DNA from: Polytrichum commune
Lineage: Eukaryota > Streptophyta > Polytrichopsida > Polytrichales > Polytrichaceae
Direction of reading: 5' to 3'
Length of the DNA stretch: 64,000 nt
Assembly (NCBI GenBank): GCA_950295325.1
Contig: OX485809.1
Span: 994,001 to 1,058,000, forward strand
The translations under genes were made by a program, and so were the position numbers. Below are positions 1-64,000 of this stretch, piece by piece. The notes under the pieces were generated by a model. That model searched no databases and was not told the origin of the DNA. It worked only from the letters and a program-made list of their open reading frames with translations. Every line of letters starts with the position of its first letter. Position 1 is the stretch's first letter.

Positions 1-15
1 GAGAGCTCACATGTA

Positions 16-1129
16 ATGAACTATAGCTATGAGGAAGATACCCAGAGTCTTGGCTCGAAGAATCCTCCTCTTGAAACATCCTTTCCAAAATTAAATTGGC
101 CCGAGGATGGAGGGGATGAACCAGAAGAAGAAGAGATATGGAAGTCGGGTGAACAGAACGAGGCAGAACCCTTTAGTGAGTCACACAAGAAGCATGAAAG
201 GAGCAAATTGAAGGGGGAAACGAGCCAGGAAGAAGACGATGAGTCCAACGATGAAGATGTTGAACGTCATCCAAATGGGACAGACACAGATGTTGAGGAA
301 CTGCCAGTGTTACCAAAAGTCCCAGTAAAAAGGAAATTAATGAGTGAACCCAAGGGCTCTGAGCGGAGGACTCAAAGAGGTAGGTCGAAAAGCAACAGTC
401 CACAACTGAAGAAGCAGAGGTGCCCACAGATTGACGCTTCTGTAATAACACAACTTGAATTTGGCAGACGACCTATAAATTCCGTAAGTATCTGATCAAT
501 TTGTGGATGATTTTCGTGTTGGGGTATGTAATTGACATATGCATATTATTGGAAGGCGAACAATGAAGTTAATAAAAGTCATGTTGTGATTTAACATGTT
601 TATTGCAAGTTATGTGTTGTAGAATCCAATCAGAGTACGTGTGAAGGTATGGGTGTTGCATCCGAAGTACGAAGGGAAGGTCGTAGCAGAGGCGTACGCT
701 GGTATAAACCACAAGTCGAGGTGCATCAACGACGAGCAAGATTTGTGCAAGAAGGGGGAGCAAATGATTTCAGTCATCAGGGTGTTCTACAAGGATACAC
801 CGGTGATGTTGAAGAAGGAGGGGCGTTATCCACAGCACGTCGCCTTCCTCGATCAAGTCGAGGGACTACCAAATACGCCCATATTGTGGGGTGTACCCTA
901 CATTATGCAGATTCCGTCGATGGAGGAAATAACTCGCATGATGGGCAATGTTACGAACGTTGTTTGTGGGAGGGCTCAGTCTACTGCCATCGTTCAAGGT
1001 ATGCAAAGGAAAACACCGGAAGCAGCAGGCAAGAAAACTGAGTCTATGCAGACTGGCAAGGTGCGCAACAACGTACAACTAAGGAACAAAACCGACAACA
1101 AGAAATTGCATGGCAAGCACATCCCGTGA
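16..1129 (+). CDS. Two-exon gene fragment, acidic/basic N-terminus plus conserved-looking C-terminal domain
   Basis: Exon 1 is read from position 16 to 483 and stops at a GTAAGT donor. Exon 2 starts at 623 after ...TTGTAG and runs to a TGA at 1127-1129. Both junctions are phase 0, so the frame joins cleanly. The frame is also open to the left edge (codons 1-15), so the ATG at 16 may be internal and the gene may begin outside the window. The first ~150 residues are very acidic (EEE, DDE runs) with basic Ser/Arg stretches, as in nuclear proteins. Exon 2 encodes a more globular part containing VWVLHPKYEG, GVPYIMQIPS and many Lys near the end. It loosely recalls plant transposase-associated domains, but I do not recognise the family. 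Spliced length from 16 is about 325 residues. No promoter is visible in the window. Confidence 0.55.
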
Positions 1130-4100
1130 ACCCATGTCAGGTGATTGCTAAGTTTGCACAACATGCCAATTTGAGTTGTCATGTTGAAGATATGATACTG
1201 ACCATCCATGTATCAAGTCAGCTCCATTCGATGAATCATGTTGCCGCATGTATATGTGTGGGCTGTTGATTATTTGTAGGATACTTGCATTGGAGGTAAG
1301 GCCTTGCTGTGAATTCTTGACATTTGCAGTTTGCATATCGAAGTGTGTAGTTATGAGCTGTCATTTTGGAATTGTGAGTGAGGCCATCGAAGTTCAATGC
1401 AACCAAAGTCGTATGTGGTCCGAGGATTCCTTGACAGAGTACTAAAATGCAGGCAATTCAATCGAAAGTGATGGAGAAGCGGTATCGTGTAGCATGCATC
1501 CAAATAAGAATTGGCAATAAACTACATAAACCATCTGCCCCTGTTGGTTTCAGATTTAAAGCTTGCTGCTCCATTGCTAAATAGCTTTTGGTTGTACTCT
1601 ATCAAATGCTTTGGTTTATATCTTTATCATTTACCTTAGATTCTGGGTATGCTTTGCAGCACATTCTGCTTGCTCACAATATTTATATGCTTAGGGGTTC
1701 ATCTGTATTCAACGGAGGAAGATTTATGATGTTGCCCCCTCCCACCCAGTAATGGAAGGTATGTGCCAGAATACCCTATCACATGCAGGAAATGACATCT
1801 GGTCAGACGAAAGTTTACTCTTGTCCATAATCTCACTTCAGGCCTGTGCACGAGCGAAGGATTTGTCAGTCATGCACATTGCTGCTGGCAGTTGTTGCCT
1901 CACATGAGTTGCTGTATAGTAGATTCCGTCTGTCGCGAAACCCTGATGCCATCGTTTGGGTTTTCCAATTACCGCATGTTGCTCAAAAATTATGGATTTA
2001 AATACCAGTTGGGTAATATGTTCAATAGTGGCAGTTGATGCAGGTGTGGACCAGGACCCCGTCAACCGGGATGTTGGAGACTTGTTTGCACTGGCAGAAA
2101 TTGGCAGACTATATGGAGATGAGCAGGAAGCGAGTGTATGTACAGGATGATTAAGCGGCTATGTTGGAAGAAACAAGAGGTCACGGTGGCGCGTCACATT
2201 AGTTTAGGATTCGCAGCCCTGGAGAGTGGATTGTAGTCTCCCCGGTAAGAAACCTCCCATGAAGTTGGGGAAGACACAATGAGTGTGATTATGCTGAATT
2301 GATGTTTTGATGGTAGACAACGTCTTTTAAGAGTTTTTTGATGGATTCTGTATTTGGAATTCACCGTTCCATAGAGAAGCAGCGTCATGGATTCTGAAGT
2401 TTTTTGTACTGTGCACTAAATAGAGTTTGTGTTGCTGCACTAAGGGCGGTAAGGGATATCTTGAACGCTCCAGACTTTGTCTTGCATGGTTGTAGGAGAT
2501 GCGTTGCATAATGGGTGTGATGGGCAATAGTTGTGTTGGGCGACACACCTAATTTCAAAAGTGTGCATACAGGTGATGAGGATGCGGTACCGGGGTCGTT
2601 GAAGGAGTTCGGAGATCATTGAAGTGAATTGGAGCAACTTACATTGGTGGTTCCCCATACATCCATCACACAGTTTTCATGAACACAATCCTTCATTTTT
2701 CCCTTCGGAAGACCAGAAAGTTAACGGCTTTTATATTTTGACAACAAGCTGAAGTTACAAGAAGCAATTAAATAGGTGGTTTCAATTCCATATAGTAGAT
2801 ATGGAAACGTTTTTGTAAGACGTGAAAGTAGGTGACTCTTACGTACATTCTCATCAGTGTACATGGTAGATTTCAGTGAGCAAACCATGTAGTGGGTTGT
2901 GGACGAGCATGGCATTGATGCTCCATGTCATTGATAGGAGTTTTTACTTGAGTTTCTAGAACTGTCTATGCCAAGTGTGCCGTGGAAAGAGGGCATTATC
3001 TCTGACGATGTTTGCCAATACAAATAATAAGAGACTATTTTATGCAATCCAGGTTTCCTCAATGATTGGTGTACTAGTCTGCCATTTCAATTCTGTAGTA
3101 TTTCTGTGCATTTCATCTTGAAGCTCCCCAAGTCACATGCACCAAGTGCTTCATCCGAATGGAAGACTGTGGAATTGGTGTTTGCGTTCAGGTTCCCATG
3201 TTATCGAACATGAGGCCTCCCATCATGCTGCTAATAAATGCTGGGTAAACACGGATACTGCTATGTATTAGAGTCATCACCCTTTTCACCGTTATGTTTT
3301 TTTTTGAGACAGAAGGCCAAACGGCCTTTTCACCGTTATGGGCACACATCAAAGGAAGTATATATGCATCCGACTCCCAACTCCAGAACCGCCTGCAGTG
3401 GAAAACTGGAAATGGACTCCGGATGTGGCTTGATTTCCAACTGTTTGTCTCTGGAATAGATATGCAGAAATTGACCTTCACTCAGTCCCAGAAGACCGCC
3501 AGGACGTTGGTGCACATGTCTGTCAGGCATAGCTAGAAAAAGACTGCATGCCGTGACATCACATGACCAGAGCTGTCCACCACTCACTCTGTAGAGTGTC
3601 AATATATGATTCCCCTCATCATGTCAGCAAATGGTCTCAACCTGAAATATGAATATCATATATATGCAGGGATGTCACATGAATCGATTTATCCAAATTG
3701 AACAGGATGCATTCCGAAGGCAACCAAGCCCGCGCCCGCTCCGCAGCTGAGTGTGCTTGCACTCAGTTTTCTGTGTCTTATGAATTTGTGTGTCACATAA
3801 CCCAACACTGCAGTCACTTGATCCGGCGATGATGTTGCCATGAACAATCGGTATGCTTTACGCGGGTCAGTGCTGCACCCGACCACCTGATGGATATCTG
3901 TAATGAGAAATAGGAGGCTAACTACCTTTATGAGCGCAATCCAACCGATTCGGGATCGACTGCAGCTGCAGATAATTTTAATCGACCGCTATGTCAATCA
4001 TCTACCATATGTGCCGCATGAGCTGCAGGCCCTACAATAATTTGGATCCGTTAATGTGACGGAATACCTGCTGCAATCGGGGTTTGATATATATATACAT

Positions 4101-5169
4101 ATAGTATTCGCTCAATATCGACGACGAAATATAAAGAGTGCATTATATATATATGTACATGTAGTTGTGATCGAAGACCATGCATGCAATGACCGCTCAA
4201 ACAAAGTGTGAATGAAATGTTTATTAATTTCCACGCGGCAGTCAATGGAAACACCAACTGTACCATGAATTGGCGTTTGGTGGACCTCGAGGGAAAAAGG
4301 TGGTCAAAAGAACCGTAATGGGAAAACGACTACGGTTCTTTTTTACCATGTTTTCTACTAGTGTTCGGAGCGCGACTCCCCAAACGGATGATGATTGTAG
4401 CACAGACGAGTCTGAAGAGGACCCAAGATGTGTCGAAGCAAATGATCCCACAGTACGGATTCGAACGTAATGGTTTTGCACAAATGTGGTATTTCGGTGC
4501 TCCCACGTACTCCCATAATTTATTACTTACGTCAAAATTGATACAAGTTACAACCTTAGGGCCTTCGGTAAGACATTTAGACCACAAAGCGAACGTTACC
4601 TTCGAAGTTGTAACATTTTATTATAGTAATAAAATTATTTATTGCATGTTTTTTAAAATTTTGAAAATACAATATGGTTGTCAACTTAGCATTGCAATTA
4701 ATCTCCAATAACATGTTATGCCTTTATTAATTACTATTTTGTATAATTCTTACTGTGAATGGAGTTTTATGTTTATTCATTGAGCTTCTTAAAGAATATG
4801 CTTTTATAAATATTGCAATCCCCTATTGCTCGATTGTACATGCTTCGTTGGTGACATCCTCTTTTTGAGGACCTTTCTATCCGTTTTATATAATTATATC
4901 TTTATGTGGTATTCAATATTGACTATGTAGTCAATAGTACTTTTGGTTAGACTATCATATGAATTACTAATATTCAAGTAAGTTTTTAAAAGTTTCAAAT
5001 AACATTAAAACATGTGGCATCCATATGTTATCTTTTACACGATCTTAGAAATGACAACTTGTCGGTAAATCCTCTTTATATTACATATACTTTGAACATG
5101 AAATATGTTCATTGTGTCCAAAGTCTTCATCCGTTCCTATACAACTTCCTAAACATGGTACAAAAATGC
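1130..5169. other. Stretch without a recognisable gene
   Basis: Only short overlapping open frames are present, none with a recognisable motif or convincing splice partner. It contains an AT dinucleotide-rich patch (about 4085-4160), a short direct repeat CCTTTTCACCGTTATG near 3281 and 3328, and a strong hairpin listed separately. The part from about 4600 to 5160 is AT-rich. Confidence 0.5.
4306..4342. repeat. Perfect 12-bp inverted repeat (hairpin)
   Basis: AAAAGAACCGTA at 4306-4317 is followed after 13 bases by its exact reverse complement at 4331-4342. It could be the centre of a decayed foldback element. No transcription unit clearly uses it. Confidence 0.6.
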
Positions 5170-7449
5170 CTAATCCGAATCTGAATCGAGGTCTATTCTA
5201 GCTGAAGTAGATCCTCGTCGTGCTCGTGATGATTCCCCCGCTTCCATGCTTCGCGTTGTTCCACGGGTAAGGTATGGACGACTACCAGGAGACAATGGAA
5301 CGGCATTACGTGGTCTAGGCCCACCATTTAGCCATCTCAATACCACATCATCCGCAACTCTATGCAAGAGTGCATCAATTGCAGCCAACTGCAGCCTGTT
5401 CTTGTGGTACCCCACCTCTAACTGCAATTCATATCTCGGATCCCGTTCCGTAGGCATGTCATCTACATCTTCTTTCAAATCATGCTCCGATACTGATTCG
5501 AGACCTGCTGCATTGTACCAAGAAGGATGAATGCCTCTCTTTAATTATCTGCTGGTTGAATCCCAATGCTATTCAAGAGTTTGGTACAAAAATCTTTTCA
5601 AGCCATGATCGGGGGCTTGTTGGGATACAACTCGTCTGCAACATACAAAATTTGACATGCATTCCGTGTCCAGTCACCATCTCTGTTCTCGTGCCATAGC
5701 TCAACCTTGACACAATTGTATAACCAACTCCACTCAACATTCTCCCCATCAAACTCTTGAAGATCGAAGGGAAAGTCCCATGGCTTTAATACCCAGTCGT
5801 TAGGCATGTAATCCCGAAGGCCAAATTGGAGGTACAAACGAGGGTGGAAGGGTGATCTGCAATGAGGTAATTGGCGTTTCTTGATCATATTCCCTATTAG
5901 ACATTGTGGATGGAATTGGGCCCCACATGATCCAACTTGATAGCATCCCTCTGGGCCAAATGGACATTGGCAAATCGCACATGCGGTTCCGTCGAAGACC
6001 ATTGTATGTGGATTTGGCCATAACAACTCACCCCTCATGCGGAATGGATATTCATGCACTTGGGTCACATCCCAATGGTGATCTGGGTCGGTCACTTGAC
6101 GCCAATCGATGCTCCCGCTTGGCAATGTCCACTCATTATCCCTATCCCACCTACTAGGGTACATCTGCTCATCTTCTGGCCATGACGTGAGCATCATATT
6201 CCGCATTCTCTGATTGCGGTTCCATTATTTCTGGATGCTCTCAAACTCAGCTTCAAATTGATGAGCCTTGGCCATAGCAAGCAATGTGCTTGTCCTCATA
6301 TTTTTGCGCTCCACAATCGCATCCAACAGAAATTTCTTCAACCTTGCATTCTGCTTTTCCAGTCCGCCAATCTTGGCTTCGTGATCAACAACCACTTCAT
6401 TGACCACTTGAAGTTGTTGTTGCATGTCCACCACCTCCTTTTGCAAAGCCTCCATCTTTCCTCGCATTACTTCATTCCTCATACATACCTCCAGAGCTTC
6501 TGACTTTGCAATCTTGGCCTCCTGTAAAGCTGCGTCCCTCTCTGCTTCCAAAGACTGAAGGTTAATTGGTGTACTACTTGAACTGCTAGCCTCCCCCATC
6601 GTAAGTATTGCAACTCGATTTTCCAACTCGAAAATCATCGTTTTATACTCACGAATTTCCAACGCATGTTGCTTACGCAATTCCTCCATTCTGCTCTCCG
6701 TCGGGTCCGCTCCATGTTCACCAAGGTTTACCTCGTCTAGGACCTCGTTAACCACGTCGTTGATCAGGTTGTTGACCTCGACATTTGCCTCCATGCCCTC
6801 ATCCATATGCTCAAACGCCTCCTCGATGGCCATCTCCACGTCATTGGCTGGTCGTTTACGATTACGTGGCTTTTTTGGTTCCCGACCCTCTGGAATTGGG
6901 GCCCCAGGCTCGTCCACTAGTCGAGGATTCCTCCTGAACCACTCCGAAACGGGAGTGTATGGAATATCTGGAACTGTGCATTTAGTGAATGCAATTCCAA
7001 TACCCCCAAATTTTTGACCAATCCACCCTAACTCGCAACACGTGCTCCGCATACATCATACACGCCACCGACTTTGGAATTGCACTCTTGGGCCATCTAT
7101 CCAAATTGGAGATACTTCTAAGTATCGTTAGGAATCTCCATTTTGCCTCCACGTCATCAAGCTGCATATAACTCGCACTGATGGCCTTGCAGTGTCGCTC
7201 GTGACAAGGTCTTGGCCACAACCGATCAAAGTGAGGGAAGCCCACGTACTGCATTGCAGTCTTCACTGACCACGGTTGTGGTACATTCTTCCAACCTGCC
7301 CTGGTTTTTTGGGTGTTGTCATCATAAACATCCCATTCCAACCCAGCGGCCTTGCGTACATGTGATCTGTGACAACCTGATCCCCCACTTGCCATGTCTC
7401 CAGATCCTCCACTTGCCATGTCTGGAAATCCTTCACTTACCGGATCCAC
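5170..7449 (-). pseudogene. Decayed gene: conserved N-terminal domain, coiled coil, RING-like domain
   Basis: Three open stretches on the minus strand read as one protein of roughly 740 residues. The first (from ATG 7449) has SGG repeats and a domain with SVKTAMQYVGFPHFDRLW. Near 7015-7025 the frame jumps at an A-run: the first frame reads DWSKIWGYW, the next frame QKFGGIGIAFTK. A middle part has a long heptad-like coiled coil (about 6300-6600). After an in-frame TAA at 6225-6227 the same frame continues into a Cys/His domain with CAIC, GAQFHPQCLIG and PHCRSPFHPRLYLQFGL, which looks RING-like (Cys pair, then C-x2-FH-x2-C, then HC). A TGA follows at 5598-5600, after which coding-like sequence resumes and shifts frame near 5545 into the last ~100 residues. 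Four lesions make it a pseudogene unless undetected introns remove them. RING-like suggests ubiquitin ligase ancestry, which is only inference. Confidence 0.6.
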
Positions 7450-7726
7450 CCAAATTGTAGTTTCTAATTCTAATCTAGAACTCTAATTTTTAAATTACTA
7501 ATTGCACTTCATAATAGTGCTACAAAACATCCAAGCATACACTTCAAAATAGTGTTGCTGTGGAATTAGTTCAAAAATGTCGTTAAAAATTAAAGTACAA
7601 AAATTCAGCACACCCTTCGAGCACCCCGCTACCAGCGCTCACGCAGAGGCCAGTTGACTGGGCGCGTCACAAGGGAACGGGTCCACGTGGATCACACCCA
7701 CAAACAGGTCAGTAAAAAAAGTATAA

Positions 7727-7750
7727 AAGGATCCCAAAAAAGGGATCCTT
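7727..7750. repeat. Perfect 9-bp hairpin around BamHI-like core
   Basis: AAGGATCCC and its reverse complement are separated by six A residues. The hairpin lies between the decayed gene and the GC-rich array. A motif GAGCACCCCGCTA occurs twice nearby, at about 7620 and 7759. Confidence 0.55.
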
Positions 7751-7851
7751 AACTCCTCCGAGCACCCCGCTAAACCCCGCACTCTGTAGTAGAGGAGGGT
7801 CGTCCGGGCGCCCACAAGGAGTGGAGTGGGGTATGTAAGTGGTCCCCTCCA

Positions 7852-7859
7852 CTTATATA
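7852..7859 (-). promoter_or_regulatory. Possible TATA box of the 7449 gene
   Basis: TATATAAG on the minus strand sits at the gene-side edge of the GC-rich array, about 400 bases upstream of the ATG at 7449. The kinase-like gene at 15084 has the same layout (TATA box directly next to a related array), which is the main reason for the call. Confidence 0.3.
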
Positions 7860-7865
7860 CCCCTC

Positions 7866-9190
7866 CATCCGCTTCCCGTTCCCACCCTGTTCGCACCCGT
7901 TCCCTCCCGTCCGCGCCCGTTCCCCTCCCAGTCCGCGCCCGTTCCCCTCCCAGTCCGCACCCGTTCCCGCCCCCGTCCGCACTCGTTCCCCTACGTCCGC
8001 CACCCGCGTTCCCCTCCAGTCCGCACCCGTTCCCTCCCAGTCTGCGCCCGTTCCCCTCCCAGTCCGCACCCGTTCCCCTCCAGTCCGCACCCGTTCCCTA
8101 CCAGTCCGCGCCCGCGTTCCCCCCAGTCCGCACCTGTTCCCTCCTGTCCGCGCCCGTTCCCCGCCAGTCCGCACCCGTTCCCCTACGTCCGCCCCCCGCG
8201 TTCCCCCAAGTCCGCACCCGTTCCCAAACGTCCGCATCCGTTCCCAAACGTCCCCTACGTCCGCCCCCCGCGTTCCCCCCAGTCCGCACCCGTTCCCTCC
8301 CGTCTGCGCCCGTTCCCCCCAGTCCGCACCCGTTCCCCTCCCAGTCCGCGCCCGTTCCCCTCCCAGTCCGCACCCGTTCCCGCCCCCGTCCGCACTCGTT
8401 CCCCTACGTCCGCCCCCCGCGTTCCCCTCCAGTCCGCACCCGTTCCCTCCCAGTCTGCGCCCGTTCCCCTCCCAGTCCGCACCCGTTCCCCTCCAGTCCG
8501 CACCCGTTCCCTACCAGTCCGCGCCCGCGTTCCCCCCAGTCCGCACCTGTTCCCTCCTGTCCGCGCCCGTTCCCCGCCAGTCCGCACCCGTTCCCCTACG
8601 TCCGCCCCCCGCGTTCCCCCAAGTCCGCACCCGTTCCCAAACGTCCGCATCCGTTCCCAAACGTCCCCTACGTCCGCCCCCCGCGTTCCCCCCAGTCCGC
8701 ACCCGTTCCCTCCCGTCTGCGCCCGTTCCCCCCAGTCCGCACCCGTTCCCCTCCGTCCGCCCCCTCGTTCCCTACGTCCGCCCCCTCGTTCCCTACGTCC
8801 GCCCCCTCGTTCCCAAACGTCCGCCCCCTCGTTCCCTACGTCCGCCCCCTCGTTCCCAAACGTCCGCCCCCTCGTTCCCTACGTCCGCCCCCTCGTTCCC
8901 AAACGTCCGCCCCCTCGTTCCCTACGTCCGCCCCCTCGTTCCCTACGTCCGCTCCCCTCAGTCCGCTCCCTCGTTCCCTACGTCCGCCCCCTCGTTCCCT
9001 ACGTCCGCTCCAACGTTCCCCCCGTCCGCTCCAACCCGCCCCCCCCCCTTCCGCTCCCCCCCGTCCGCTCCAACCCGCCCCCCCCCCTTCCGCTCCCCCC
9101 CGTCCGCTCCAACGTTCCTATAAGTCCGCCCCATGTTCCCCTACGTCCGCTTTAGAGTTCCCCTGCGTCCGCTCTAGCGTTCCCATACGT
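7866..9190. repeat. GC-rich minisatellite array of GTCCGC/GTTCCC modules
   Basis: The array is built of roughly 18-22-bp units that alternate GTCCGC and GTTCCC with variable spacers. The plus strand is strongly C-rich and G-poor. It has a higher-order structure: the block ending near 8237 is repeated almost exactly in the block ending near 8650, a shift of 413 bp. From about 8755 to 9010 the unit changes to CGTCCGCCCCCTCGTTCCCT. Long open frames across it are by-products of the lack of stop codons and are not genes. Confidence 0.9.
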
Positions 9191-9660
9191 CCGCTCCCAA
9201 GTTCCTTTGAATCTGCACTTTTTAATTTTTTTTGGAAGTTTGGACATAGTCTCGGTTTTTTGGCTCTCAAAAATTCATATGAAGTCCAAAAAATGATTTC
9301 TTGGTATCCATGGATAGGTAATGAAGTCCTCTACATGAATATGCAATAATATTTCTACTGCACATTCCCGCGTCCCCCCATCCGCACCCCATCTAACTTA
9401 GGCCCTTTGCAAATAATATATGTGACACTAAATATCATTACCGGTGTATTTATCCACACAAAACTAATGAAGGATCCCTCAAGCAACAAAGTAACCAATG
9501 TAGTATGATGACCAACAAATTATCACCCCTATGGAGACAACGATGTACAAGTAATGACTTTATTATTGCGGCGACGGTACAAATGCCCTTTATAAATCAC
9601 ATACATGAACAAACCATGCACGATTTAATATTCCACTTCATTCCGTCAACTTGACTTCCG
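9191..9660. other. AT-rich spacer
   Basis: This is ordinary AT-rich sequence between the array and the small minus-strand ORF. I see no gene or clear repeat in it. Confidence 0.5.
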
Positions 9661-10221
9661 TCATGGCAACCTCGTAGATGCTTGTGGCTTCCATCGAGGG
9701 TCCATTTTTGGGAGAGGATTCGGTCGAAGTAAATCAACATAGCTAATCGTTCGGTCTTTCATCCGTTCCTTCAATGGTAGCCGATGAGGCGATAATCCTC
9801 TCCTCTTCTTACGAAAAGGCAAAGTCCTTGAAGATTCTTCCGCTAACTTGACATCTTCAATGTCGATTGAAGTCTCCTCCACATCCACATCCCCGGGCTT
9901 CTCCAAAATATCCGCACACAAATCAATCAGATCATTTAGATCTCCACCCACGCATTGTGTGTTGTCATTCTCCACCGCATCGATCTCAAAGTTGTCCGCA
10001 TATCGTCGTTGGTCCTCCTCCGCCCTCATCCTCCAAGCTTGTGTAGATTGTGAGAAGGGAGTCATGACATACTCATCACGAAATCGATCCCTAGCACATC
10101 TCTCATCTCTCTCACGCTCGGTTGATGGATTGAATGGAATATCGGGTTCACCTAAATTTTCTATCTCCTCATCACATCCTAGACCCTCAAACATGTCTCT
10201 CTTCTCTCCCATCCTATCCAT
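9661..10221 (-). CDS. Hypothetical 186-aa protein
   Basis: This single-exon frame is intact from ATG 10221 to a stop at 9661-9663. It is charged, with an acidic middle (DLIDLCADILEKPGDVDVEE), a basic patch FRKKRRG followed by HRLPLKERMKDR, and a Pro-rich end. The N-terminal part contains EPDIPFNPSTERERD, which resembles VPDIPYTPVSEWFRR in the decayed gene at 5170-7449. The two may belong to one larger family of repeat-associated genes. I do not recognise a known domain and no function can be given. It could also be the first exon of a longer gene, but no good donor was identified. Confidence 0.45.
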   Translation of the reverse strand: MDRMGEKRDMFEGLGCDEEIENLGEPDIPFNPSTERERDERCARDRFRDEYVMTPFSQSTQAWRMRAEEDQRRYADNFEIDAVENDNTQCVGGDLNDLIDLCADILEKPGDVDVEETSIDIEDVKLAEESSRTLPFRKKRRGLSPHRLPLKERMKDRTISYVDLLRPNPLPKMDPRWKPQASTRLP

Positions 10222-10477
10222 GATACTCTACCCTCGTTATATGTATGAGTCTAAATGCTCTACTTATATATTGAGCTCAAAGGACTTTATGAAATATACA
10301 ATATTTGATGTAATCCAAGATGTAGAGGATCCAATTCTCGTTGGTAGGATAAAGACAACACAATAGGAATAAAAAGAAAGTTGGTGAAGTCAAAAAGTTA
10401 ATTGCACTTTTTGAAAAAGTCCCCCGACACCCGCATTGGAAACCTCTTTGAAGCTTCTATATTTGATGGGTTGTCCT

Positions 10478-10768
10478 TTCATTCAACAATTCACATATTT
10501 GAGCTTCAACCTTAGTGGTTTGTATAGTTTCACAACCCACACGCATTCGAATGTCATATTAATTCAACAAAGTACATATTTGTGCTTCAACCTTTGTGGT
10601 CCATATGGTTTCACAACGCATATTAGGCATCCGAATGCCATCTTCATTCAACAATTCACATATTTGAGCTTCAACCGTAGTGGTTCGTATGGTTTCACAA
10701 CCCACACGCATCCCCTTGCCCTTTCATTCAACAATTCACATATTTGTGCTTCAACCTTTGTGGTTCAT
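10478..10768. repeat. Four degenerate ~82-bp tandem copies
   Basis: The phrase ATTCAACAATTCACATATTTG followed by CTTCAACC...GTGGTT...ATGGTTTCACAAC recurs four times, the last copy truncated. The array runs directly into the telomere-like repeat. Confidence 0.75.
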
Positions 10769-10797
10769 AAACCCTAAACCCTAAACCCTAAACCCTA
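10768..10797. repeat. Interstitial telomere-type repeat (CCCTAAA)4
   Basis: Four head-to-tail CCCTAAA units match the common plant telomere repeat TTTAGGG read on the other strand. The array is internal and short, so it is an interstitial copy and not a chromosome end. Confidence 0.85.
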
Positions 10798-10799
10798 CG

Positions 10800-13168
10800 T
10801 CATTCCAAATTGCTACCACATATGTGCCGTTGTTTTGTTCTCTCACTCATGTAGAAGTGTTTCCATACATGGTTTGAGGGTTTAGGTTCCCAGCTTTCCA
10901 ACGAATCCACCCGCTTTTTTTTTACGATGCCTACAACGAATGTTAAACGTTCGCAAATCGCGATGACTACTTCAAGTTGGCACAATATCTACTTAGACAT
11001 ATAACTTATGGTATACATTGGGGTTTTTAGAAGGGGTCATGAACGCACGTGATTCTCAAACATAATGTAGAGTGCATCCCCCAAGTTCCTATAGGCTTCA
11101 TAAAGATATCTTACCAACACCTTACACAAATTAGAACATTCTAGAAAAGCAAATTAATATGGTCCACATTGATATTAAACTAGGGATTTGGTGTGGGCTT
11201 AACTTTAATGTGGCCCACATTAGTGATCATTTGGGGGGGGTGCACTATACTAAATCCGTATGAGTATATGTGAGTGCACAAAAGAGGTATTGATTTGAAC
11301 TTTGTTGTATTATGTATTATTCTTCACAAAATTATAAGTTGTAGTTATGTAAATATATAGAATAATTTAAAAAAATATACAACATCTCTACTAACTTGTA
11401 TGGTAGTGTCATTAGATTTTATAGAATAAGGTTTATTTTATTTTAGTATTGGCTTAAACTGGTACATAAAAAGAACCAACCACAAGTGAACATACGATCT
11501 TACATATCATTTGATGGTAGACTTCAAAACAATAATTGCATTAGCTTTTATGACATGTATTACAAATCAGAGTATGGGAGGATTGAATGGAAACAGATGC
11601 TTAGGGACTTGGAAAAAGCCCCGGACGTGGCCTACCATGACATTCTTAACAAATTTGATTTGATTTGGGGGGTCAAAGGTCTTATTGTGACCCGTAGCAA
11701 TTTAGTCCCTACTTGGAAGGATAGGCCTCAAATGAGCATTATTTCTAGATTTCCACTTAGGCTGCGCTGTTTCGGCTGGGTTGGTTGTATTTTCAATTTG
11801 TGCCAAAAAAAGAATAAGACATGTATTGCAAATATATGGGCCGGTTCACAATATGGCCAAACTTTAAGAGGTTCAACATTTGGACCAATGAAAATGCTGA
11901 AATGCCCAAAGTCCGTCCTCTCGGCCTTCACACTAGAGGCCGAAGTCCAAAGGACGTGGCCTCCAAAAGAGCCTAGGTGGCAACACTTTTAGGAAGTTAT
12001 GGCGCCAAGAGTTCGGCCTCTCGAGCAAAGATTGGGTATAGCAAAATGCTCAACCCAAACTTCCGTCGAGAGGCCGAACTTTTTTTCCATTAAAATAATC
12101 AATCATTGACAAGATCTTGGCCGTTAGATTGGAGGGGTTATTTTGAGCAAGGAATAAAGTGGCATGCTCCTTTGAGTTTGGACTTTGGGATTGGCCTTTG
12201 GAGGCTTCACACTTTGGCCATCCAAGCCGAGAGGCCGTGGGAGTTCATGGCCAAAGGTTTGGACTTTGCGCTTGGCCTTTGGAGGCTTCACACTATGCCC
12301 AACTAAGGCTACCCTTACTATATTTTCTTGGCTATTTTCAGTTCATTTCTTTGGACTATCAACAAAGTTGGGCCACTCAATCGCACGGCCTCTCAACTTG
12401 GACGGCCAAGAATATGTCCAAACTTCCAAAAAAAAGTGATTGTGAATTATATAAATATAAATATAAGCAATTGTGAAGATTCCTTGTGAGAGAATACCAT
12501 TCATAAAATTGCACACCCAATCAAAACTTTATTCAATATCAAGTTTACAAATCACGAGTGAATATGAATCAATGTAACTGGATGTGTAGTTTTTATCATC
12601 CATATTATGGTTGTATTTCATCCGTTAACGTTTATAGAGTCAGATTTACAAAGAAGGGAGTACCATTTTGTTAACTGTTAACACGTTTAACATTTATAGT
12701 GTGCAATATGTGGGGAGTAGAAGAAAGATAACATTTAGAGATGTTTTGGATCACGTGTACAACCGATATAACTATTGCAATATTGTGCTCAACTTTAGTT
12801 AACTAGATATAACTATAGTTTACTACATTTTATGGCATACCAAAATTAGAATAAATATAGGTAACTGCATTTTTTCAAAACATATCACAAACAACTATAG
12901 TTAACTTGAACTTAGCACATGGATGTGATAACAACGATGTGAAAGAAGGATGTGGCCTCACGAGAGGCGAGAACCTTGGTTAGCCTCCCATAGACTTCTT
13001 CTCGATTATGGAGCAAAGGCCTCATGGAGTAGTATGAGCATTGCACTAAGATCCATAAACCTCATACAATATACAAGTTTTGTATGAAAAAATGATGGCT
13101 TTATTTACATCTCCAACGGTTACAAAATTGGTATGATTCAAAATTGTTGCAAAAAAAACAAAAAAAAT
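10800..13168. other. Repeat-rich stretch without a clear gene; hairpin element 11.9-12.3 kb
   Basis: No convincing gene. A 15-bp perfect inverted repeat (AGTTCGGCCTCTCGA at 12010-12024 with its complement at 12066-12080) sits in a region full of GAGGCCGA/GCCTCTCGG motifs. The phrase TTGGCCTTTGGAGGCTTCAC occurs twice, at about 12191 and 12272. This looks like a non-autonomous foldback element. The rest (12480-13160) is AT-rich. A 168-aa open frame at 11486-11992 has no recognisable motif and I do not call it a gene. Confidence 0.5.
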
Positions 13169-15084
13169 CTATTTTGCAGTGTCACGGAAGCACATTGTCG
13201 GGTTAACCATGTTGTATGGAGGGGACTTCAAAATGTTCACTACGTGTGTGATGGTTGACCTTTCCGCTGGATTGGTCTTCGTCAATGAATCCAATGCTAA
13301 CTCAAACTGCATATTCAAGCCATTTGGATCACTGTTTAGCTGAAACAAGGGGGAAGTCGCATCCCTGGCATAAATCTTCTTTGCCAAAGCACCCACTGAG
13401 AAGGACTCCGATAGAAACGTGTGCCTATGTTTCCGAGCCATCCTCACCGGAGAGGTGGATGTTCCACGCTGCCCTCGTACATGGAATAATTCTGGACCAG
13501 CACAGTTGTATTTTGCTTTGTGCTTGTTCATCTCATCCACTGAATCTTTTCCATAGTTGGAGGGTGCGTCTTCACCTCCCCAGGATGCCATGCCCCAATC
13601 ACACACACCAATGTAAACCGTGTTCTCACGGTCTTGTGGGAAATGCAGCATGACATTGTTGGGATTAAGGTCATTGTGCAACACGTCATGCTTGTGCACT
13701 ACATCCACAATGCACATTAGAGCCCATGCCAAATAAGCTCGATGCCTTCGATATACAACCAACCGTTTCCGTGCTTCAAAGTCTGCCCCAGGCATGTGAA
13801 GGATTGTGCGCTCGTGGGTTTCCGGAACGCTGAAGTCATAGATCCTCATGTTTTTCAAGGAGCCTCCATTCCACCACATCGAATAGGATTCGTATGTTTT
13901 CATATTGAGGTATTGTAGCTTGATTACCCCAGGATGATCTACTGGACACGCCAATGCTTCAACTGAACGTTCCTTTCGATTCTCCAAACTATTCGTGGCC
14001 TTCATGGTCTTCCCAGCCCACTCTATCCAGCTAGGGATGAATGATGCTCCATGAATTGCGACTCTCCGCACCACTCCGAAGGTCCTTTGGAAGATTTCCT
14101 TATCCAAGGCTTGATCTCCGCATTCCTAGGCAACCATATGACACCCTGCCGGCCCTGAGTGGCAATGTTGTCTGCCATCTGCCTGTCAATAAAAATGGGA
14201 AGGTTGCGGGCGGATGTTCCTTTTGCTGCTATTACGCCTCTTTTCCAATTCTCTAGCTTCATGTACAGCTCGAACTTCCTGCCACTACTACTTCCCTCGC
14301 TAGGATGCACAACATCATATGCCATTGTTGGATTGTAGATTGCTTCCACGGCTTGTTGTTCAATCCAGGTGCCCCAATCGCTCATGCCCCTAGCATCTTC
14401 AAACTCCGCTCCAGCCGTGGCTTCCGTGAGAATAAGAATCAAATCGTTCCTCACCAAATCCAACCCCTTTGTACCATCATTGAGGTATTTTTTTTCCAAA
14501 TAAACCATGTTGTTATTTCTAAACCACTCCAACAGCACGACCCTACAATGGTTTCGAGCCTCATCGATCCGCGGGTCGCGTTTGCCTCTATTTTTCCTTT
14601 TCCTCGATTGCGAACCTGAAACCCCGGACCCCTCCTCCGTCCCTTCCGAAATTGCTGGGCGTTTTTGTCCCCGTCTTTCACCATGCTCTGAACCCTGAGG
14701 TACATCACGTGCAGGGCTCTCCGGTCTTGATGTCCGCCGTGTCGGAGATCGTGGTGGCACGGACTCTCCATGAGTGGCTGCATTTATATCGATGGAACTG
14801 CCTGAGTTTGGTCCCCTTCCTGTTCTCCCTCTATGTCCACTGTTTCCCCGACTCCCACGTGTTCCACGGCTTCCACGTGTTTGGTTGCCTCCTGAATGGC
14901 CAACTGCAAAGAACTCTTCGTCAAACCGAAAAGGATCTGGACGTGGGGGACGTGCTGCAGTGCTTCCACTTCCAGCCTCGCTTCCCGTACCCTCTCCAGT
15001 ATGCGCAAGTGGAGTGCTTTGGAGCCAAGCACGGTGCAGCCTCGTATCCTCGTCTTGGTAAGGAGCAATGTCCTCCCCCTCCAT
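13169..15084 (-). pseudogene. Protein-kinase-like gene broken by a frameshift
   Basis: The N-terminal frame starts at ATG 15084. Its first ~200 residues are disordered, rich in Gly, Arg, Ser and Pro, with a basic segment KRKNRGKRD, followed by a helical domain. Near 14115 the frame shifts by one base: the first frame reads PRNAEIKPWIRK and ends at 14023. The second frame carries the kinase part: GKTMK as the likely VAIK lysine, HNDLNPNN as the catalytic loop (HxDLxxxN) and CDWG as the metal-binding DFG equivalent. A clear glycine-rich loop is not visible. With catalytic Asp and Asn present the ancestor was probably active. No intron is needed to explain the rest of the gene. An unrecognised short intron or a sequencing error at the shift is the alternative. 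Confidence 0.65.
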
Positions 15085-15309
15085 CGTGAAAAAAACCGCG
15101 TGAGTGAGTGAATGTAAAAAGGAGTGAGTGAATGTAGAAATGAGTGCGTGAATCTGGAAAAAAAATTGCGAGGGTTCCCCCACAATTTGCCCTGCCCTCC
15201 CAAACCCCCTGAGACCCGCGCGGTGCCGCTGTCCTTGGGACGGCAACAAGGTCTCGGGTCCCTTTGTGGTGGGAGGAGAGGAAAGTGAGGGGAACTAAAA
15301 CCCCACGGC

Positions 15310-15317
15310 TTTATATA
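15310..15317 (-). promoter_or_regulatory. TATA box of the kinase-like gene
   Basis: TATATAAA on the minus strand lies about 226 bases upstream of the ATG at 15084, in a promoter-like context between the GC-rich array and the gene. The leader between TATA box and ATG contains CACTCACT-type short repeats. Confidence 0.5.
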
Positions 15318-15374
15318 GGCAAAGGGGAGCACAATCATTATGGGATCCCGGTCGGATTTGACATGGGGCACGAA

Positions 15375-16365
15375 AAGGACGTATGGGGAACGCGGGGGCG
15401 GACGGAGGGAACGAGGGGGCGGACGTAGGGGAACTCGGGCGGACGGAAGGGAACGGAACGCGGACGGGAGGGAACGTACGGGAACATGGGGCGGACGGGA
15501 GGGAAACGTGGGGCGGACTGGAGGGGAACGCAGGCGGACGGGAGGGGAACGTAGCGCGGACGGGAGGGAACATGGGGCGGACGGGAGGGAACGTGGGCGG
15601 ACGGGAGGGGAACGTAGTGCGGACGGGAGGGGAACGTGGGGCGGACGGGAGGGAACGTGGGGCGGACGGGAGGGAACGTGGGGCAGACGGGAGGGAACGT
15701 GGGCGGACGGGAAGGGAACGTGGGCGGACGGGAAGGGAACGCGGGGCGGACGGGAAGGGAACGCGGGGCGGACGGGAAGGGAACGGGTGCGGACTGGGGG
15801 GGAACAGGCGCGGACGGGAGGGAACGGGTGCGGACTGGGGGGAACGCGGTAGGGAACGGGTGCGGACGTTAGGAAACGTGTGGGAACGTGAACGCACGGC
15901 GGGGGAACGTGGCGCGGACGTGAGGGAACTTGGGGCGGACGGAGCCCTCCGCGTTCCCCCCGTCCGCCCCCGCGTTCCCCCGTCCGCTCCAGCGTTCTCC
16001 CCCCCGTTCCCAACCCCCTTCCGCCCCACCCCCGTCCGCTCAACCCCCACCCCCGTCCGCTCCACCCCCTCCACCGTCCGCTCCACCCCCTCCCCCGTCC
16101 GCTCCACCCCCGTCCGTCCGCCCCACCCCCGTCCGCTCCACCCCCCTCCCCCGTCCGCTCCACCCCCCTCCGTCCGCCCCACCCCCGTCCGCTCCACCCC
16201 CCTCCCCCGTCCGCTCCACCCCCCGTCCGTCCGCACCACCCCCCTCCCCCGTCCGCACCACCCCCCTCCCCCGTCCGCTCCACCCCCCGTCCGTCCGCAC
16301 CACCCCCCGTCCGTCCGCTCCACCCCCCTCTCCCGTCCGCCCCACCGTCCGCCCCACACCCTCCT
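15375..16365. repeat. GC-rich array with a switch of orientation in the middle
   Basis: This array is made of the same GTCCGC/GTTCCC modules as the one at 7866-9190. From about 15375 to 15945 the plus strand is G-rich (GGGAACG and GCGGACG). From about 15950 to 16365 it is C-rich (CGTTCCCC, CGTCCGCTCCACCCC). The array is therefore a large imperfect palindrome. The G-rich half is inverted relative to the array 6 kb to the left. Confidence 0.85.
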
Positions 16366-16554
16366 TAGTCATATTTTTCTACTTTGATTTTAACAGAACC
16401 CTAAACACAATGGCAAAATGGTTTACTTGGCAAGGGAAATATGCACATCCACGTCGGCGTTTTCTGCCACATAGGACGCCACCTTGGCAAGAAGGTAAGT
16501 ATTTTACCCACCCTAGTCCATTCCCCCTATGTTGACCCTACGTGGACCCTATTG

Positions 16555-16582
16555 TGTCGTGACGGAGGGGTCCGTCACGACA
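16555..16582. repeat. Perfect 12-bp hairpin
   Basis: TGTCGTGACGGA and its exact complement are separated by GGGG. The next ~40 bases repeat related CACGAC/GTCATGACG motifs. It lies between the GC-rich array and the ParB-methyltransferase-like gene. Confidence 0.6.
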
Positions 16583-16771
16583 CGACCTGACATGACGGCA
16601 CGACACCGTCATGACGTCGCGATAGACAACCCTGGCTGTGTCTAGAATAATTTTTGTCATTCTTCCCTGTGTTTGTGGTATTCTGTTGTTATTGTTGTTG
16701 CTATTGCTAATGTGTTGCTACTTGTTTTGAAATATTTATGAAATTTATTTCATTTGTTTTATGACCAATCA

Positions 16772-19700
16772 ATGGATTTGGAAAGAACAACTCCTATTTC
16801 TACTGATGATGAATCCACAATGCATTCAATTCATAATCGTCCATCTCAACCAGTTCATCATCATCAGGACATATCGTCAAATCTTCATAATAAGAAAAAG
16901 AAAAAAATAAATGAATCCCTCGATGATTTTGACTCGGATGAAGATAATGATGGTGACAATAAAACTTATCAAGAGAAAGTGTGGGAGCTTACGAACAAAC
17001 GAAAGGTCAATTCCACTTCCACAATTTCTTCAATCCGTGCTGGACCTAATGCTCGCTTGCGTGTACCCTTATGTCGCATGGTTCCTATGCCGATTGTGCG
17101 TCCTGCTTTGAAGGGTGATATTACTAAATTGGAGGCTGATTTTTTCAATGGTTATCGTGATGGTGACCGTGTGTTTTATATATCGGCCACCGATTCTAAG
17201 GGAAACTTTCAATTCGTGGATGATGAGGTTCGCGCATCTTGGAGCCCAAATTGGGCTCAAGCCAATGCCCTGTTAAAATTTCAATTGGATACAGATTTGT
17301 CATTGACGTCATACAAGAACAAGATGTTTTTTATATGGGATAGAAATCACAGATTTCTTGCTTGAAAAAATTCTATTGACCGCATATGTACCGAAGATTA
17401 TGAACGTCATGTCTTTGTGGATTCTATCATTTTGGCGCCCGAGTCTGACGACATTCCAAGTTTGTTGACTGCTATGCATGACATCAACAAGTAATGTTCT
17501 TACCTATTTTTTTACACTTATTTCTAGTTTATATTTTGTTTTCCAAATTATATCATCATGAATCTAATAAATTTAATGTTTCTTTTAGATCAACCGAAAA
17601 TTCTCACGTATCCACCAATTTGGTGCATACTTTATATCGGATGCAAAGTATTGGCACCATGCCTTTGACTTCCTTCAGAAAGCAACTGGATCCAAAGAGT
17701 TATAAACGATGTGAGGAGAAGTCCGTCGAAACTTGGTATTCTTTGACACGACCAATTTTTTTGGATTACATGTACAATGTAAGTTCTTCTACCATTGCTA
17801 ATATGTGCCTTATGTTTATTCACCTTCATTTTACATTACATCTATATGAACTTATAAATATTGACTTTTGTTTGATTTTTCAGCAAGAACTTGCTGAGGC
17901 TAGCGATATTGCTCTCAACCAGTACAACGAAACTCATCATCTTGAACGGACATCAGACGGAGTTTCAAAAGCAATGTCCGCAGCTGTCAACAAGAAACGT
18001 GCAATGTTATCTTCTAGTATTACGAAACAACTAGCGATTGCCGATATCAACATTACCTCTGCTTTCCTGGAAGAAGTTAAGCACCATTGGGGTTCATTTT
18101 CGGTACCTGAAATGCTACAAGAGAAACTTCATCATGTTGCTGTCAGTAATGTGGATGCAGAAGTCAAAGTTGGATGGCTCAAGCTTTGGAATGACAATAG
18201 ATTTGACAAAGATGCATTGCATTTCCCGAAATCGCCCCTCTCTAATTCTGCACTTGATGATTGGTTATCAAAGTCTACATATTGGGCACAGTTGGAAAAA
18301 AAGGCTATCGAAGAGCTTCAAAGTATTCTTTCATCTCCTCTTCAGTTGCCTGCAGATGTGCCTACTCTCTCCGAGTATATCCAAACCTGGAAGTTTGCAA
18401 CTTTCAATTCAATATTCTATTGTGAATTCCAAAGCGGAAAAGTTAAAAAACACAACGGTTGGGATAAACAACCTAATATTGATCTTACTATGAAACGTGT
18501 ATTATACAGGTACAACCTAATCTTATTATTTTTTTGATTTTTTTTATTCCATTTGTCAAATTGTCATGGAATATTTGACTTACAATATTTTTGTGTGTAG
18601 GTATTTTCGATATGTTTTGATTTCACATAAATGCGTTATAGGGGAACCTCGTTTTTTCCCAAATTGGCGTGACACTGGTGCAGGAGATTCATGCATGTTC
18701 ACTACTGAGATTTGTTTGGATTGGTCGCTCCCACACTATGAGGATTGTGGTTGGTATCTTGATTGTCCTAAGGATGCATGTCCGTGAAGTGAAAAGATAA
18801 TCCGTCAGATAAATGATGCTAAAAATGTGGATCCTCGTGATACTGCAATTTTGCAAGCACAAATTGTGCAGCTTAAACTTAGAGAGCCAAAACCAAAAGA
18901 GACAAAACGTCGTAAGAGGAAACATATTCCTGAAACCAAAATACAAGATCAATCGGAAATTTCACAATATGAAGAATTGCTTGTTTTTTCCAATGATTTG
19001 GATAAGAATCCACTTTGAGGCGAAAGTTCAAAGTCTAGGTGCGATGTATTGGAATTCCATTACTCGAGCACCTATGACGCTATTCATCGTGCGCCAACGA
19101 ATGTTTTGAGAAAAGAGTTATTCATACTGAAGAACTTTCTCACGCTCTCTTTTGCTCGATCTACTGCTATCAAGAACAAGTCTGAAGGGGTTGAAGTAGG
19201 CCCTCCTGAGTGGATCCAATGGCGGACATTTCTTGAAAATGTAAGTATTATTGTTTTGGTATTTTCTGTAATGTTTTTACTTTCATTTGGATTTTATTTT
19301 GTGTCTTATATTGTGATATGTTGTGGTATTTCAATTCAAAGACAATCGCGAATTTCATGTCATAGGAAGTCCGACTCCATTTGCCGTTGACTTGGTTTTT
19401 CTGCAATTTCCCGACGGTCTTGACTTCAACCTCTCCAATAGACCTGCTGAAATTCCTCTTTGGAATAAATATGACAAGAACTTGATGGTTGCAACAATGT
19501 CCTTGTGCAAGTCCATCTTGTCTGATGATGGCGTCCTCATGGTATTTTCTGCTATCAATATGCAAACCAAGAAGGTTTTGAATTCAACCTTACACAACGG
19601 CAACATGAAAGTTCTTAGGACTTTTATTTGCCTCAATTCGTACATGGTGTTCAAGGATCCGGAGTCTCCAACCTACACCGTAAGTATAACATATCACAAT

Positions 19701-20599
19701 TGTTTCTATTTAATTATTTTGGTGTTATTTGCATTGTATATAGTTTTAACACAATTTATATTTTTTTGTAGACTCCGGCATTTATGGCTCATGTCTTGGT
19801 AAGGGATTTTATTACCACAAAATCCACGAGACAACCAAACTCCACTTTTTTTGGCACTGGATTGAAAAGCAAAAACTTGCTTTTCAATTTTGTGGATGAA
19901 AAAAACATGCTTCTTCAAAAATCGGGAAGACCTTGGAGGGGGCCATATCAAAAATCGCCGCGTTTTTTTCAAGATCTTATTGAATTGTTTACACCATCGA
20001 ATGGACGCGTTGTTGATTTGACATGTTCCACTGGAGCTTCTATCCTAGCAACACGCGCATGTGGCAGACATCTTCTTGCATTTGAGGGTGATAATGACAT
20101 GTTTGAGCACATATTGAAACCGCTTTTGGAAAACGTTTTGAAAGAGGGGTCATCTAAGGAGAATATACAAGATCTCACAAAAGAAGATGATAACCTCTCA
20201 GATGAGGAGATGCTTGAATTTGAGTGTGAGTAAGTTTTAATACAATAAATTTTTATTCAATTCATTCGTTTCATTCGTTTCATTCAATTCATTGGTTCAT
20301 TTTGATTTCTTCACATTATTTACATGTTTCATCGATTTGATTTTAGGAATACGATTGAAAAGAGGACATGTCTCCCGTTTTGGGCACATAGATAATTCCT
20401 ACGAAGTCCAAGCCATAGCCCGCGTCTCCCATCATATGCCGAGAATGTTGTAATTGCAATGTTGAATCTCGAAGATTCGGATCCAAATAAAGAATCTTGC
20501 TATAGTTCCAAAATCAATTCGCAATGCAAAGGTGCTCGAATATATATAGATGACGAGGCAAAAGATAGTTTCATGTCTAGTGCTACTACTGATGAATAA
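16772..20599 (+). pseudogene. ParB-like / DNA N4/N6-methyltransferase-like fusion gene, copy 1 (broken)
   Basis: Seven exons: 16772-17490, 17589-17778, 17884-18509, 18601-19240, ~19325-19679, 19772-20229, 20347-20599. Splice phases agree except at the start of exon 5, where the nearest AG gives the wrong phase. The N-terminus has a Lys run and an acidic run. It is followed by a ParB/Srx-like domain (VPLCRMVPMPIVRP, FFNGYRDGDRVFYI, then MFFIWDRNHRFLA in the place of the ParB GxHR-A motif). A helical middle part follows. Exons 5-6 carry the methyltransferase fold: VDLVFLQFPDG in the DPPY position, ILSDDGVLMVF, then DLIELFTPSNGRVVDLTCST and GRHLLAFEGD matching motif I. In-frame nonsense codons lie at 17363, 18785, 19016 and 20393. 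The first falls where copy 2 has Trp. A 3' transposon end lies 70 bases downstream. The ancestor may have bound and modified DNA; activity is doubtful because motif IV is degenerate. Confidence 0.75.
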
Positions 20600-20667
20600 A
20601 TTTTTGGACTTCATGTTGTTTATCCTTTTCAACCCTCTTATTACTAAACCCTAAAATCATCATTTTT

Positions 20668-20796
20668 AATGCCACAATTCCACGGTTATAGGATATTGGT
20701 GGCCCTATTACCAAAATTTTCATCTTCCTCACTACTCATAAGTTACCGCTCATCGCTCACCGCTCATTGCTCACCGCTCATAAGATAGCACTCCCC
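20668..20796. repeat. Orphan right end of the 11-kb transposon family
   Basis: It matches the right terminus at 38125-38251: a conserved AATGCCA...CCACGG..ATAGG part, then heptamers written on this strand as YYGCTCA, then GATAGCACTCCCC. It follows copy 1 of the ParB-methyltransferase-like gene just as the right end follows copy 2. No matching left end was found upstream of copy 1, so that element is truncated. Confidence 0.7.
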
Positions 20797-21789
20797 ACAA
20801 CCCGGAGAAACCAACCCAAAGGGCGAGATCCTGATGAACAACTACCAAGTCTCTCTGAGCATTCTAGCCTAAAATACTAGAATTATTGTCCTTGTGACAC
20901 GGTCAAAAATCTAGCGGATAGTGGAAATACATGTCAGATCCGCTACCTCTATCGCGGAAACCTTATCCCGGAAGTCATGACCCATAATAAGGAATCTTAG
21001 AATGGAGTGTATATAGTTGTTATACTATGGATTCGGGACGCTGAGTCTATTGTTGTTACTACTCTAGGGTGGGAGCTTGCCCATACTTTGTATTGTGTTC
21101 CCTACCTCGGTCCACTACCGGGAAAGCCGAAATTTCCGTACTATAATTTCCGTAATATCCCGGATTTCTTAATCCGATATGTGTTATCTTAGTTTCTGGT
21201 GTTTCTTGTGTGTGTGTGTGTGGAATATTCCCTCACTCTGTGTTGTGAACGACCGCAGGTTCTTCGTGGGAACGAACTTGGCGCGGCTGTGACGTTTTAC
21301 GCGTTTATCAGGTTAATTTAATGAATACGTCACCACCGTGCTACGACATGCATGAATTATTGGTACATGTTTCCAGTACAATGTGAAGAATTAAGAATCA
21401 ACCATCTAACTCCACTTTTTGTAGTGACAATGCCCTACACTTGTTGGTTCTTGTGACGGACAGATCATATTGAGAATTTCAAGTGACGTCTTCATTTTCA
21501 ATTTGAGGTTGCGTTATGAAGGGTTGTTTTGAGAGAGGTATATTTTGAAGGGCCAAATCACGTTTGAAGGGCATTGAAGACTTCAATCTTAAACACTGCC
21601 CATGAGCATGAAGAATCTATCTATCTTCTTGAACCAATAAGACTTATGACAAATAATTAGTATGTGTTGTAAATGGACTCTTGAGCAAGGTCTCGAGTAT
21701 GCTCACAGTGTTTGTCAAGAATAAAGGTTGAGCCTGTGCTGACTCATTGTCACCATCACCATCATGCTTGGCATGAGTAAACACATCAA
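20797..21789. other. No gene seen; possible LTR remnant and GT microsatellite
   Basis: The sequence 20880-21310 has features that could belong to an old LTR, but no paired copy is visible. A short GT repeat lies at 21208-21223. Nothing else can be supported. Confidence 0.3.
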
Positions 21790-21792
21790 GGC

Positions 21793-22500
21793 ATGATAAT
21801 GTTGACACTTCAAAAGAAAAGATCACAACTAATATCTTAGGTATAAGGTAGAGGGTACTTAAATACACTCTTTGGTTTATTTAGCCTACATATAGCATCC
21901 ACTTTGTATAAGAGATGGCATGTATGCCTTAGCAAATGCACCCGCATTGTCATCATAATTTTTTCTTCACTATAACTTGAATATAATAAGCACTTCCTTT
22001 CATGATATGTAGTACACTAAATATGATATTGATGATGTTGACACTTCAAAAGAATAGATCACAACTAATAACTTAGGTATAAGGTAGAGGGTATTTAAAT
22101 ACACCCTTTGGTTTATTTAGCCTACATTTAGCATACAATTTGTATAAGAGATGGCATGTATGCCTTAGCAAATGCAACCACATTGTCATCATAATTTTTT
22201 CTTCACTGTAATTTGAATATAATAAGCACTTCCTTTCATGATATGTAGTACACTAAATATGATATTGATGATGTTGACACTTCAAAAGAATGAATCACAA
22301 CTAATAACTTAGGTATAAGGTAGAGGGTACTTAATACACTCTTTGGTTTATTTAGCCTACATATAGCATTCAATTTGTATAAGACATGGCATGTATGCCT
22401 TAGCAAATGCAACCACATTATCATCATAATTTTTTCTTCACTATAATTTGAATATAATAAGCACTTTCTTTCATGACATGTAGTAAACTAAATAAGATAT
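21793..22500. repeat. Three tandem copies of a 236-bp unit
   Basis: The phrase GTTGACACTTCAAAAGAA begins copies at 21801, 22037 and 22273, exactly 236 bp apart. Each copy continues through TTAGGTATAAGGTAGAGGGT, CATGGCATGTATGCC-like sequence and CTTTCATGA. Small open frames in it are incidental. Confidence 0.85.
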
Positions 22501-25500
22501 TTAGTTTTTGATACATTAAATTTGAACGCATACACTAAATGTCAATAATTTTATAAAAGTAAGTAACATTAAATGTAAACTCAAACACTAAATACCAACT
22601 ATGGTAATATGTGGAAGTTACATGCTTGAATTTAATGTTAGTGAGGATATGAAAAAAAAATGATAAAAGGAGAACTCCAGCATACCTTCTAGAATATCTT
22701 CTAACACTAATTGTCAAGGAATTGAAAATTAGTGTTGAGCAGGGAGGGTGGTAAAAAAATTAAATATAATCAAACATTAAATATCATATTTGGTATAGCT
22801 TCTTAATGCCTTTATCCCAAAAAAATCCGACAAGGGGTAAATTCGACAATTTACCCAAGAGTATAGTATCGCAGTCAATAAGAGCTAACATTTTAGAAAA
22901 TATTGGAGGTTTTATTTCTATTTTTTTAAAAGTTGTTTGTAGAAGTTGACTAATAATAGTAATCGACTAGACCAGTCAACCAAAACATTAATTTTTTTCT
23001 ATTGGAATCATCACGACATCAAAAATTACCATGTCCAGGGGTGTCACATCCTAACAACATAGTATTCATGAAAATGTCACATTCACATGTGACAAATAAA
23101 ATTCCAAGGCTGACTTAGTTCCTAGTCTTGTGGAGTGCACTTCACCTTTGAAAAAATTTGCATTTTTGAAACTAATTTTGTACAAACACCTATGGTACAA
23201 GTTCATAGAGCTAAGAAGAAGTCTATTTATGAATGTTATGTTTTGATTGCTATCAAGAGTGTTTGAAGTAACAATGAAAAATATGTGCAGTATACAAGTA
23301 TACATAATTTGCATTTGTAATTCCTAGATCATTACTTGTATGTGCATGAGTTCTTGAATCCTATCAAGCCATTTTACATGTAACAATTGTTGGAACTATA
23401 CATCATTTAAAAGTGTGTCATTACATATTTGAAATGTGCAGCTCCATGTACAAATTCAGAAACATTGTCATATTTAGCCCGTCCTACCCTCTTTCTCACT
23501 AGGTTGTAAAGGGTTGCTTGACTTTATGGTAGGGCTACACTTAATTATGTTTGACTTTTTAGTAGAATTATCATGGGCAGCATTGCCATAACACTACTAG
23601 AAAATGTGTTTCAATATGATTGCAAATCAACTACGTTTTGACAAAGTGTGGGCCACTTTGACCCAAGTCGAACGAGGTTTAAGTTTTCAAGTTTAGTGTT
23701 AGGTTTGCAGTCATTATGGTTACTTGTTCATGCTGTGCATAATTCATGACTCATGTCATGTCCATCTCCTGAATTTATACCAAGCCTAATTGATGAATCA
23801 TTAATTGAGAATGAATTATATCATAAAAGTAGCTACCAAACCATGTCATGAGTATAAAAGTGCAAGTTGGCAACTCTATCTTATTTTAATTGGCAACTCT
23901 ATCTTATTGGATAACACTTGCACTCAATCTTTGCTGCATCAAAGAATCAAACCCTCCACCACTTTGTTAGAGCCAAGTAGCCTAGCCAACTTCACATCCA
24001 AGCTACTTGATGTATAGGATTAAGAATTCATAAAACAACTAGAGTCCATGTAGTTTTCCATTCATTCAAATTTCCTTGAGCCCCAAAGCTTGAATGTAAA
24101 GTGGAGTGGAATGTTTGAACATGAAATCAATGAGAACATAGTTGAGAAGACCTACATGATCTATTTGTATTTTAAGGCTCAATTCTAACTTGATTACAAA
24201 TTTATCATCCGGGGAGGATTTTGGGCATAGTTGGTCGAGATCGTAGTTTTTAAAGTCCAAATAGTTGTATGTTGACATTTTTAGATTTTTCTTTATTAAA
24301 TTGATGTATATTTTATAGATTCTAAACCTCAACCAATCAATTTTCAAACTCAACCAATTCATATGTAACTAGCGTTGGTTCTCCCTATTCATTGTTCACA
24401 TTGGTGTTCTTTTCTTTTTCTTTTGTATTAAAAGTCCACCCCGTGATATTATATATGCTAATGCCTCAAATAATACCCCTTTCTACATTCATGTTAGTTC
24501 GTAAGTCACACGAAGAGTCCACCCTTGGGATACCATGCATGGTAATGCCTCAAATATTACCCCTACATGTTCTCACGTTATGAATAGTCCACCCCCCATG
24601 CAATAGACGAAGCTTGTATGTAAACTCAACATGCAAATGATATTATCTATCACGTGCTCAATTACATCTCCTTGATATCAACTCTTGTGAGCAACATGTT
24701 GCCTACATAGTGATTCTTATAAAAATAAATAAATAAAATCAAAACTTATACACTATAACCTCTCTAACATCACACATGTGACAACCAAAGTGCACGTGCT
24801 TTTAAGGAGGTTTGCAGTGTTAACATAGAAGCGTGATAGTAAAGAATTTAGTGTAGTGTGTGACATAATGGAGAAATATTGAAACTGATGATTCCATACA
24901 TGGGACACAAATAATCTCCCTACCTAATAGAAGCTCATAGGTAGTTGTTGTGAGGGTTTGGGTTGTGGAACTAACCTTTGAAACATATCATCATGCAAGG
25001 AAAATGAGGATATTAACAACACTTAATGTAGAATGAGGCTTGTTGTTTTGGAATGGCATTGCACTCAGTTATAGAGTTTCGTCTATGTCAACTGTTGGTT
25101 AGCTACTAGGCAGTTGTTGTGAGGGTTTTATTTGAAGAATGAAAATTCGGAAGTAGGTCATCATGCAAGGAGAATGAGGATATTAGCAACATCAATTGAA
25201 TGATGGGGAGCGCATTTTTGGCATATACAAAATCAGATGCTCCTCGATGTTGATTTTGTTTTAGGAGGAGCATGTGATTTTATTGTTTGTTTTATAGGTC
25301 TCCTAGCATGATGTTTCAAAGTCTAGTTCCACATTGTCCAAAGATCTTTGGGAAGCTACAACACTGATGACTTTGATGGTCCAGGTGGTCTTTTGTGGTG
25401 CTATATATGTTCTTAGTTTCAGCAGTATTAAAATATGCGGTCAAAAATTCAACTGCACGGATGTAAACCTAAGTATTGGATGTATCTACTGCCAAAAATT

Positions 25501-26380
25501 GTGAGCATTCTGACCACATTTGCTATGTCAGATTGCTATGTATGAGCCCTTGGACTGTGCTTGAAAATTTCACAAAGCATGTTTAAGAAAAGAAAAGAAA
25601 AAAGTAACGTCCGTAGCCAGGTACCGGCGTGATTTTGAGCCCGTTAACCTAATGTTGATCACGGATGTTCATGATACAACATGAGGTGTTATGACTCTTG
25701 TGAGGTGGGCTCGTTTGGTGTACAAATTGTGCCAGGTCATTAGGGTGGTGGGACAGGTTCTTGTTTGTTTTCAAGTTTCCTTTTGTTTAGGATGAGGTAT
25801 GTGAGATATTTGAATGCGTTTTGGTGAATATTTTTCATGAGAGTTTTGATGGTTGATGTTGGGATTTTAAGGTTGGTGAGTTTGTTGATGAAGTAATTGT
25901 GTGCGGCACCTCATACACTTGCTATGATGATAATCAATAAGAGGGTCGTATTTGATGTGTTTGCGTGTGAGGGCTTGGTCCGGGTATCTATCATGACAAT
26001 ATGTGAATTCAATGAACTGGGTTGTGATTGTGGGGGATGGTGAAATTGGTGTTTGTGTGTGGTTTGGGGCTCCGATTAGACATAGGATGTTTGGTCTTAG
26101 TTTGGAGAGGCGGTGACATGTTGTTTGTGAGCATGTACATTATGGGGTTGTTTGTGAGCCCAATATGGTGCCCACATGTGTCCTTAAGCCTGTAAAACCA
26201 TTGAGGATTTACACTTTGAGGTTATTCAATCATATAGAAAAGATAAAAAGAGTGGAACTTAGTATTTAGGATCGCAATTGAGTTAAAACCAGTGCAGGGA
26301 TTAAAATAGATTTTGGTTGGAAGAAGTGATTTGGGCATTAAAAGTTGGGAATGAAAGACTTAGGGTTATGGGAAGTTTTA
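22501..26380. other. Intergenic, dispersed repeats only
   Basis: I see no gene. A degenerate direct repeat lies at 24928-25037 and 25099-25207 (shared AGTTGTTGTGAGGGTTT and TCATCATGCAAGG). The segment 26157-26222 resembles 44116-44175 (shared AGCCCAA, CACATGTGT, TAAAACATT-like order), suggesting an old LTR-type fragment. One copy of a dispersed repeat is listed separately. Confidence 0.45.
24195..24390. repeat. Dispersed repeat, copy 1 of 3
   Basis: It shares order and wording with 55670-55880 and, inverted, 56112-56325: a GGGGAGGATTTTG..GCATA start, CTTTATTAA in the middle, and CAACCAAT..CAAACTCAACC near the end. It is more diverged than the other two copies. Confidence 0.6.
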
Positions 26381-27074
26381 GAGCATCTCCACCCGTTGGC
26401 GGCAACGGGCACGCCAACGGGGGCTTGGCTGGTGCCAAATTAGGTGGCCGGTCGCGGGACCCAGCATCCCCCCCACCGCAGACACTTCGTCGAATGGCTC
26501 CCGGCTCCCGGAAAACAGCTGTCTCCGCTCCTGGAATCAGACAAGTTAGATAAGTTAGATGCAATTATTTGGGATGGGTGGTATTGATCGGGATGCCTGA
26601 TGGATGAGTGGCGACAATGGTGAGATTCTTACTTCACGCTCTATTGCTTACATGTGTGGCGTTATAGATTCTGGGCACTCGATCGGTTGGCCTGACTCCG
26701 GAGACATTTCTTTTCTGGCAGTTGGATCGGCTCGAGAATTGCCTCATGTGAGTTAGTGGTTGCGTATAATCACGATGAACATCGATGTCATCCTAGGCAA
26801 GCACATCGAGAAGCAAGTAGCTGCTCTCTCATCACCCACGAAGAGAGGAACATTGCAATTCGCACACGCATTTCGCCATCGTAGGTTCAGATTACAGCCA
26901 TCAAGATTTAGGCTTCGGAATCAATACAGGATCGGAGAACGGATTGCTAGAAATCCGGGTGAAAAGCAAGGATTTGGAAATATTAGGGTTTCAGACGAGT
27001 TGGGACGCACTGGGTTTTTGCCCAGTTTGTGAATTCGAAGAGGAGGTTGCTGTGATAAAATTCTCTCTCCCTCC

Positions 27075-27082
27075 CTGGGCGA
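27075..27082. repeat. Target-site duplication CTGGGCGA, left copy
   Basis: These eight bases lie directly before the left inverted end GAGGGA. The same eight bases directly follow the right end at 38252-38259. Confidence 0.8.
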
Positions 27083-27225
27083 GAGGGAAGCTAAGACATG
27101 AGCGATGAGCGGTGAGCAATGAGCAGTGAGCGGTAACACGTGAGCAATGAGCAATAACACGTGATCGATGGTGCGAAATATAGTAACTGGGCACGGTTTT
27201 AGGGTACATATTCTAATATTGGCAT
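27083..27225. repeat. Left terminal inverted repeat with heptamer array
   Basis: About eight copies of TGAGCRR, interrupted by TAACACG, occupy 27095-27170. After them come GGGTAC and TATTGGCATTTTTTTCT, which also occur inverted in the right end. The array is a likely transposase or accessory-protein binding region. Confidence 0.75.
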
Positions 27226-27413
27226 TTTTTTCTTTGCAATTTAAGAATTATAAAGTACTCACATTTTGATTGAACAAGAGTGAAGGGAGCACATTATCAT
27301 AGATATTTTTAAAAACCATCAGTCTTTTGTTGATTTTTATTATAAAAATCCACACTAATACATGTCACTTACCAAAATTCTCAAACATGCGGTTGAATAC
27401 AACACTTGGAATA

Positions 27414-30400
27414 TTACTCACATTCTACAACACCTGCAAGTTCAAGGAGTTGCATAACCTCATTGTAGGAGTATGTTGGAGCGTGAATGAATTTGTCACT
27501 ACTGTAATCCACCTTACACAAAAATCTAAACACATAGTAAAGATGTTTGCAATACACCCATTTCCCTTTCTTTCCCAAAGATTGAGATGACATTTTTGTG
27601 AAGTCAGGGCATGTACAATGTGGCATGTCAACAATTGTGACACAATATTTGATGTTATCCTTGGAGACGATGTTGAGTAGGACTCCAAATCTTGGATATG
27701 CAATGGCAGTTACTCCAACCACATAGTAACCGTCCATGAGTCCAGCGCTCTCCCATTTGTTTTTGTGATCTGCCGTCAGTGCTCCTAGATTGCGGCGCAC
27801 CGTCTTTCCAAACCTGGAAGTTGGATGGGCATCTGGTTTTTGTGGTACACGAAAATCCGTCCGAGGAATCGGGAGCGTCGCAATTGTGGAAAGCCTACGG
27901 CGAGGAGAGAGAACCTCCCTTTGTTGTAATTGGAATCCAGCATCTTCGAGCGCCAATACCTCCTGCCTTGAGAGATTGGTACCTATCTTTACAGGCCATG
28001 TGCTGGGTACAATAGGCCAGTCTAACACGTATTTCTTCTTGCTACCACTTACACAACGTTTGATGTCGTCAGGGCAAAACCAAAACTCGTACTCCACATT
28101 GTTGGTGGAGCGGTATTCTTTCTTCAATCCCTTGTATGTAGGAGCAGGGGTGCCATGTTTGTAAGTTCCAACTTTGGCATTGCACAAAGACCCTGTATTG
28201 GCTTGCATCGCCCAACATCTTTTGGCAGAGTTGGATGGCAATCTTGCAATATGCCAATGAGAAGAAGGGCAACCAGTCTCTAACACCGATGTGGTATGTG
28301 CCACACCATACTCTGCAGAATTCAAAGATTCCTCTATGCATGCCCTTTTAACCCTAGTGTTGGGACGAGGAATCGAGTAGTTCACTTTGTCGGGTCGATG
28401 TGAGTCGCAATCTGCACCTGGCGGCAGATCAAGTTTTCGTTTGGTAGATCCAAACAGCTCAGACCCCTCCAAAGCACAATCCCTTGTATTGAGATCTTCA
28501 GCCCCCGGATAGGATTTCATGGCATCTGCTAGTAGCTTTGGATCTCCACACCGGGCAGCAGCCTTCAACTTCAAGGATGCAGAATCAGGGCCTTTACCAG
28601 TAAAACCTCCTCTCAACCACGATCTATAATTTGCAATCTGCATGAATGCACGGATCAAATCGTCCACTGTTGCTTCATAAAGACAAGTCATCTTGTTTCC
28701 AGACTGTTGGAGCCATTTGTTGTGCATTGTCTTTGCAAGGTTACACGTCGGCATTTCTGCACGTTCATCTATATTCATATCCTGTAAACATTACACAAAT
28801 TATAGTAGATTGTATATATCATGGATATTCAAAATTAAATAATATTGGAAAAACATAGTAATAATGCACTTACAAGAATCATATGACCACCCCATTGCCT
28901 ATAACGGAAGTGCCAAAACTCCAACCACTCGGAGAGCCCGTGAATGTCTTCTTCTGTGGCAGCTCCAGATGACAACCACCATGAACGAATAACATGATAT
29001 TTGGTTTCGGCTTCGTCCATTGTTTTCGCGTCTTTGTAATCTTTGCATAGTTGTTTGTGCTGAAACTGCAAAGATGCCTTGGTATATTTTTGCGTCACCT
29101 TGTCCAAGTTTTGTGACCAATGGAAAAGACAAGTGCGCTCACGACCCACCATTGGCAGACTTGGGTCACCTCCACCATATATCTTCCTGACCGCATTCCA
29201 ATTTGCTTGAGCACTGTCCGCCATAAAACCTTTGAAATTCACGGTTAACACTCCATTCTCCGCCATAACAGTATTCAAGTTTTCCCATAAAAGAGTTTGA
29301 GTTGCACCATCTTCAGATTGCATGTCACAACACGCAATGGTCAACACCTTACAATACTTGCTATCGTACACATGACACGCAAGGGTGGTCCAGTCCTTCA
29401 GACGTTTAACGTGGTCAAACATTATCCATGAATTCTCCATATCTCCTCCCTCCTGCATACGCATAACAAGATCCACACCACTCCCCGGAAGATCTATTGA
29501 CATTTTGAAGACAAATACTTTGTCTTTGGACTGTCCGGGGAACCTACTAGCATGAACGTACTTAAAGCTCGAATGGTCTTTGAGCGCCATGATACTATCC
29601 ATCGTACCCATTCCACTACGAACAAATCGCTTTGAGCCGGATACGAAATTCCGACAATTTGGAGAGGCAAGAATACTAAATTTATCCATGACGACCTCCA
29701 AAGACGAACCTGTCAAGTGATGTCTTTCACTGTTTGATGGAGATTTTAGGAGGTAGTCTACCAAAAATTGTTTGCTCGCTGCCATTACTATAGCGGAGTT
29801 TTTGGCAGTGGGTGTTTTTGTGACCTCATTGGCAACACATTGGTATGCAATGTCCAAAGATTCACGGCATGTACCATTGGACACAGGGTGGTCATGCACG
29901 CCTAGATGAATACAAGCCCTGGCCATTTCAGAAGATGTGGAGTGCACATATATTATGCGAGCATGGCATAAAGCTATGCATATAGGTGTGGAATGACAAA
30001 CCTTACATTCCAATTTGGACCTCTCAGGGGCAATAATACCCATAGAGAATGGGGTAGGAGTTGATCCGGCCCATTCGGTGTTGTTGCGCTCGCCTGCATT
30101 GCGATGCATATAATCACAAAAATCATTAGAGCATTGGAGATGACCTGCACAAGTAGAACGTCTGAAGGTTAATCCAAAATCATTTTGGATATTTGTGGTT
30201 TTGGTGGTGCACCAAGGATGTCCATCGCACATCTTATCCATGTCATCAATCGAACGACCATAGGCGCTTGGAACTCCAAATGGCACAGGGGGCAATACAA
30301 ACAAAATGTCACCGTCAAAAGAGGAGGGCAAATACTTAACATCTCGCATCTCTATGCTATCAAAATCAATGGACGCAAGATCTGACTTGGATCTTTTCCT

Positions 30401-31009
30401 AGACTTTGTTTGTTTCAATGCGTCGACAATATTCATACCCACTGATGAAGAAAAATTGTGTAGCGGGGGACGTTGTGATACTGAACCATGGTGTGCCACC
30501 TTCACATACAGAGGACTGTAAGGAGTTTTGGGAAGATCCATAGGGGGTTTTGAAGGGGTGGAATCTTTACTTCTAAATGGAAATGGTGATGTATCAGAAA
30601 AGTCAACAACAGCACAAATGTCATCTTCAGAATCTGACAACACTATTATACTATCATCAGTAGGTTCCAATTTAACAGTGACGATACTTGGAACTTGAAC
30701 AGTTGATGTACTAGATTCATTTGTCAAAATGACAGTAGAAGCTTGCATCTGAGAATCAAAGAGTCCCATAACTCTATATGAACCAGGTCCTAAACTCCAC
30801 ATAGAACCACCCTCACTTCTATTCTTTTGCATCAAGATTGTTCTAGACACCTCTCCACCTACAGAGTATATCTCTTGCTCGACGTACATGGTTCCTACTT
30901 GGAGGTTGAATCTCAAACCAAGCAAATCTTCTAAAACAACTACACAACCATCACTTTCAAGAGGCAAAATGAAGGGTATAAAGGATCCATGAGCACAGAT
31001 GGTAGCCAT
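27414..31009 (-). CDS. Intact two-exon transposase with SWIM zinc finger
   Basis: Exon 1 is 31009-28874 and ends at a GTAAGT donor. Exon 2 is 28781-27414 after ...TTTACAG. The junction is phase 0 and there are no internal stops, giving about 1,167 residues. Seen in order: SUMO-interaction-like motif IIVLSDSEDD (residues 121-130); basic KSRKRSK (about 202-208); a Cys/His DNA-binding region with TCAGHLQCSNDFCDY (286-300), CKVC (335-338) and HLGVHDHP (369-376), of WRKY-GCM1 or FAR1 style. The catalytic core region has FMADSAQANWNAVR (second Asp, about 598) and CLFHWSQNL (about 627-635). A SWIM finger CTCPDF...CKH lies near the C-terminus. It would cut and join the element's ends. It starts 430 bases from the divergent cargo gene. 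Confidence 0.85.
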
Positions 31010-31437
31010 GAAGAATGTGTGGATGCAATGTACATCATACTATGGAAAACATGACCTATTTGTATTGTGTCTTGGCAATCTTAATCCATGGACTTGAAAA
31101 ATATACTATATGAATGTCTATTGAAAGACATGGTGCACATGGGCTGGTAGGTGTAAAGAAGGTAATGCCAGTTGTTGATTATATTAGGTAGACAATGACC
31201 AATGTAAGGAAGATATTTTAATAGCGTATCTTTAGCTTTCAAATAAAATTCAATATCTTAATGTTTGGGTTCTAAAGATGGTGGTGGTGGGCCTTTAATA
31301 ATTCCTAAATCCCAAAGAAGAAGAAGACATAATGAGTGATGATCTGTTTCAAACTTCTTACAACTTCAAAGTGAGGTAGAGCTTTTAGGTTATGCAAAAA
31401 GCGAATGTAGAGAATTGATAGATTTTTAAGGTTGCAA
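31010..31437. promoter_or_regulatory. Shared promoter region between divergent genes
   Basis: A 428-bp AT-rich interval separates the start codons of the transposase (minus) and the ParB-methyltransferase-like gene (plus). No single TATA box stands out. The layout implies the two genes are expressed from one bidirectional region. Confidence 0.5.
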
Positions 31438-34400
31438 ATGCAAGAACGGGATTATGCGACACCAACAAAGCGGAAGAGAAAGAGGGGTGGTTTTAAGTAC
31501 TCCACCAAAAAAGCATTGGCGAGATCAAGAATGGGGAAAAGATTGAGTAGGGTCGATGAGGGAGAGGCATTTTTGACATCGAGAACTATATTGTTTAAGC
31601 CCGGAGACGAAGATACTTACACTGATGGGCTCGGCTCAACACCTTACATTGGAGGCGAACCCAATACAGAAAGAATTACGGACACCCAGGAATCTTCTGG
31701 AGCCGAGGATGAAGGGGAGACTCAATATACAAGAGAAGTAAGACTCAATATTCATTTCTCACTTTGTAAATTCAATTGCAAGTTTTATACACATGTTGAA
31801 AGTACAATTGATATGAAGGTGGATACATATATTTTTTGTGGGCAAATATATGTTAAAATTTTGAAATTTGAGATTTTTGGGTAATACCTAAGTGAAGTCG
31901 TTCTTGAAATGGATGTCATTGAGGTGAAGGTTATGTAGTTGACCATATACATTGTTACATTTACGGTTGAGAACTCAAATAAGTCATAGTTGACGTGTGT
32001 ATCCTTGAGGGTGAAGGTAAACATCGAGGACGAGGAAGAAGAAGACAACTTGAATGAAGATGAAGAAGGAGAGGATGGTATAAAAGATGAACTAAGAGGA
32101 GGCTTGATAGACGAAGCAAGAGGAAGCATGGAAATCGATGGAGGAGGCGACTTCACCGCCGCCCAAAAATCTCAGGCAAGCATTTTGAAAGTAAACTTGA
32201 ATGCTTGAAATGTTTCTTAAAGATTGAGGACACGGATTTCATCACTTCCTCCTTACCCTTGGTTTCATAAGGTGCTGAGAATGAGACATTAACCCACAAA
32301 ATAAAGAAATAATGAAGCAAGAAAACCCTAAAATGAGTCTCGGTTCCGAGATTAGGTTTTTTGAAATTTCTGGGTTTTCTTCTTGCCTCTTCAATTCTTG
32401 CTTTTGTGTTTCTTTTCGCACTTCTTTGTGTTCATTGCTTATGTCTTGCTTTGATATACATGCTTAGAAGTTATTATGTAGTTTGCTTGATGGGTTTGTA
32501 GTGTATTCAAAAATTTCAATGAAGAAGCTTCATTGTTGAAATTGAAGCTTGAAATGGTTCTATAAGGTTAAGAACACGGATTTGATCACCTCCATCCCAC
32601 CCTAGGTTTCATAAGGTTCTGAAAATTAGGCATTTGTGACCACAAAAGCAAGAATTGAAGAGGCAAGAAGAAAACCCTAAAATCTCAAAAAAATGAGTCT
32701 CGGTTCCAAGACTAGGTTTTTTGAAATTTCTGGGTTTTCTTCTTGCTCTTCAATTCTTGCTTTTGTCTTTCTTTTTGCACTTGTTTGGGTTCATTGCTTG
32801 TGTCTTGCCTTGATAGGTATGCTTACAAGTTATTGATAAGTATGCTTGATGGGTTAGTATGTGGTTTCAAGAATTTCAATGAAGAAGCTTCAAGCTTGAT
32901 ATTCAAGCTTGAAATGAATCTATAAGTTTGAGGTCACGGATTTCATGACCTCCCGCTCACCCTTGGTTTGGTAAGGTACTGAAAATGGGGACATTGATGT
33001 GTACAACAAGAAGAAATGAAGAAGTTAGAAAAAACTTCAAAATTCCGAAAAAATGAGTTTCGGTTCCAAGACTAGGTTTTTTGAAATTTCTGGGTTTTCT
33101 TCTTGCTCTTCAATTTTTGCTTTTGTCTTTCTTTTTGCACTTATTTGGGTTCATTGCTTGTGTCTTGCCTTGATAGGTATGCTTACAAGTTATTGATAAG
33201 TATGCTTGATGGGTTAGTATGTGGTTTCAAGAATTTCAATGAAGAAGCTTCAAGCTTGATATTCAAGCTTGAAATGAATCTATAAGTTTGAGGTCACGGA
33301 TTTCATGACCTCCCGCTCACCCTTGGTTTGGTAAGGTACTGAAAATGGGGACATTGATGTGTACAAAAAGAAGAAATGAAGAAGTTAGAAAAAACTTCAA
33401 AATTCCGAAAAAATGAGTTTCGGTTCCAAGACTAGGTTTTTTGAAATTTCTGGGTTTTCTTCGTGCTCTTCAATTCTTGCTTTTGTCTTTCTTTTTGCAC
33501 TTGTTTAAGTTCATTGCTTGTGTCTTGCTTTAATGTGTATATTTGGAGGTTGTTAGATAGTTTGTTTGTTGTTATTGCGGTGTATCCTAGAATTTCAATG
33601 AAGAATCTTCAATGTTGAAATTGTTGCTTTAAATGGTTCTAAGAGGTTGAGGGCTTAGTTTTTTTTCTTTGAATGGTTAATTTTTATGTAATTTGATTGA
33701 ATGTTATTTGTGGTTTCATAGTTATGTGTTAATTTCATTTCATTTGTTATTCGAATTTCAGGATGGTGGAGATGACGATGGCGGTCCCCCACTGCCCAAT
33801 GATTTGTTAAATGTGGAAGAGACTATATTTCATATGCGAGATTTACAAAATACAAACTTCAATTCTTTGATTGGAGGACTTCGTATGAAGCCGTTCTCAA
33901 AGTCAAGAGTTTCAATCCCTCTTTGTCGGTTAATATCGTTGCCTATTGTGAGGCCAATATTGGAAATCGATGTCCAGCTTTTGGAGAATGAATTTGTGAA
34001 TGGTTATAGGGAGGGTGATAGGGTACTGTATGTATCTCCATATGACAAAGATGGAAATACTATGGATATTCGGGATGAAGACACTTGGAGAGAACATTGG
34101 CAATCTTTCAATAAATCATTTGAGGAAATCCTTAAGAATGATAAGGATTATGAAAGGTTTTGTGGTAAAATGTTCTTTGTTTGGGAGGGTAACCATCGGG
34201 TGACAGCTTGGCGCCGCCATATCGATAAGGTCCATGGAGAAGATAAAGAGTGGTATTACTCTGTTGATTGTATAGTACTTGAATCAACCGGTTCGGTGGC
34301 TCTTCTTCTAAATGCTATGCATGATGTGAACATGTATGTTTTATGTTCCGATGTTTATTTATTTATTTATTGTTTATAATTATAAAATTATAAAATTTAT

Positions 34401-37400
34401 TGATTTTTTTTTGTCATCTTTCTTAGGTCTACGGAATCAGATCATGTCAAGACAAATTTGGTTCACAAATTCCATCGTGTCCAAAGTTTTGGAATCATGA
34501 AGTTGGAGGAATTTAAAGACCTTTTTATCCCTGATCAATATTCCAAGTGTTTGAAGAAAGGTGGAAAGGGAACTTGGTATACCCTCACTTTGGAAGTCTT
34601 TACTCAATTTCTTTACAAGGTGGGTATTCTAATTCATGCTAAGCTCTGTTATTGAATATATTTTTGCTAAAGGATCTTAAACTAATTCTTAGTTTTTGGT
34701 TGTGTAGCGTAAAATAACATCTATGACCGAAGAGGCATCTCGTAAATACAATGAGAAAACTCCACTTCAATCAAGGACATCAAAAGGTATTTGGGATGTC
34801 ATGCAGAATGCAACAAAGAAAGCAGTATCATTAATTCGTGGAAAAGAATTCGAAAAACTTCTCGCTGTCGCAAATCCAGCCAATGGCTTCGATTTCTTGG
34901 AGGAGGTAAGTCATTATGTTTTTTATGTAGCATTCATTTCGGTATCCTATATGAGAGATTTTCATTATTTTCACCTTCCATTTTGCAGATCAATAAGCAT
35001 TTTGGAGATCGCTCTGAGCCTACCATGACCCTAGAGAAACTGCAAATGATTGCAACTGCTCCAGTGAATTCGGTGTTCAAAATCAAATTGTTAAGGTGGT
35101 GAAATTCTAGCGACATGTCCCGTGAATCTCTACGCTTTCCATTGGGAGATATCAAAGAAAAAAAACTTGAAAAATGGTTGATCAAAGCGTCATTTTGGGC
35201 CCAGGTTATTCCTTATTCTTAAATATCTAAGTGTTTTCATTTCAATTTTTGAATGTTTTATGATTTATTCAATGGTCGTGATGCATATGTGTCATTTTGC
35301 AGTTGGAAGATGGTTTTGTGAAACAATTTGAGGATATGGAAAAAGAAATGAATGTGAAGATTATTTGGAATGCACATATACTTATGCCTTCTGAGTACAT
35401 TGAAAAGTGGCGTATTATGCTTTGGACAAAAGCATTCCGACATTTTTTTGGTGGTATGAGTGTATTTACAAAATCTACTCTACTCGGTAAAATTTTTGGA
35501 GGAGGCATTGCTATCAAACGAGTGGTATTCAGGTAATTTATCTTTTCTTTCTCTCATAGCTTCAATTCGTTCATTGCATACTTGAAGTTTGCCTTGACGT
35601 AATCGATTCACTAACTTCAATCAAATGGTTATTTTATCTCAAAGGTACATAAAAAACGAGCTATTGGCTTCAAACGCCATCTCCCTTGGCTCCATTCCGA
35701 GTTGTTTCTCTTCATGGGCTGACAAATCTAGTGACCTTTGCATTTTTACGGCAACCCAGATAAGAGTTTGGGATTATGCCACTTTGCAGTCTTGTCCATG
35801 ATTTATTGAGTGTCCTCTTACGTTTTGTCCAAGTGAGGAGGAGGAGCTCAGGAAACAGTCATGTCCAATAGACTTGCCTCCTGATGATATTGACATGATG
35901 AACAACGAGGATGTGTGTGTGGTGAAAGTAATCAAACCGGAGGGAAAAGCTAAACGTAAGCGTGGCTCAAAGGTAGATGAGGTTAATCCAACACCTTCAT
36001 CTCAAACCGGTGTTATGGCACACAATCCTAGTCCTTCAACACCTACACCTAGCACTCAAGATAATGATGGACCTAAGTTTTCTCCCATTTCAAGATCACT
36101 ACGATTTCAACATGTGTCAAAAACCATTGTCAGTGGTGCTTCACCTTCTGGGGCAATTTGTTCAGTGATGTTGGAGAAGATTTCAATTCAAACATTGATG
36201 GAGAATGGTGGTCATGAGCATCCGTTAATGTTGAAAACATTTGAATTTGTGACTAAGGTCAGTATACTCAACATTGAACTTATTTTTATTTTATGATATA
36301 TATATGGTGTTGATGTTGCAACATGTTTTGGACTTGAGTGTAATATTGTTTTTTGGTTTTTTTTTTGTAGGTGGGTTCCGGACGCAATAGGAGGGTTTCT
36401 TCAGAGGATTGTAGTTTTGGAGGTCTTGACCTTATTATTGCAGATTTGCCAGAAGGTTTGCCTGTACCTAACGTTTCATCTCCTCCACATATAATCCCAG
36501 CTTGGAACGACCACAAGAGAAAGAACATTGAGGCTCTATTTGAATTTGCATGTGCATATCTCACCGATGATGGCCCCTTGCTTTTGTTTGTTCCCGAGAA
36601 GAAAGATGTCAGAGAGGATGTAGGGACATTCGCAGCCTCCTATGATTTTGTATTGCGAAAAGATTGGTGGGGCTTCAACGAGTTGCCGTTGTGTTATCCA
36701 CTTGACACATCATTGACGGTATACATTAAACTCTATTATTTATTACTTTGAATTCTACTTTTTCATTGTATTGCAATGTTCTCATCAATTTTGTAATTGA
36801 TTCCCCCGCTGAAGGTTTTCTCGTGGTTTATAGACTCGTCGTTTCCGCATCATGTTGTTTCTTCGTTCTACTCCCAAGTCGGAGTTTGTTTTTCAAAAAA
36901 AGAACGCAAATACTGAGGTGGATGTGGAGGCCTTGGATGTGTTCTTCAATCTCACATCGGCAAGCACTCAACTCATGAACGGAAAAGTGCCATGGAGAGG
37001 TGGTAGGGAGAAAGACTCGGAATCGATGCAAATCTTAATAGAGGCTTTAACAACTCCCGCATCGGTTGTCCTCGTTGCTTATGCATCTACAGGTTGGTTT
37101 ATCTCTTACTCAAAGGACCTATTATATCATCTCCCAATATGTTTTAATGAAATCATTGTAGTGTTGTCAGTGGCTTGTGCAAATTAACTGACATTTCAAC
37201 ATTTCATTGGCAGGTGCATCTATTCATGCTTGCAGAAATAGTGGGCGCCATCTAGTGGCATATGAGGAAGATTCTGCATTGTTTGATGCCATTCTATCCC
37301 CATTAAGTGATCCACCACCAACTGCTATTGTAGGTGGATTTATGCCATATAATGCCTCCATCGTTTCCGATGAAGAGCATGTTAAGAAGGTTGCGAGAAA

Positions 37401-37687
37401 AAGTCGATTGAGTACGTAAGTTTTCAATTTCTCCATATTGTTTGTTAATTTGGCCCTCCAATGTCTGATATGTGTGCACTAGAAGTCTAACACTTATGAT
37501 GTCAATTTGCAGAAAAAAGAAAAACATGACTTCATCTCCGAATATGGGTTTGCCAATATATGCAGAAAATGTTGCATAGATCATGGCAAGATCAGTGACG
37601 CCAACTCCTCGCCGTATATCTACACGAATTGCTCGTAACCCGTATGTAGATGATGAGGCGATTCAATGCGATGATCTAAGTGATTAA
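31438..37687 (+). pseudogene. ParB-like / DNA N4/N6-methyltransferase-like fusion gene, copy 2 (transposon cargo, broken)
   Basis: Exon 1 runs from ATG 31438 to 31737 (KRKRKRGG basic motif). A second acidic exon is likely around 32015-32190. Well-supported exons then follow: 33762-34333, 34427-34619, 34708-34905, 34989-35203, 35303-35532, 35645-36257, 36371-36718, 36834-37092, 37214-37415, 37513-37687. Phases agree except for one lesion. The ParB/Srx-like domain shows VSIPLCRLISLPIVRP, FVNGYREGDRVLYV and FFVWEGNHRVTAW. The methyltransferase part shows LDLIIADLPEG in the DPPY position, LTDDGPLLLFV, then VVLVAYASTG with the intron falling inside motif I, and GRHLVAYEED. Lesions: TGA at 35100 and 35799, both where copy 1 has Trp; one base missing in the A-run 35158-35164; TAG at 37577. 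The fold is confident; catalytic ability is doubtful and the cargo role is inference. Confidence 0.75.
32200..33660. repeat. About four tandem copies of a 360-bp unit
   Basis: The units contain CTCGGTTCCAAGACTAGG, TTTGAAATTTCTGGG, TTCTTGCTCTTCAATT, ATTTCAATGAAGAAGCTTCA and CACGGATTT. The 32743 and 33103 copies are nearly identical and exactly 360 bp apart; the first and last are more diverged. The array lies between the acidic 5' exons and the ParB-like exon of cargo copy 2, so it is intronic or has replaced part of the gene. Confidence 0.85.
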
Positions 37688-38124
37688 GCTAAACTAGTTT
37701 AGGGACATTTAGGTAGTTGTCAATACCATCCACTATGTGTTTGATTGGATTGGATATTATTTGGTGGATGTGTGACAAAGTTTGGATTCATCATTTGAAA
37801 TTACCACAATTAGTGGACATTGAATTGTGTGAGCAATTTCCTCTTATTCCTAAACCCTATATCCTAAAACTTAATTACCTCTATCAATCCATTTCTCAAA
37901 CTTACATGAATTTTAGAAATACAGTTTAGAGCAATACTTGGAAGGTGCTTGCATTGTTATTACAATTGGATGTTGCATCCAACAACAACATTAAAAATAT
38001 TTTTCAAACCCTCATGCCAAGCTTGCAGTTGTTGAATTTAAAAGTAGAGTTAGGTATTCATGAGGATAATTATATTTTTTGACTATCCATTAATTTTATT
38101 ATAGAAAAAAATATTATTATTTAT

Positions 38125-38251
38125 GCCAAAATACCACGGATATAGGGTACTAGTGCGTGTATTTCCAAAAATCTTTCCTCACCTACCGTTCACAAGTTAC
38201 TGCTCATCGCTCACCGCTCATTGCTCACCGCTCACATGATAGCACTCCCCC
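38125..38251. repeat. Right terminal inverted repeat with heptamer array
   Basis: This is the complement of the left end: ATGCCAAAATACCACGG, then AGGGTAC, then heptamers written as YYGCTCA from about 38181 to 38235, ending GATAGCACTCCCCC. It is followed directly by CTGGGCGA at 38252-38259, the right target-site copy. Confidence 0.8.
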
Positions 38252-38761
38252 CTGGGCGATATAAGTTCAGCTTGAACGCAAAACTCCACGAAATTCAACC
38301 TTGATGAAATCGAAGCATATTGCCGAAATTTCGGACTCCCACCATAGAAAGAGTTCCTGCGAAGCTTTGAAACTAAACGCCAGCCGGCACAGGCCTTGAA
38401 ATCAAAGTAGGCAAAATCAACAAGCTAATTCCCGGAAGCAAATTCAACAAGCAAATTAACTGAAGCAAATTCAACAAGCAAATTCAGAATGGAGCTAGAA
38501 CTCAATTCATCAATGATATTGCCCATGGAGGCTTAATCCAAAGTGTACATTGTCTTCACTGGAGACTAAATTTTCTTGGTATCCATCTAGATCAATTGGC
38601 TGGGAGTTGCTACGCTCTGACTGCTCACCCAATACCCTAAACTGAGTTGGTTGTCCGATATCTACGTGTTCCAAACTAAACCAATTCGCAGGGGAAAAGT
38701 GCAGAGAACCTAAACCCTGTGAATTCTCACTGCAACCATTCTAAGTGTTCCGATGCTCCTG

Positions 38762-41700
38762 CTACTCACAAACCTGCTCTTCGTCCTGGTTTTGGGGTTT
38801 GGCGCCAGGTGAAGAGGCTCCGGGTGAGCTCACACCGGCATCAGGACAAGTGGCTGCATGTGGCAAGTTGACAGCATTGGCCTCCACCTCGCGACGCTCT
38901 TCCTCAGCCACAAGCTTGCGGAGCTTCTTCAACTCCATTTGTCTTCGGAGGCGCAGGTATTCCTTGGCGTCCTCATCAGCATCAGGCATCGACATTAGCA
39001 TGAGGAGATTCTAGTCCTCCAGAAGCGCAGCCTTCCTCATGTGTGCCGCAGCCATGTGTGAACCCTTTGAGTGGTCCACCACTCTGCGGGATCACTTTTA
39101 GTTAGAATGTTAGCATTAAAAGTTAGAATTGATAGGGAATTTAGGGAAAATTAGTTCATTTAGTATTTAGCCTAGAAGAAGGAAGGTCAAAATGAAACTA
39201 AGTAGTGCTAGAAGATAGCAAAGTAGAAAAAATGTGCTAGCTAGTAAAAACAACTAGCTAAGCAAATATTAGTAGATGCTAGTTATTAAGCAAATGTTAG
39301 TAGATGCTAGCTAAGCAAGTGTTAGTTTATTAGTTAGTGTGAGGCACACAAGGCTATTGGAGGTGTTTTACGTAAGAAAATAAAATCGGCGTGAAGAATT
39401 TTGAAGACAAAAAAGAAAGAGAGCAAGGGGGATACTTGCCCACTTGCCCCCTTGCCAACTCGATGGCGGAAAAATTAGAAAGATTTCTAAAGGTTTTTTG
39501 TCGGAGCCACCTCGGCGAGAGGGTGGCAACCTCAACCGGGAAAACCCCCGAGCCAAAATTTCGGGAAAGGGTTTGAAAAATGGATCCGGTGGAGGAAGGG
39601 TCCAACCCTTTTGTGAGAGGGTTTAAAAACCCCTCCTTCCACCTTGTAGCTCTCTCTCTTTCTCTAGTTTTTGGGCGAAGCCCTGCTTCAATGTAGTTAG
39701 GAAAAAATCCTTTAGCATGTATTCTCAATGGTCTAGAAGAAAGGCTTGAGAACCTCCTCTACTCTCTCTCTCCTAGTTAGGTTGTGTGTTTATTAACACA
39801 CCAACAAAATTATTCCTTCTTTTGTAGAGGTAGGTTGGATGGTAGAGTTTTGAGTAGAGGCATTATAGACCTCATCTGCCAATGCCCTGAAGGCTTAGTT
39901 CAAAAGCTAGAACAAGATACTTATCATTTTTCTCTTAGAGAGATTTCATATAGCCATCCATAGCCGTTTCCCATTTGTGATTTGGTTGAGATGACAATTA
40001 GTTATGGATTTTCAAAGATGGAGTAGAAAAACTGGGTGGTCTTGTGGGTAGCGGCTGCTGGATCAGACCTGCGAGCCCAATAGGAATTTTAATTCCAAGA
40101 AATTATATTTTTCCCAAGTAGAACTTTTGTGTAGCTTTCCAAAATGGCTTAGAACATTTGATTTGAGCATGATTTGAATTAGATATGAATTGTGCAAGAT
40201 GGGACACATAGTTTGAGAACTTTTGGTTGACTGCTGCATTACAGAGGACCTGCTGGGTTCACTTCGGCTTACCTTTCTAATCACATATTTTTATCAAATA
40301 CATCTTTTTAATATCTCTCCAGGGTCATATAGAACGTTTGATTTGACTAAGATTTGAATTAGATATGAATTGTTGAAGGCGAGATACATAGTTTAAGCCT
40401 TCTTGATTGACTGCTGTGTTACAAGGAGTCCGCTGAATTTCTATTAGCTTAACCTGCTGATGTCATAATTTTTCTAGTTAGAGCTTGTTCATAGCTTTCC
40501 AATGGTATAAGGAAAGCCTAGATCCAAGTAGTAAGGAATGTGCTATGAATTTTTGAAGTTAGAAGGTAGATAGGTGGGTTGGAAGGGTCGGTTGAATCGA
40601 CCTCACACTTCCAACCCTCATAACTTTTGCATTTCTTATCCGATTAGAGTGATTTTTAGATCATTGGAAAGATAATTTGGTGCACTAAGTATAAATATTA
40701 TGCTTAGGATTAAATTACAGGGCAGAATAACACTTTATATTTTAATTGTTAACTAAGGTACGCTTACTACCAAACTAGTTACAAAGAAGGAGGCAAGGTC
40801 GACGCTCGGAAAGTGGAGTAAGGAAGGAGGTAGCGGCTCGGCCTACATCAAGCCCAAATCAACCGAGGAAAATTGAGGTAAATTAACTAACCTTAAGCCT
40901 TCCATTTAGGATTGGAGGGAGCACGGCTAAGGTACGCATCTCTAAACCCACTCACCTATCTCGTAAGGTCAAGTGGCTTGACCACTTGACCGCCAAGGGA
41001 GTACCCAATTCCATTGTTTTCGGGGCCCTTGGTATGTTTTGTGGTAGTAGCTTCATTTATTAGCAAGTTTCGTGTGTGGTAAGTCGGATTAATCACCGAC
41101 ACGACCACTCTGAATGTTGTTGGTGAAAAGGTGGGGTTAATGACCCGCGAATCCACTATTATGTTGTTGGCCCCATAGATTGGGAGTAATGGCCCCAATT
41201 TATGAAGATTGCGCAACAGGTTGAACCTACAGGTCGCCCGTCACCCTGGTCCCATTGAGTTGCATTTCGTGGTCTATCCAGTGTAAACACATTTAACAAT
41301 CAAAACATACAAAATAAATCGTAAACTCTTGTTGGCAAGAGACCCGAGGTAAGGGGTGATGCCTAATATGTTAATGTAGTAAGTTAGGACGTGCAAACAA
41401 AAGTAAGTAATTAAGAAGGAATTTGTGTGAAGGGTGGGACTTAGGCCAAGTTCCCCCGCTTAGAAAACTAAATAGAACTAAATAAAGAAATAGGAAGAAT
41501 TGAATGGTCCATCAAATTGTCGTTATTCCGTTCGTTGAGTTAGGGTGGTATGAGTCACACCCGGTTGGGTGTATCAGAACCATCCCAATTCACAAATTAG
41601 GATTGCCTTGGTTTCAAGGCTGGTGCGTCTGCGCGTAGAATAGGTTGTAGGTTAAGGTTAGAACTAGATATGAAATTGGTTAGTGGAGTTTAAAGCCACA

Positions 41701-42775
41701 CTAGTAAAAAACTAAGGCCTAACCTCCGGAGGTACTACGACGCATATTTAATCTCCCTTAAAAATCTAACTACTCACGTTATACACCTATCATCCGGGTT
41801 CGGCTTGGGCGCCTGCAAATGCAGGCCACCTTCACCGAAGGGCTTGTGTGATACTTTTAGGCTCCCTCGAAAGGGGGTGGCCCAAAAGTACCACACCATG
41901 CTTTTCGTGGCCTCGGCGTGTGCCAACAAAAGACCCTCACGGATCTTCCCTTGTCGTTGATCTTCCTTTGCACCGTTGACACCTCCAGGGCGCCCCTTGA
42001 ATATCCACGATGCTTCTGCACGCACACTCCCTCCCTTCGCTGATCCGCCCCCCTCATCCGAAGCTGTTGCTACGCCTTGCTCCATCTCGGACAAATCGAA
42101 GCAGTCACTGTCCTCCTCTGAGCAAGGTGTTTTCCTCTTCGGCGTCACAACCTTCACCTGTGTCCACCCCTCCGACCACTTCGGGTGGTCTTGCAACAAT
42201 ACCCAACAGTGTTCGAATGCGAAATCCGATCCCTTTTCGTTCTTCTGCTTGTACAATTCATGCGCCCTCCTCAAGGTATCTGAAGCGCTCGTCCCACTTC
42301 GATTCAACCGCATCACCTGTGAGTAGACACCAATGAACTTGGAGACGTCATGTTTGATGATGCCCCATTTGGTCTCCAATGAGCGCTGCGCCCGGGGTCC
42401 CTGTGGTTGATTCTCTTGGTAGTGAGTGGTGATCCGCTCCCAAAAAACACCTGCTCTTTGTTGATTACCAACAATGCGGTCTTGTGTCACATGCAAGACA
42501 CTTCTACAAAGCTGCTCCTCCTCATCCTTGCAGAAATTCTTGCCTTTGACACCAGGTCGCACAGGGCCTCCTTCCTCCGCAACCCTGGGCGCAGGCTTCT
42601 TCCTCCCTACCACCATTGGCGCAAATTTCGAAGACCAGATATATTCTGGAATCTTCTTGTTTTCCGTGAAGAATTGGTCTCGGCAAGGTAGCGGTAGCGG
42701 GAGAGTATTTGGCGTGAACGGGGCTCCCTTGGCCGTTGCCGCGTCGCCGGTGGGCCCTAAACCCGGCCAATCCAT
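38762..42775 (-). pseudogene. PIF/Harbinger ORF1 (Myb/SANT-like, NAM-associated type), split by an insertion
   Basis: The first part (42775-41896) contains a trihelix/Myb-like segment, with KDEEEQLCRSVL, an FWERI motif and SLETKWGIIKHDV. Then come FAFEHCWVLLQDHPKW and GRPGGVNGAK, the classic order for ORF1 of plant Harbinger elements. The second part (39051-38762) has RKAALLED, LLMLMSMPDADEDAKEYLRL and a Glu/Arg-rich tail. The two are separated by the LTR-type insertion. Taking that and one target-site copy away leaves 1,170 bases, exactly 390 codons including the stop. One in-frame TAG remains at 39011-39013, where CAG is the simple ancestor. ORF1 proteins bind DNA and help the transposase; this one is dead. 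Confidence 0.75.
39057..41895. mobile_element. LTR-type insertion (possibly solo LTR), 2.84 kb
   Basis: It begins TGTGAACCC and ends AGTACCACA, flanked by CCATG on both sides (39052-39056, 41896-41900), the 5-bp duplication usual for LTR elements. It interrupts Harbinger ORF1. No gag, pol or paired LTR is seen inside, so a solo LTR or non-coding derivative is likely. Inside are about three degenerate ~180-bp tandem units (about 40050-40560, with AGCTTTCC and TTTGAATTAGATATGAATTG) and a perfect 10-bp hairpin at 40967-40991. Confidence 0.7.
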
Positions 42776-42827
42776 GCGGTTTCCACCGTTGGCGTACGCC
42801 TCCCAGCCAACGGTGGAGATGCTCTTA

Positions 42828-45800
42828 GACCTGGACTTGGTTTAGTCGTGTAGAAGGGATTAGATTAAGTCTTGATGGATTGCTCAAAGACTTGAGCTTT
42901 ATCGGTTGAGGCTTAGGTTTTGTTTTGTATTTGCTTAAGGCAAGGATTAGTAGGATGCAGTGATTGTTCGTTGTTGGACTTGTTGATGTCCATTTAAGGG
43001 GGGTGACTGTCACGGGTGGATAAGCACCCACCGAATTCCGGATTCAGAAAACTGCAAGGCCCTGTTCAAAACCAGGCTCTCTACCTTTGAAGGGCGGCTC
43101 CTGATCAGGCTCTCGGCGGCAAATCTGTGGGCATTTTTGCGAGGCAGAGGAAAATGTGCAAGGGTAGCAGCAAGCTGTGATGGGAGGGAGTTGCCTGTAA
43201 CAACGGGGTTGGTGCCCATGCAAGAATATGGGCAGAGAATGGCCGAGCAGCTACGCTGCAAGGGGGTCAACTTTTATCAAGGAAATGCAACCTGGGGAAG
43301 AGGATGGAATTTCTGAGGGCGGCTGGGATTTACAGCTGGAGCTCTAGGACAGAAGAAGGCATGGCTGGGTGTGGCGAAGAGGAAGCGGAAGAGCACAGGG
43401 TAGGGGGAGATCCAGAATGGCTACAAGCCGAATCCTTGAAAGTTTATGAGGGCCAGAGGGTCAGACCGTTGAGTTTGGAGGAGCTGGGTGGAGATCTAAG
43501 GTAGGAGAGGGAATGCAGGTTGAATGAATTCTCACCCTTGAGGTTTTTCATGCCTGCTTGGTTCGGGATCGGTGATTCGAGTGGCTGTTGCGGCAAGAGC
43601 TGGGTCCTGGATTGGTTGGGTAGAAAGGGTAACGAGGGGAAGACCCTTCTCACAGCGTAGGAGGGAGAGCGAGCACAAGCGTTGGAAGGGGGAGGTATCG
43701 GCGGTAGTTCTACCTGGGAAGGCTTGACGGGCACTGTCGTAAAGCAAACAACGTAGAATCACCGAGATATGGAGGGTCCAGCAGCCCGGCTTCAAGTCTA
43801 GGGGTACCTGTTTGGTTAGAGGGCATGGGATGGGCTAAGAATTGGGGATTTTAGTTTAGGTTTAGTAAGGGATTAGGGGGTGATTAATTAGTATAACGCT
43901 GGTGAGGGGATGGTACTTGGCCAAGAACCCACTCGTTTATGGTTTAGGTTTGAATAGGTTAAGTGTGGTGTGTTGAACCAAGGGGTGGACTTGTGAGACT
44001 GGAAAGACTATGTAGGAAGAGCATTTCTTAATGCTTGTACTTCATGCCTGGAAATAAAGGTTGTGAGTCCATTGATATTTGTGATTAGACCCCACCAACA
44101 CCAAGGGTGGTGTGAGCCCAAATTTGTGCTCACATGTGTTCTTCATCTCATAAAACATTAACACTTAGATTTGGTCGCCAGACTGAGTGTGCAAAAAAAC
44201 AAAAAGAGTTAGGTTGTTTTGTAGGGAATGGAGTTAATTAATTTAGAGGCTTGCCGGAAGTCACCTAGTGCCAAGGTTGGGGTAGGAATTAAGTTAGGAA
44301 TTAGTTGTAGAAGGTTAAGGCTTTAGTGTTTGTGAGGGGAAGTGATTAACTTAAGGGTTGGTTAGTTAGGTTATAAAATCTTGAATTAATACTAGGTGGA
44401 GCGGGGTTTTTATAACTTGAGGGGGATTAGCTGTGACCATTTAAGGGGGGGACCCTCGGGGTGTTGTGGATTAGGCATGGATCCTCGGATCCAGGGAGGG
44501 GGGTACCAAGGGCCTCTCGGGAGAAAGAAGGACTCTCTCTCAGTATGTGCAAGGAGGCGGCCGGAGCCAGGCGGAAGCGCTGGCTGGGACAATGCGGTGG
44601 GGGTTGGAGTTGAATAATCTGGTTGCTGGCGGTGCTGGAACGAGACAAAGACTGGTATTCCTGGCCGTGTATCGGTGTGACATTAGTGGCTCGAGAATTC
44701 AGCCCTGGCTCAACCCAGACCTGATAGCTGGATTCAAATCTTGGGGAAGATCAGGGTAAGGTGGCCGGGGGGGCTTCGGATTCGGCAATGTCGGTTGTCA
44801 AATTGACCGAGGACCGCAATGCAAGTTCAATCGCCCCAAAGCGTAGCCAATTCGAGTCCTTTTCCTTGATGTTTCTGTGGGATGCACCTGTCGCCCTTTG
44901 TTTATATGTCAGCTGTTCATCCCGAATCTAAGCGAACCTAGCAAAAAGGGGGGAGGGCAACCGGATGCGTAGAACTGGTTCAGGTGCTCTGTAGCAGGTT
45001 TAGGAAGGATCCTTGCTATTCTCATGCGAGCTGCCGTGATCGGAATGAAGGGTATACAACAACAGCCAAGAATTTCGGGGCAAAATCCAATTCGAGGCAC
45101 AGTTTCGCTCCCAGGGGCGACAACAAGAATCCATTGACTCCCTCTACTACCACATTCAGCCTCAAGAGGGGCCTGAATTCGAAAAGTACCGAGCCGAAGT
45201 CGGAAATGGATGGGAACGGTTGCAGGGGTGGCTCAAAGAGCTTTGGGGCCAGGAAGACTCTCCTAGCGGGGATTGACAAGGGAATTTGTGCAGGCTGCCA
45301 CCGAAGTCACCCTGAGTCCTGGGCGGTGGCTGGAGGGCTTCTCCGACCCATGATTTAGGAGGCCTGCCGCAAACTAGGTGGGAAGTAGGGGACCAAGGTG
45401 CATTTAGGTTCGAAGAGGGAGGCTACAGCTCCTGCCTGGGTGTCAATCAGAAGGAATTTGGCAGGTCCCAGTTAAGACCGAAGATGAGCTGCTGAGAGGG
45501 GCAGGTAACACAAGGCCTAGGCTGCTGTGGATGCAACTATACGCTGGCAGGGGTCAACTTAACCATGGCAGAGGCCGAGGAGCCATTTAGAAGGTAGTGG
45601 GAAAGGGGTTAGGTAGCTGAGTGGAGAAAGAGTGAACAAGTGGGCATAAGCAATAAAATTGCGTGGCTTGACGTGGCTTAAGGTCACTGACAATTGTTTA
45701 GATTAGTTGGTTAGCTCATTGTAGAAGGTGTGGGTTTGGAAGTGGTGTTGATTTTTAGGAGATGAGCATGTAGGTCATGACCACAAGGGGGTGGAGTATT

Positions 45801-46054
45801 TCTAAATACTTGTAACCTTGATGCCCTGAATAAAGAATTGTGTGCTTAATATTTGGGATATGTAGTATAGGAGTTTGAGTCCCAGGACCCAGGCGTCAGT
45901 AAGTGTATGCGGGCTTTAGACTCTCACCCAGACTACGACGCATAAGGGTGGGGGTTTAGGGCTCACATGTGGGTGGACACTGAGTAGCAAATGTGAGCCA
46001 TGGGCTATCACCCGGACTAAGACGCATAAAGGTGGGGGTTTGTGGCTGACATAA
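42828..46054. other. No gene; possible LTR and leader of the gag-bearing element
   Basis: TGTCACGGGTGG at 43009 looks like an LTR start, and the CACCGAATTCCGGATT that follows is almost repeated at 54680 (CACGGAATTCCGGATT). The phrase with CGACGCATAAGGGTGGGGGTTT near 45935 is repeated, slightly changed, about 85 bases later, just before the gag. No primer-binding site or exact LTR pair was found, so limits stay open. Open frames of 60-124 codons here carry no recognisable motif. Confidence 0.35.
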
Positions 46055-47474
46055 ATGAGTGAGGAGATACCATTGGGGACTGAGACAGTTAGGGAAAGGA
46101 TTCCGATAGAAATTGATAGGGACATAGGAGTGGACACACTGGTCACCATGGCTCAGGGGGGAGGCGGAATACCGCCCATACCACCCGTGCCGCCCATTGA
46201 TTCCATCGATCCATTGGTTAGACCTAGAGGTCTATCAATTTTGGTACCACAAAACTTAGTGGCGGTGGATATGCCATCCCACCTCCCCAAGTTTTATGGA
46301 ACCAAGGATGAGGATCCCTCTAGGCACATGGAGAGATGCATGGAGAGATTGGCTAGTTCTCTTGTTACTAATCCGAGATATTGGTTAGTGTGGTTTCCTA
46401 CCACCCTAGAGGGTGAGGCGTATGAGTGGTATAGAGACCATGCCGAGGGATACTTTAGAGAGTGGGATTAATTGCAAAGGGAATTCTTGAATGAGTTTAG
46501 ACGGAGGTGGATCAAAGTACGGCTCTTAGAGCCCTAACATCATTAAAGCAAAGAAAAGAAGAGGAGATTTCGGCATACATTAGGAGGTTTGATTTAGTGT
46601 GTACACGTTTTGTGGGCACCATGCTCAATGACGACACACTAAAACAATTCTTCATCCAAGGATTCTTTTAGGCGGGAACCATTAGGGGTGTCTTGGAGAG
46701 GAATCCTCAAACCTTAGTGGCCGCTAAGGTAGCGGCGAGAGAGATGAAGCACATAGATAGAGACTATGAGAGACTGTGGAGGAGAGAGGATGAGTCCATC
46801 CCTCAATTCATTTCTATTCGGCCTAGGGTGGTTGAGGGAGAGTCATGTAAATATGGAGGTCAAGCCCCATATGCTCTCATTGATGCGGGTCCACGCCCTC
46901 TAGCGGTTAGGGAGCCGACACCACTCTTAGCATTGCCCGCACCTAGTGTTGATACACACATTGAGGAGGTGGAGAGAAGGTTAGGTGCTAGTCAGTTGGG
47001 ATTTCAGGAGGCTATGATTAAGCAAATGCAGAGTCTTACGGATCAGATGTCATTAATAATTAGGAGTCAGCAGCCTGGTCCTCCTCCTCCGGTTGAGTCA
47101 GGTAGACATGCTTCAGGATTATGATGTGTTCAGTGTGGCCAACCCGGACATACTAAGCAGTTTTGTCGAGTGGGTCAGAATCGTGATCAGAGAAACAATG
47201 GTGGCCCACCTCCACAAAATCCTAGAGTCCAATGTCAGAATCAGTATGGTCAGGGTAATTATAGGGGACCTCCACCTAGGGGGCAAGGTGGTCAGAATGT
47301 GGAGAGAAAGGAGTTTCATCCTTTTGTGGAAGATGACATGCACAAGGTCAATGTTGGTCCGAAGGACAAGGTTATAGTTGTAGCAATTGTGGGGGAAACC
47401 ATCCTTCGGACGAGTGTCGTCAACCTGACAAGGTTATTAACATGCTCAACCCGGTAGCCAACCCACAACAATAG
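46055..47474 (+). pseudogene. Degenerate Ty3/Gypsy-type gag
   Basis: The first frame (46055-46471) has the retrotransposon gag core: LPKFYGTKDEDPSRHM, WFPTTLEGEAYEWY and YFREWD before a TAA at 46469. A one-base shift near 46510 moves to the frame with ALTSLKQRKEEEISAY, a TAG at 46669, and AAREMKHIDRDYERL. A TGA at 47122 precedes a CCHC knuckle CVQCGQPGHTKQFC. After another shift near 47360 comes a second knuckle, CSNCGGNHPSDEC. Gag forms the particle and binds RNA in such elements. No protease, reverse transcriptase or integrase follows, so the copy is a dead fragment. Confidence 0.8.
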
Positions 47475-48035
47475 GCTAGAGACAACATGAGAGGAGCTAG
47501 GCCACAGGGTGTGCCTCCCAATGAGCTTAGGCCACCGAATTTGTATTATGACCATGAGAATCATAACATACTGTCATTAAGCCGGGTGACGCTCAAATGT
47601 TCAATTAATTATAATTGTGATGTCATTCATGATTGTGAATATATTAATCCCAAGTCCTCCGGGGATTCAGACTATGGTCATATGGTCATTAAATCATTTG
47701 GACACTTTGTCATTAAGTCTTGTACTTTAGTTAATCACCTATGTAGCCATGTGGAACATGATGTTGTAGTTAGATGCAAGGGAATGCTACATGGACTTCA
47801 ATCGGGTATAGAATAAATCACAACAAGAAAAGCATTGATATGGAAAACATGAATTACAATGTGAATGACATAGTGTTCAATACATATACAAGGTATGTTG
47901 AAGGACTATATGATTTAATATGGAACGTGGTACTAATCTGAATAAATAGGTGGATTCAATGTAGATATTCCACACAAGTTACAAAATAATAACATACCTT
48001 CATTTTTAACATATATTTCTTGCATAAAAGTTTAA
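47475..48035. other. Stretch without a recognisable gene
   Basis: This is AT-rich sequence after the gag fragment. I see no pol-like motif and no clear repeat. Confidence 0.4.
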
Positions 48036-48043
48036 GGTTTAAG

Positions 48044-48453
48044 CACGGGTAGATCACTCCATTGTCAAGTTGAACATCACGTGCGACCAAAAAAAATCTT
48101 CTTTTGGTAAGTTGCACCACCAAAATGGGTCAAAATTTTATCAAATTTTTTTCATGAATAGATATACACAGTACCTATGACATACTTAAAAATGGTAACG
48201 AAATTTGATGATTTGTTTTTTTCATAAAACATACCGTTTCTAACTAGAATGACACAGAATTGAACTAAAAAAATTACTAAAAAAAATAAAGATGACTAAA
48301 AATTTCAGAAAACTATTCAAAAGTCACTATCAATGGTTATGTATATGTAGAAAAAAAATCATAAATTTTAAAATTCTATATGGCATGTAATATAGGGGTA
48401 GCAAACTTTGTCCGCACGTGGTGTTCAATTTGACAAGGAGTGATCTACCCGTG
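48044..48453. mobile_element. 410-bp MITE with 8-bp target duplication
   Basis: The ends CACGGGTAGATCACTCC (left) and its complement (right, ending 48453) are inverted. The similarity continues for about 50 bases (TTGTCAA.TTGAACA.CACGTGCG). GGTTTAAG lies directly outside both ends (48036-48043 and 48454-48461). An 8-bp duplication and no coding content suggest a hAT-like MITE. Confidence 0.8.
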
Positions 48454-48639
48454 GGTTTAAGATACATGCTTTTATGAGAAGCTTGTACGTCTTATTTGCT
48501 TGACAAGTATGAAGACAATTGTTACTCCAAGTGAAGTAGCAATCCACAAGATTAGCAGGATGGGTGTACTATTCTAGTGTTTCTAAGCAATGATCTTTTA
48601 ATTCCCATAATGTAGGAGACCAATGTAGGGCCTGATATA

Positions 48640-49310
48640 GAGGATTAATGTCAAACACTACTGCATGACACGCATGACACTACTGTATAACATACAGTAC
48701 ACTATTGCATAACCTGCAGCACATGAATACATAGCACGAATGTTGAATATTGATATAAAAGGCTAATTAAAAACAATAGCACAAGCCCAACATGAATCCT
48801 AATGCAGAGGAATAATACCGAACATAGTGCATGAGAATTAGTAGAAGTTGATGCATGAGACTAATGCAGAGTATAATATAGAATCTACTATAAGAGACTA
48901 AGATAAAGGGTTAATACAGTGGACTGGTGTAAAACGTAATATATAAGTTTAATATAGAAGATTAATGCATGAGACTAGTGTAGATTCCAATGAAGAACGT
49001 AATGTATGAGACTAAGATAGAATATTATTGCAGAGAACCGATCCAACAATAATGTAAAGGCTAACACATAAACTAGTGTATAGACTAAGGCAAGAACTAC
49101 TGGAATGAAAGATTAAATAACCATTAAGTAACATCCAATAACCTAAGATATCAAAGCTAATGCAACTAGACAATAACACATTTCTTCAATAGGGTTCAAA
49201 ATCCTATCATTCAACATTCATAAGGTTCAAAAACCCTGTTATTCAACATTCATAGGGTTCAAAAACCATGTCATTCAACATTCATAGGACTCAAAAATCT
49301 CTTTGTCCGT
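48640..49310. repeat. Degenerate minisatellite-like stretch and 32-bp tandem repeat
   Basis: From 48640 to 49130 short phrases such as ATGCATGAGACTAATGCAGA and ATATAGAA recur irregularly. At 49192-49300 three copies of a 32-bp unit starting ATTCAACATTCAT (49209, 49241, 49273) stand head to tail. Confidence 0.6.
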
Positions 49311-52300
49311 TATTCCTATTCCTATACTTCAACAACTAATTGCATCTACCTGCATGGAGAGGGGGCAAAGAGAAGAGTCGTGCTAACCACAAGAATGTGT
49401 GAGAGAGAAGTCTAGTCCTAACCACTAGAATGAGAGAGAGAAAGAATGAGCCCCCGCTCTCCCTTCGGGGGACTACCCTTTCCAACCACCAAGTCTTTTT
49501 GGCCGTAGATCAAGTCATACCTACATCTAACAGCTGGCCTTTACGGCCGCCACAACCTTAGCCACCATTATCTAAACCCCTAGATCTAAGGGTCTTAGAT
49601 CCAATTATTGCGGCATGACGAAGTACATGTCCAGAATGACGCGAACGTGAATGACATCCGCCTGTTTTATGCGTCAATCGCGATGGACGGAACATTGATA
49701 TCCATGTCCGTTGATGACATCAACGGCGTGGGGGGCGGGCAACCTGTTTTTTTGGTCTGACATGCCCCCTATAAGTTCGTGGGGGGGACTTTAACGTCCC
49801 CCGTTTTTTATTGGGGACAGCAAGATTGAAGGACAAGAAGTTATGAAGAGACTTAGAAAACATTATGTCAAAAATGTATCATTCTAGATCCATAATATTA
49901 TTCAGATCCATAACAATGTTCTATGGGCGTGACGGTATTATACGGGATACTCTCCACATTCAATCTAAATGTGAGGAATATTCTATGGATTATTGTCAAT
50001 CCCACATAACATTGTTATGGAAGTGAATAATGTATGTGAACTTCATTTCTACCAAGTCTTAAGAAAGTTTAGATAGTGACATCAAAATAGTTCATAAAAA
50101 TTGTAGCTTCATCAAAATAGTTCAATTTTAGATGGTGACATCAAAATAATTCAATGTAAAGCTAACTGCATATCCAATGGCAAAACTCAGGCTTAAGATC
50201 GAGTCTCTTTGATCAAACAACGAGTACATATGTTTTTGGTTGTTCAAACAAATAGCACTCCCACAACCAAATTTGTCTTTGCATAAGATGATGTGCACTC
50301 CCTTATGGCTGGCTCTCTAGTGTCACATATTTGATATAATAATAGAGTTATATGTAAACTCTCACAAAGTGGGATGAAAGTATGGGTTTAATCCTTCTTT
50401 GGGAAAACTTTCTATTAAGAGGCCGCTAGGTTGTTGTGTATTGGAGCCTATTTTGGAAGTTGGGTGAAATTTTGGGATCTCCTTTTCCCATCTCTCAAAC
50501 TTTGAGAAGTTTTAAGATCTAAAACATGGGAGCCACTATTCTAAATGTCCGAACATCTTATGCAAGGGTAGCTTAGCCTATTTATCCTAATAGGACAAGC
50601 TAGAAAGTTGATTTTTAATAACCTAACACCACTCTTTGTGCATGGTGATTTAAACATTAAGAAAACGTGTGTAGCTTTGTGCCAATTCTTATAACCTCAA
50701 GGTTTGGGACTAATAAACCCATGGTTTCATCTACTTTACTTTACAAATAACTCTAATGCCCAAACAATGTATGTCTAAGGGGATGTTAAGGGGCATTTAT
50801 TAGCAGTTCATTTTGAATACAAAATCAACATCAATTTCATTTACTACCCAACAATCAATTATCAACAAACACCTATATAGTCTTGTGAATATGATTTATA
50901 TTTTGGACTTTATAAAAGACAAATAAAATCTTGAAATTTAAATAAAATGGAGAACTATACTATTCTTTTGAATTTTCAATTATTTATAGAATATAATTGT
51001 CATTAAAGTTACAACGATGATTTGGCGGAGTGACAAATATTATGACGAGGGACCTCCAAAGCCCTTACATTAAGCCCCAAAGAAAATCAAAAATTCGATC
51101 TTCCATGAAGTGTAGTTTTTATAACATGAAAATATGGGTAGGTACTCTACCAGGGAAACGTGTAAAGTCTCAATGCTTCAAGAATTTGATAGCATTGGAC
51201 AAGGTTAAGTCATCTAAGAAGGTCAAATCATGTCTTGCAACTAATATGACGAAAGTAAAGTATTTCCTAGGCACATGTTTCTCCAACAAACTTGCAATTG
51301 TACTAGTACAAAGAGAATCCTCTTGAAGAAGAATACTCTTTTAAAAACTATTTTCAGCTACGATTGTTTCCTTGAACATCCAAGTGATGCAATGACTAAC
51401 CTCATAAGATAATTGCATTCATTATGTGTTGTGAATTTCATCTTCTACAGCACTTCAAACTAAAAAAATGAGGCATTTGAATCTAAATTTCACCCAAGTT
51501 TGGAAGTCACTTCCAATTTATTGGGTTGGATTATTTATTGGCATGTTATGTGTTTTGTTTTTGCATGAACTTGCTAGAGACTCTACTGTTGCAAAATTCC
51601 TACATATATGTTTGGTATTTTTGGTTTCAAGAGACTCATGAAATATATGCTATTATGATCATAATATTTAACATTCGGTGTTGATAATGTCCAATTGGAA
51701 AGCCTAGGCTTTTACGCCCTCAAATCATTTTGATAGCAAACAATGAAAAGTCTTGAGCTGCCACATACCTTAGGGCGTGAAATTTTATCTAGCTGGTCAC
51801 TATCATATGGGAATTGTTAATATGGAGATTTGAGAAAGACTGATATATTGGTTGACAATCAACTTGACATCAATTACAAAACAACATATTTTATTCGAGC
51901 CCGTGAAGAATTAGCAAGTAAGTGTGGCATTATAAACATCTATATTTTTAGATGTGTGGCTTTTAGATGGGTACTTATTAGTTTAGAAGGTGGGTAAGTC
52001 ACGGGGAGGTGACTATTGAAATTTTAGAAACCACGTGAGATAAAAAATAGGGTCAATTTAATTCATCGAGGGTAAATTTTATAAATTTGTTAGATCTACC
52101 ATAGCATTGGAAATATGTCATCTTCATGATTATTTGTAAAATAGGGTGGTGCATAATTCCTCCATTTTAGTAATCAGTAGAAAAAAATAGGGTATTAGAT
52201 ATTGGATCCCCCCAAATGTGTGTAGTAGGATCAATAGAATAATTATGGGTTTGACTACTTGGATGAAGAATTGTGTAAATTTTGTCCAAATTTGAATGAA

Positions 52301-54660
52301 ACGCGTTAGTATGGAGGGAAATGTTGTGGGTTTTTTTTGGGGAAGGAATGTTGTGACTTCTCAATGGCCCTTGGCTTGCTTAGGATTGGGCAAGTACAGT
52401 GGCATGAAGGCGGTGAAGCGTTCGGGTAGGAGGTCTTGCGTTGGTGAAGTGTGGCGCATACGCGGTAGGTAAGACACATTTTTTGGAGTTTTCTTCTTTG
52501 CTTCATAACGTTCACACAAGGTGTTTCATGAGCGCCAAAGTTTCAGCTTGCTCCGCTTGCATGCAGTAAGAATTGATTTCAAACTCCAACTCCTTGATTT
52601 TTCCCTTCCAATGTCTGTTTTTTGACGACATGCTATTGATTTCCGACGCCCTCCTAAATGTGAGATGTAGAAAGATGAAGAGTTACAAAACCTGAATGTG
52701 AGCGTAGAAAGATGAGATATTTTTCAGGTTATTCTGTACTTGTATCTTGTCCTTTGAGACATCTACCTCAAGTGGGATGTTATGATGTCGCTACCAATAG
52801 TTGTAAAAATGTGTACGTTTTGATGAGATGTGTCATTCGGATTTTGTGTAACATGTGGTTTCGTAGTCAGAGGACAAGGTCCTACATGAGATTGCAGTGT
52901 CATTCCATGAGAGGCCAATTTTGTCATTGAACTGAAACTAATGTCGTGAAAACTAGGAGATTACTCAAATGAAAAAGATATTAAGAAAAGTTCATGAGGT
53001 TGGAATTGGGTTCTAGAAAGGCCGATATTGGGATCATCTCATAAATGTGAGCCAACTTTTTTCATATGATCCTTTTCAACCCTAGAATTATAGGTTTCTT
53101 TCAAAGATTTCAAACATAAAATTACAAACTCCATTATGTAATCATAGTAATGCTAGTAGTGTCCAATATGCCAAAATTTTATTAATTATATTTTTGCTAC
53201 AACAATCTTTTGTAGATGATCGATGATGCGCTACAACATTTGGCAACATCACCGTGGTAGACGTAGAGGATTGCGCTTTGTCTTGCACTCTGCCTTGGAG
53301 GAAGATTTGGTGGAGTGGTTGGAGACTTCAAAGGTTACCCGCCTCATGCCATCAATTAGTTTTAGTTATTCGTCATCATTAGTGTTAAGCAAATCTCTCC
53401 AAATTTTTTAGTCTTATCATGACATTGTAGAGGATATTAACATGTATTGGAAGGTGCATAGTTATATCCTAACCCTTCATATTGTAAATATTTGGTACAA
53501 GGTTGAATGTGTTTGTGAACACAATTGAAGTAAATGTTTTCAATTTGTGTATTGAATTTTCTTTCATTTGAATGCAATCTTTTGTTTTTGGAGTACATAG
53601 TTGTGCAAAAAATCATGTTTTGTGATAATTGATTGTGTTTCTTGTTTTGTTCTATCCGTTTTTACAACTCATCTATGTTAGCTTGTACATTTTGTTATCT
53701 CCATGTTTATTGGTAACCTTTTAAATAATATCCAAGTGTTATTGATTGTGTTTTGAACGGCATTTTGAATGGTTTAGCATTGGTAAAACTAAATGAAACC
53801 GATTAAATAACAAGATGGATGCTATAGAACGTTTGTTGCTCACATAGTCAACTTTGCAATGCTATAGTATTCCGTCTACTATTTGGTACTTGTATAATTT
53901 ATAAAAAAATTATGATGCCAAAAATTAGCCTTTCTAAACAATTACAAATAAATATAAGGTGTTAAAAAATACGTCAAAGTAGCTTTATATCTACATATAG
54001 GGAGGGAAAAAATATTAAGAGGTGCATAAATATCCCCCCATTAAATACCCCATTATCGCACGTGGTTACAAAATGTAAGGGGGTGTGATCCCCCCGTGGG
54101 GTAAGTCAATACTAACCGAGTATCTAATTGCATCATTGTCCTTACCTTTCATTTCCACCTCAACTTCTCCCATCTCACTTTGGAAAGGACATTTAAGGCC
54201 GTTAATTTGAAACTCAAGAAGTGTCTTAACCAAACTAAGGTTTTGTAAGGGTGCATCATATTCTATTGACAAAATCGCATTCTCACACACCATAATTGGG
54301 GGTCACATATTACAATACACGCATAACGACACACAATAATATGAGGGCTTGAATCTTGAACATTGCTCATGGGGTTGCCACATTGGGCCAGTAGACCAAC
54401 CATGTTAGTCTTTAACTCATCCAAGAGTGTATTCTATCTAGCAAGTTGTTCTCTGCTTGGGTCTAACTTGTTGTTGGCTTGATTCCTCTAGCTAGAGAGC
54501 TCAGCCTAGAGGGTGGACTCATCGTACCATGTGCAAACTAACGTGAGTGTAAGAAGGAGTGTTATTTTAGGCATTAGCATACATAATATACACAAGGGAG
54601 AGGTGTTGATTTTCTCTAGTGTGTATGATAAGAGAGGCTATTAATTTTTTGAAAGTAGAG
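49311..54660. other. Long AT-rich stretch without a recognisable gene
   Basis: Only short open frames without motifs are present. A GC-richer patch at 49440-49800 holds G-run/C-run pairs (GGGGGGGACTTTAACGTCCCCC) but no gene. The segment 53990-54110 with CCCCCC..GGGG blocks may be a decayed MITE end. Nothing firmer can be said. Confidence 0.4.
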
Positions 54661-55366
54661 GTTGTGGGAACCTGTAAATGCACGGAATTCCGGATTAACA
54701 GCCGAACCGGACTTTAGAGGGGGAATAACTTGTTTGTTTTGATTAGGTTAGGGGAATTTAGGGTAGGTTAGCCGTTTTAGGAAATAAAGTCTGTGTACTT
54801 CTGTCCGGTGCAATAAAATGATTAAAACAGACTCCTTAACCTAGCCGGACCAAACGGAAAATACCGTTAGATAACTGCCAGTTCCGGAGCGGCTAGAATG
54901 ATGGCAGTTGTACGGGAATAAAACGGTCACCACAAACAATTATGGAGCCGAACTCAAGGAGGAAGGAGGCACGTTCAACATCATCTACTTGCACACCGCT
55001 TGCATCGTTTTCTAAGATATTTAGGTTTTTTTGTCAACATAAATTGCTTGGCTTTGTAGATCAATATGTTTCTAAAATATGTATGGTTCTTTCCTCCACA
55101 AAATTAGTATATACTTTCAAATCATTTTCACTTAAACCTATGCAAGGTACTGGAGTTGTGTACTTGACCATGCTTGCGCCCTTAACCCTTGAGCTTAGAC
55201 CAAACTCATATGTAAACCAATTACAATCTATTCCAAAATATTTGTTAGCGTTGTAAAACTTGGGGTCTTGACCAATTGTTTCCAAAATTTCTATGTTGTT
55301 TTAAGGGTTTAGTGCATACATCATACAAAACATGACTTTCATAAGATAAGAATAGAGGTCCCACAC
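54661..55366. other. Possible LTR start and short transposon-like ORF remnants
   Basis: TGTGGGAACC at 54664 followed by CACGGAATTCCGGATT resembles the presumed LTR start at 43009. Opposing frames at 54942-55256 (plus) and 55061-55285 (minus) are about 75-104 codons long. The minus one reads like protein (KYFGIDCNWFTYEFGL), but I cannot name the family. Confidence 0.3.

Positions 55367-55367
<1 letters not shown>

Positions 55368-55402
<35 letters not shown>
55368..55402. repeat. GA dinucleotide microsatellite
   Basis: About 17 uninterrupted GA units. Confidence 0.95.
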
Positions 55403-55405
<3 letters not shown>

Positions 55406-55669
55406 TTAAATACTAGTGCACCATTGTTAATCCAACATAAAAACCATGAAATTAATAATATGCATTCCAGAGTTCAATTTTCTTAGTTCATTTGACACCG
55501 AAATTAGTTCTAAGATTCCCCGACTCACTCTACTCAAGGTCATTTGAGATGAACGGGCACCAAACAAATAAGGGGGTCAAGTTTTCATATTGAATGGATG
55601 AGAGGTATGCTCGTATACAATAATCCCCTCTCTTCGTTGAGACTCGTTACCGACGGAGTTCAATAGTGT

Positions 55670-56325
55670 CCGGGGAGATTTTGTGAGCATAATCGGTCTA
55701 TATCCTAGTGTTTGCAAGTCCAACCGGTCACATGTTGTGATATTCTTTCGGCTTTCCTTTATTAATTCGAGGTATATTCCCATACATTCCTCTAGAACGA
55801 CGGGTAATTCTCTTGAAGTCTCGATGAACATCAACCAATTACTTCTCAAACTCAACTGGTTCATCTGTTACCAACGGTTGGTTCTCCTCGTTCAACACGA
55901 GCCAACCAATAACGCACAAAGCTCCCAAACACGTTGAGGGGCTGATCACATCGGCCAGTTCAGACACCATCCGTTGGCATCTCCGGCTGTAATAATATGA
56001 AAAGTGGTGGACCAACATCTATTTCTCAACATAATCCCCAACAATTTCACGGCTGGAATTGGATGAAAAAGTTTGGTGTGATCGGGGTATGAGACAATGA
56101 ATGGGAAGAACCCACTACTAAGTTACAAACGAGCCGGTTGAGTTTGAAGAACAACCGGTTGATGTTCATTGAGACTTCAGGAGAATTACCCATCATTTTA
56201 GAAGAATCTACAGGGAATATACCTTGAATTAATAAAGAAAAACCGAAAGAGGATCACAACATGTGATCGGATGGACATGAAAACACTCGGATCTTGACCG
56301 ATGATGCCCACAAAACCTCCCCCGA
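55670..56325. repeat. Inverted pair of a ~210-bp dispersed repeat
   Basis: 55670-55880 and the complement of 56112-56325 share long blocks: ACATGTTGTGAT, CTTTATTAATTC, GGTATATTCCC, GGGTAATTCTC, GATGAACATCAACC and TCAAACTCAAC. The minus-strand frame of the left copy contains ELIKESRKNITTCDRLDLQT, so the repeat may derive from a coding sequence. A third, more diverged copy lies at 24195-24390. Confidence 0.8.
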
Positions 56326-56599
56326 CATTGGTCTGAGAATTACACCAAAACATGACTTCCCATTCCCACTTGACTTTTGCAACTATAAAGCTTACGTCAA
56401 GCACTCAATTTGTCAACTTTGTTGGCCCACCAGGGGTTTGTGGAGTCATGCGTCTCCGGCCTTTCTGAAAATTCCTTCCAAATCTGTGCAAATCTGTTTC
56501 GGGTATTTATATCTCGATCGGAGACTTTGAGCTTGAAATTGCCACGCACCGGGTGCAAAGATATCCTGCACAAAAAGGGGAGGAATTAAGGGTTTTTGG

Positions 56600-58256
56600 G
56601 GCCACATTGTGGGCACTTCCAACTTTATAAACGATTTTTAGCCGTTGGATTGGATCGGGAATTGTCTCGTCTTAGTAGCAATTATAAGAGGCATCATGGT
56701 CTCAAACTCAAAAATAAGGAGCCAAAACTTCTCATCAGTTTAGGGGGTTGAATCTTGGAAACATACCAAGTTTTTCATGCACCTCAATGTTAGGAGAGAT
56801 ACTAGATACTCAACACTGCACCTCAAATTTTCTTTAAAATGAAAATTAGGTACCTAATGACAATCGTAGCCGCATCTTGTCAGTTTTCATCATTCCATCG
56901 TTGTGATTTGCCTCAATTCAATTTACTATGCGATGCTTGAAAGTGGACTGATAAGTGGTTAAAAGCACCAGGCAAAGAAAATGAAAATGTTGATTATCAT
57001 GTAGAGCTCTTATCGGGGATAGTTGGTTTAGAACCAAAGCGACATCTAGATTAGGGTTGGAAAGGCATTGAATGACATTATTGTAATTAGTTCACTAGCT
57101 AGGATGAATCATCAACTAACCTTTAAAGGGTCATGTTTTAAGCGCACTCCCTATGGTGGGTGTTGGGAGATTCAATCCGATTGATAGGAGACGCACATTT
57201 TTCAACGAGTTGGTGGACCAAGACCGTTCTTTCAAAGCCTTGGACTTCTTGGAGCAAGCCAAAGCTTTGTACCGTAGAACCCAAGATACATAACTTAACG
57301 TAGAGAAACTCCATATTCTTGTGTGAGGGCAAGACCCAAGCACCAAGACCATCTTTGTGACCTAGCCGACGGGAGGAAAAAATGGGGCACAAACAACAAT
57401 AACTCTCACTTGCAACTTTGGTCAAGTCACCCTCTCATGCACCACAAGCATGGGCTTTGATTTTCAACTCTAAAAGACGGAGGCTGGCAAGGTTGTGGGC
57501 CGCCCTCTACGGAATCGTTACCTTGGTGTGGGCCTTCAATGGACACCATTTCCCGATTTACCCACTTCGAGGAATTCTTTTAACCACATCAAGCACGCGA
57601 TTAGGTCGTGATGTTTAGCGCATCCAAATCGAGGCCATAGCCATTTCCCTACATAATCGTCGGAGCTCATATGGGCATATTCTCCATTAGATTCTTTTTT
57701 CTTTTCTTTTCTTTACTCTGACGATCTTAAGTACCAGTGTCTTTTTGGGCTTCATGGACACCGTTTGTGATTCTGATTAACCAACTTCTTGTAGTGACAT
57801 CAAACACACAGTTAGTACAAGATGATTAGCGAATCCAAATCAAGGCCATAGCCATTTCCTTCAGAATCTCCGGAGCTCATATGGATGTCATCTTATTCAT
57901 ATCATAGATTCTTTTTCATTTCTCAAAAGATCTCACCGTTGTCTCCTTTTTTTGGGCCTTCACGATGCCAAATCGCACCAAAATTAGTAAGGTGAGTTTT
58001 TTCCTTCTTCTCTTCAGTTAAAAAACTTGAAAAAAAAGATTAAAAAAGTCAACGAAGTAGAGTGGTTTGGTGGGTCATTGCCAACTACGTAGTAAATATC
58101 ACGTGCGCAACTTATGTTGTCGCTGACACATCAATCATGATAGTAACTCTTTTCTTGTGATTTGACTCCAAGTTTTGGAATTTTTTTTCCAATCCTATCA
58201 CCAACTTTAAATTTTGGATAAAACAAACTAAAACGTCAAATGGCATTCCTCATTCT
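56600..58256. other. No gene seen; ~211-bp direct duplication at 57540-57950
   Basis: Two neighbouring segments share GGCCATAGCCATTTCC and TCGGAGCTCATATGG-like wording about 211 bases apart, an old tandem duplication. The remaining open frames are short and unrecognised. Confidence 0.5.
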
Positions 58257-58730
58257 TCATTGTGCAATTGTGCATCCAACATGGAGATATGTGTGTAAAA
58301 CCCTTAATAAAGCCTCGGATCTTCTTACAACATAGGTGTACCTAACAATGTTGACTATTGAGCCTAAAATAGTTAACAAATCTTGAGCACGTAGTCCAAT
58401 CTCTTCTAAACACATGATGCCTTTTTGGTCAACACAAGTCCGTGCTTTGAGCCACATCTGACTACACACATCACGATCGTCACTCAAAATGTAGGTGTCC
58501 GATTAAGATAAGTGACCAAATTACTCCTTTTCCTATGTCCTCTTTACCTTGCCAACAAGGATGGTCTGTACGTTTCCAAGGTAGTTGGACATTGAGCCCG
58601 AAATGTCACAGACATGTCTTGACTTGGAGCTGGTGATTTGAACTTCGTTGCACGAGATATTTTCAAGCTTGAATGCGTCCACAGAAGTGCACATGACAGT
58701 AAGCAGTTGGGTGACGATGTCGATGTCCAT
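58257..58730 (-). CDS. Possible two-exon fragment of unknown family
   Basis: The frame from ATG 58730 reads into LGNVQTILVGK and meets a GTAAAG donor. A second frame, starting near 58490 after an AG, gives DDRDVCSQMWLKARTCVDQK and IVRYTYVVRRSEALLRVL. Both halves look protein-like, but I do not recognise the family and no start or end of a full gene is clear. It may be a captured or decayed fragment. Confidence 0.25.
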
Positions 58731-58739
58731 GGAACGTAA

Positions 58740-60440
58740 ACTTTAAAACGGATTAGGTAGGTAGACCGCAACATCGGGCCAACTTCCCTGAATATTCGTG
58801 TGCGTGGGCGCGCGATTGATGAATTTGATAAAACCTGGTTTCTTCAAGTTATAATCTGATGTGCACCGTACTTGAGCTTTCGGTTGCTTGGTCGATTAGG
58901 AGATTAGTGCTTTCTTTTTGGCTTCATTTACTCAGGAAGTGTACGTCTGTTTCTAGGTTTCGCATCAGGGGGTTCCGATGTTGATGTTACCACACATAAA
59001 AATATACCGAGAGCGTTGCAAGAAAGTCTGAGTTGTGGGGACTAATTGTCGCGTTGGTAAATATTGAGGGATACATGAGGAAATCGTCAGTCTGTGCGCA
59101 GGTGATGCGAATAGCCTAGTTTAGCTATGCACTGGTAACTCCTCTGTGAAGAAATTCTGCTCCTTTCGATCGACCGCAAAAATTCTCAAGTTTAATGTTG
59201 CGCAACATAGTCTTTGACCTGGACCTTGTGGTTCTAGGCAGAGACATCGATGAAGAAATCATCGTCGTCGTGGTGCGCAATATCATGTTTGGACTACACA
59301 CCAAACTTTGATCATCAGAGGTCTGACATGACGCTGCATCGAGTAATTGTATTGTGGGGCGTGGTTCATATTTTGACCTTGTGAGTTTTAGTCCCGTGCT
59401 GTTCAAAACAAAATTCTGCTGCTTTCGAGATTATCAAGTTTCTTGTTCGACCCTGGAGCTGAATGCAGGTAGGTATATATTCTTCAACATGTGATCTCAG
59501 AGGTTCTGCTGCTTCTGGTTAATTTCTTAGTTCCTACAGTAATTAGAATTCCAAATCATAGGTCCCTTGAATCATAGACTTGGCACAGAAATTGGGCGGT
59601 GGTCCGCTATCCGAATCCCAATCCCTAGAGACAGCAATTATAGCAGATTGAGCCAGTTTTTCTTTCACAATGTAGTCGAAAAATCAGACACACCTTTGTG
59701 TTGGAGTGTCCGCGCTACAACTCCATTAGAGATAACTTCCCTTCCCTATTTGAGAATGAATGAAGTATGCACTAGAGAGTCTCGTATTTCTTCCCATCGG
59801 ACTATCGAGTTCATATTAGCATAGACTGCAATCAACTGCTCTAGAGAAATAGCCTAGCCAACGCCATCTTCATGTACTCTTTAGTCCCATACAAGCCTTT
59901 TGGCTTCCCTGACTACGAAATCAATTTCACTTCATTCCATGTCAGATCAGCTGCATGTAGAGCGAGACGACGAGCTCGCTTGCTCCTAGCGGCTTCCCCA
60001 ACTCAATCAAATCAACACGTGATCCTTGACATGTGACGATTTCCATCGTTCCAAACCGTTCGTAACATTACTTAACTAACGAGTTGTGTTCAAATACCCT
60101 GACTTCAGATTAAGTTTGAAGCATTGAGATTCCAACATCTGGAGGCTTTATTCTCGAATCTAAAACGGGACCCATGAACACAGCTCATGAGCTGAGTGAT
60201 GTCATGTTGCTCGTGTTAATTCAAATCTTGTTCTTCTCCGGTCCGACAGGAGGAGGTGGAGTTTGACTCTATTTGGGGGATGGGCTGGGGACCCCCAATA
60301 GTCGCATCCTCTCAGGAATCTCCTAATAAATTTGTGGCGATCGGAATCCTCTCAGGATTGCCTGCAATATTCTACACTACCACAATCATAGTATAATATC
60401 ACGGTCTTCATGCCTGCTCATTTGGCTTCCTTCGTATAAC
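58740..60440. other. Stretch without a supported gene
   Basis: Short open frames exist (for example minus 59125-59406), but none shows a family motif. No repeat structure was noticed. Confidence 0.4.
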
Positions 60441-60445
60441 CGGCC

Positions 60446-61128
60446 GTGGCGACACTGTTTTGTCTAGTTAGGGGCGGTTTACACTATGGACCATGAAGTC
60501 GTCCCACGGCCGTCTAAGCGATGTGATTGGACGTTGAAGTCGTCCCGGGACGACTTGGGTTTACACAAAGGAAAAAATGGCAGAGTGACCACGGAGGTTG
60601 AGGTCCACAAAATATTATTTTTTAAGCCTACTCTATCCACTGCCATGGTCCAACGGGTTTTCCGTTGGGACAAGCAAAAGAGGTGGTCCGGGAAAAAGAG
60701 CAAGGGCCCATGTCAGAAAAATGCCGTTTTAAGCCTTTTTGGTGCATGGTCATTCTTCATGGTCCACATTCGGTTTACACCTAGTGAAGGGCCCATGAAC
60801 CATGAAAACTAATATTTTAGTAACTCGGACCATGGAAGTCGTCCCATGAAGTCGTCCCACGCAAAATAGGCCTCTTACGTGGGACGACTTCATGGTCCAT
60901 AGTGTAAACCGCCCCTTAGTGTGAGTTATCGTTTGGAGTTACACATTGCTATAATATTTTATCGAGAGTATCATTTTTTTACCCAAATAACATAAATAGT
61001 TAGTATGCACATCGTAGAATATGATGTAACTTAGTTGGTAAAAAAACGATACTCTCAGTATAATGGCATAGCAACATGCAACTTGAAATGGTAACTCACA
61101 CTAATTAGACAAAATAGTGTAGATGCCC
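60446..61128. mobile_element. MITE with ~80-bp inverted ends, split by a second MITE
   Basis: The left end (ACACTGTTTTGTCTAGTTA...GTGTGAGTTA..., running to a GAGAGTATC block) matches the complement of 61040-61125 (ACACTATTTTGTCTAATTAG, GTGTGAGTTA). The left arm is interrupted exactly at TTA by the Tourist-like element. Outer limits are approximate and I could not fix its own target duplication. Confidence 0.7.
60471..60915. mobile_element. Tourist-like MITE, 445 bp, perfect 38-bp inverted ends
   Basis: The ends begin GGGGCGGTTTACACTATGG and are identical in inverted orientation for about 38 bases. TTA lies on both sides (60468-60470 and 60916-60918), the PIF/Harbinger target type. The interior holds no gene but repeats the end-like phrase GAAGTCGTCCC several times. 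The perfect ends suggest a young insertion. Confidence 0.85.
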
Positions 61129-61890
61129 CTATCACTATTACTTGAAGTGAAAACAGAGGCAATTTTAATATAACATGTAGATTTTTTTTGAGGGGGGGAC
61201 AAATTGATTCTGGAAATAGAATCAAAGACCCCGAATGAGTGTAGAGAGACCCATTTAAGATGTATAAACCACAAAACCATGGACAGTTGTATTTTTACTA
61301 GACCTCTTTACCTTGGTAATAGTGGTGGGGGCCCGAATTAGTCTAGTTGACCAAAGCGGGACCAAAGCTCAGCTATGTAGCTGCGGATCGAAGGTACGTA
61401 GTGAAGGTTAGTATATGTTTCGTCAATCAGAAAGCGGCAAGAGCAACCGTAGGTGGCGAAATAGGAACTCGCAGAGTGTTGAGAATATCCCTTTCCCTCC
61501 TCTTGGAGTGATGGGTCGTTGACGAGACCTTGAAAAGTTGTACAAGATTCAACAGTCATCGGCCCGTCATCATAAGTTGCTTGACTTCAGTTAGGAATGG
61601 GCTTGTAATCTCGTGTCAGATGTGTGTCTCGGCCGGAGCGAACTGCAAGGAAGAGAAACTACGGCTAGATCGAGGATCATCCCTTCCCATGATAGAGTGG
61701 CCGAAAGATAGAGAGTGGTTCATTAGTTTGCTTGATTTGAATTGGAAACGGGGTCATTTAATCTTGTTTCAAAGGTAAAGTGAGTCTCGTGGTGTGGCTT
61801 AGAACTTGGGATCATGAGCAAAGGCTTCCTGCAGATTTGGACCCCAAGCATCGACACTAACTAGCTAGGGTCCAATACCAACATTGATAT
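61129..61890. other. Stretch without a recognisable gene
   Basis: Mixed-composition sequence with only short, overlapping open frames (minus 61338-61559, plus 61530-61778). No motif was recognised. Confidence 0.4.
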
Positions 61891-61892
61891 TA

Positions 61893-62426
61893 CTAATGTT
61901 TTAGTGGCCGTGTCCAATTTCTGGGGCTCGGACTGTACCAAAGTAATGTAATCCCAGCACCCTTATTCATTGCAGGGTGGGTGATCCATTCCAGGGATTC
62001 AAAATATATTAATTCGACGACGACGACGACGATTTTTTGGTATCCATGGAATTTCAGAAACCAGCGGGGCCTAATAATGTGAAAGGCGGGAAGACAACGA
62101 GGCCATGGACTCGATCCATAACACAAATATTTCGCGCTTTTCGGGACGGCTACGTGAAGGGGTGTGTCACGGCCAGCCATAACGCGAACGTGAGCCGAGC
62201 TGCCGTGGGCGCGGCAGGTTTCCGAGCTGTGGACGTGGACGATCAGGTTCTCAGCCGATCGAGTTCCCGGCATGTCGAGGACGTGATCTCTCAGGAATTT
62301 CTCGACCTCTCCGCAAAGTTTCTCCGGCAAGGGTCGTCCACAGATCAGAAAGGATTCATCCAGTCCGGTAGCATTAATACACCTCCCGGCCAATTACAAG
62401 GTACGGTGGTCACCTTAATCCTGTAA
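61893..62426. other. GC-richer island with opposing ORFs, coding strand undecided
   Basis: A minus frame of 166 codons (61893-62393) and a plus frame of 129 codons (62037-62426) overlap. The composition is distinctly richer in G and C than its surroundings, and both translations look protein-like in part. I cannot choose between them or name a family. A short GAC triplet repeat lies near 62018-62033. Confidence 0.3.
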
Positions 62427-62429
62427 CTC

Positions 62430-64000
62430 CTAACTTACTGCAATATCTCTACTCTCCCTTCCCTAGCCTTCACATCGTTGACATTGTGAGATTCTTGCTT
62501 TTGGAGTTTTTTGCCACTCTGAGAAATCCCGTCCGCAGCTACAGTCCAGTTTTACTCGGTTTGTCCTACCATGGAGCTGTCAATTTTCTTTCGAAACTGC
62601 TTTGTGTGGTAGCTTGAACAATACGTCGCTCTGGACAAGTTAAAACAAGCGATTGCTACAACCATCATGGCATGTCACCTTTTTTTCTCAAGCATGGCTC
62701 AGTTCAGGAGTTTTTTGAGGGCATGACATCAGAGATCCAAAATTAGGAGGCAAATCCACCATAATCTTGCATACCTCTGCCCCCGCTTGCTTCGCGCTTT
62801 TGGTGGATTTCCTCCTGATTTTGCACACGAGATGGCTACCAGAATAAATGGGTTGTTTAAGAAATATTTAGTATCAATGCCGTAGGACAATGAGGTTGGA
62901 ACCCAACGTCCATACCTAGGTAGAATTATCCTCTTATCGATATAATAGTAGGTTAATTATGACTCAGGTAAGGATATTTTCTTGTGATACCCATCAAGTA
63001 TCAATATTCGACCGATCTTACAATTTTGATCTTGGGTGGGTAACTTAGGAAATCTTTTCGACTACACTTATATTCATATTTGTGTATTTATACTACGCAT
63101 GAGTCATCACAAGGCTAACATCTTCGACGATATAAGTTAGCCTTGTGCATACTCTTGCTCAAATCAGAATGACTTCGTCCTGAATTTCATGTCTTCTTCT
63201 ACTGCATTGTGTATTGGGAGTAGGAGCGAAAACACCTGGACGACATTGGTCGCTAAGCTTGCTAATTAGAAAAAGATTATGTGAAGGCTTTGGGAGTTTC
63301 CTATACACCGTAATTCATGCCAAACCGTCATCTGTTTAAAGATCTACCACATAGTGCTGTGGAAATGGAACAAACATCCCACATTCAGTACATAAGGCGT
63401 TGGAGAAAGTAGGCCGTCATTCACCCGAAATTAGTCGCTAACATGCACAACACCAAGTCACAGTGCACAATTTGTGAGGGAAGTGGTACCACCCAACTCT
63501 GTATGTAGAAGGTGGATCCAATGCTGCCACATTTCTTTAATATCGCTGCGTTTCTGTCATATCATGGAGTTTCTTTGAGATGGAGAACGGCTCTTAAGTT
63601 TAAAGACACATACCCTGGGTAATCTTGCAACTTACCCACAAACTCTCCCACAGGGGCCCCTGAAGCTCGTCACCTCTGCCCAGTATCTAGGACGATTGTA
63701 GATGTGGGAGCTTTGGCAAGTGTACATCTACCAATATCCTAGATACTGGGGCAGAAATGAACAACTTTACAAAGGCCCCTGTGACATATGATGCATTACA
63801 GGTCCCTTAGGAATTGGTTTTTGTTGAGGACCATGAATGGGTGTACAATGACGATTTCGTTGGTGTTGTCAAATTCCTCATCTGTGGACTCCAAAGGTGA
63901 TGGTCCGGTGGTTCGATGGTGCCACAAGGTCCCAAGTTCAAACCCGCTTGTGAATTGGTGAAAGTCCAATGCGTCCTTTTCTTTTTTCTAGGGCTCTCAT
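62430..64000. other. Intergenic, with a long hairpin at 63650-63785
   Basis: No gene seen. The two arms 63650-63704 and 63724-63785 share, inverted, CTAGATACTGGG(G)CAGA, CATCTAC and AGG.GCCCCTGTG, giving an imperfect stem of about 55 bases. It may be a small MITE or a foldback transcript. Confidence 0.5.

Follow-up and report, generated by a model that had tools for sequence, protein, structure and literature searches.

Two decayed ParB-methyltransferase-like genes in Polytrichum commune and their probable origin as accessory genes of a Mutator-like transposon

Genes encoding a ParB-like domain together with a DNA methyltransferase (MTase) domain have already been reported from algal transposons (PMC12477816, available in part). 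Fusions of ParB_N and N6_N4_Mtase domains in phages and bacteria have been surveyed (PMC12704722, available in part), and the VANDAL Mutator-like elements of Arabidopsis carry, according to the accessible sections of PMC5735166, a transposase and the anti-silencing gene VANC. Here we analysed 64,000 nucleotides of the Polytrichum commune assembly GCA_950295325.1 (contig OX485809.1, positions 994,001 to 1,058,000; this whole stretch is called the window), in which an initial annotation had noted two ParB-MTase-like genes. We are highly confident of the ParB-MTase identity of the gene and of a transposon as its vehicle, and we read the window genes, with a probability of about 0.7, as decayed copies of an accessory gene on a Mutator-like DNA transposon. 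The two copies are laid out as follows.

16772..17490, plus strand: copy A, ParB/Srx-fold exon; TGA at 17363-17365 where relatives have Trp
17589..19240, plus strand: copy A, middle region (exons 17589-17778, 17884-18509 and 18601-19240); TGA at 18785 and 19016
19341..19679, plus strand: copy A, exon carrying motif IV (LQFPDGLDF), its phase broken at the exon 4/5 junction
19772..20229, plus strand: copy A, exon carrying motif I, VVDLTCSTGASI...GRHLLAFEGD; PHROG 67 match, PF01555 below its cut-off
20347..20600, plus strand: copy A, last exon; YAEN motif common to A and B
31438..31884, plus strand: copy B, likely first exon region, an open frame from ATG 31438 with a basic KRKRKR stretch
33762..34333, plus strand: copy B, ParB/Srx-fold exon, from alignment and predicted model
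34427..36257, plus strand: copy B, middle region; first exons 34427-34619, 34708-34905 and 34989-35204 (TGA 35100-35102), later exons 35303-35532 and 35645-36257 (TGA 35799-35801)
36371..36718, plus strand: copy B, exon with motif IV (IADLPEGLP) of the MTase-like domain
36834..37092, plus strand: copy B, MTase-like domain, exon reaching motif I
37214..37415, plus strand: copy B, motif I continuation, STGASIHACRNSGRHLVAYEED; donor first placed at 37419 and re-read from the sequence at 37415
37513..37687, plus strand: copy B, last exon; internal TAG 37577-37579

Copies A (16772-20600) and B (31438-37687) align exon by exon, as the initial annotation had proposed, with 37.6% identity over 133 aa of the N-domain (E 8.8e-29) and E-values of 2.2e-23 for the exons after it, 4e-7 for the motif IV exon and 4.4e-8 for the motif I exon. 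GT-AG introns, their borders picked by eye on the alignment, could be placed at six sites in A and nine in B, and exon 17884-18509 of A is the counterpart of three exons of B. Both copies are pseudogenes, a point missed when they were first described as genes: A contains TGA codons at 17363, 18785 and 19016 together with a frame break, and B contains TGA at 35100 and 35799 and TAG at 37577. The motifs named at that time fared unevenly. GYRxGDRV is present in both copies (GYRDGDRV in A, GYREGDRV in B), whereas GNHR-A(W) is intact only in B, as GNHRVTAW, with A reading RNHRFLA and then a stop, and GRHLLAFEGD after motif I stands in A but reads GRHLVAYEED in B.

Copy B lies within an element whose parts, together with the end of copy A, are the following.

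27073..27082, unstranded: left target site duplication (TSD), CCCTGGGCGA
27083..38249, unstranded: transposon B, 11,167 bp, with TSD, terminal inverted repeats (TIRs) and divergent transposase-like and ParB-MTase genes
27083..27164, unstranded: left TIR region with TGAGCGGTGAGCAATGAGC-type units, by gapped alignment with the element's own right end
27417..28790, minus strand: transposase-like gene, C-terminal part, open frame with a CxC...CxH (SWIM-like) motif
28838..31039, minus strand: main part of the transposase-like gene, an open frame of 734 aa similar to family C (see below)
32330..33528, unstranded: 360-bp tandem repeat, 3.3 copies (TRF), separating the basic 5' frame from the ParB exon
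38194..38249, unstranded: right TIR region of B, aligned with the right end of A at 94.7% over 57 bp
38250..38259, unstranded: right TSD, CCCTGGGCGA
20740..20795, unstranded: right terminal repeat of copy A

Mutator-like elements (MULEs) are marked by TSDs of 8-11 bp and by long TIRs. Element B is flanked by a perfect TSD, an identical 10-mer at both borders, and element c2 of a sister family, C, by one of 9-10 bp (TSDs were scored on one element per family, these two); the TIRs are long, imperfect and repeat-rich, and the left one of B matches, at 27105-27132, the reverse complement of the right end of A at 96% over 28 bp (E 4e-8). For copy A, neither a left end nor a transposase was found within the window, whose first 20.7 kb contain neither a further terminal repeat nor a duplication of 8-10 bp. 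Judged by its ends, element B appears Mutator-like, the superfamily of its transposase being a candidate assignment; because no Pfam MULE or SWIM match rose above threshold, the assignment rests on TSD length, the ends and the CxC..CxH motif, which is visible in the C-terminal part although Pfam SWIM stays below cut-off there (E 0.97). The main part reached no Pfam family, including the MULE transposase, and a PDB sequence search with the transposase returned nothing relevant.

The 16.2-kb element of family C has the layout of element B, with the transposase-like and ParB-MTase genes running in opposite directions in both, and its transposase is 46% identical to that of B over 726 aa of the main part and 48% over 210 aa of the C-terminal part. 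The basic 5' frame of B resembles by eye a basic open frame on the 5' side of the family C gene, and in both families variable tandem repeats between this frame and the ParB exon probably lie inside intron 1, a placement suggested for the 360-bp repeat of B by its position. Counted from the ATG of the ParB exon, the intact protein has 1041 aa. Its ParB/Srx domain is followed by some 400 aa of middle region, then by a linker rich in prolines and basic residues, and finally by the MTase-like domain; the frame of the protein is kept in three of six family C copies examined and damaged in the other three.

The ParB exon of copy B has at least 150 matches in its own genome (150 scored of 1357 candidates, all matching; copy A is not among them), 49 with stops and 101 with none by hand count, and the transposase-like main part has at least 61 (61 scored of 2803 first-look candidates). 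Divergent pairing of transposase and ParB-MTase gene occurs at 12 of these 61 places against 0.42 expected; in a comparison of incomplete lists the remaining 49 are without a divergent ParB-MTase exon, one having an exon on the same strand. The proposed spread on transposons is thus borne out for copy B and the sister family by element ends, TSDs and a transposase-like partner. Pooled dN/dS in subfamily B is 0.53 over 28 pairs, moderately below 1 (six rows of loci L013 and L014 left out), and values below 1 were obtained for 14 of 15 family C pairs, on few changes.

Introns, a long conserved protein and a moderate purifying signal would also be expected of an ordinary host gene family, for instance a redox or DNA-repair regulator, duplicated near transposons. 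We consider this very improbable: the B and C genes lie inside element borders with TSDs, which largely refutes it there, they stand divergent to the same kind of transposase far above expectation, and near-identical copies occur on several chromosomes. The ParB-MTase gene could instead have been captured from a prokaryote and drift with the element as passive cargo that plays no part in transposition, as the stops in about a third of the exon matches, the damage to half of the family C genes and the changed catalytic motif described below might indicate. Against this, which we judge quite unlikely, stand the stop-free majority of exon matches, the near invariance of GNHR-AW across the N-domain rows and a divergent layout kept across families that share only 37% identity in the MTase segment.

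The N-domain has ParB/Srx topology in the predicted model, in agreement with the fold initially assigned to it. The catalytic Cys of sulfiredoxin sits in GCHR, and none of 66 N-domain rows has it. The GxxR motif (Box II), for which a phosphate role is described in the available part of PMC12704722, is present in 57 of 63 scorable rows, copy A itself reading RNHR. Direct matches to the two Pfam families first suggested are absent or below cut-offs: none of 66 N-domains matches PF02195 (ParB_N) at E<=1. No match was obtained for the family C N-domain in PHROG or for the N-domain model in Foldseek at E<=0.001, a tblastn search of phages with the ParB domain gave nothing better than E 3, and a PDB sequence search with the N-domain (A2) returned nothing relevant. 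In hhalign, the A2 profile matched four ParB-type proteins weakly (2%, E 0.025) in the expected register, with controls at 0.3% (A2 against MTases) and 0.1% (A4 against ParB).

In beta-class amino-MTases motif IV precedes motif I, and this order is seen in A, B and C, motif IV having been placed by eye. The MTase-like profile aligned with phage DNA methyltransferases at 97.4% in hhalign with a shuffle control (49 of 50 shuffles returned a score), and PHROG matches were obtained for the MTase part of A (PHROG 67, E 9.6e-7) and for B (PHROG 3008, E 8.8e-5). PF01555 remained below cut-off with the motif I exon of A (E 0.062 alone, 0.0011 joined to exon 5), and the full 1041-aa family C protein reached no Pfam family. 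Among the best 20 of 64 tblastn records obtained against phages with the MTase query, the top one (E 8e-3) is a phage 'DNA methylase', and six hit a helicase region of a Yersinia phage in a way that looks like chance. The AlphaFold model of a single MTase exon (A3) had a pLDDT of 37.2 and was left out of the fold search, and a PDB sequence search with A3 found nothing relevant. The domain is homologous to phage DNA methyltransferases and of beta-class order, the latter as the initial annotation had argued.

The catalytic tetrad of amino-MTases is (D/N/S)PP(Y/F/W). Neither DPPY nor any other form of it occurs in 121 rows (32 gapped, 89 readable), so the motif IV tetrad is not conserved; the commonest forms are DVPE (27), DIPE (22) and DILE (6), followed by rarer variants, and D-[IV]-P-E accounts for 49 of the 89 readable rows. 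Motif I varies as well (DWQCGVG in C, DLTCSTG in A, VAYASTG in B). An active N6-adenine or N4-cytosine methyltransferase that marks the transposon encoding it, the role put forward for the Ectocarpus Sola1 protein and similar algal proteins in the available part of PMC12477816, would be compatible with the homology to phage enzymes, with the mostly kept D and second P of motif IV, and with the DVPY or DLPY tolerated in the phage relatives compared here. It is nevertheless unlikely given the absence of DPPY, a terminal Y in one row alone (EVLY) and the variable motif I. With its usual catalytic motif changed, the protein may serve to control the transposon and not just to methylate DNA.

The layout, likened at the outset to phage and bacterial proteins, recurs in M.PhiCh1-I of the archaeal virus PhiCh1 (L042), a ParB_N and MTase fusion by Pfam, and in L001, a contig of this assembly that looks bacterial, with a ParB_N match and an MTase part recognised by eye; the family C MTase segment is 16-17% identical to them. 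The latter contig might point to a recent contaminant or insertion of bacterial or viral origin, but the window copies have GT-AG introns and lie on a long contig, many paralogues lie on other long contigs, and pattern-based scans of bacterial genome contigs and viral contigs, limited in reach, found no relative, and nothing prokaryotic similar enough to build a tree for the old transfer and later intron gain that the initial annotation suggested as a candidate history. We regard contamination of the window copies as refuted by introns, long contigs and paralogues, and its probability as negligible. The positions of matches suggest seven chromosome-sized contigs, and one plant NAM-associated domain turned up, which would fit a land plant and perhaps a moss.

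If the genes are decayed copies of a transposon accessory gene, the intact protein would enter the nucleus and bind DNA of its own element, gated by NTP in the manner of ParB and perhaps targeting the tandem or the terminal repeats; we give binding to its own element about an even chance. The MTase-like domain, in which parts of the SAM-binding motif I are kept and the aromatic residue of DPPY is lost, might serve as a SAM-dependent or structural regulator shielding the element from silencing or regulating transposition. That it acts in anti-silencing rather than methylation is possible, at somewhat less than even odds. More speculative, and on balance doubtful, is the analogy by which a phage-type ParB-MTase turned into a non-catalytic, NTP-gated DNA binder on the rapidly changing tandem repeats of its own intron 1, helping the element escape silencing; components of bacterial chromosome partition and of restriction-modification would then have given rise, independently, to a counterpart of VANC. 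Intact near-identical copies are available for testing the function of the protein.

PhiCh1 L042 and L001 share with the transposon protein the order of a ParB fold followed by motifs IV and I of the MTase, but they are 419-443 aa long, in a single uninterrupted frame with canonical DPPY and no long middle region. Sulfiredoxin, SbnI and SerK have the ParB/Srx fold in common with the predicted N-domain; unlike Sulfiredoxin, the protein described here has no Srx catalytic Cys and is fused to an MTase-like domain. VANDAL elements likewise combine an accessory gene with a transposase and have variable tandem repeats in introns and non-coding parts, but VANC, in the accessible sections of PMC5735166, consists of DUF1985/DUF287 with no ParB or MTase, and anti-silencing is shown for VANC and only suggested here. 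Closest is the algal system, described in the available part of PMC12477816 as a ParB-like and N4/N6 MTase protein of about 1000-1100 aa on a giant DNA transposon, its gene opposite in strand to the transposase; as in that paper's definition, a single gene within a DNA transposon here joins ParB-like and N4/N6 MTase-like domains. Likened by description only, the elements here differ in host, in Mutator-like rather than Sola ends (9-10 bp TSD), in the changed motif IV and in tandem repeats upstream of the ParB exon. Keyword literature searches found no report of a ParB-MTase gene in a Mutator-like transposon, and on those searches alone the combination appears unreported, the algal transposon case being already known. 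The changed catalytic motif argues against such proteins just methylating their own transposon, and with the present elements the range of ParB-MTase proteins on transposons would reach beyond algae to high-copy Mutator-like elements of a plant.

The two ParB-methyltransferase genes of the window, copy A (16772-20600) and copy B (31438-37687), both on the plus strand, had initially been annotated as paralogues with plant introns that align exon by exon. Indeed, using the open frames of copy A as tblastn queries, we found the exons of copy B in the same order (E 8.8e-29, 3.5e-6, 2.2e-23, 8.4e-7, 4e-7 and 4.4e-8), and GT-AG introns could be placed throughout both copies, with borders picked by eye. 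Both are damaged: copy A carries three TGA stops (17363, 18785 and 19016), and its exon 4/5 junction is out of phase; copy B is interrupted by two TGA stops (35100 and 35799) and by TAG at 37577. By eye, the stops at 17363, 35100 and 35799 sit at tryptophan positions of relatives, the pattern one would expect from decay of methylated repeats.

Copy B lies within an element, listed here with the other features of the window:
7774-9350 and 15319-16370: pair of G+C-rich arrays of ~21-bp tandem units, upstream of copy A
13172-14125, minus strand: open frame resembling a protein kinase (PF00069, E 2.1e-6, which misses the cut-off)
21794-22501: 236-bp tandem repeat, 3.0 copies, outside copies A and B
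27083-38249: element of copy B, with CCCTGGGCGA flanking both sides
41777-42841, minus strand: open frame matching the NAM-associated C-terminal domain (PF14303, E 8.8e-7)
46055-47813, plus strand: gag-like open frames; by eye, one of them has a CCHC zinc knuckle
55667-55781 and 56213-56327: MITE-like inverted repeat arms of 115 nt, 86% complementary, 431 nt apart
The two G+C-rich arrays are partly in opposite orientation relative to each other. The frames at 46055-47813, for which a Pfam scan gave no match, are perhaps a retrotransposon remnant.

The proposed spread on transposons is borne out by the CCCTGGGCGA borders, by the minus-strand transposase-like gene in the copy B element and by the same anatomy in family C, a sister family of 16.2-kb elements. 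Copies A and B share their right end (94.7% over 57 bp); no left end of copy A was found in the window. Family C was described from six near-identical copies, each taken with its surroundings as a 30-kb stretch, which have a common right border where similarity ends; the common left border was reached in one copy, c2, and in a second element beside another, c5, the others being cut or running off the stretch. Copy c2 is 16.2 kb long, has inverted ends of 42 bp and is flanked by the duplication AGAAACTCG(G). Its right half is taken up by the ParB-MTase gene; its left half encodes, on the opposite strand, a protein that matches window frame 28838-31039 at 46% identity (726 aa) and frame 27417-28790 at 48% (210 aa).

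Own-genome searches (407.8 Mb, 64 contigs) gave at least 150 matches each for the copy B ParB exon (E<=5.7e-48; 150/150 scored, 1357 first-look candidates) and the motif IV exon (150/150 scored, 1227 candidates), and at least 61 for the transposase (61/61 scored, 2803 candidates). By hand count, 49 of the 150 ParB exons contain an internal stop and 101 do not. For at least 12 of the 61 transposases, a ParB-MTase exon lies in divergent orientation no more than 15 kb away (0.42 expected), a lower bound since the position lists were partial (149/150 ParB and 80/150 motif IV exons) and the expectation rests on guessed sizes for two contigs; one has a same-strand exon and 48 have no listed exon. 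All of the best seven, the window's own among them, are paired.

Spliced at positions matching copy B, three of the six family C copies keep a 1041-aa open frame from the ParB-exon ATG; the others have two stops, a frameshift or a lost 3' end. Across 15 family C pairs (2640 bases) dN is about 0.003-0.005 and dS 0.003-0.02, with dN below dS in 14. Among copy B's own subfamily, pooled dN/dS is 0.53 (28 pairs of eight copies, four with a stop in the exon compared) and 0.37-0.45 in the six usable deeper pairs. These values are compatible with past constraint plus decay.

The N4/N6-methyltransferase-like assignment of the C-terminal part held in part. PF01555 was the sole Pfam family reached by the spliced segments (A, E 0.0011; B, 0.026; C, 0.12), none of which passed its cut-off, and a Pfam scan of the full 1041-aa family C protein reached no family. 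The top PHROG match was a methyltransferase family for each segment (9.6e-7, 8.8e-5 and 0.0018), with weaker rows for a tRNA methyltransferase (A) and a function-unknown family (B). Furthermore, profile comparison with four phage methyltransferases, a biased sample because they were retrieved with copy A's segment, gave 97.4% across 56 C-terminal columns surrounding motif I, an alignment that leaves out the motif IV half (score 81.35 vs a maximum of 18.38 in 49 scored of 50 shuffles). Motif IV was located from order plus a strand-then-D-x-P pattern. Among 121 rows (A, B, C and 118 public proteins, mostly nearer kin of family C because it was the query), 32 were gapped; the 89 readable rows contain no DPPY, read mainly DVPE (27), DIPE (22) or DILE (6), and end in Y once (EVLY).

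The fusion layout is, as initially noted, familiar from phage and bacterial proteins. One of the four phage methyltransferases, M.PhiCh1-I of the archaeal virus PhiCh1, joins ParB_N (E 5e-5, 23.7 bits vs a 26.3 cut-off) to PF01555, and PMC12704722 describes N6_N4 methyltransferases fused to a ParB fold in phages. On contig C12 of the same assembly, probably a bacterial or phage contaminant, a 443-aa frame (L001:1468-2799) has ParB_N and, by eye, a methyltransferase part with canonical DPPY. According to PMC12477816, Ectocarpus Sola1-1 encodes a 1104-aa ParB-like plus N4/N6 methyltransferase protein on the strand opposite its transposase, and similar proteins are reported from green and red algae. 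Thus, the architecture and its carriage by transposons were already known. What appears new, as far as literature searches tell, is the Mutator-like vehicle, the plant-like host, the high copy number, the altered motif IV and the tandem repeats that precede the ParB exon. In copy B, the stretch from a basic 5' frame to the ParB exon, probably intron 1, contains 3.3 copies of a 360-bp unit. At this place three family C elements carry 2.8, 3.8 and 10.8 copies of a 307-bp repeat, and family C also has a 127-bp repeat there, in 5.4, 6.4 and 7.4 copies; no comparable array was found within copy A. In Arabidopsis, the VANC anti-silencing proteins of VANDAL elements act on fast-changing repeats, introns included (PMC5735166), and the resemblance of the repeats in copy B and family C to these targets suggests, by analogy, that the ParB-MTase protein may be an anti-silencing factor like VANC.

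Follow-up and report, generated by a model that had tools for sequence, protein, structure and literature searches.

The 64,000-nucleotide stretch of Polytrichum commune DNA analysed here (the window) contains a real, complete plant DNA transposon, confirmed as a single element that carries a transposase gene and a methyltransferase-like cargo gene. Family-specific palindromes, often arrayed, lie in the non-coding DNA beside the cargo exons, either in introns or upstream of them. Whether the accessory protein binds these palindromes of its own element as a dimer, in a form of self-recognition that counters silencing as VANC does for VANDAL, is a question on which we consider the chances evenly balanced.

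A preliminary description of the sequence had placed an exact 8-bp direct repeat against both ends; the repeat is indeed present, but it is 9 bp long (CCTGGGCGA), and the element therefore spans positions 27083–38250. The left end reads GAGGGAAGC followed by seven RTGAGCR heptamers at 27098–27153, and the right end has five inverted heptamers at 38201–38235, then ...ATGATAGCACTCCCC. Local alignment of the inverted ends scored 29, compared with a mean of 14.6 and a maximum of 23 in 300 shuffles. No RNA families were found in the window at gathering scores. The borders are as follows.

27074–27082, no strand: left target-site duplication CCTGGGCGA
27083–38250, no strand: complete transposon (ends and 9-bp duplication; left border common to all ten other copies; empty-site paralogues)
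27083–27153, plus strand: left terminal sequence with seven RTGAGCR heptamers
38201–38250, minus strand: right terminal sequence with five inverted heptamers
38251–38259, no strand: right target-site duplication CCTGGGCGA

Searches with both ends, in which the best 40 of 670 left-end and the best 40 of 863 right-end candidates were scored, yielded ten other copies with left and right ends paired in one orientation, 9–23 kb apart; most of these best 40 places had no partner in the other list. Copies with differing borders had been named as evidence against a single element, but the first 13 bases of the left end (GAGGGAAGCTAAG) are identical in 10/10 and the right end (CACTCCCC) recurs in 8/10, with C1_59170 and C3_16479 off by one base. 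Both ends were read in 12 further copies, in 11 of which the element is flanked by a duplication of its own, 8–11 bp long; an empty site is seen in four paralogues of the window target. The proposal that inverted ends and two divergent genes form one complete element is thus borne out by ends, duplication, copies and empty sites. Cargo-exon candidates numbered over a thousand in the genome at first look, and 150 were scored for each exon; of 150 scored transposase places, 21 lie within 25 kb of a methyltransferase place, where 2.7 would be expected, and 19 of these pairs are divergent.

The transposase gene is apparently intact, as first described, with 1167 codons in two exons and neither stop nor indel.

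28874–31009, minus strand: transposase exon 1, 712 codons, open
27414–28781, minus strand: transposase exon 2, 455 codons plus stop, open, with a CxC...CxH finger at its end

The SWIM finger claimed for it is present as the CxC...CxH motif, although the Pfam SWIM match (E 0.91) lies below the cut-off. Profile comparison with MULE and KDZ, recommended at the outset, identified neither family by Pfam: the MULE transposase domain PF10551 had no match in the transposase up to E 10 and a genome search with it listed 142 places, none of them these elements, so a plain MULE was rejected by profile; KDZ/Zisupton was likewise rejected, since Pfam PF18758 had no match in the protein and a genome search, run without a positive control, found none. 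The element is best explained as a land-plant DNA transposon that moves by cut and paste and is MULE-like in duplication length, mostly 9–10 bp (9 bp in the window, 8–11 bp in 11 of the 12 further copies). MULEs make duplications of 8–11 bp, according to the available part of PMC6446971, and have a SWIM-type finger that the CxC...CxH motif of the window element resembles, but the window transposase lacks their Pfam match. The transposase probably acts on the heptamer-bearing ends. Single-sequence structure prediction of a transposase core gave a mean pLDDT of 40.8.

The cargo gene lies on the plus strand, divergent from the transposase, and comprises 1154 codons in 12 exons with consistent splice sites.

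31438–31737, plus strand: cargo exon 1
32017–32175, plus strand: cargo exon 2, acidic, GC donor
32330–33528, no strand: tandem array of 360-bp units in cargo intron 2
32338–32351, no strand: core palindrome TCTCGGTTCCGAGA in the first unit of the array
33762–34333, plus strand: cargo exon 3, ParB-like region
34185–34199, plus strand: EGNHR motif
34427–34619, plus strand: cargo exon 4
34708–34905, plus strand: cargo exon 5
34989–35204, plus strand: cargo exon 6, in-frame stop at codon 512
35303–35532, plus strand: cargo exon 7
35645–36257, plus strand: cargo exon 8, in-frame stop at codon 675
36371–36718, plus strand: cargo exon 9, methyltransferase motif IV region
36443–36454, plus strand: DLPE in place of catalytic DPPY
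36834–37092, plus strand: cargo exon 10, methyltransferase motif I region
37214–37415, plus strand: cargo exon 11
37513–37687, plus strand: cargo exon 12, in-frame stop at codon 1119

With its three in-frame stops, which the preliminary description had missed, the window copy of the cargo is a pseudogene, and the cargo is broken in all ten examined copies of the window subfamily (the window included); the element could therefore use the cargo protein only in trans. Loss of an exon from the window was considered and rejected, since the extra 276–335 bases found in seven of nine other copies are intronic. Elsewhere in the superfamily the cargo is shown to be constrained between distant members, as judged from substitution ratios: exon 9 has dN/dS of 0.11–0.16 in three pairs (dS 0.6–1.6), and values of 0–0.59 were obtained in seven young pairs. 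In the W–C pair, dS is 0.4–0.8 in the transposase versus 2.9 in the ParB-like exon, so the modules may have been exchanged; faster evolution of the cargo was rejected as the only reading because dS differs as well, and its greater divergence is in part simply older.

The preliminary description had taken the cargo for a ParB-plus-methyltransferase-like gene, of which the second half is backed by profiles and the first only by a short [ED]GNHR motif. At its C-terminus the protein has a DNA methyltransferase domain of the beta class. Pfam N6_N4_Mtase matches 8/8 aligned members within a limit of E 10, the best at 2.9e-9 and the window member at 0.026, and among solved structures DpnA was matched at 2.4e-5 and CcrM at 0.002. 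In the ParB-like exon, GNHR is invariant in 5/5 members, preceded by E or D; Pfam, NCBIfam, PHROGs and solved structures gave no convincing ParB support, the ParB-like PHROG phrog_1033 having a match (E 0.42) in a single member out of five, and an assignment to ParB by profile was therefore rejected. When the region was compared by hhalign, in two runs, with small sets of bacterial ParB/RepB proteins, no convincing homology was detected, a phage tblastn and a viral contig scan returned nothing, and single-sequence structure prediction of the exon returned a mean pLDDT of 38.7.

Active beta-class DNA methyltransferases have the motif [DNS]PP[YFW], and the catalytic DPPY residues are needed for activity. 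If the cargo were a functional N6-adenine or N4-cytosine methyltransferase marking its own element, as proposed for algal relatives, the conserved motif I region would fit, and the available part of PMC12477816 predicts N4-methylcytosine/N6-methyladenine activity for an Ectocarpus protein and suggests self-binding and modification. We consider this unlikely, however, because the catalytic position reads D[LI]PE in 8/8 aligned members, because the 20 fetched loci have D[LI]PE in 15, a change or two from it in five and DPPY in none, and because element F has QFPD at this stretch. The altered catalytic motif is possibly dead, and the alteration speaks against simple methylation by the cargo.

Among the palindromes, the inner motif TCGGNNCCGA is common to 8/14 families or loci, TCTCGGNNCCGAGA has 4,639 genome sites versus 11 for the reversed pattern, and a second palindrome variant has 2,491 versus 7. 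Nine test loci upstream of ParB-like exons contain 35 palindromes, compared with 1.2 in shuffles and 5.6 expected at the window background rate (13 palindromes in 50.4 kb, 21 window tiles). With recurrence counted by one rule for test loci and controls, a central 16 bp recurs twice or more in 4/9 test loci and 0/21 tiles (Fisher p 0.005), exact strings recur in 3/9 (p 0.02 versus tiles), and repeated palindromes occur in 0/24 other control loci; one test locus has no palindrome and four have single palindromes only, all different. For the element in the window the case is weak: it has seven palindromes, two of them one repeated string, where about 3.4 are expected for its length from its surroundings (16 in 52.6 kb), and one exact palindrome core. 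Copy C2_12291 has three versus 1.4 in shuffles, and the core is missing from the old copy C6_15736.

These arrays might simply be palindromic minisatellites grown in introns by replication slippage without a protein partner. The number of 360-bp units varies from 2.3 to 6.3 across the window and eight close copies, the core is altered in the window array after the first unit and, across the window family, in the majority of units, and TCGGNNCCGA is absent from 6/14 families or loci, all of which fit such growth. Nevertheless, the same inner core recurs across families that have different outer arms and whose ParB-like exons are only 36–59% identical. Slippage offers no explanation for a dyad core common to them, and we judge this account improbable.

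The palindromes could also be bound by the transposase or by a host protein instead. If they were transposase binding or enhancer sites, or targets for insertion and nesting, the cargo would have a different role; element F, whose palindromes are different, has some inside its transposase intron, and 2/13 insertions with both flanks read (C6_27508 and F) sit within palindrome arrays of other elements (binomial p ~0.003 with a generous bound on array share, a count noticed post hoc rather than planned). We judge this as improbable as slippage, because the arrays are mostly found within introns of the cargo gene or upstream of its exons rather than at the ends, and because the ends bear heptamers of their own, common to W and F despite their different palindromes.

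We propose instead that the cargo is a VANC-like or ParB–parS-like self-recognition factor, with the palindromes as its candidate sites. The accessory protein would consist of a ParB-like N-terminal region joined to the beta-class methyltransferase domain, and its dimer would most likely bind palindromes that lie within introns, or in upstream DNA, of the same element; this recognition may counter host silencing. The earlier idea that the cargo acts on its own element's DNA thus gains indirect support from palindromes in introns and upstream of cargo exons, but not by way of the ends and hardly by simple methylation. A broader and more tentative possibility, to which we give less credence than to the binding model, is a ParB–parS-like superfamily in which a fusion of ParB-like and non-methylating methyltransferase regions binds core-sharing family palindromes amplified within the binder gene, marks and protects copies from silencing, and changes specificity through the outer arms. 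The arrayed palindromes resemble binding sites and suggest, in a form open to testing, how such elements tell their own DNA from other DNA: a land-plant genome provides thousands of palindromes of the type found beside the cargo gene as candidate sites, the altered motif together with the palindromes predicts binding without methylation, and the natural series of families lets protein and site be compared.

The palindromes of these elements are unlike parS. As in bacterial ParB–parS, palindromic sites lie here next to a gene that has an [ED]GNHR motif resembling that of ParB, whereas profile–profile comparison of the cargo with the small bacterial sets gave no detectable homology. A ParB–methyltransferase cargo had been thought new for a plant element; algal cases are already in print, and what the literature searched did not contain are the land-plant host, the altered motif and the palindromes. 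The available part of PMC12477816 describes ParB–methyltransferase accessory genes in algal transposons (Ectocarpus Sola1-1_Ec32, with green and red algal cases cited) and suggests that the protein binds and modifies its own transposon, naming no target there; the word "palindrome" is absent from that paper. Sola1-1_Ec32 encodes a ParB-like and N4/N6 methyltransferase-like protein of 1104 aa (1154 codons here) and, like the window element, is a large DNA transposon with the accessory gene opposite in strand to the transposase. The likeness is one of described features, and the present elements differ in land-plant host, 9–10-bp duplications and palindromes; their own catalytic motif is altered. 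Fungal transposons (KDZ and others) that carry TET/JBP DNA-modification genes, as the accessible text of PMC12730594 reports, similarly combine a DNA-modification-type cargo with a DNA transposon, but the enzyme class differs and KDZ Pfam has no match here. The VANC domains DUF1985 and DUF287 were not found in the cargo (Pfam scan, no match up to E 10). In Arabidopsis VANDAL elements, which also make 9-bp duplications (PMC6446971, in part), the targets of VANC form tandem repeats that occur in VANC introns too, and conservation is lower in VANC than in its transposase (PMC5735166, as far as its available text goes); an accessory gene with tandem repeats in its introns beside a better-conserved transposase is likewise found here, the candidate targets in this case being long palindromes.

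The window (C7:994001-1058000 of the 407.8-Mb assembly, of which contigs C1-C7 together make up about 406 Mb) contains one complete transposon, recognized by its ends and flanking direct repeat:

27083 to 38250, complete transposon, 11,168 bp

The element begins with GAGGGAAGC and ends in ATAGCACTCCCC, and the inverted ends with matching subterminal arrays proposed in the preliminary description are borne out by RTGAGCR heptamers lying in opposite orientation at the two ends (seven left, five right). The direct repeat abutting both ends is likewise present, but it is 9 bp long (CCTGGGCGA) rather than the 8 bp first given. Genome searches with the element ends (41 table rows each, one place being split into two) returned at least 40 left and at least 40 right places, which are lower bounds because just the best 40 of 670 left and of 863 right candidates were scored. 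Among the places listed, ten copies besides the window have both ends in one orientation; ends were fetched for all ten, and nine carry an 8-11-bp direct repeat whose sequence differs from copy to copy, none being found at the ends of copy C6_15736. Two members of related families read at both ends, C and F, have duplications of 9 and 10 bp, respectively, giving 11 of 12 further copies in total (the right end of another relative, D, was not reached). A joined-flank search found four paralogues that are uninterrupted at the insertion point and have the target once, in slightly altered form; they match 11 bases past the target and then diverge, and are empty-site evidence, though the right-side match is short.

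The transposase gene (two exons, 1167 codons) has no stop or indel in the window, in keeping with its earlier reading as apparently intact, and is open in two of the ten copies examined, the window and C5_1237. The profile comparisons suggested for it left it without a MULE or KDZ match: a Pfam search of the protein found no transposase domain, a genome search with PF10551 listed 142 places with the window family absent among them, and a KDZ profile search of the genome, which had no positive control, found none. Transposase dN/dS is 0.09-0.20 in comparisons between families, which include exon 2 of C although its frame is broken close to the start, and 1.1-1.7 for C versus D, both young copies.

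The divergent cargo gene has its 1154 codons spread over 12 exons; the splice sites are consistent, one donor being GC. The gene carries three in-frame stops in the window and at least one in each of the ten copies examined, two of which, C1_59170 and C6_15736, show heavy damage besides (the interior of C3_16479 was not read). Across the eight copies other than those two damaged ones, 18 of 23 stop-making changes are C-to-T or G-to-A transitions, as would be expected from deamination of methylated cytosines. At one site in a cargo intron (window 36301-36303), 276-335 extra bases, perhaps a small insertion, are present in seven of the nine other copies but missing from the window and from both C6_27508 and C6_15736, the latter an old copy.

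The methyltransferase-like character of the cargo was upheld when the window member was aligned with seven of 20 fetched loci: the alignment matches two methyltransferases of solved structure, DpnA (E 2.4e-5) and CcrM (E 0.002), and all eight members match N6_N4_Mtase at an E limit of 10 (best 2.9e-9, window member 0.026). The DPPY motif has a catalytic role in methyltransferases. At its position all eight aligned members have D[LI]PE, as do 15 of the 20 fetched loci (L042, L043, L044, L047 and L049 deviate); DPPY occurs in none of the 20, and element F has QFPD. Because the catalytic motif is altered, the cargo would more likely be a reader than a writer of methylation. The ParB-like label fared less evenly: in the N-terminal region, GNHR follows E or D in all five members compared, which we take to resemble a ParB-type motif, but ParB was not supported by Pfam or NCBIfam, by solved structures or by two profile comparisons, and a ParB-like PHROG was matched by one of five members (E 0.42).

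In cargo exon 9, dN/dS is 0.11-0.16 for three distantly related pairs (dS 0.6-1.6), with two further such pairs saturated, and 0-0.59 across seven young pairs. Between the window family and C, dS is 0.4-0.8 for the transposase versus 2.9 for the ParB-like exon, and therefore the two modules may differ in history. At C2:29232892 and C4:33514485, the open frames around the methyltransferase exon are unusually long, at 370 and 264 aa, and may reflect exon fusion or retrocopies.

Transposase and cargo genes travel together. In protein searches of the genome, the best 150 places were scored for each query, out of 1,229 candidates (methyltransferase exon), 1,355 (ParB-like exon) and 1,864 (transposase core); about 106 of the methyltransferase rows are stop-free by hand count, and 148 entered the linkage counts. 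Of the 150 transposase places, 21 have a methyltransferase place no more than 25 kb away (2.7 expected), 19 of the 21 pairs being divergent, and 18 have a ParB-like partner (2.8 expected); of the 150 ParB-like places, 28 are accompanied by a methyltransferase place at a distance of up to 8 kb (1.0 expected), downstream on the same strand in 27. Most of the best 150 transposase rows have no partner among the cargo matches listed, one reason being cargo too diverged to appear there, as in element F, whose diverged cargo is absent from them. Elsewhere in the window, an ORF at 41774-42775 has a NAM-associated C-terminal domain (E 7.7e-7); partial NAC-domain matches number 28 in the genome versus none in 14 control genomes. 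Both observations point to a land-plant host, and seven chromosomes would be in keeping with a haircap moss.

Palindromes (arms of at least 8) were counted in five families, nine sequences in all, with two of the families, F44 and the neighbour of F, read in part only. Totals are 3-38 per sequence versus shuffled means of 0.5-1.6, the lowest being C2_12291 (3, versus 1.4 in shuffles) and, with 7 each, the window element and C5_1237. Outside the element, the window has 16 in 52.6 kb versus 3-6 in shuffles, so the window element exceeds its surroundings only about twofold. Family F44 has GTGTCTCGGNACCGAGACAC (16 in one copy, 13 in the other), the neighbour of F has 25 exact full-length copies of CACCCTCTCGGAACCGAGAGGGTG plus shorter variants, F60 has GGCATCTCGGATCCGAGATGCC or a close variant three times per copy, and F has different palindromes, GTTTGGGTCGNNCGACCCAAAC and TGTGCGTTAACGCACA, some inside its transposase intron. 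In the window family, cargo intron 2 has one core site in every 360-bp unit, with zero or one exact core per copy and 1-6 near-cores in nine close copies; a near-core search in C6_15736 found none. Of the 13 insertions for which both flanks were read, two sit within other elements' palindrome arrays: C6:27508165 (L007/L008), and F, nested in the array of its neighbour (L066/L067 with L167, about C4:5020800-5032670).

For a test, nine further ParB-like exons were picked solely from the ParB list, and the 2.4 kb lying upstream of each was fetched. These test loci hold 35 palindromes; shuffles give 1.2, and the density in 21 window tiles (13 in 50.4 kb) would predict 5.6. Per-locus counts exceed those of the tiles (Mann-Whitney p 0.003; nine loci, 21 tiles). 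Four of the nine loci each repeat a central 16-bp sequence, which none of the 21 tiles does (Fisher p 0.005); counted by exact string, three loci do (p 0.02). None of the 24 methyltransferase-exon and MULE control loci shows such a repeat. The 20 methyltransferase-exon loci hold 9 palindromes, where shuffles give 3.0, and no palindrome occurs in the four MULE loci. TCGGNNCCGA is found in eight of 14 families or loci (the window family, F60, F44, the neighbour of F, and test loci L169, L171, L173 and L175) and is absent from F, L168, L170, L172, L174, L176 and the window outside the element. Upstream of ParB-like exons, L175 and L176 have a second palindrome type (arms ACGGGT...ACCCGT), L168 has a single perfect 54-bp palindrome at position 340, and at L058/L059 (C1:44303900-44319800) an array of more than 6 kb of 295-bp units precedes that family's exon.

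Genome-wide, TCTCGGNNCCGAGA has 4,639 sites versus 11 for its reversal and CCTCGGNNCCGAGG has 2,491 versus 7, the reversed patterns being an imperfect control because they keep the base composition but lack CG. Among the sites listed, the first on C1, clusters lie within 1 kb of ParB-like places C1:49663 and C1:12940403 and of methyltransferase place C1:2493976; the other clusters adjoin no cargo place among the matches listed.

In the literature accessible to us, which leaves subscription sources mostly uncovered, only PMC12477816 fits a ParB cargo in transposons, and prior reports may exist. That paper describes Ectocarpus Sola1-1, with a 1104-aa ParB and methyltransferase protein opposite the transposase, cites green and red algal cases (a 2011 book chapter and a 2025 Bostrychia genome paper) and suggests self-modification for the algal proteins. 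For transposon-encoded anti-silencing factors, the partly accessible literature yielded the VANC papers and nothing on palindrome targets, and earlier reports may exist here too. The cargo protein would bind its own family's palindromes and, once bound, would shield element copies from silencing. The nearest working model for this putative binding and anti-silencing is VANC of the Arabidopsis VANDAL elements, which, according to PMC5735166, targets tandem repeats that also occur within VANC introns and is less conserved than its own transposase.
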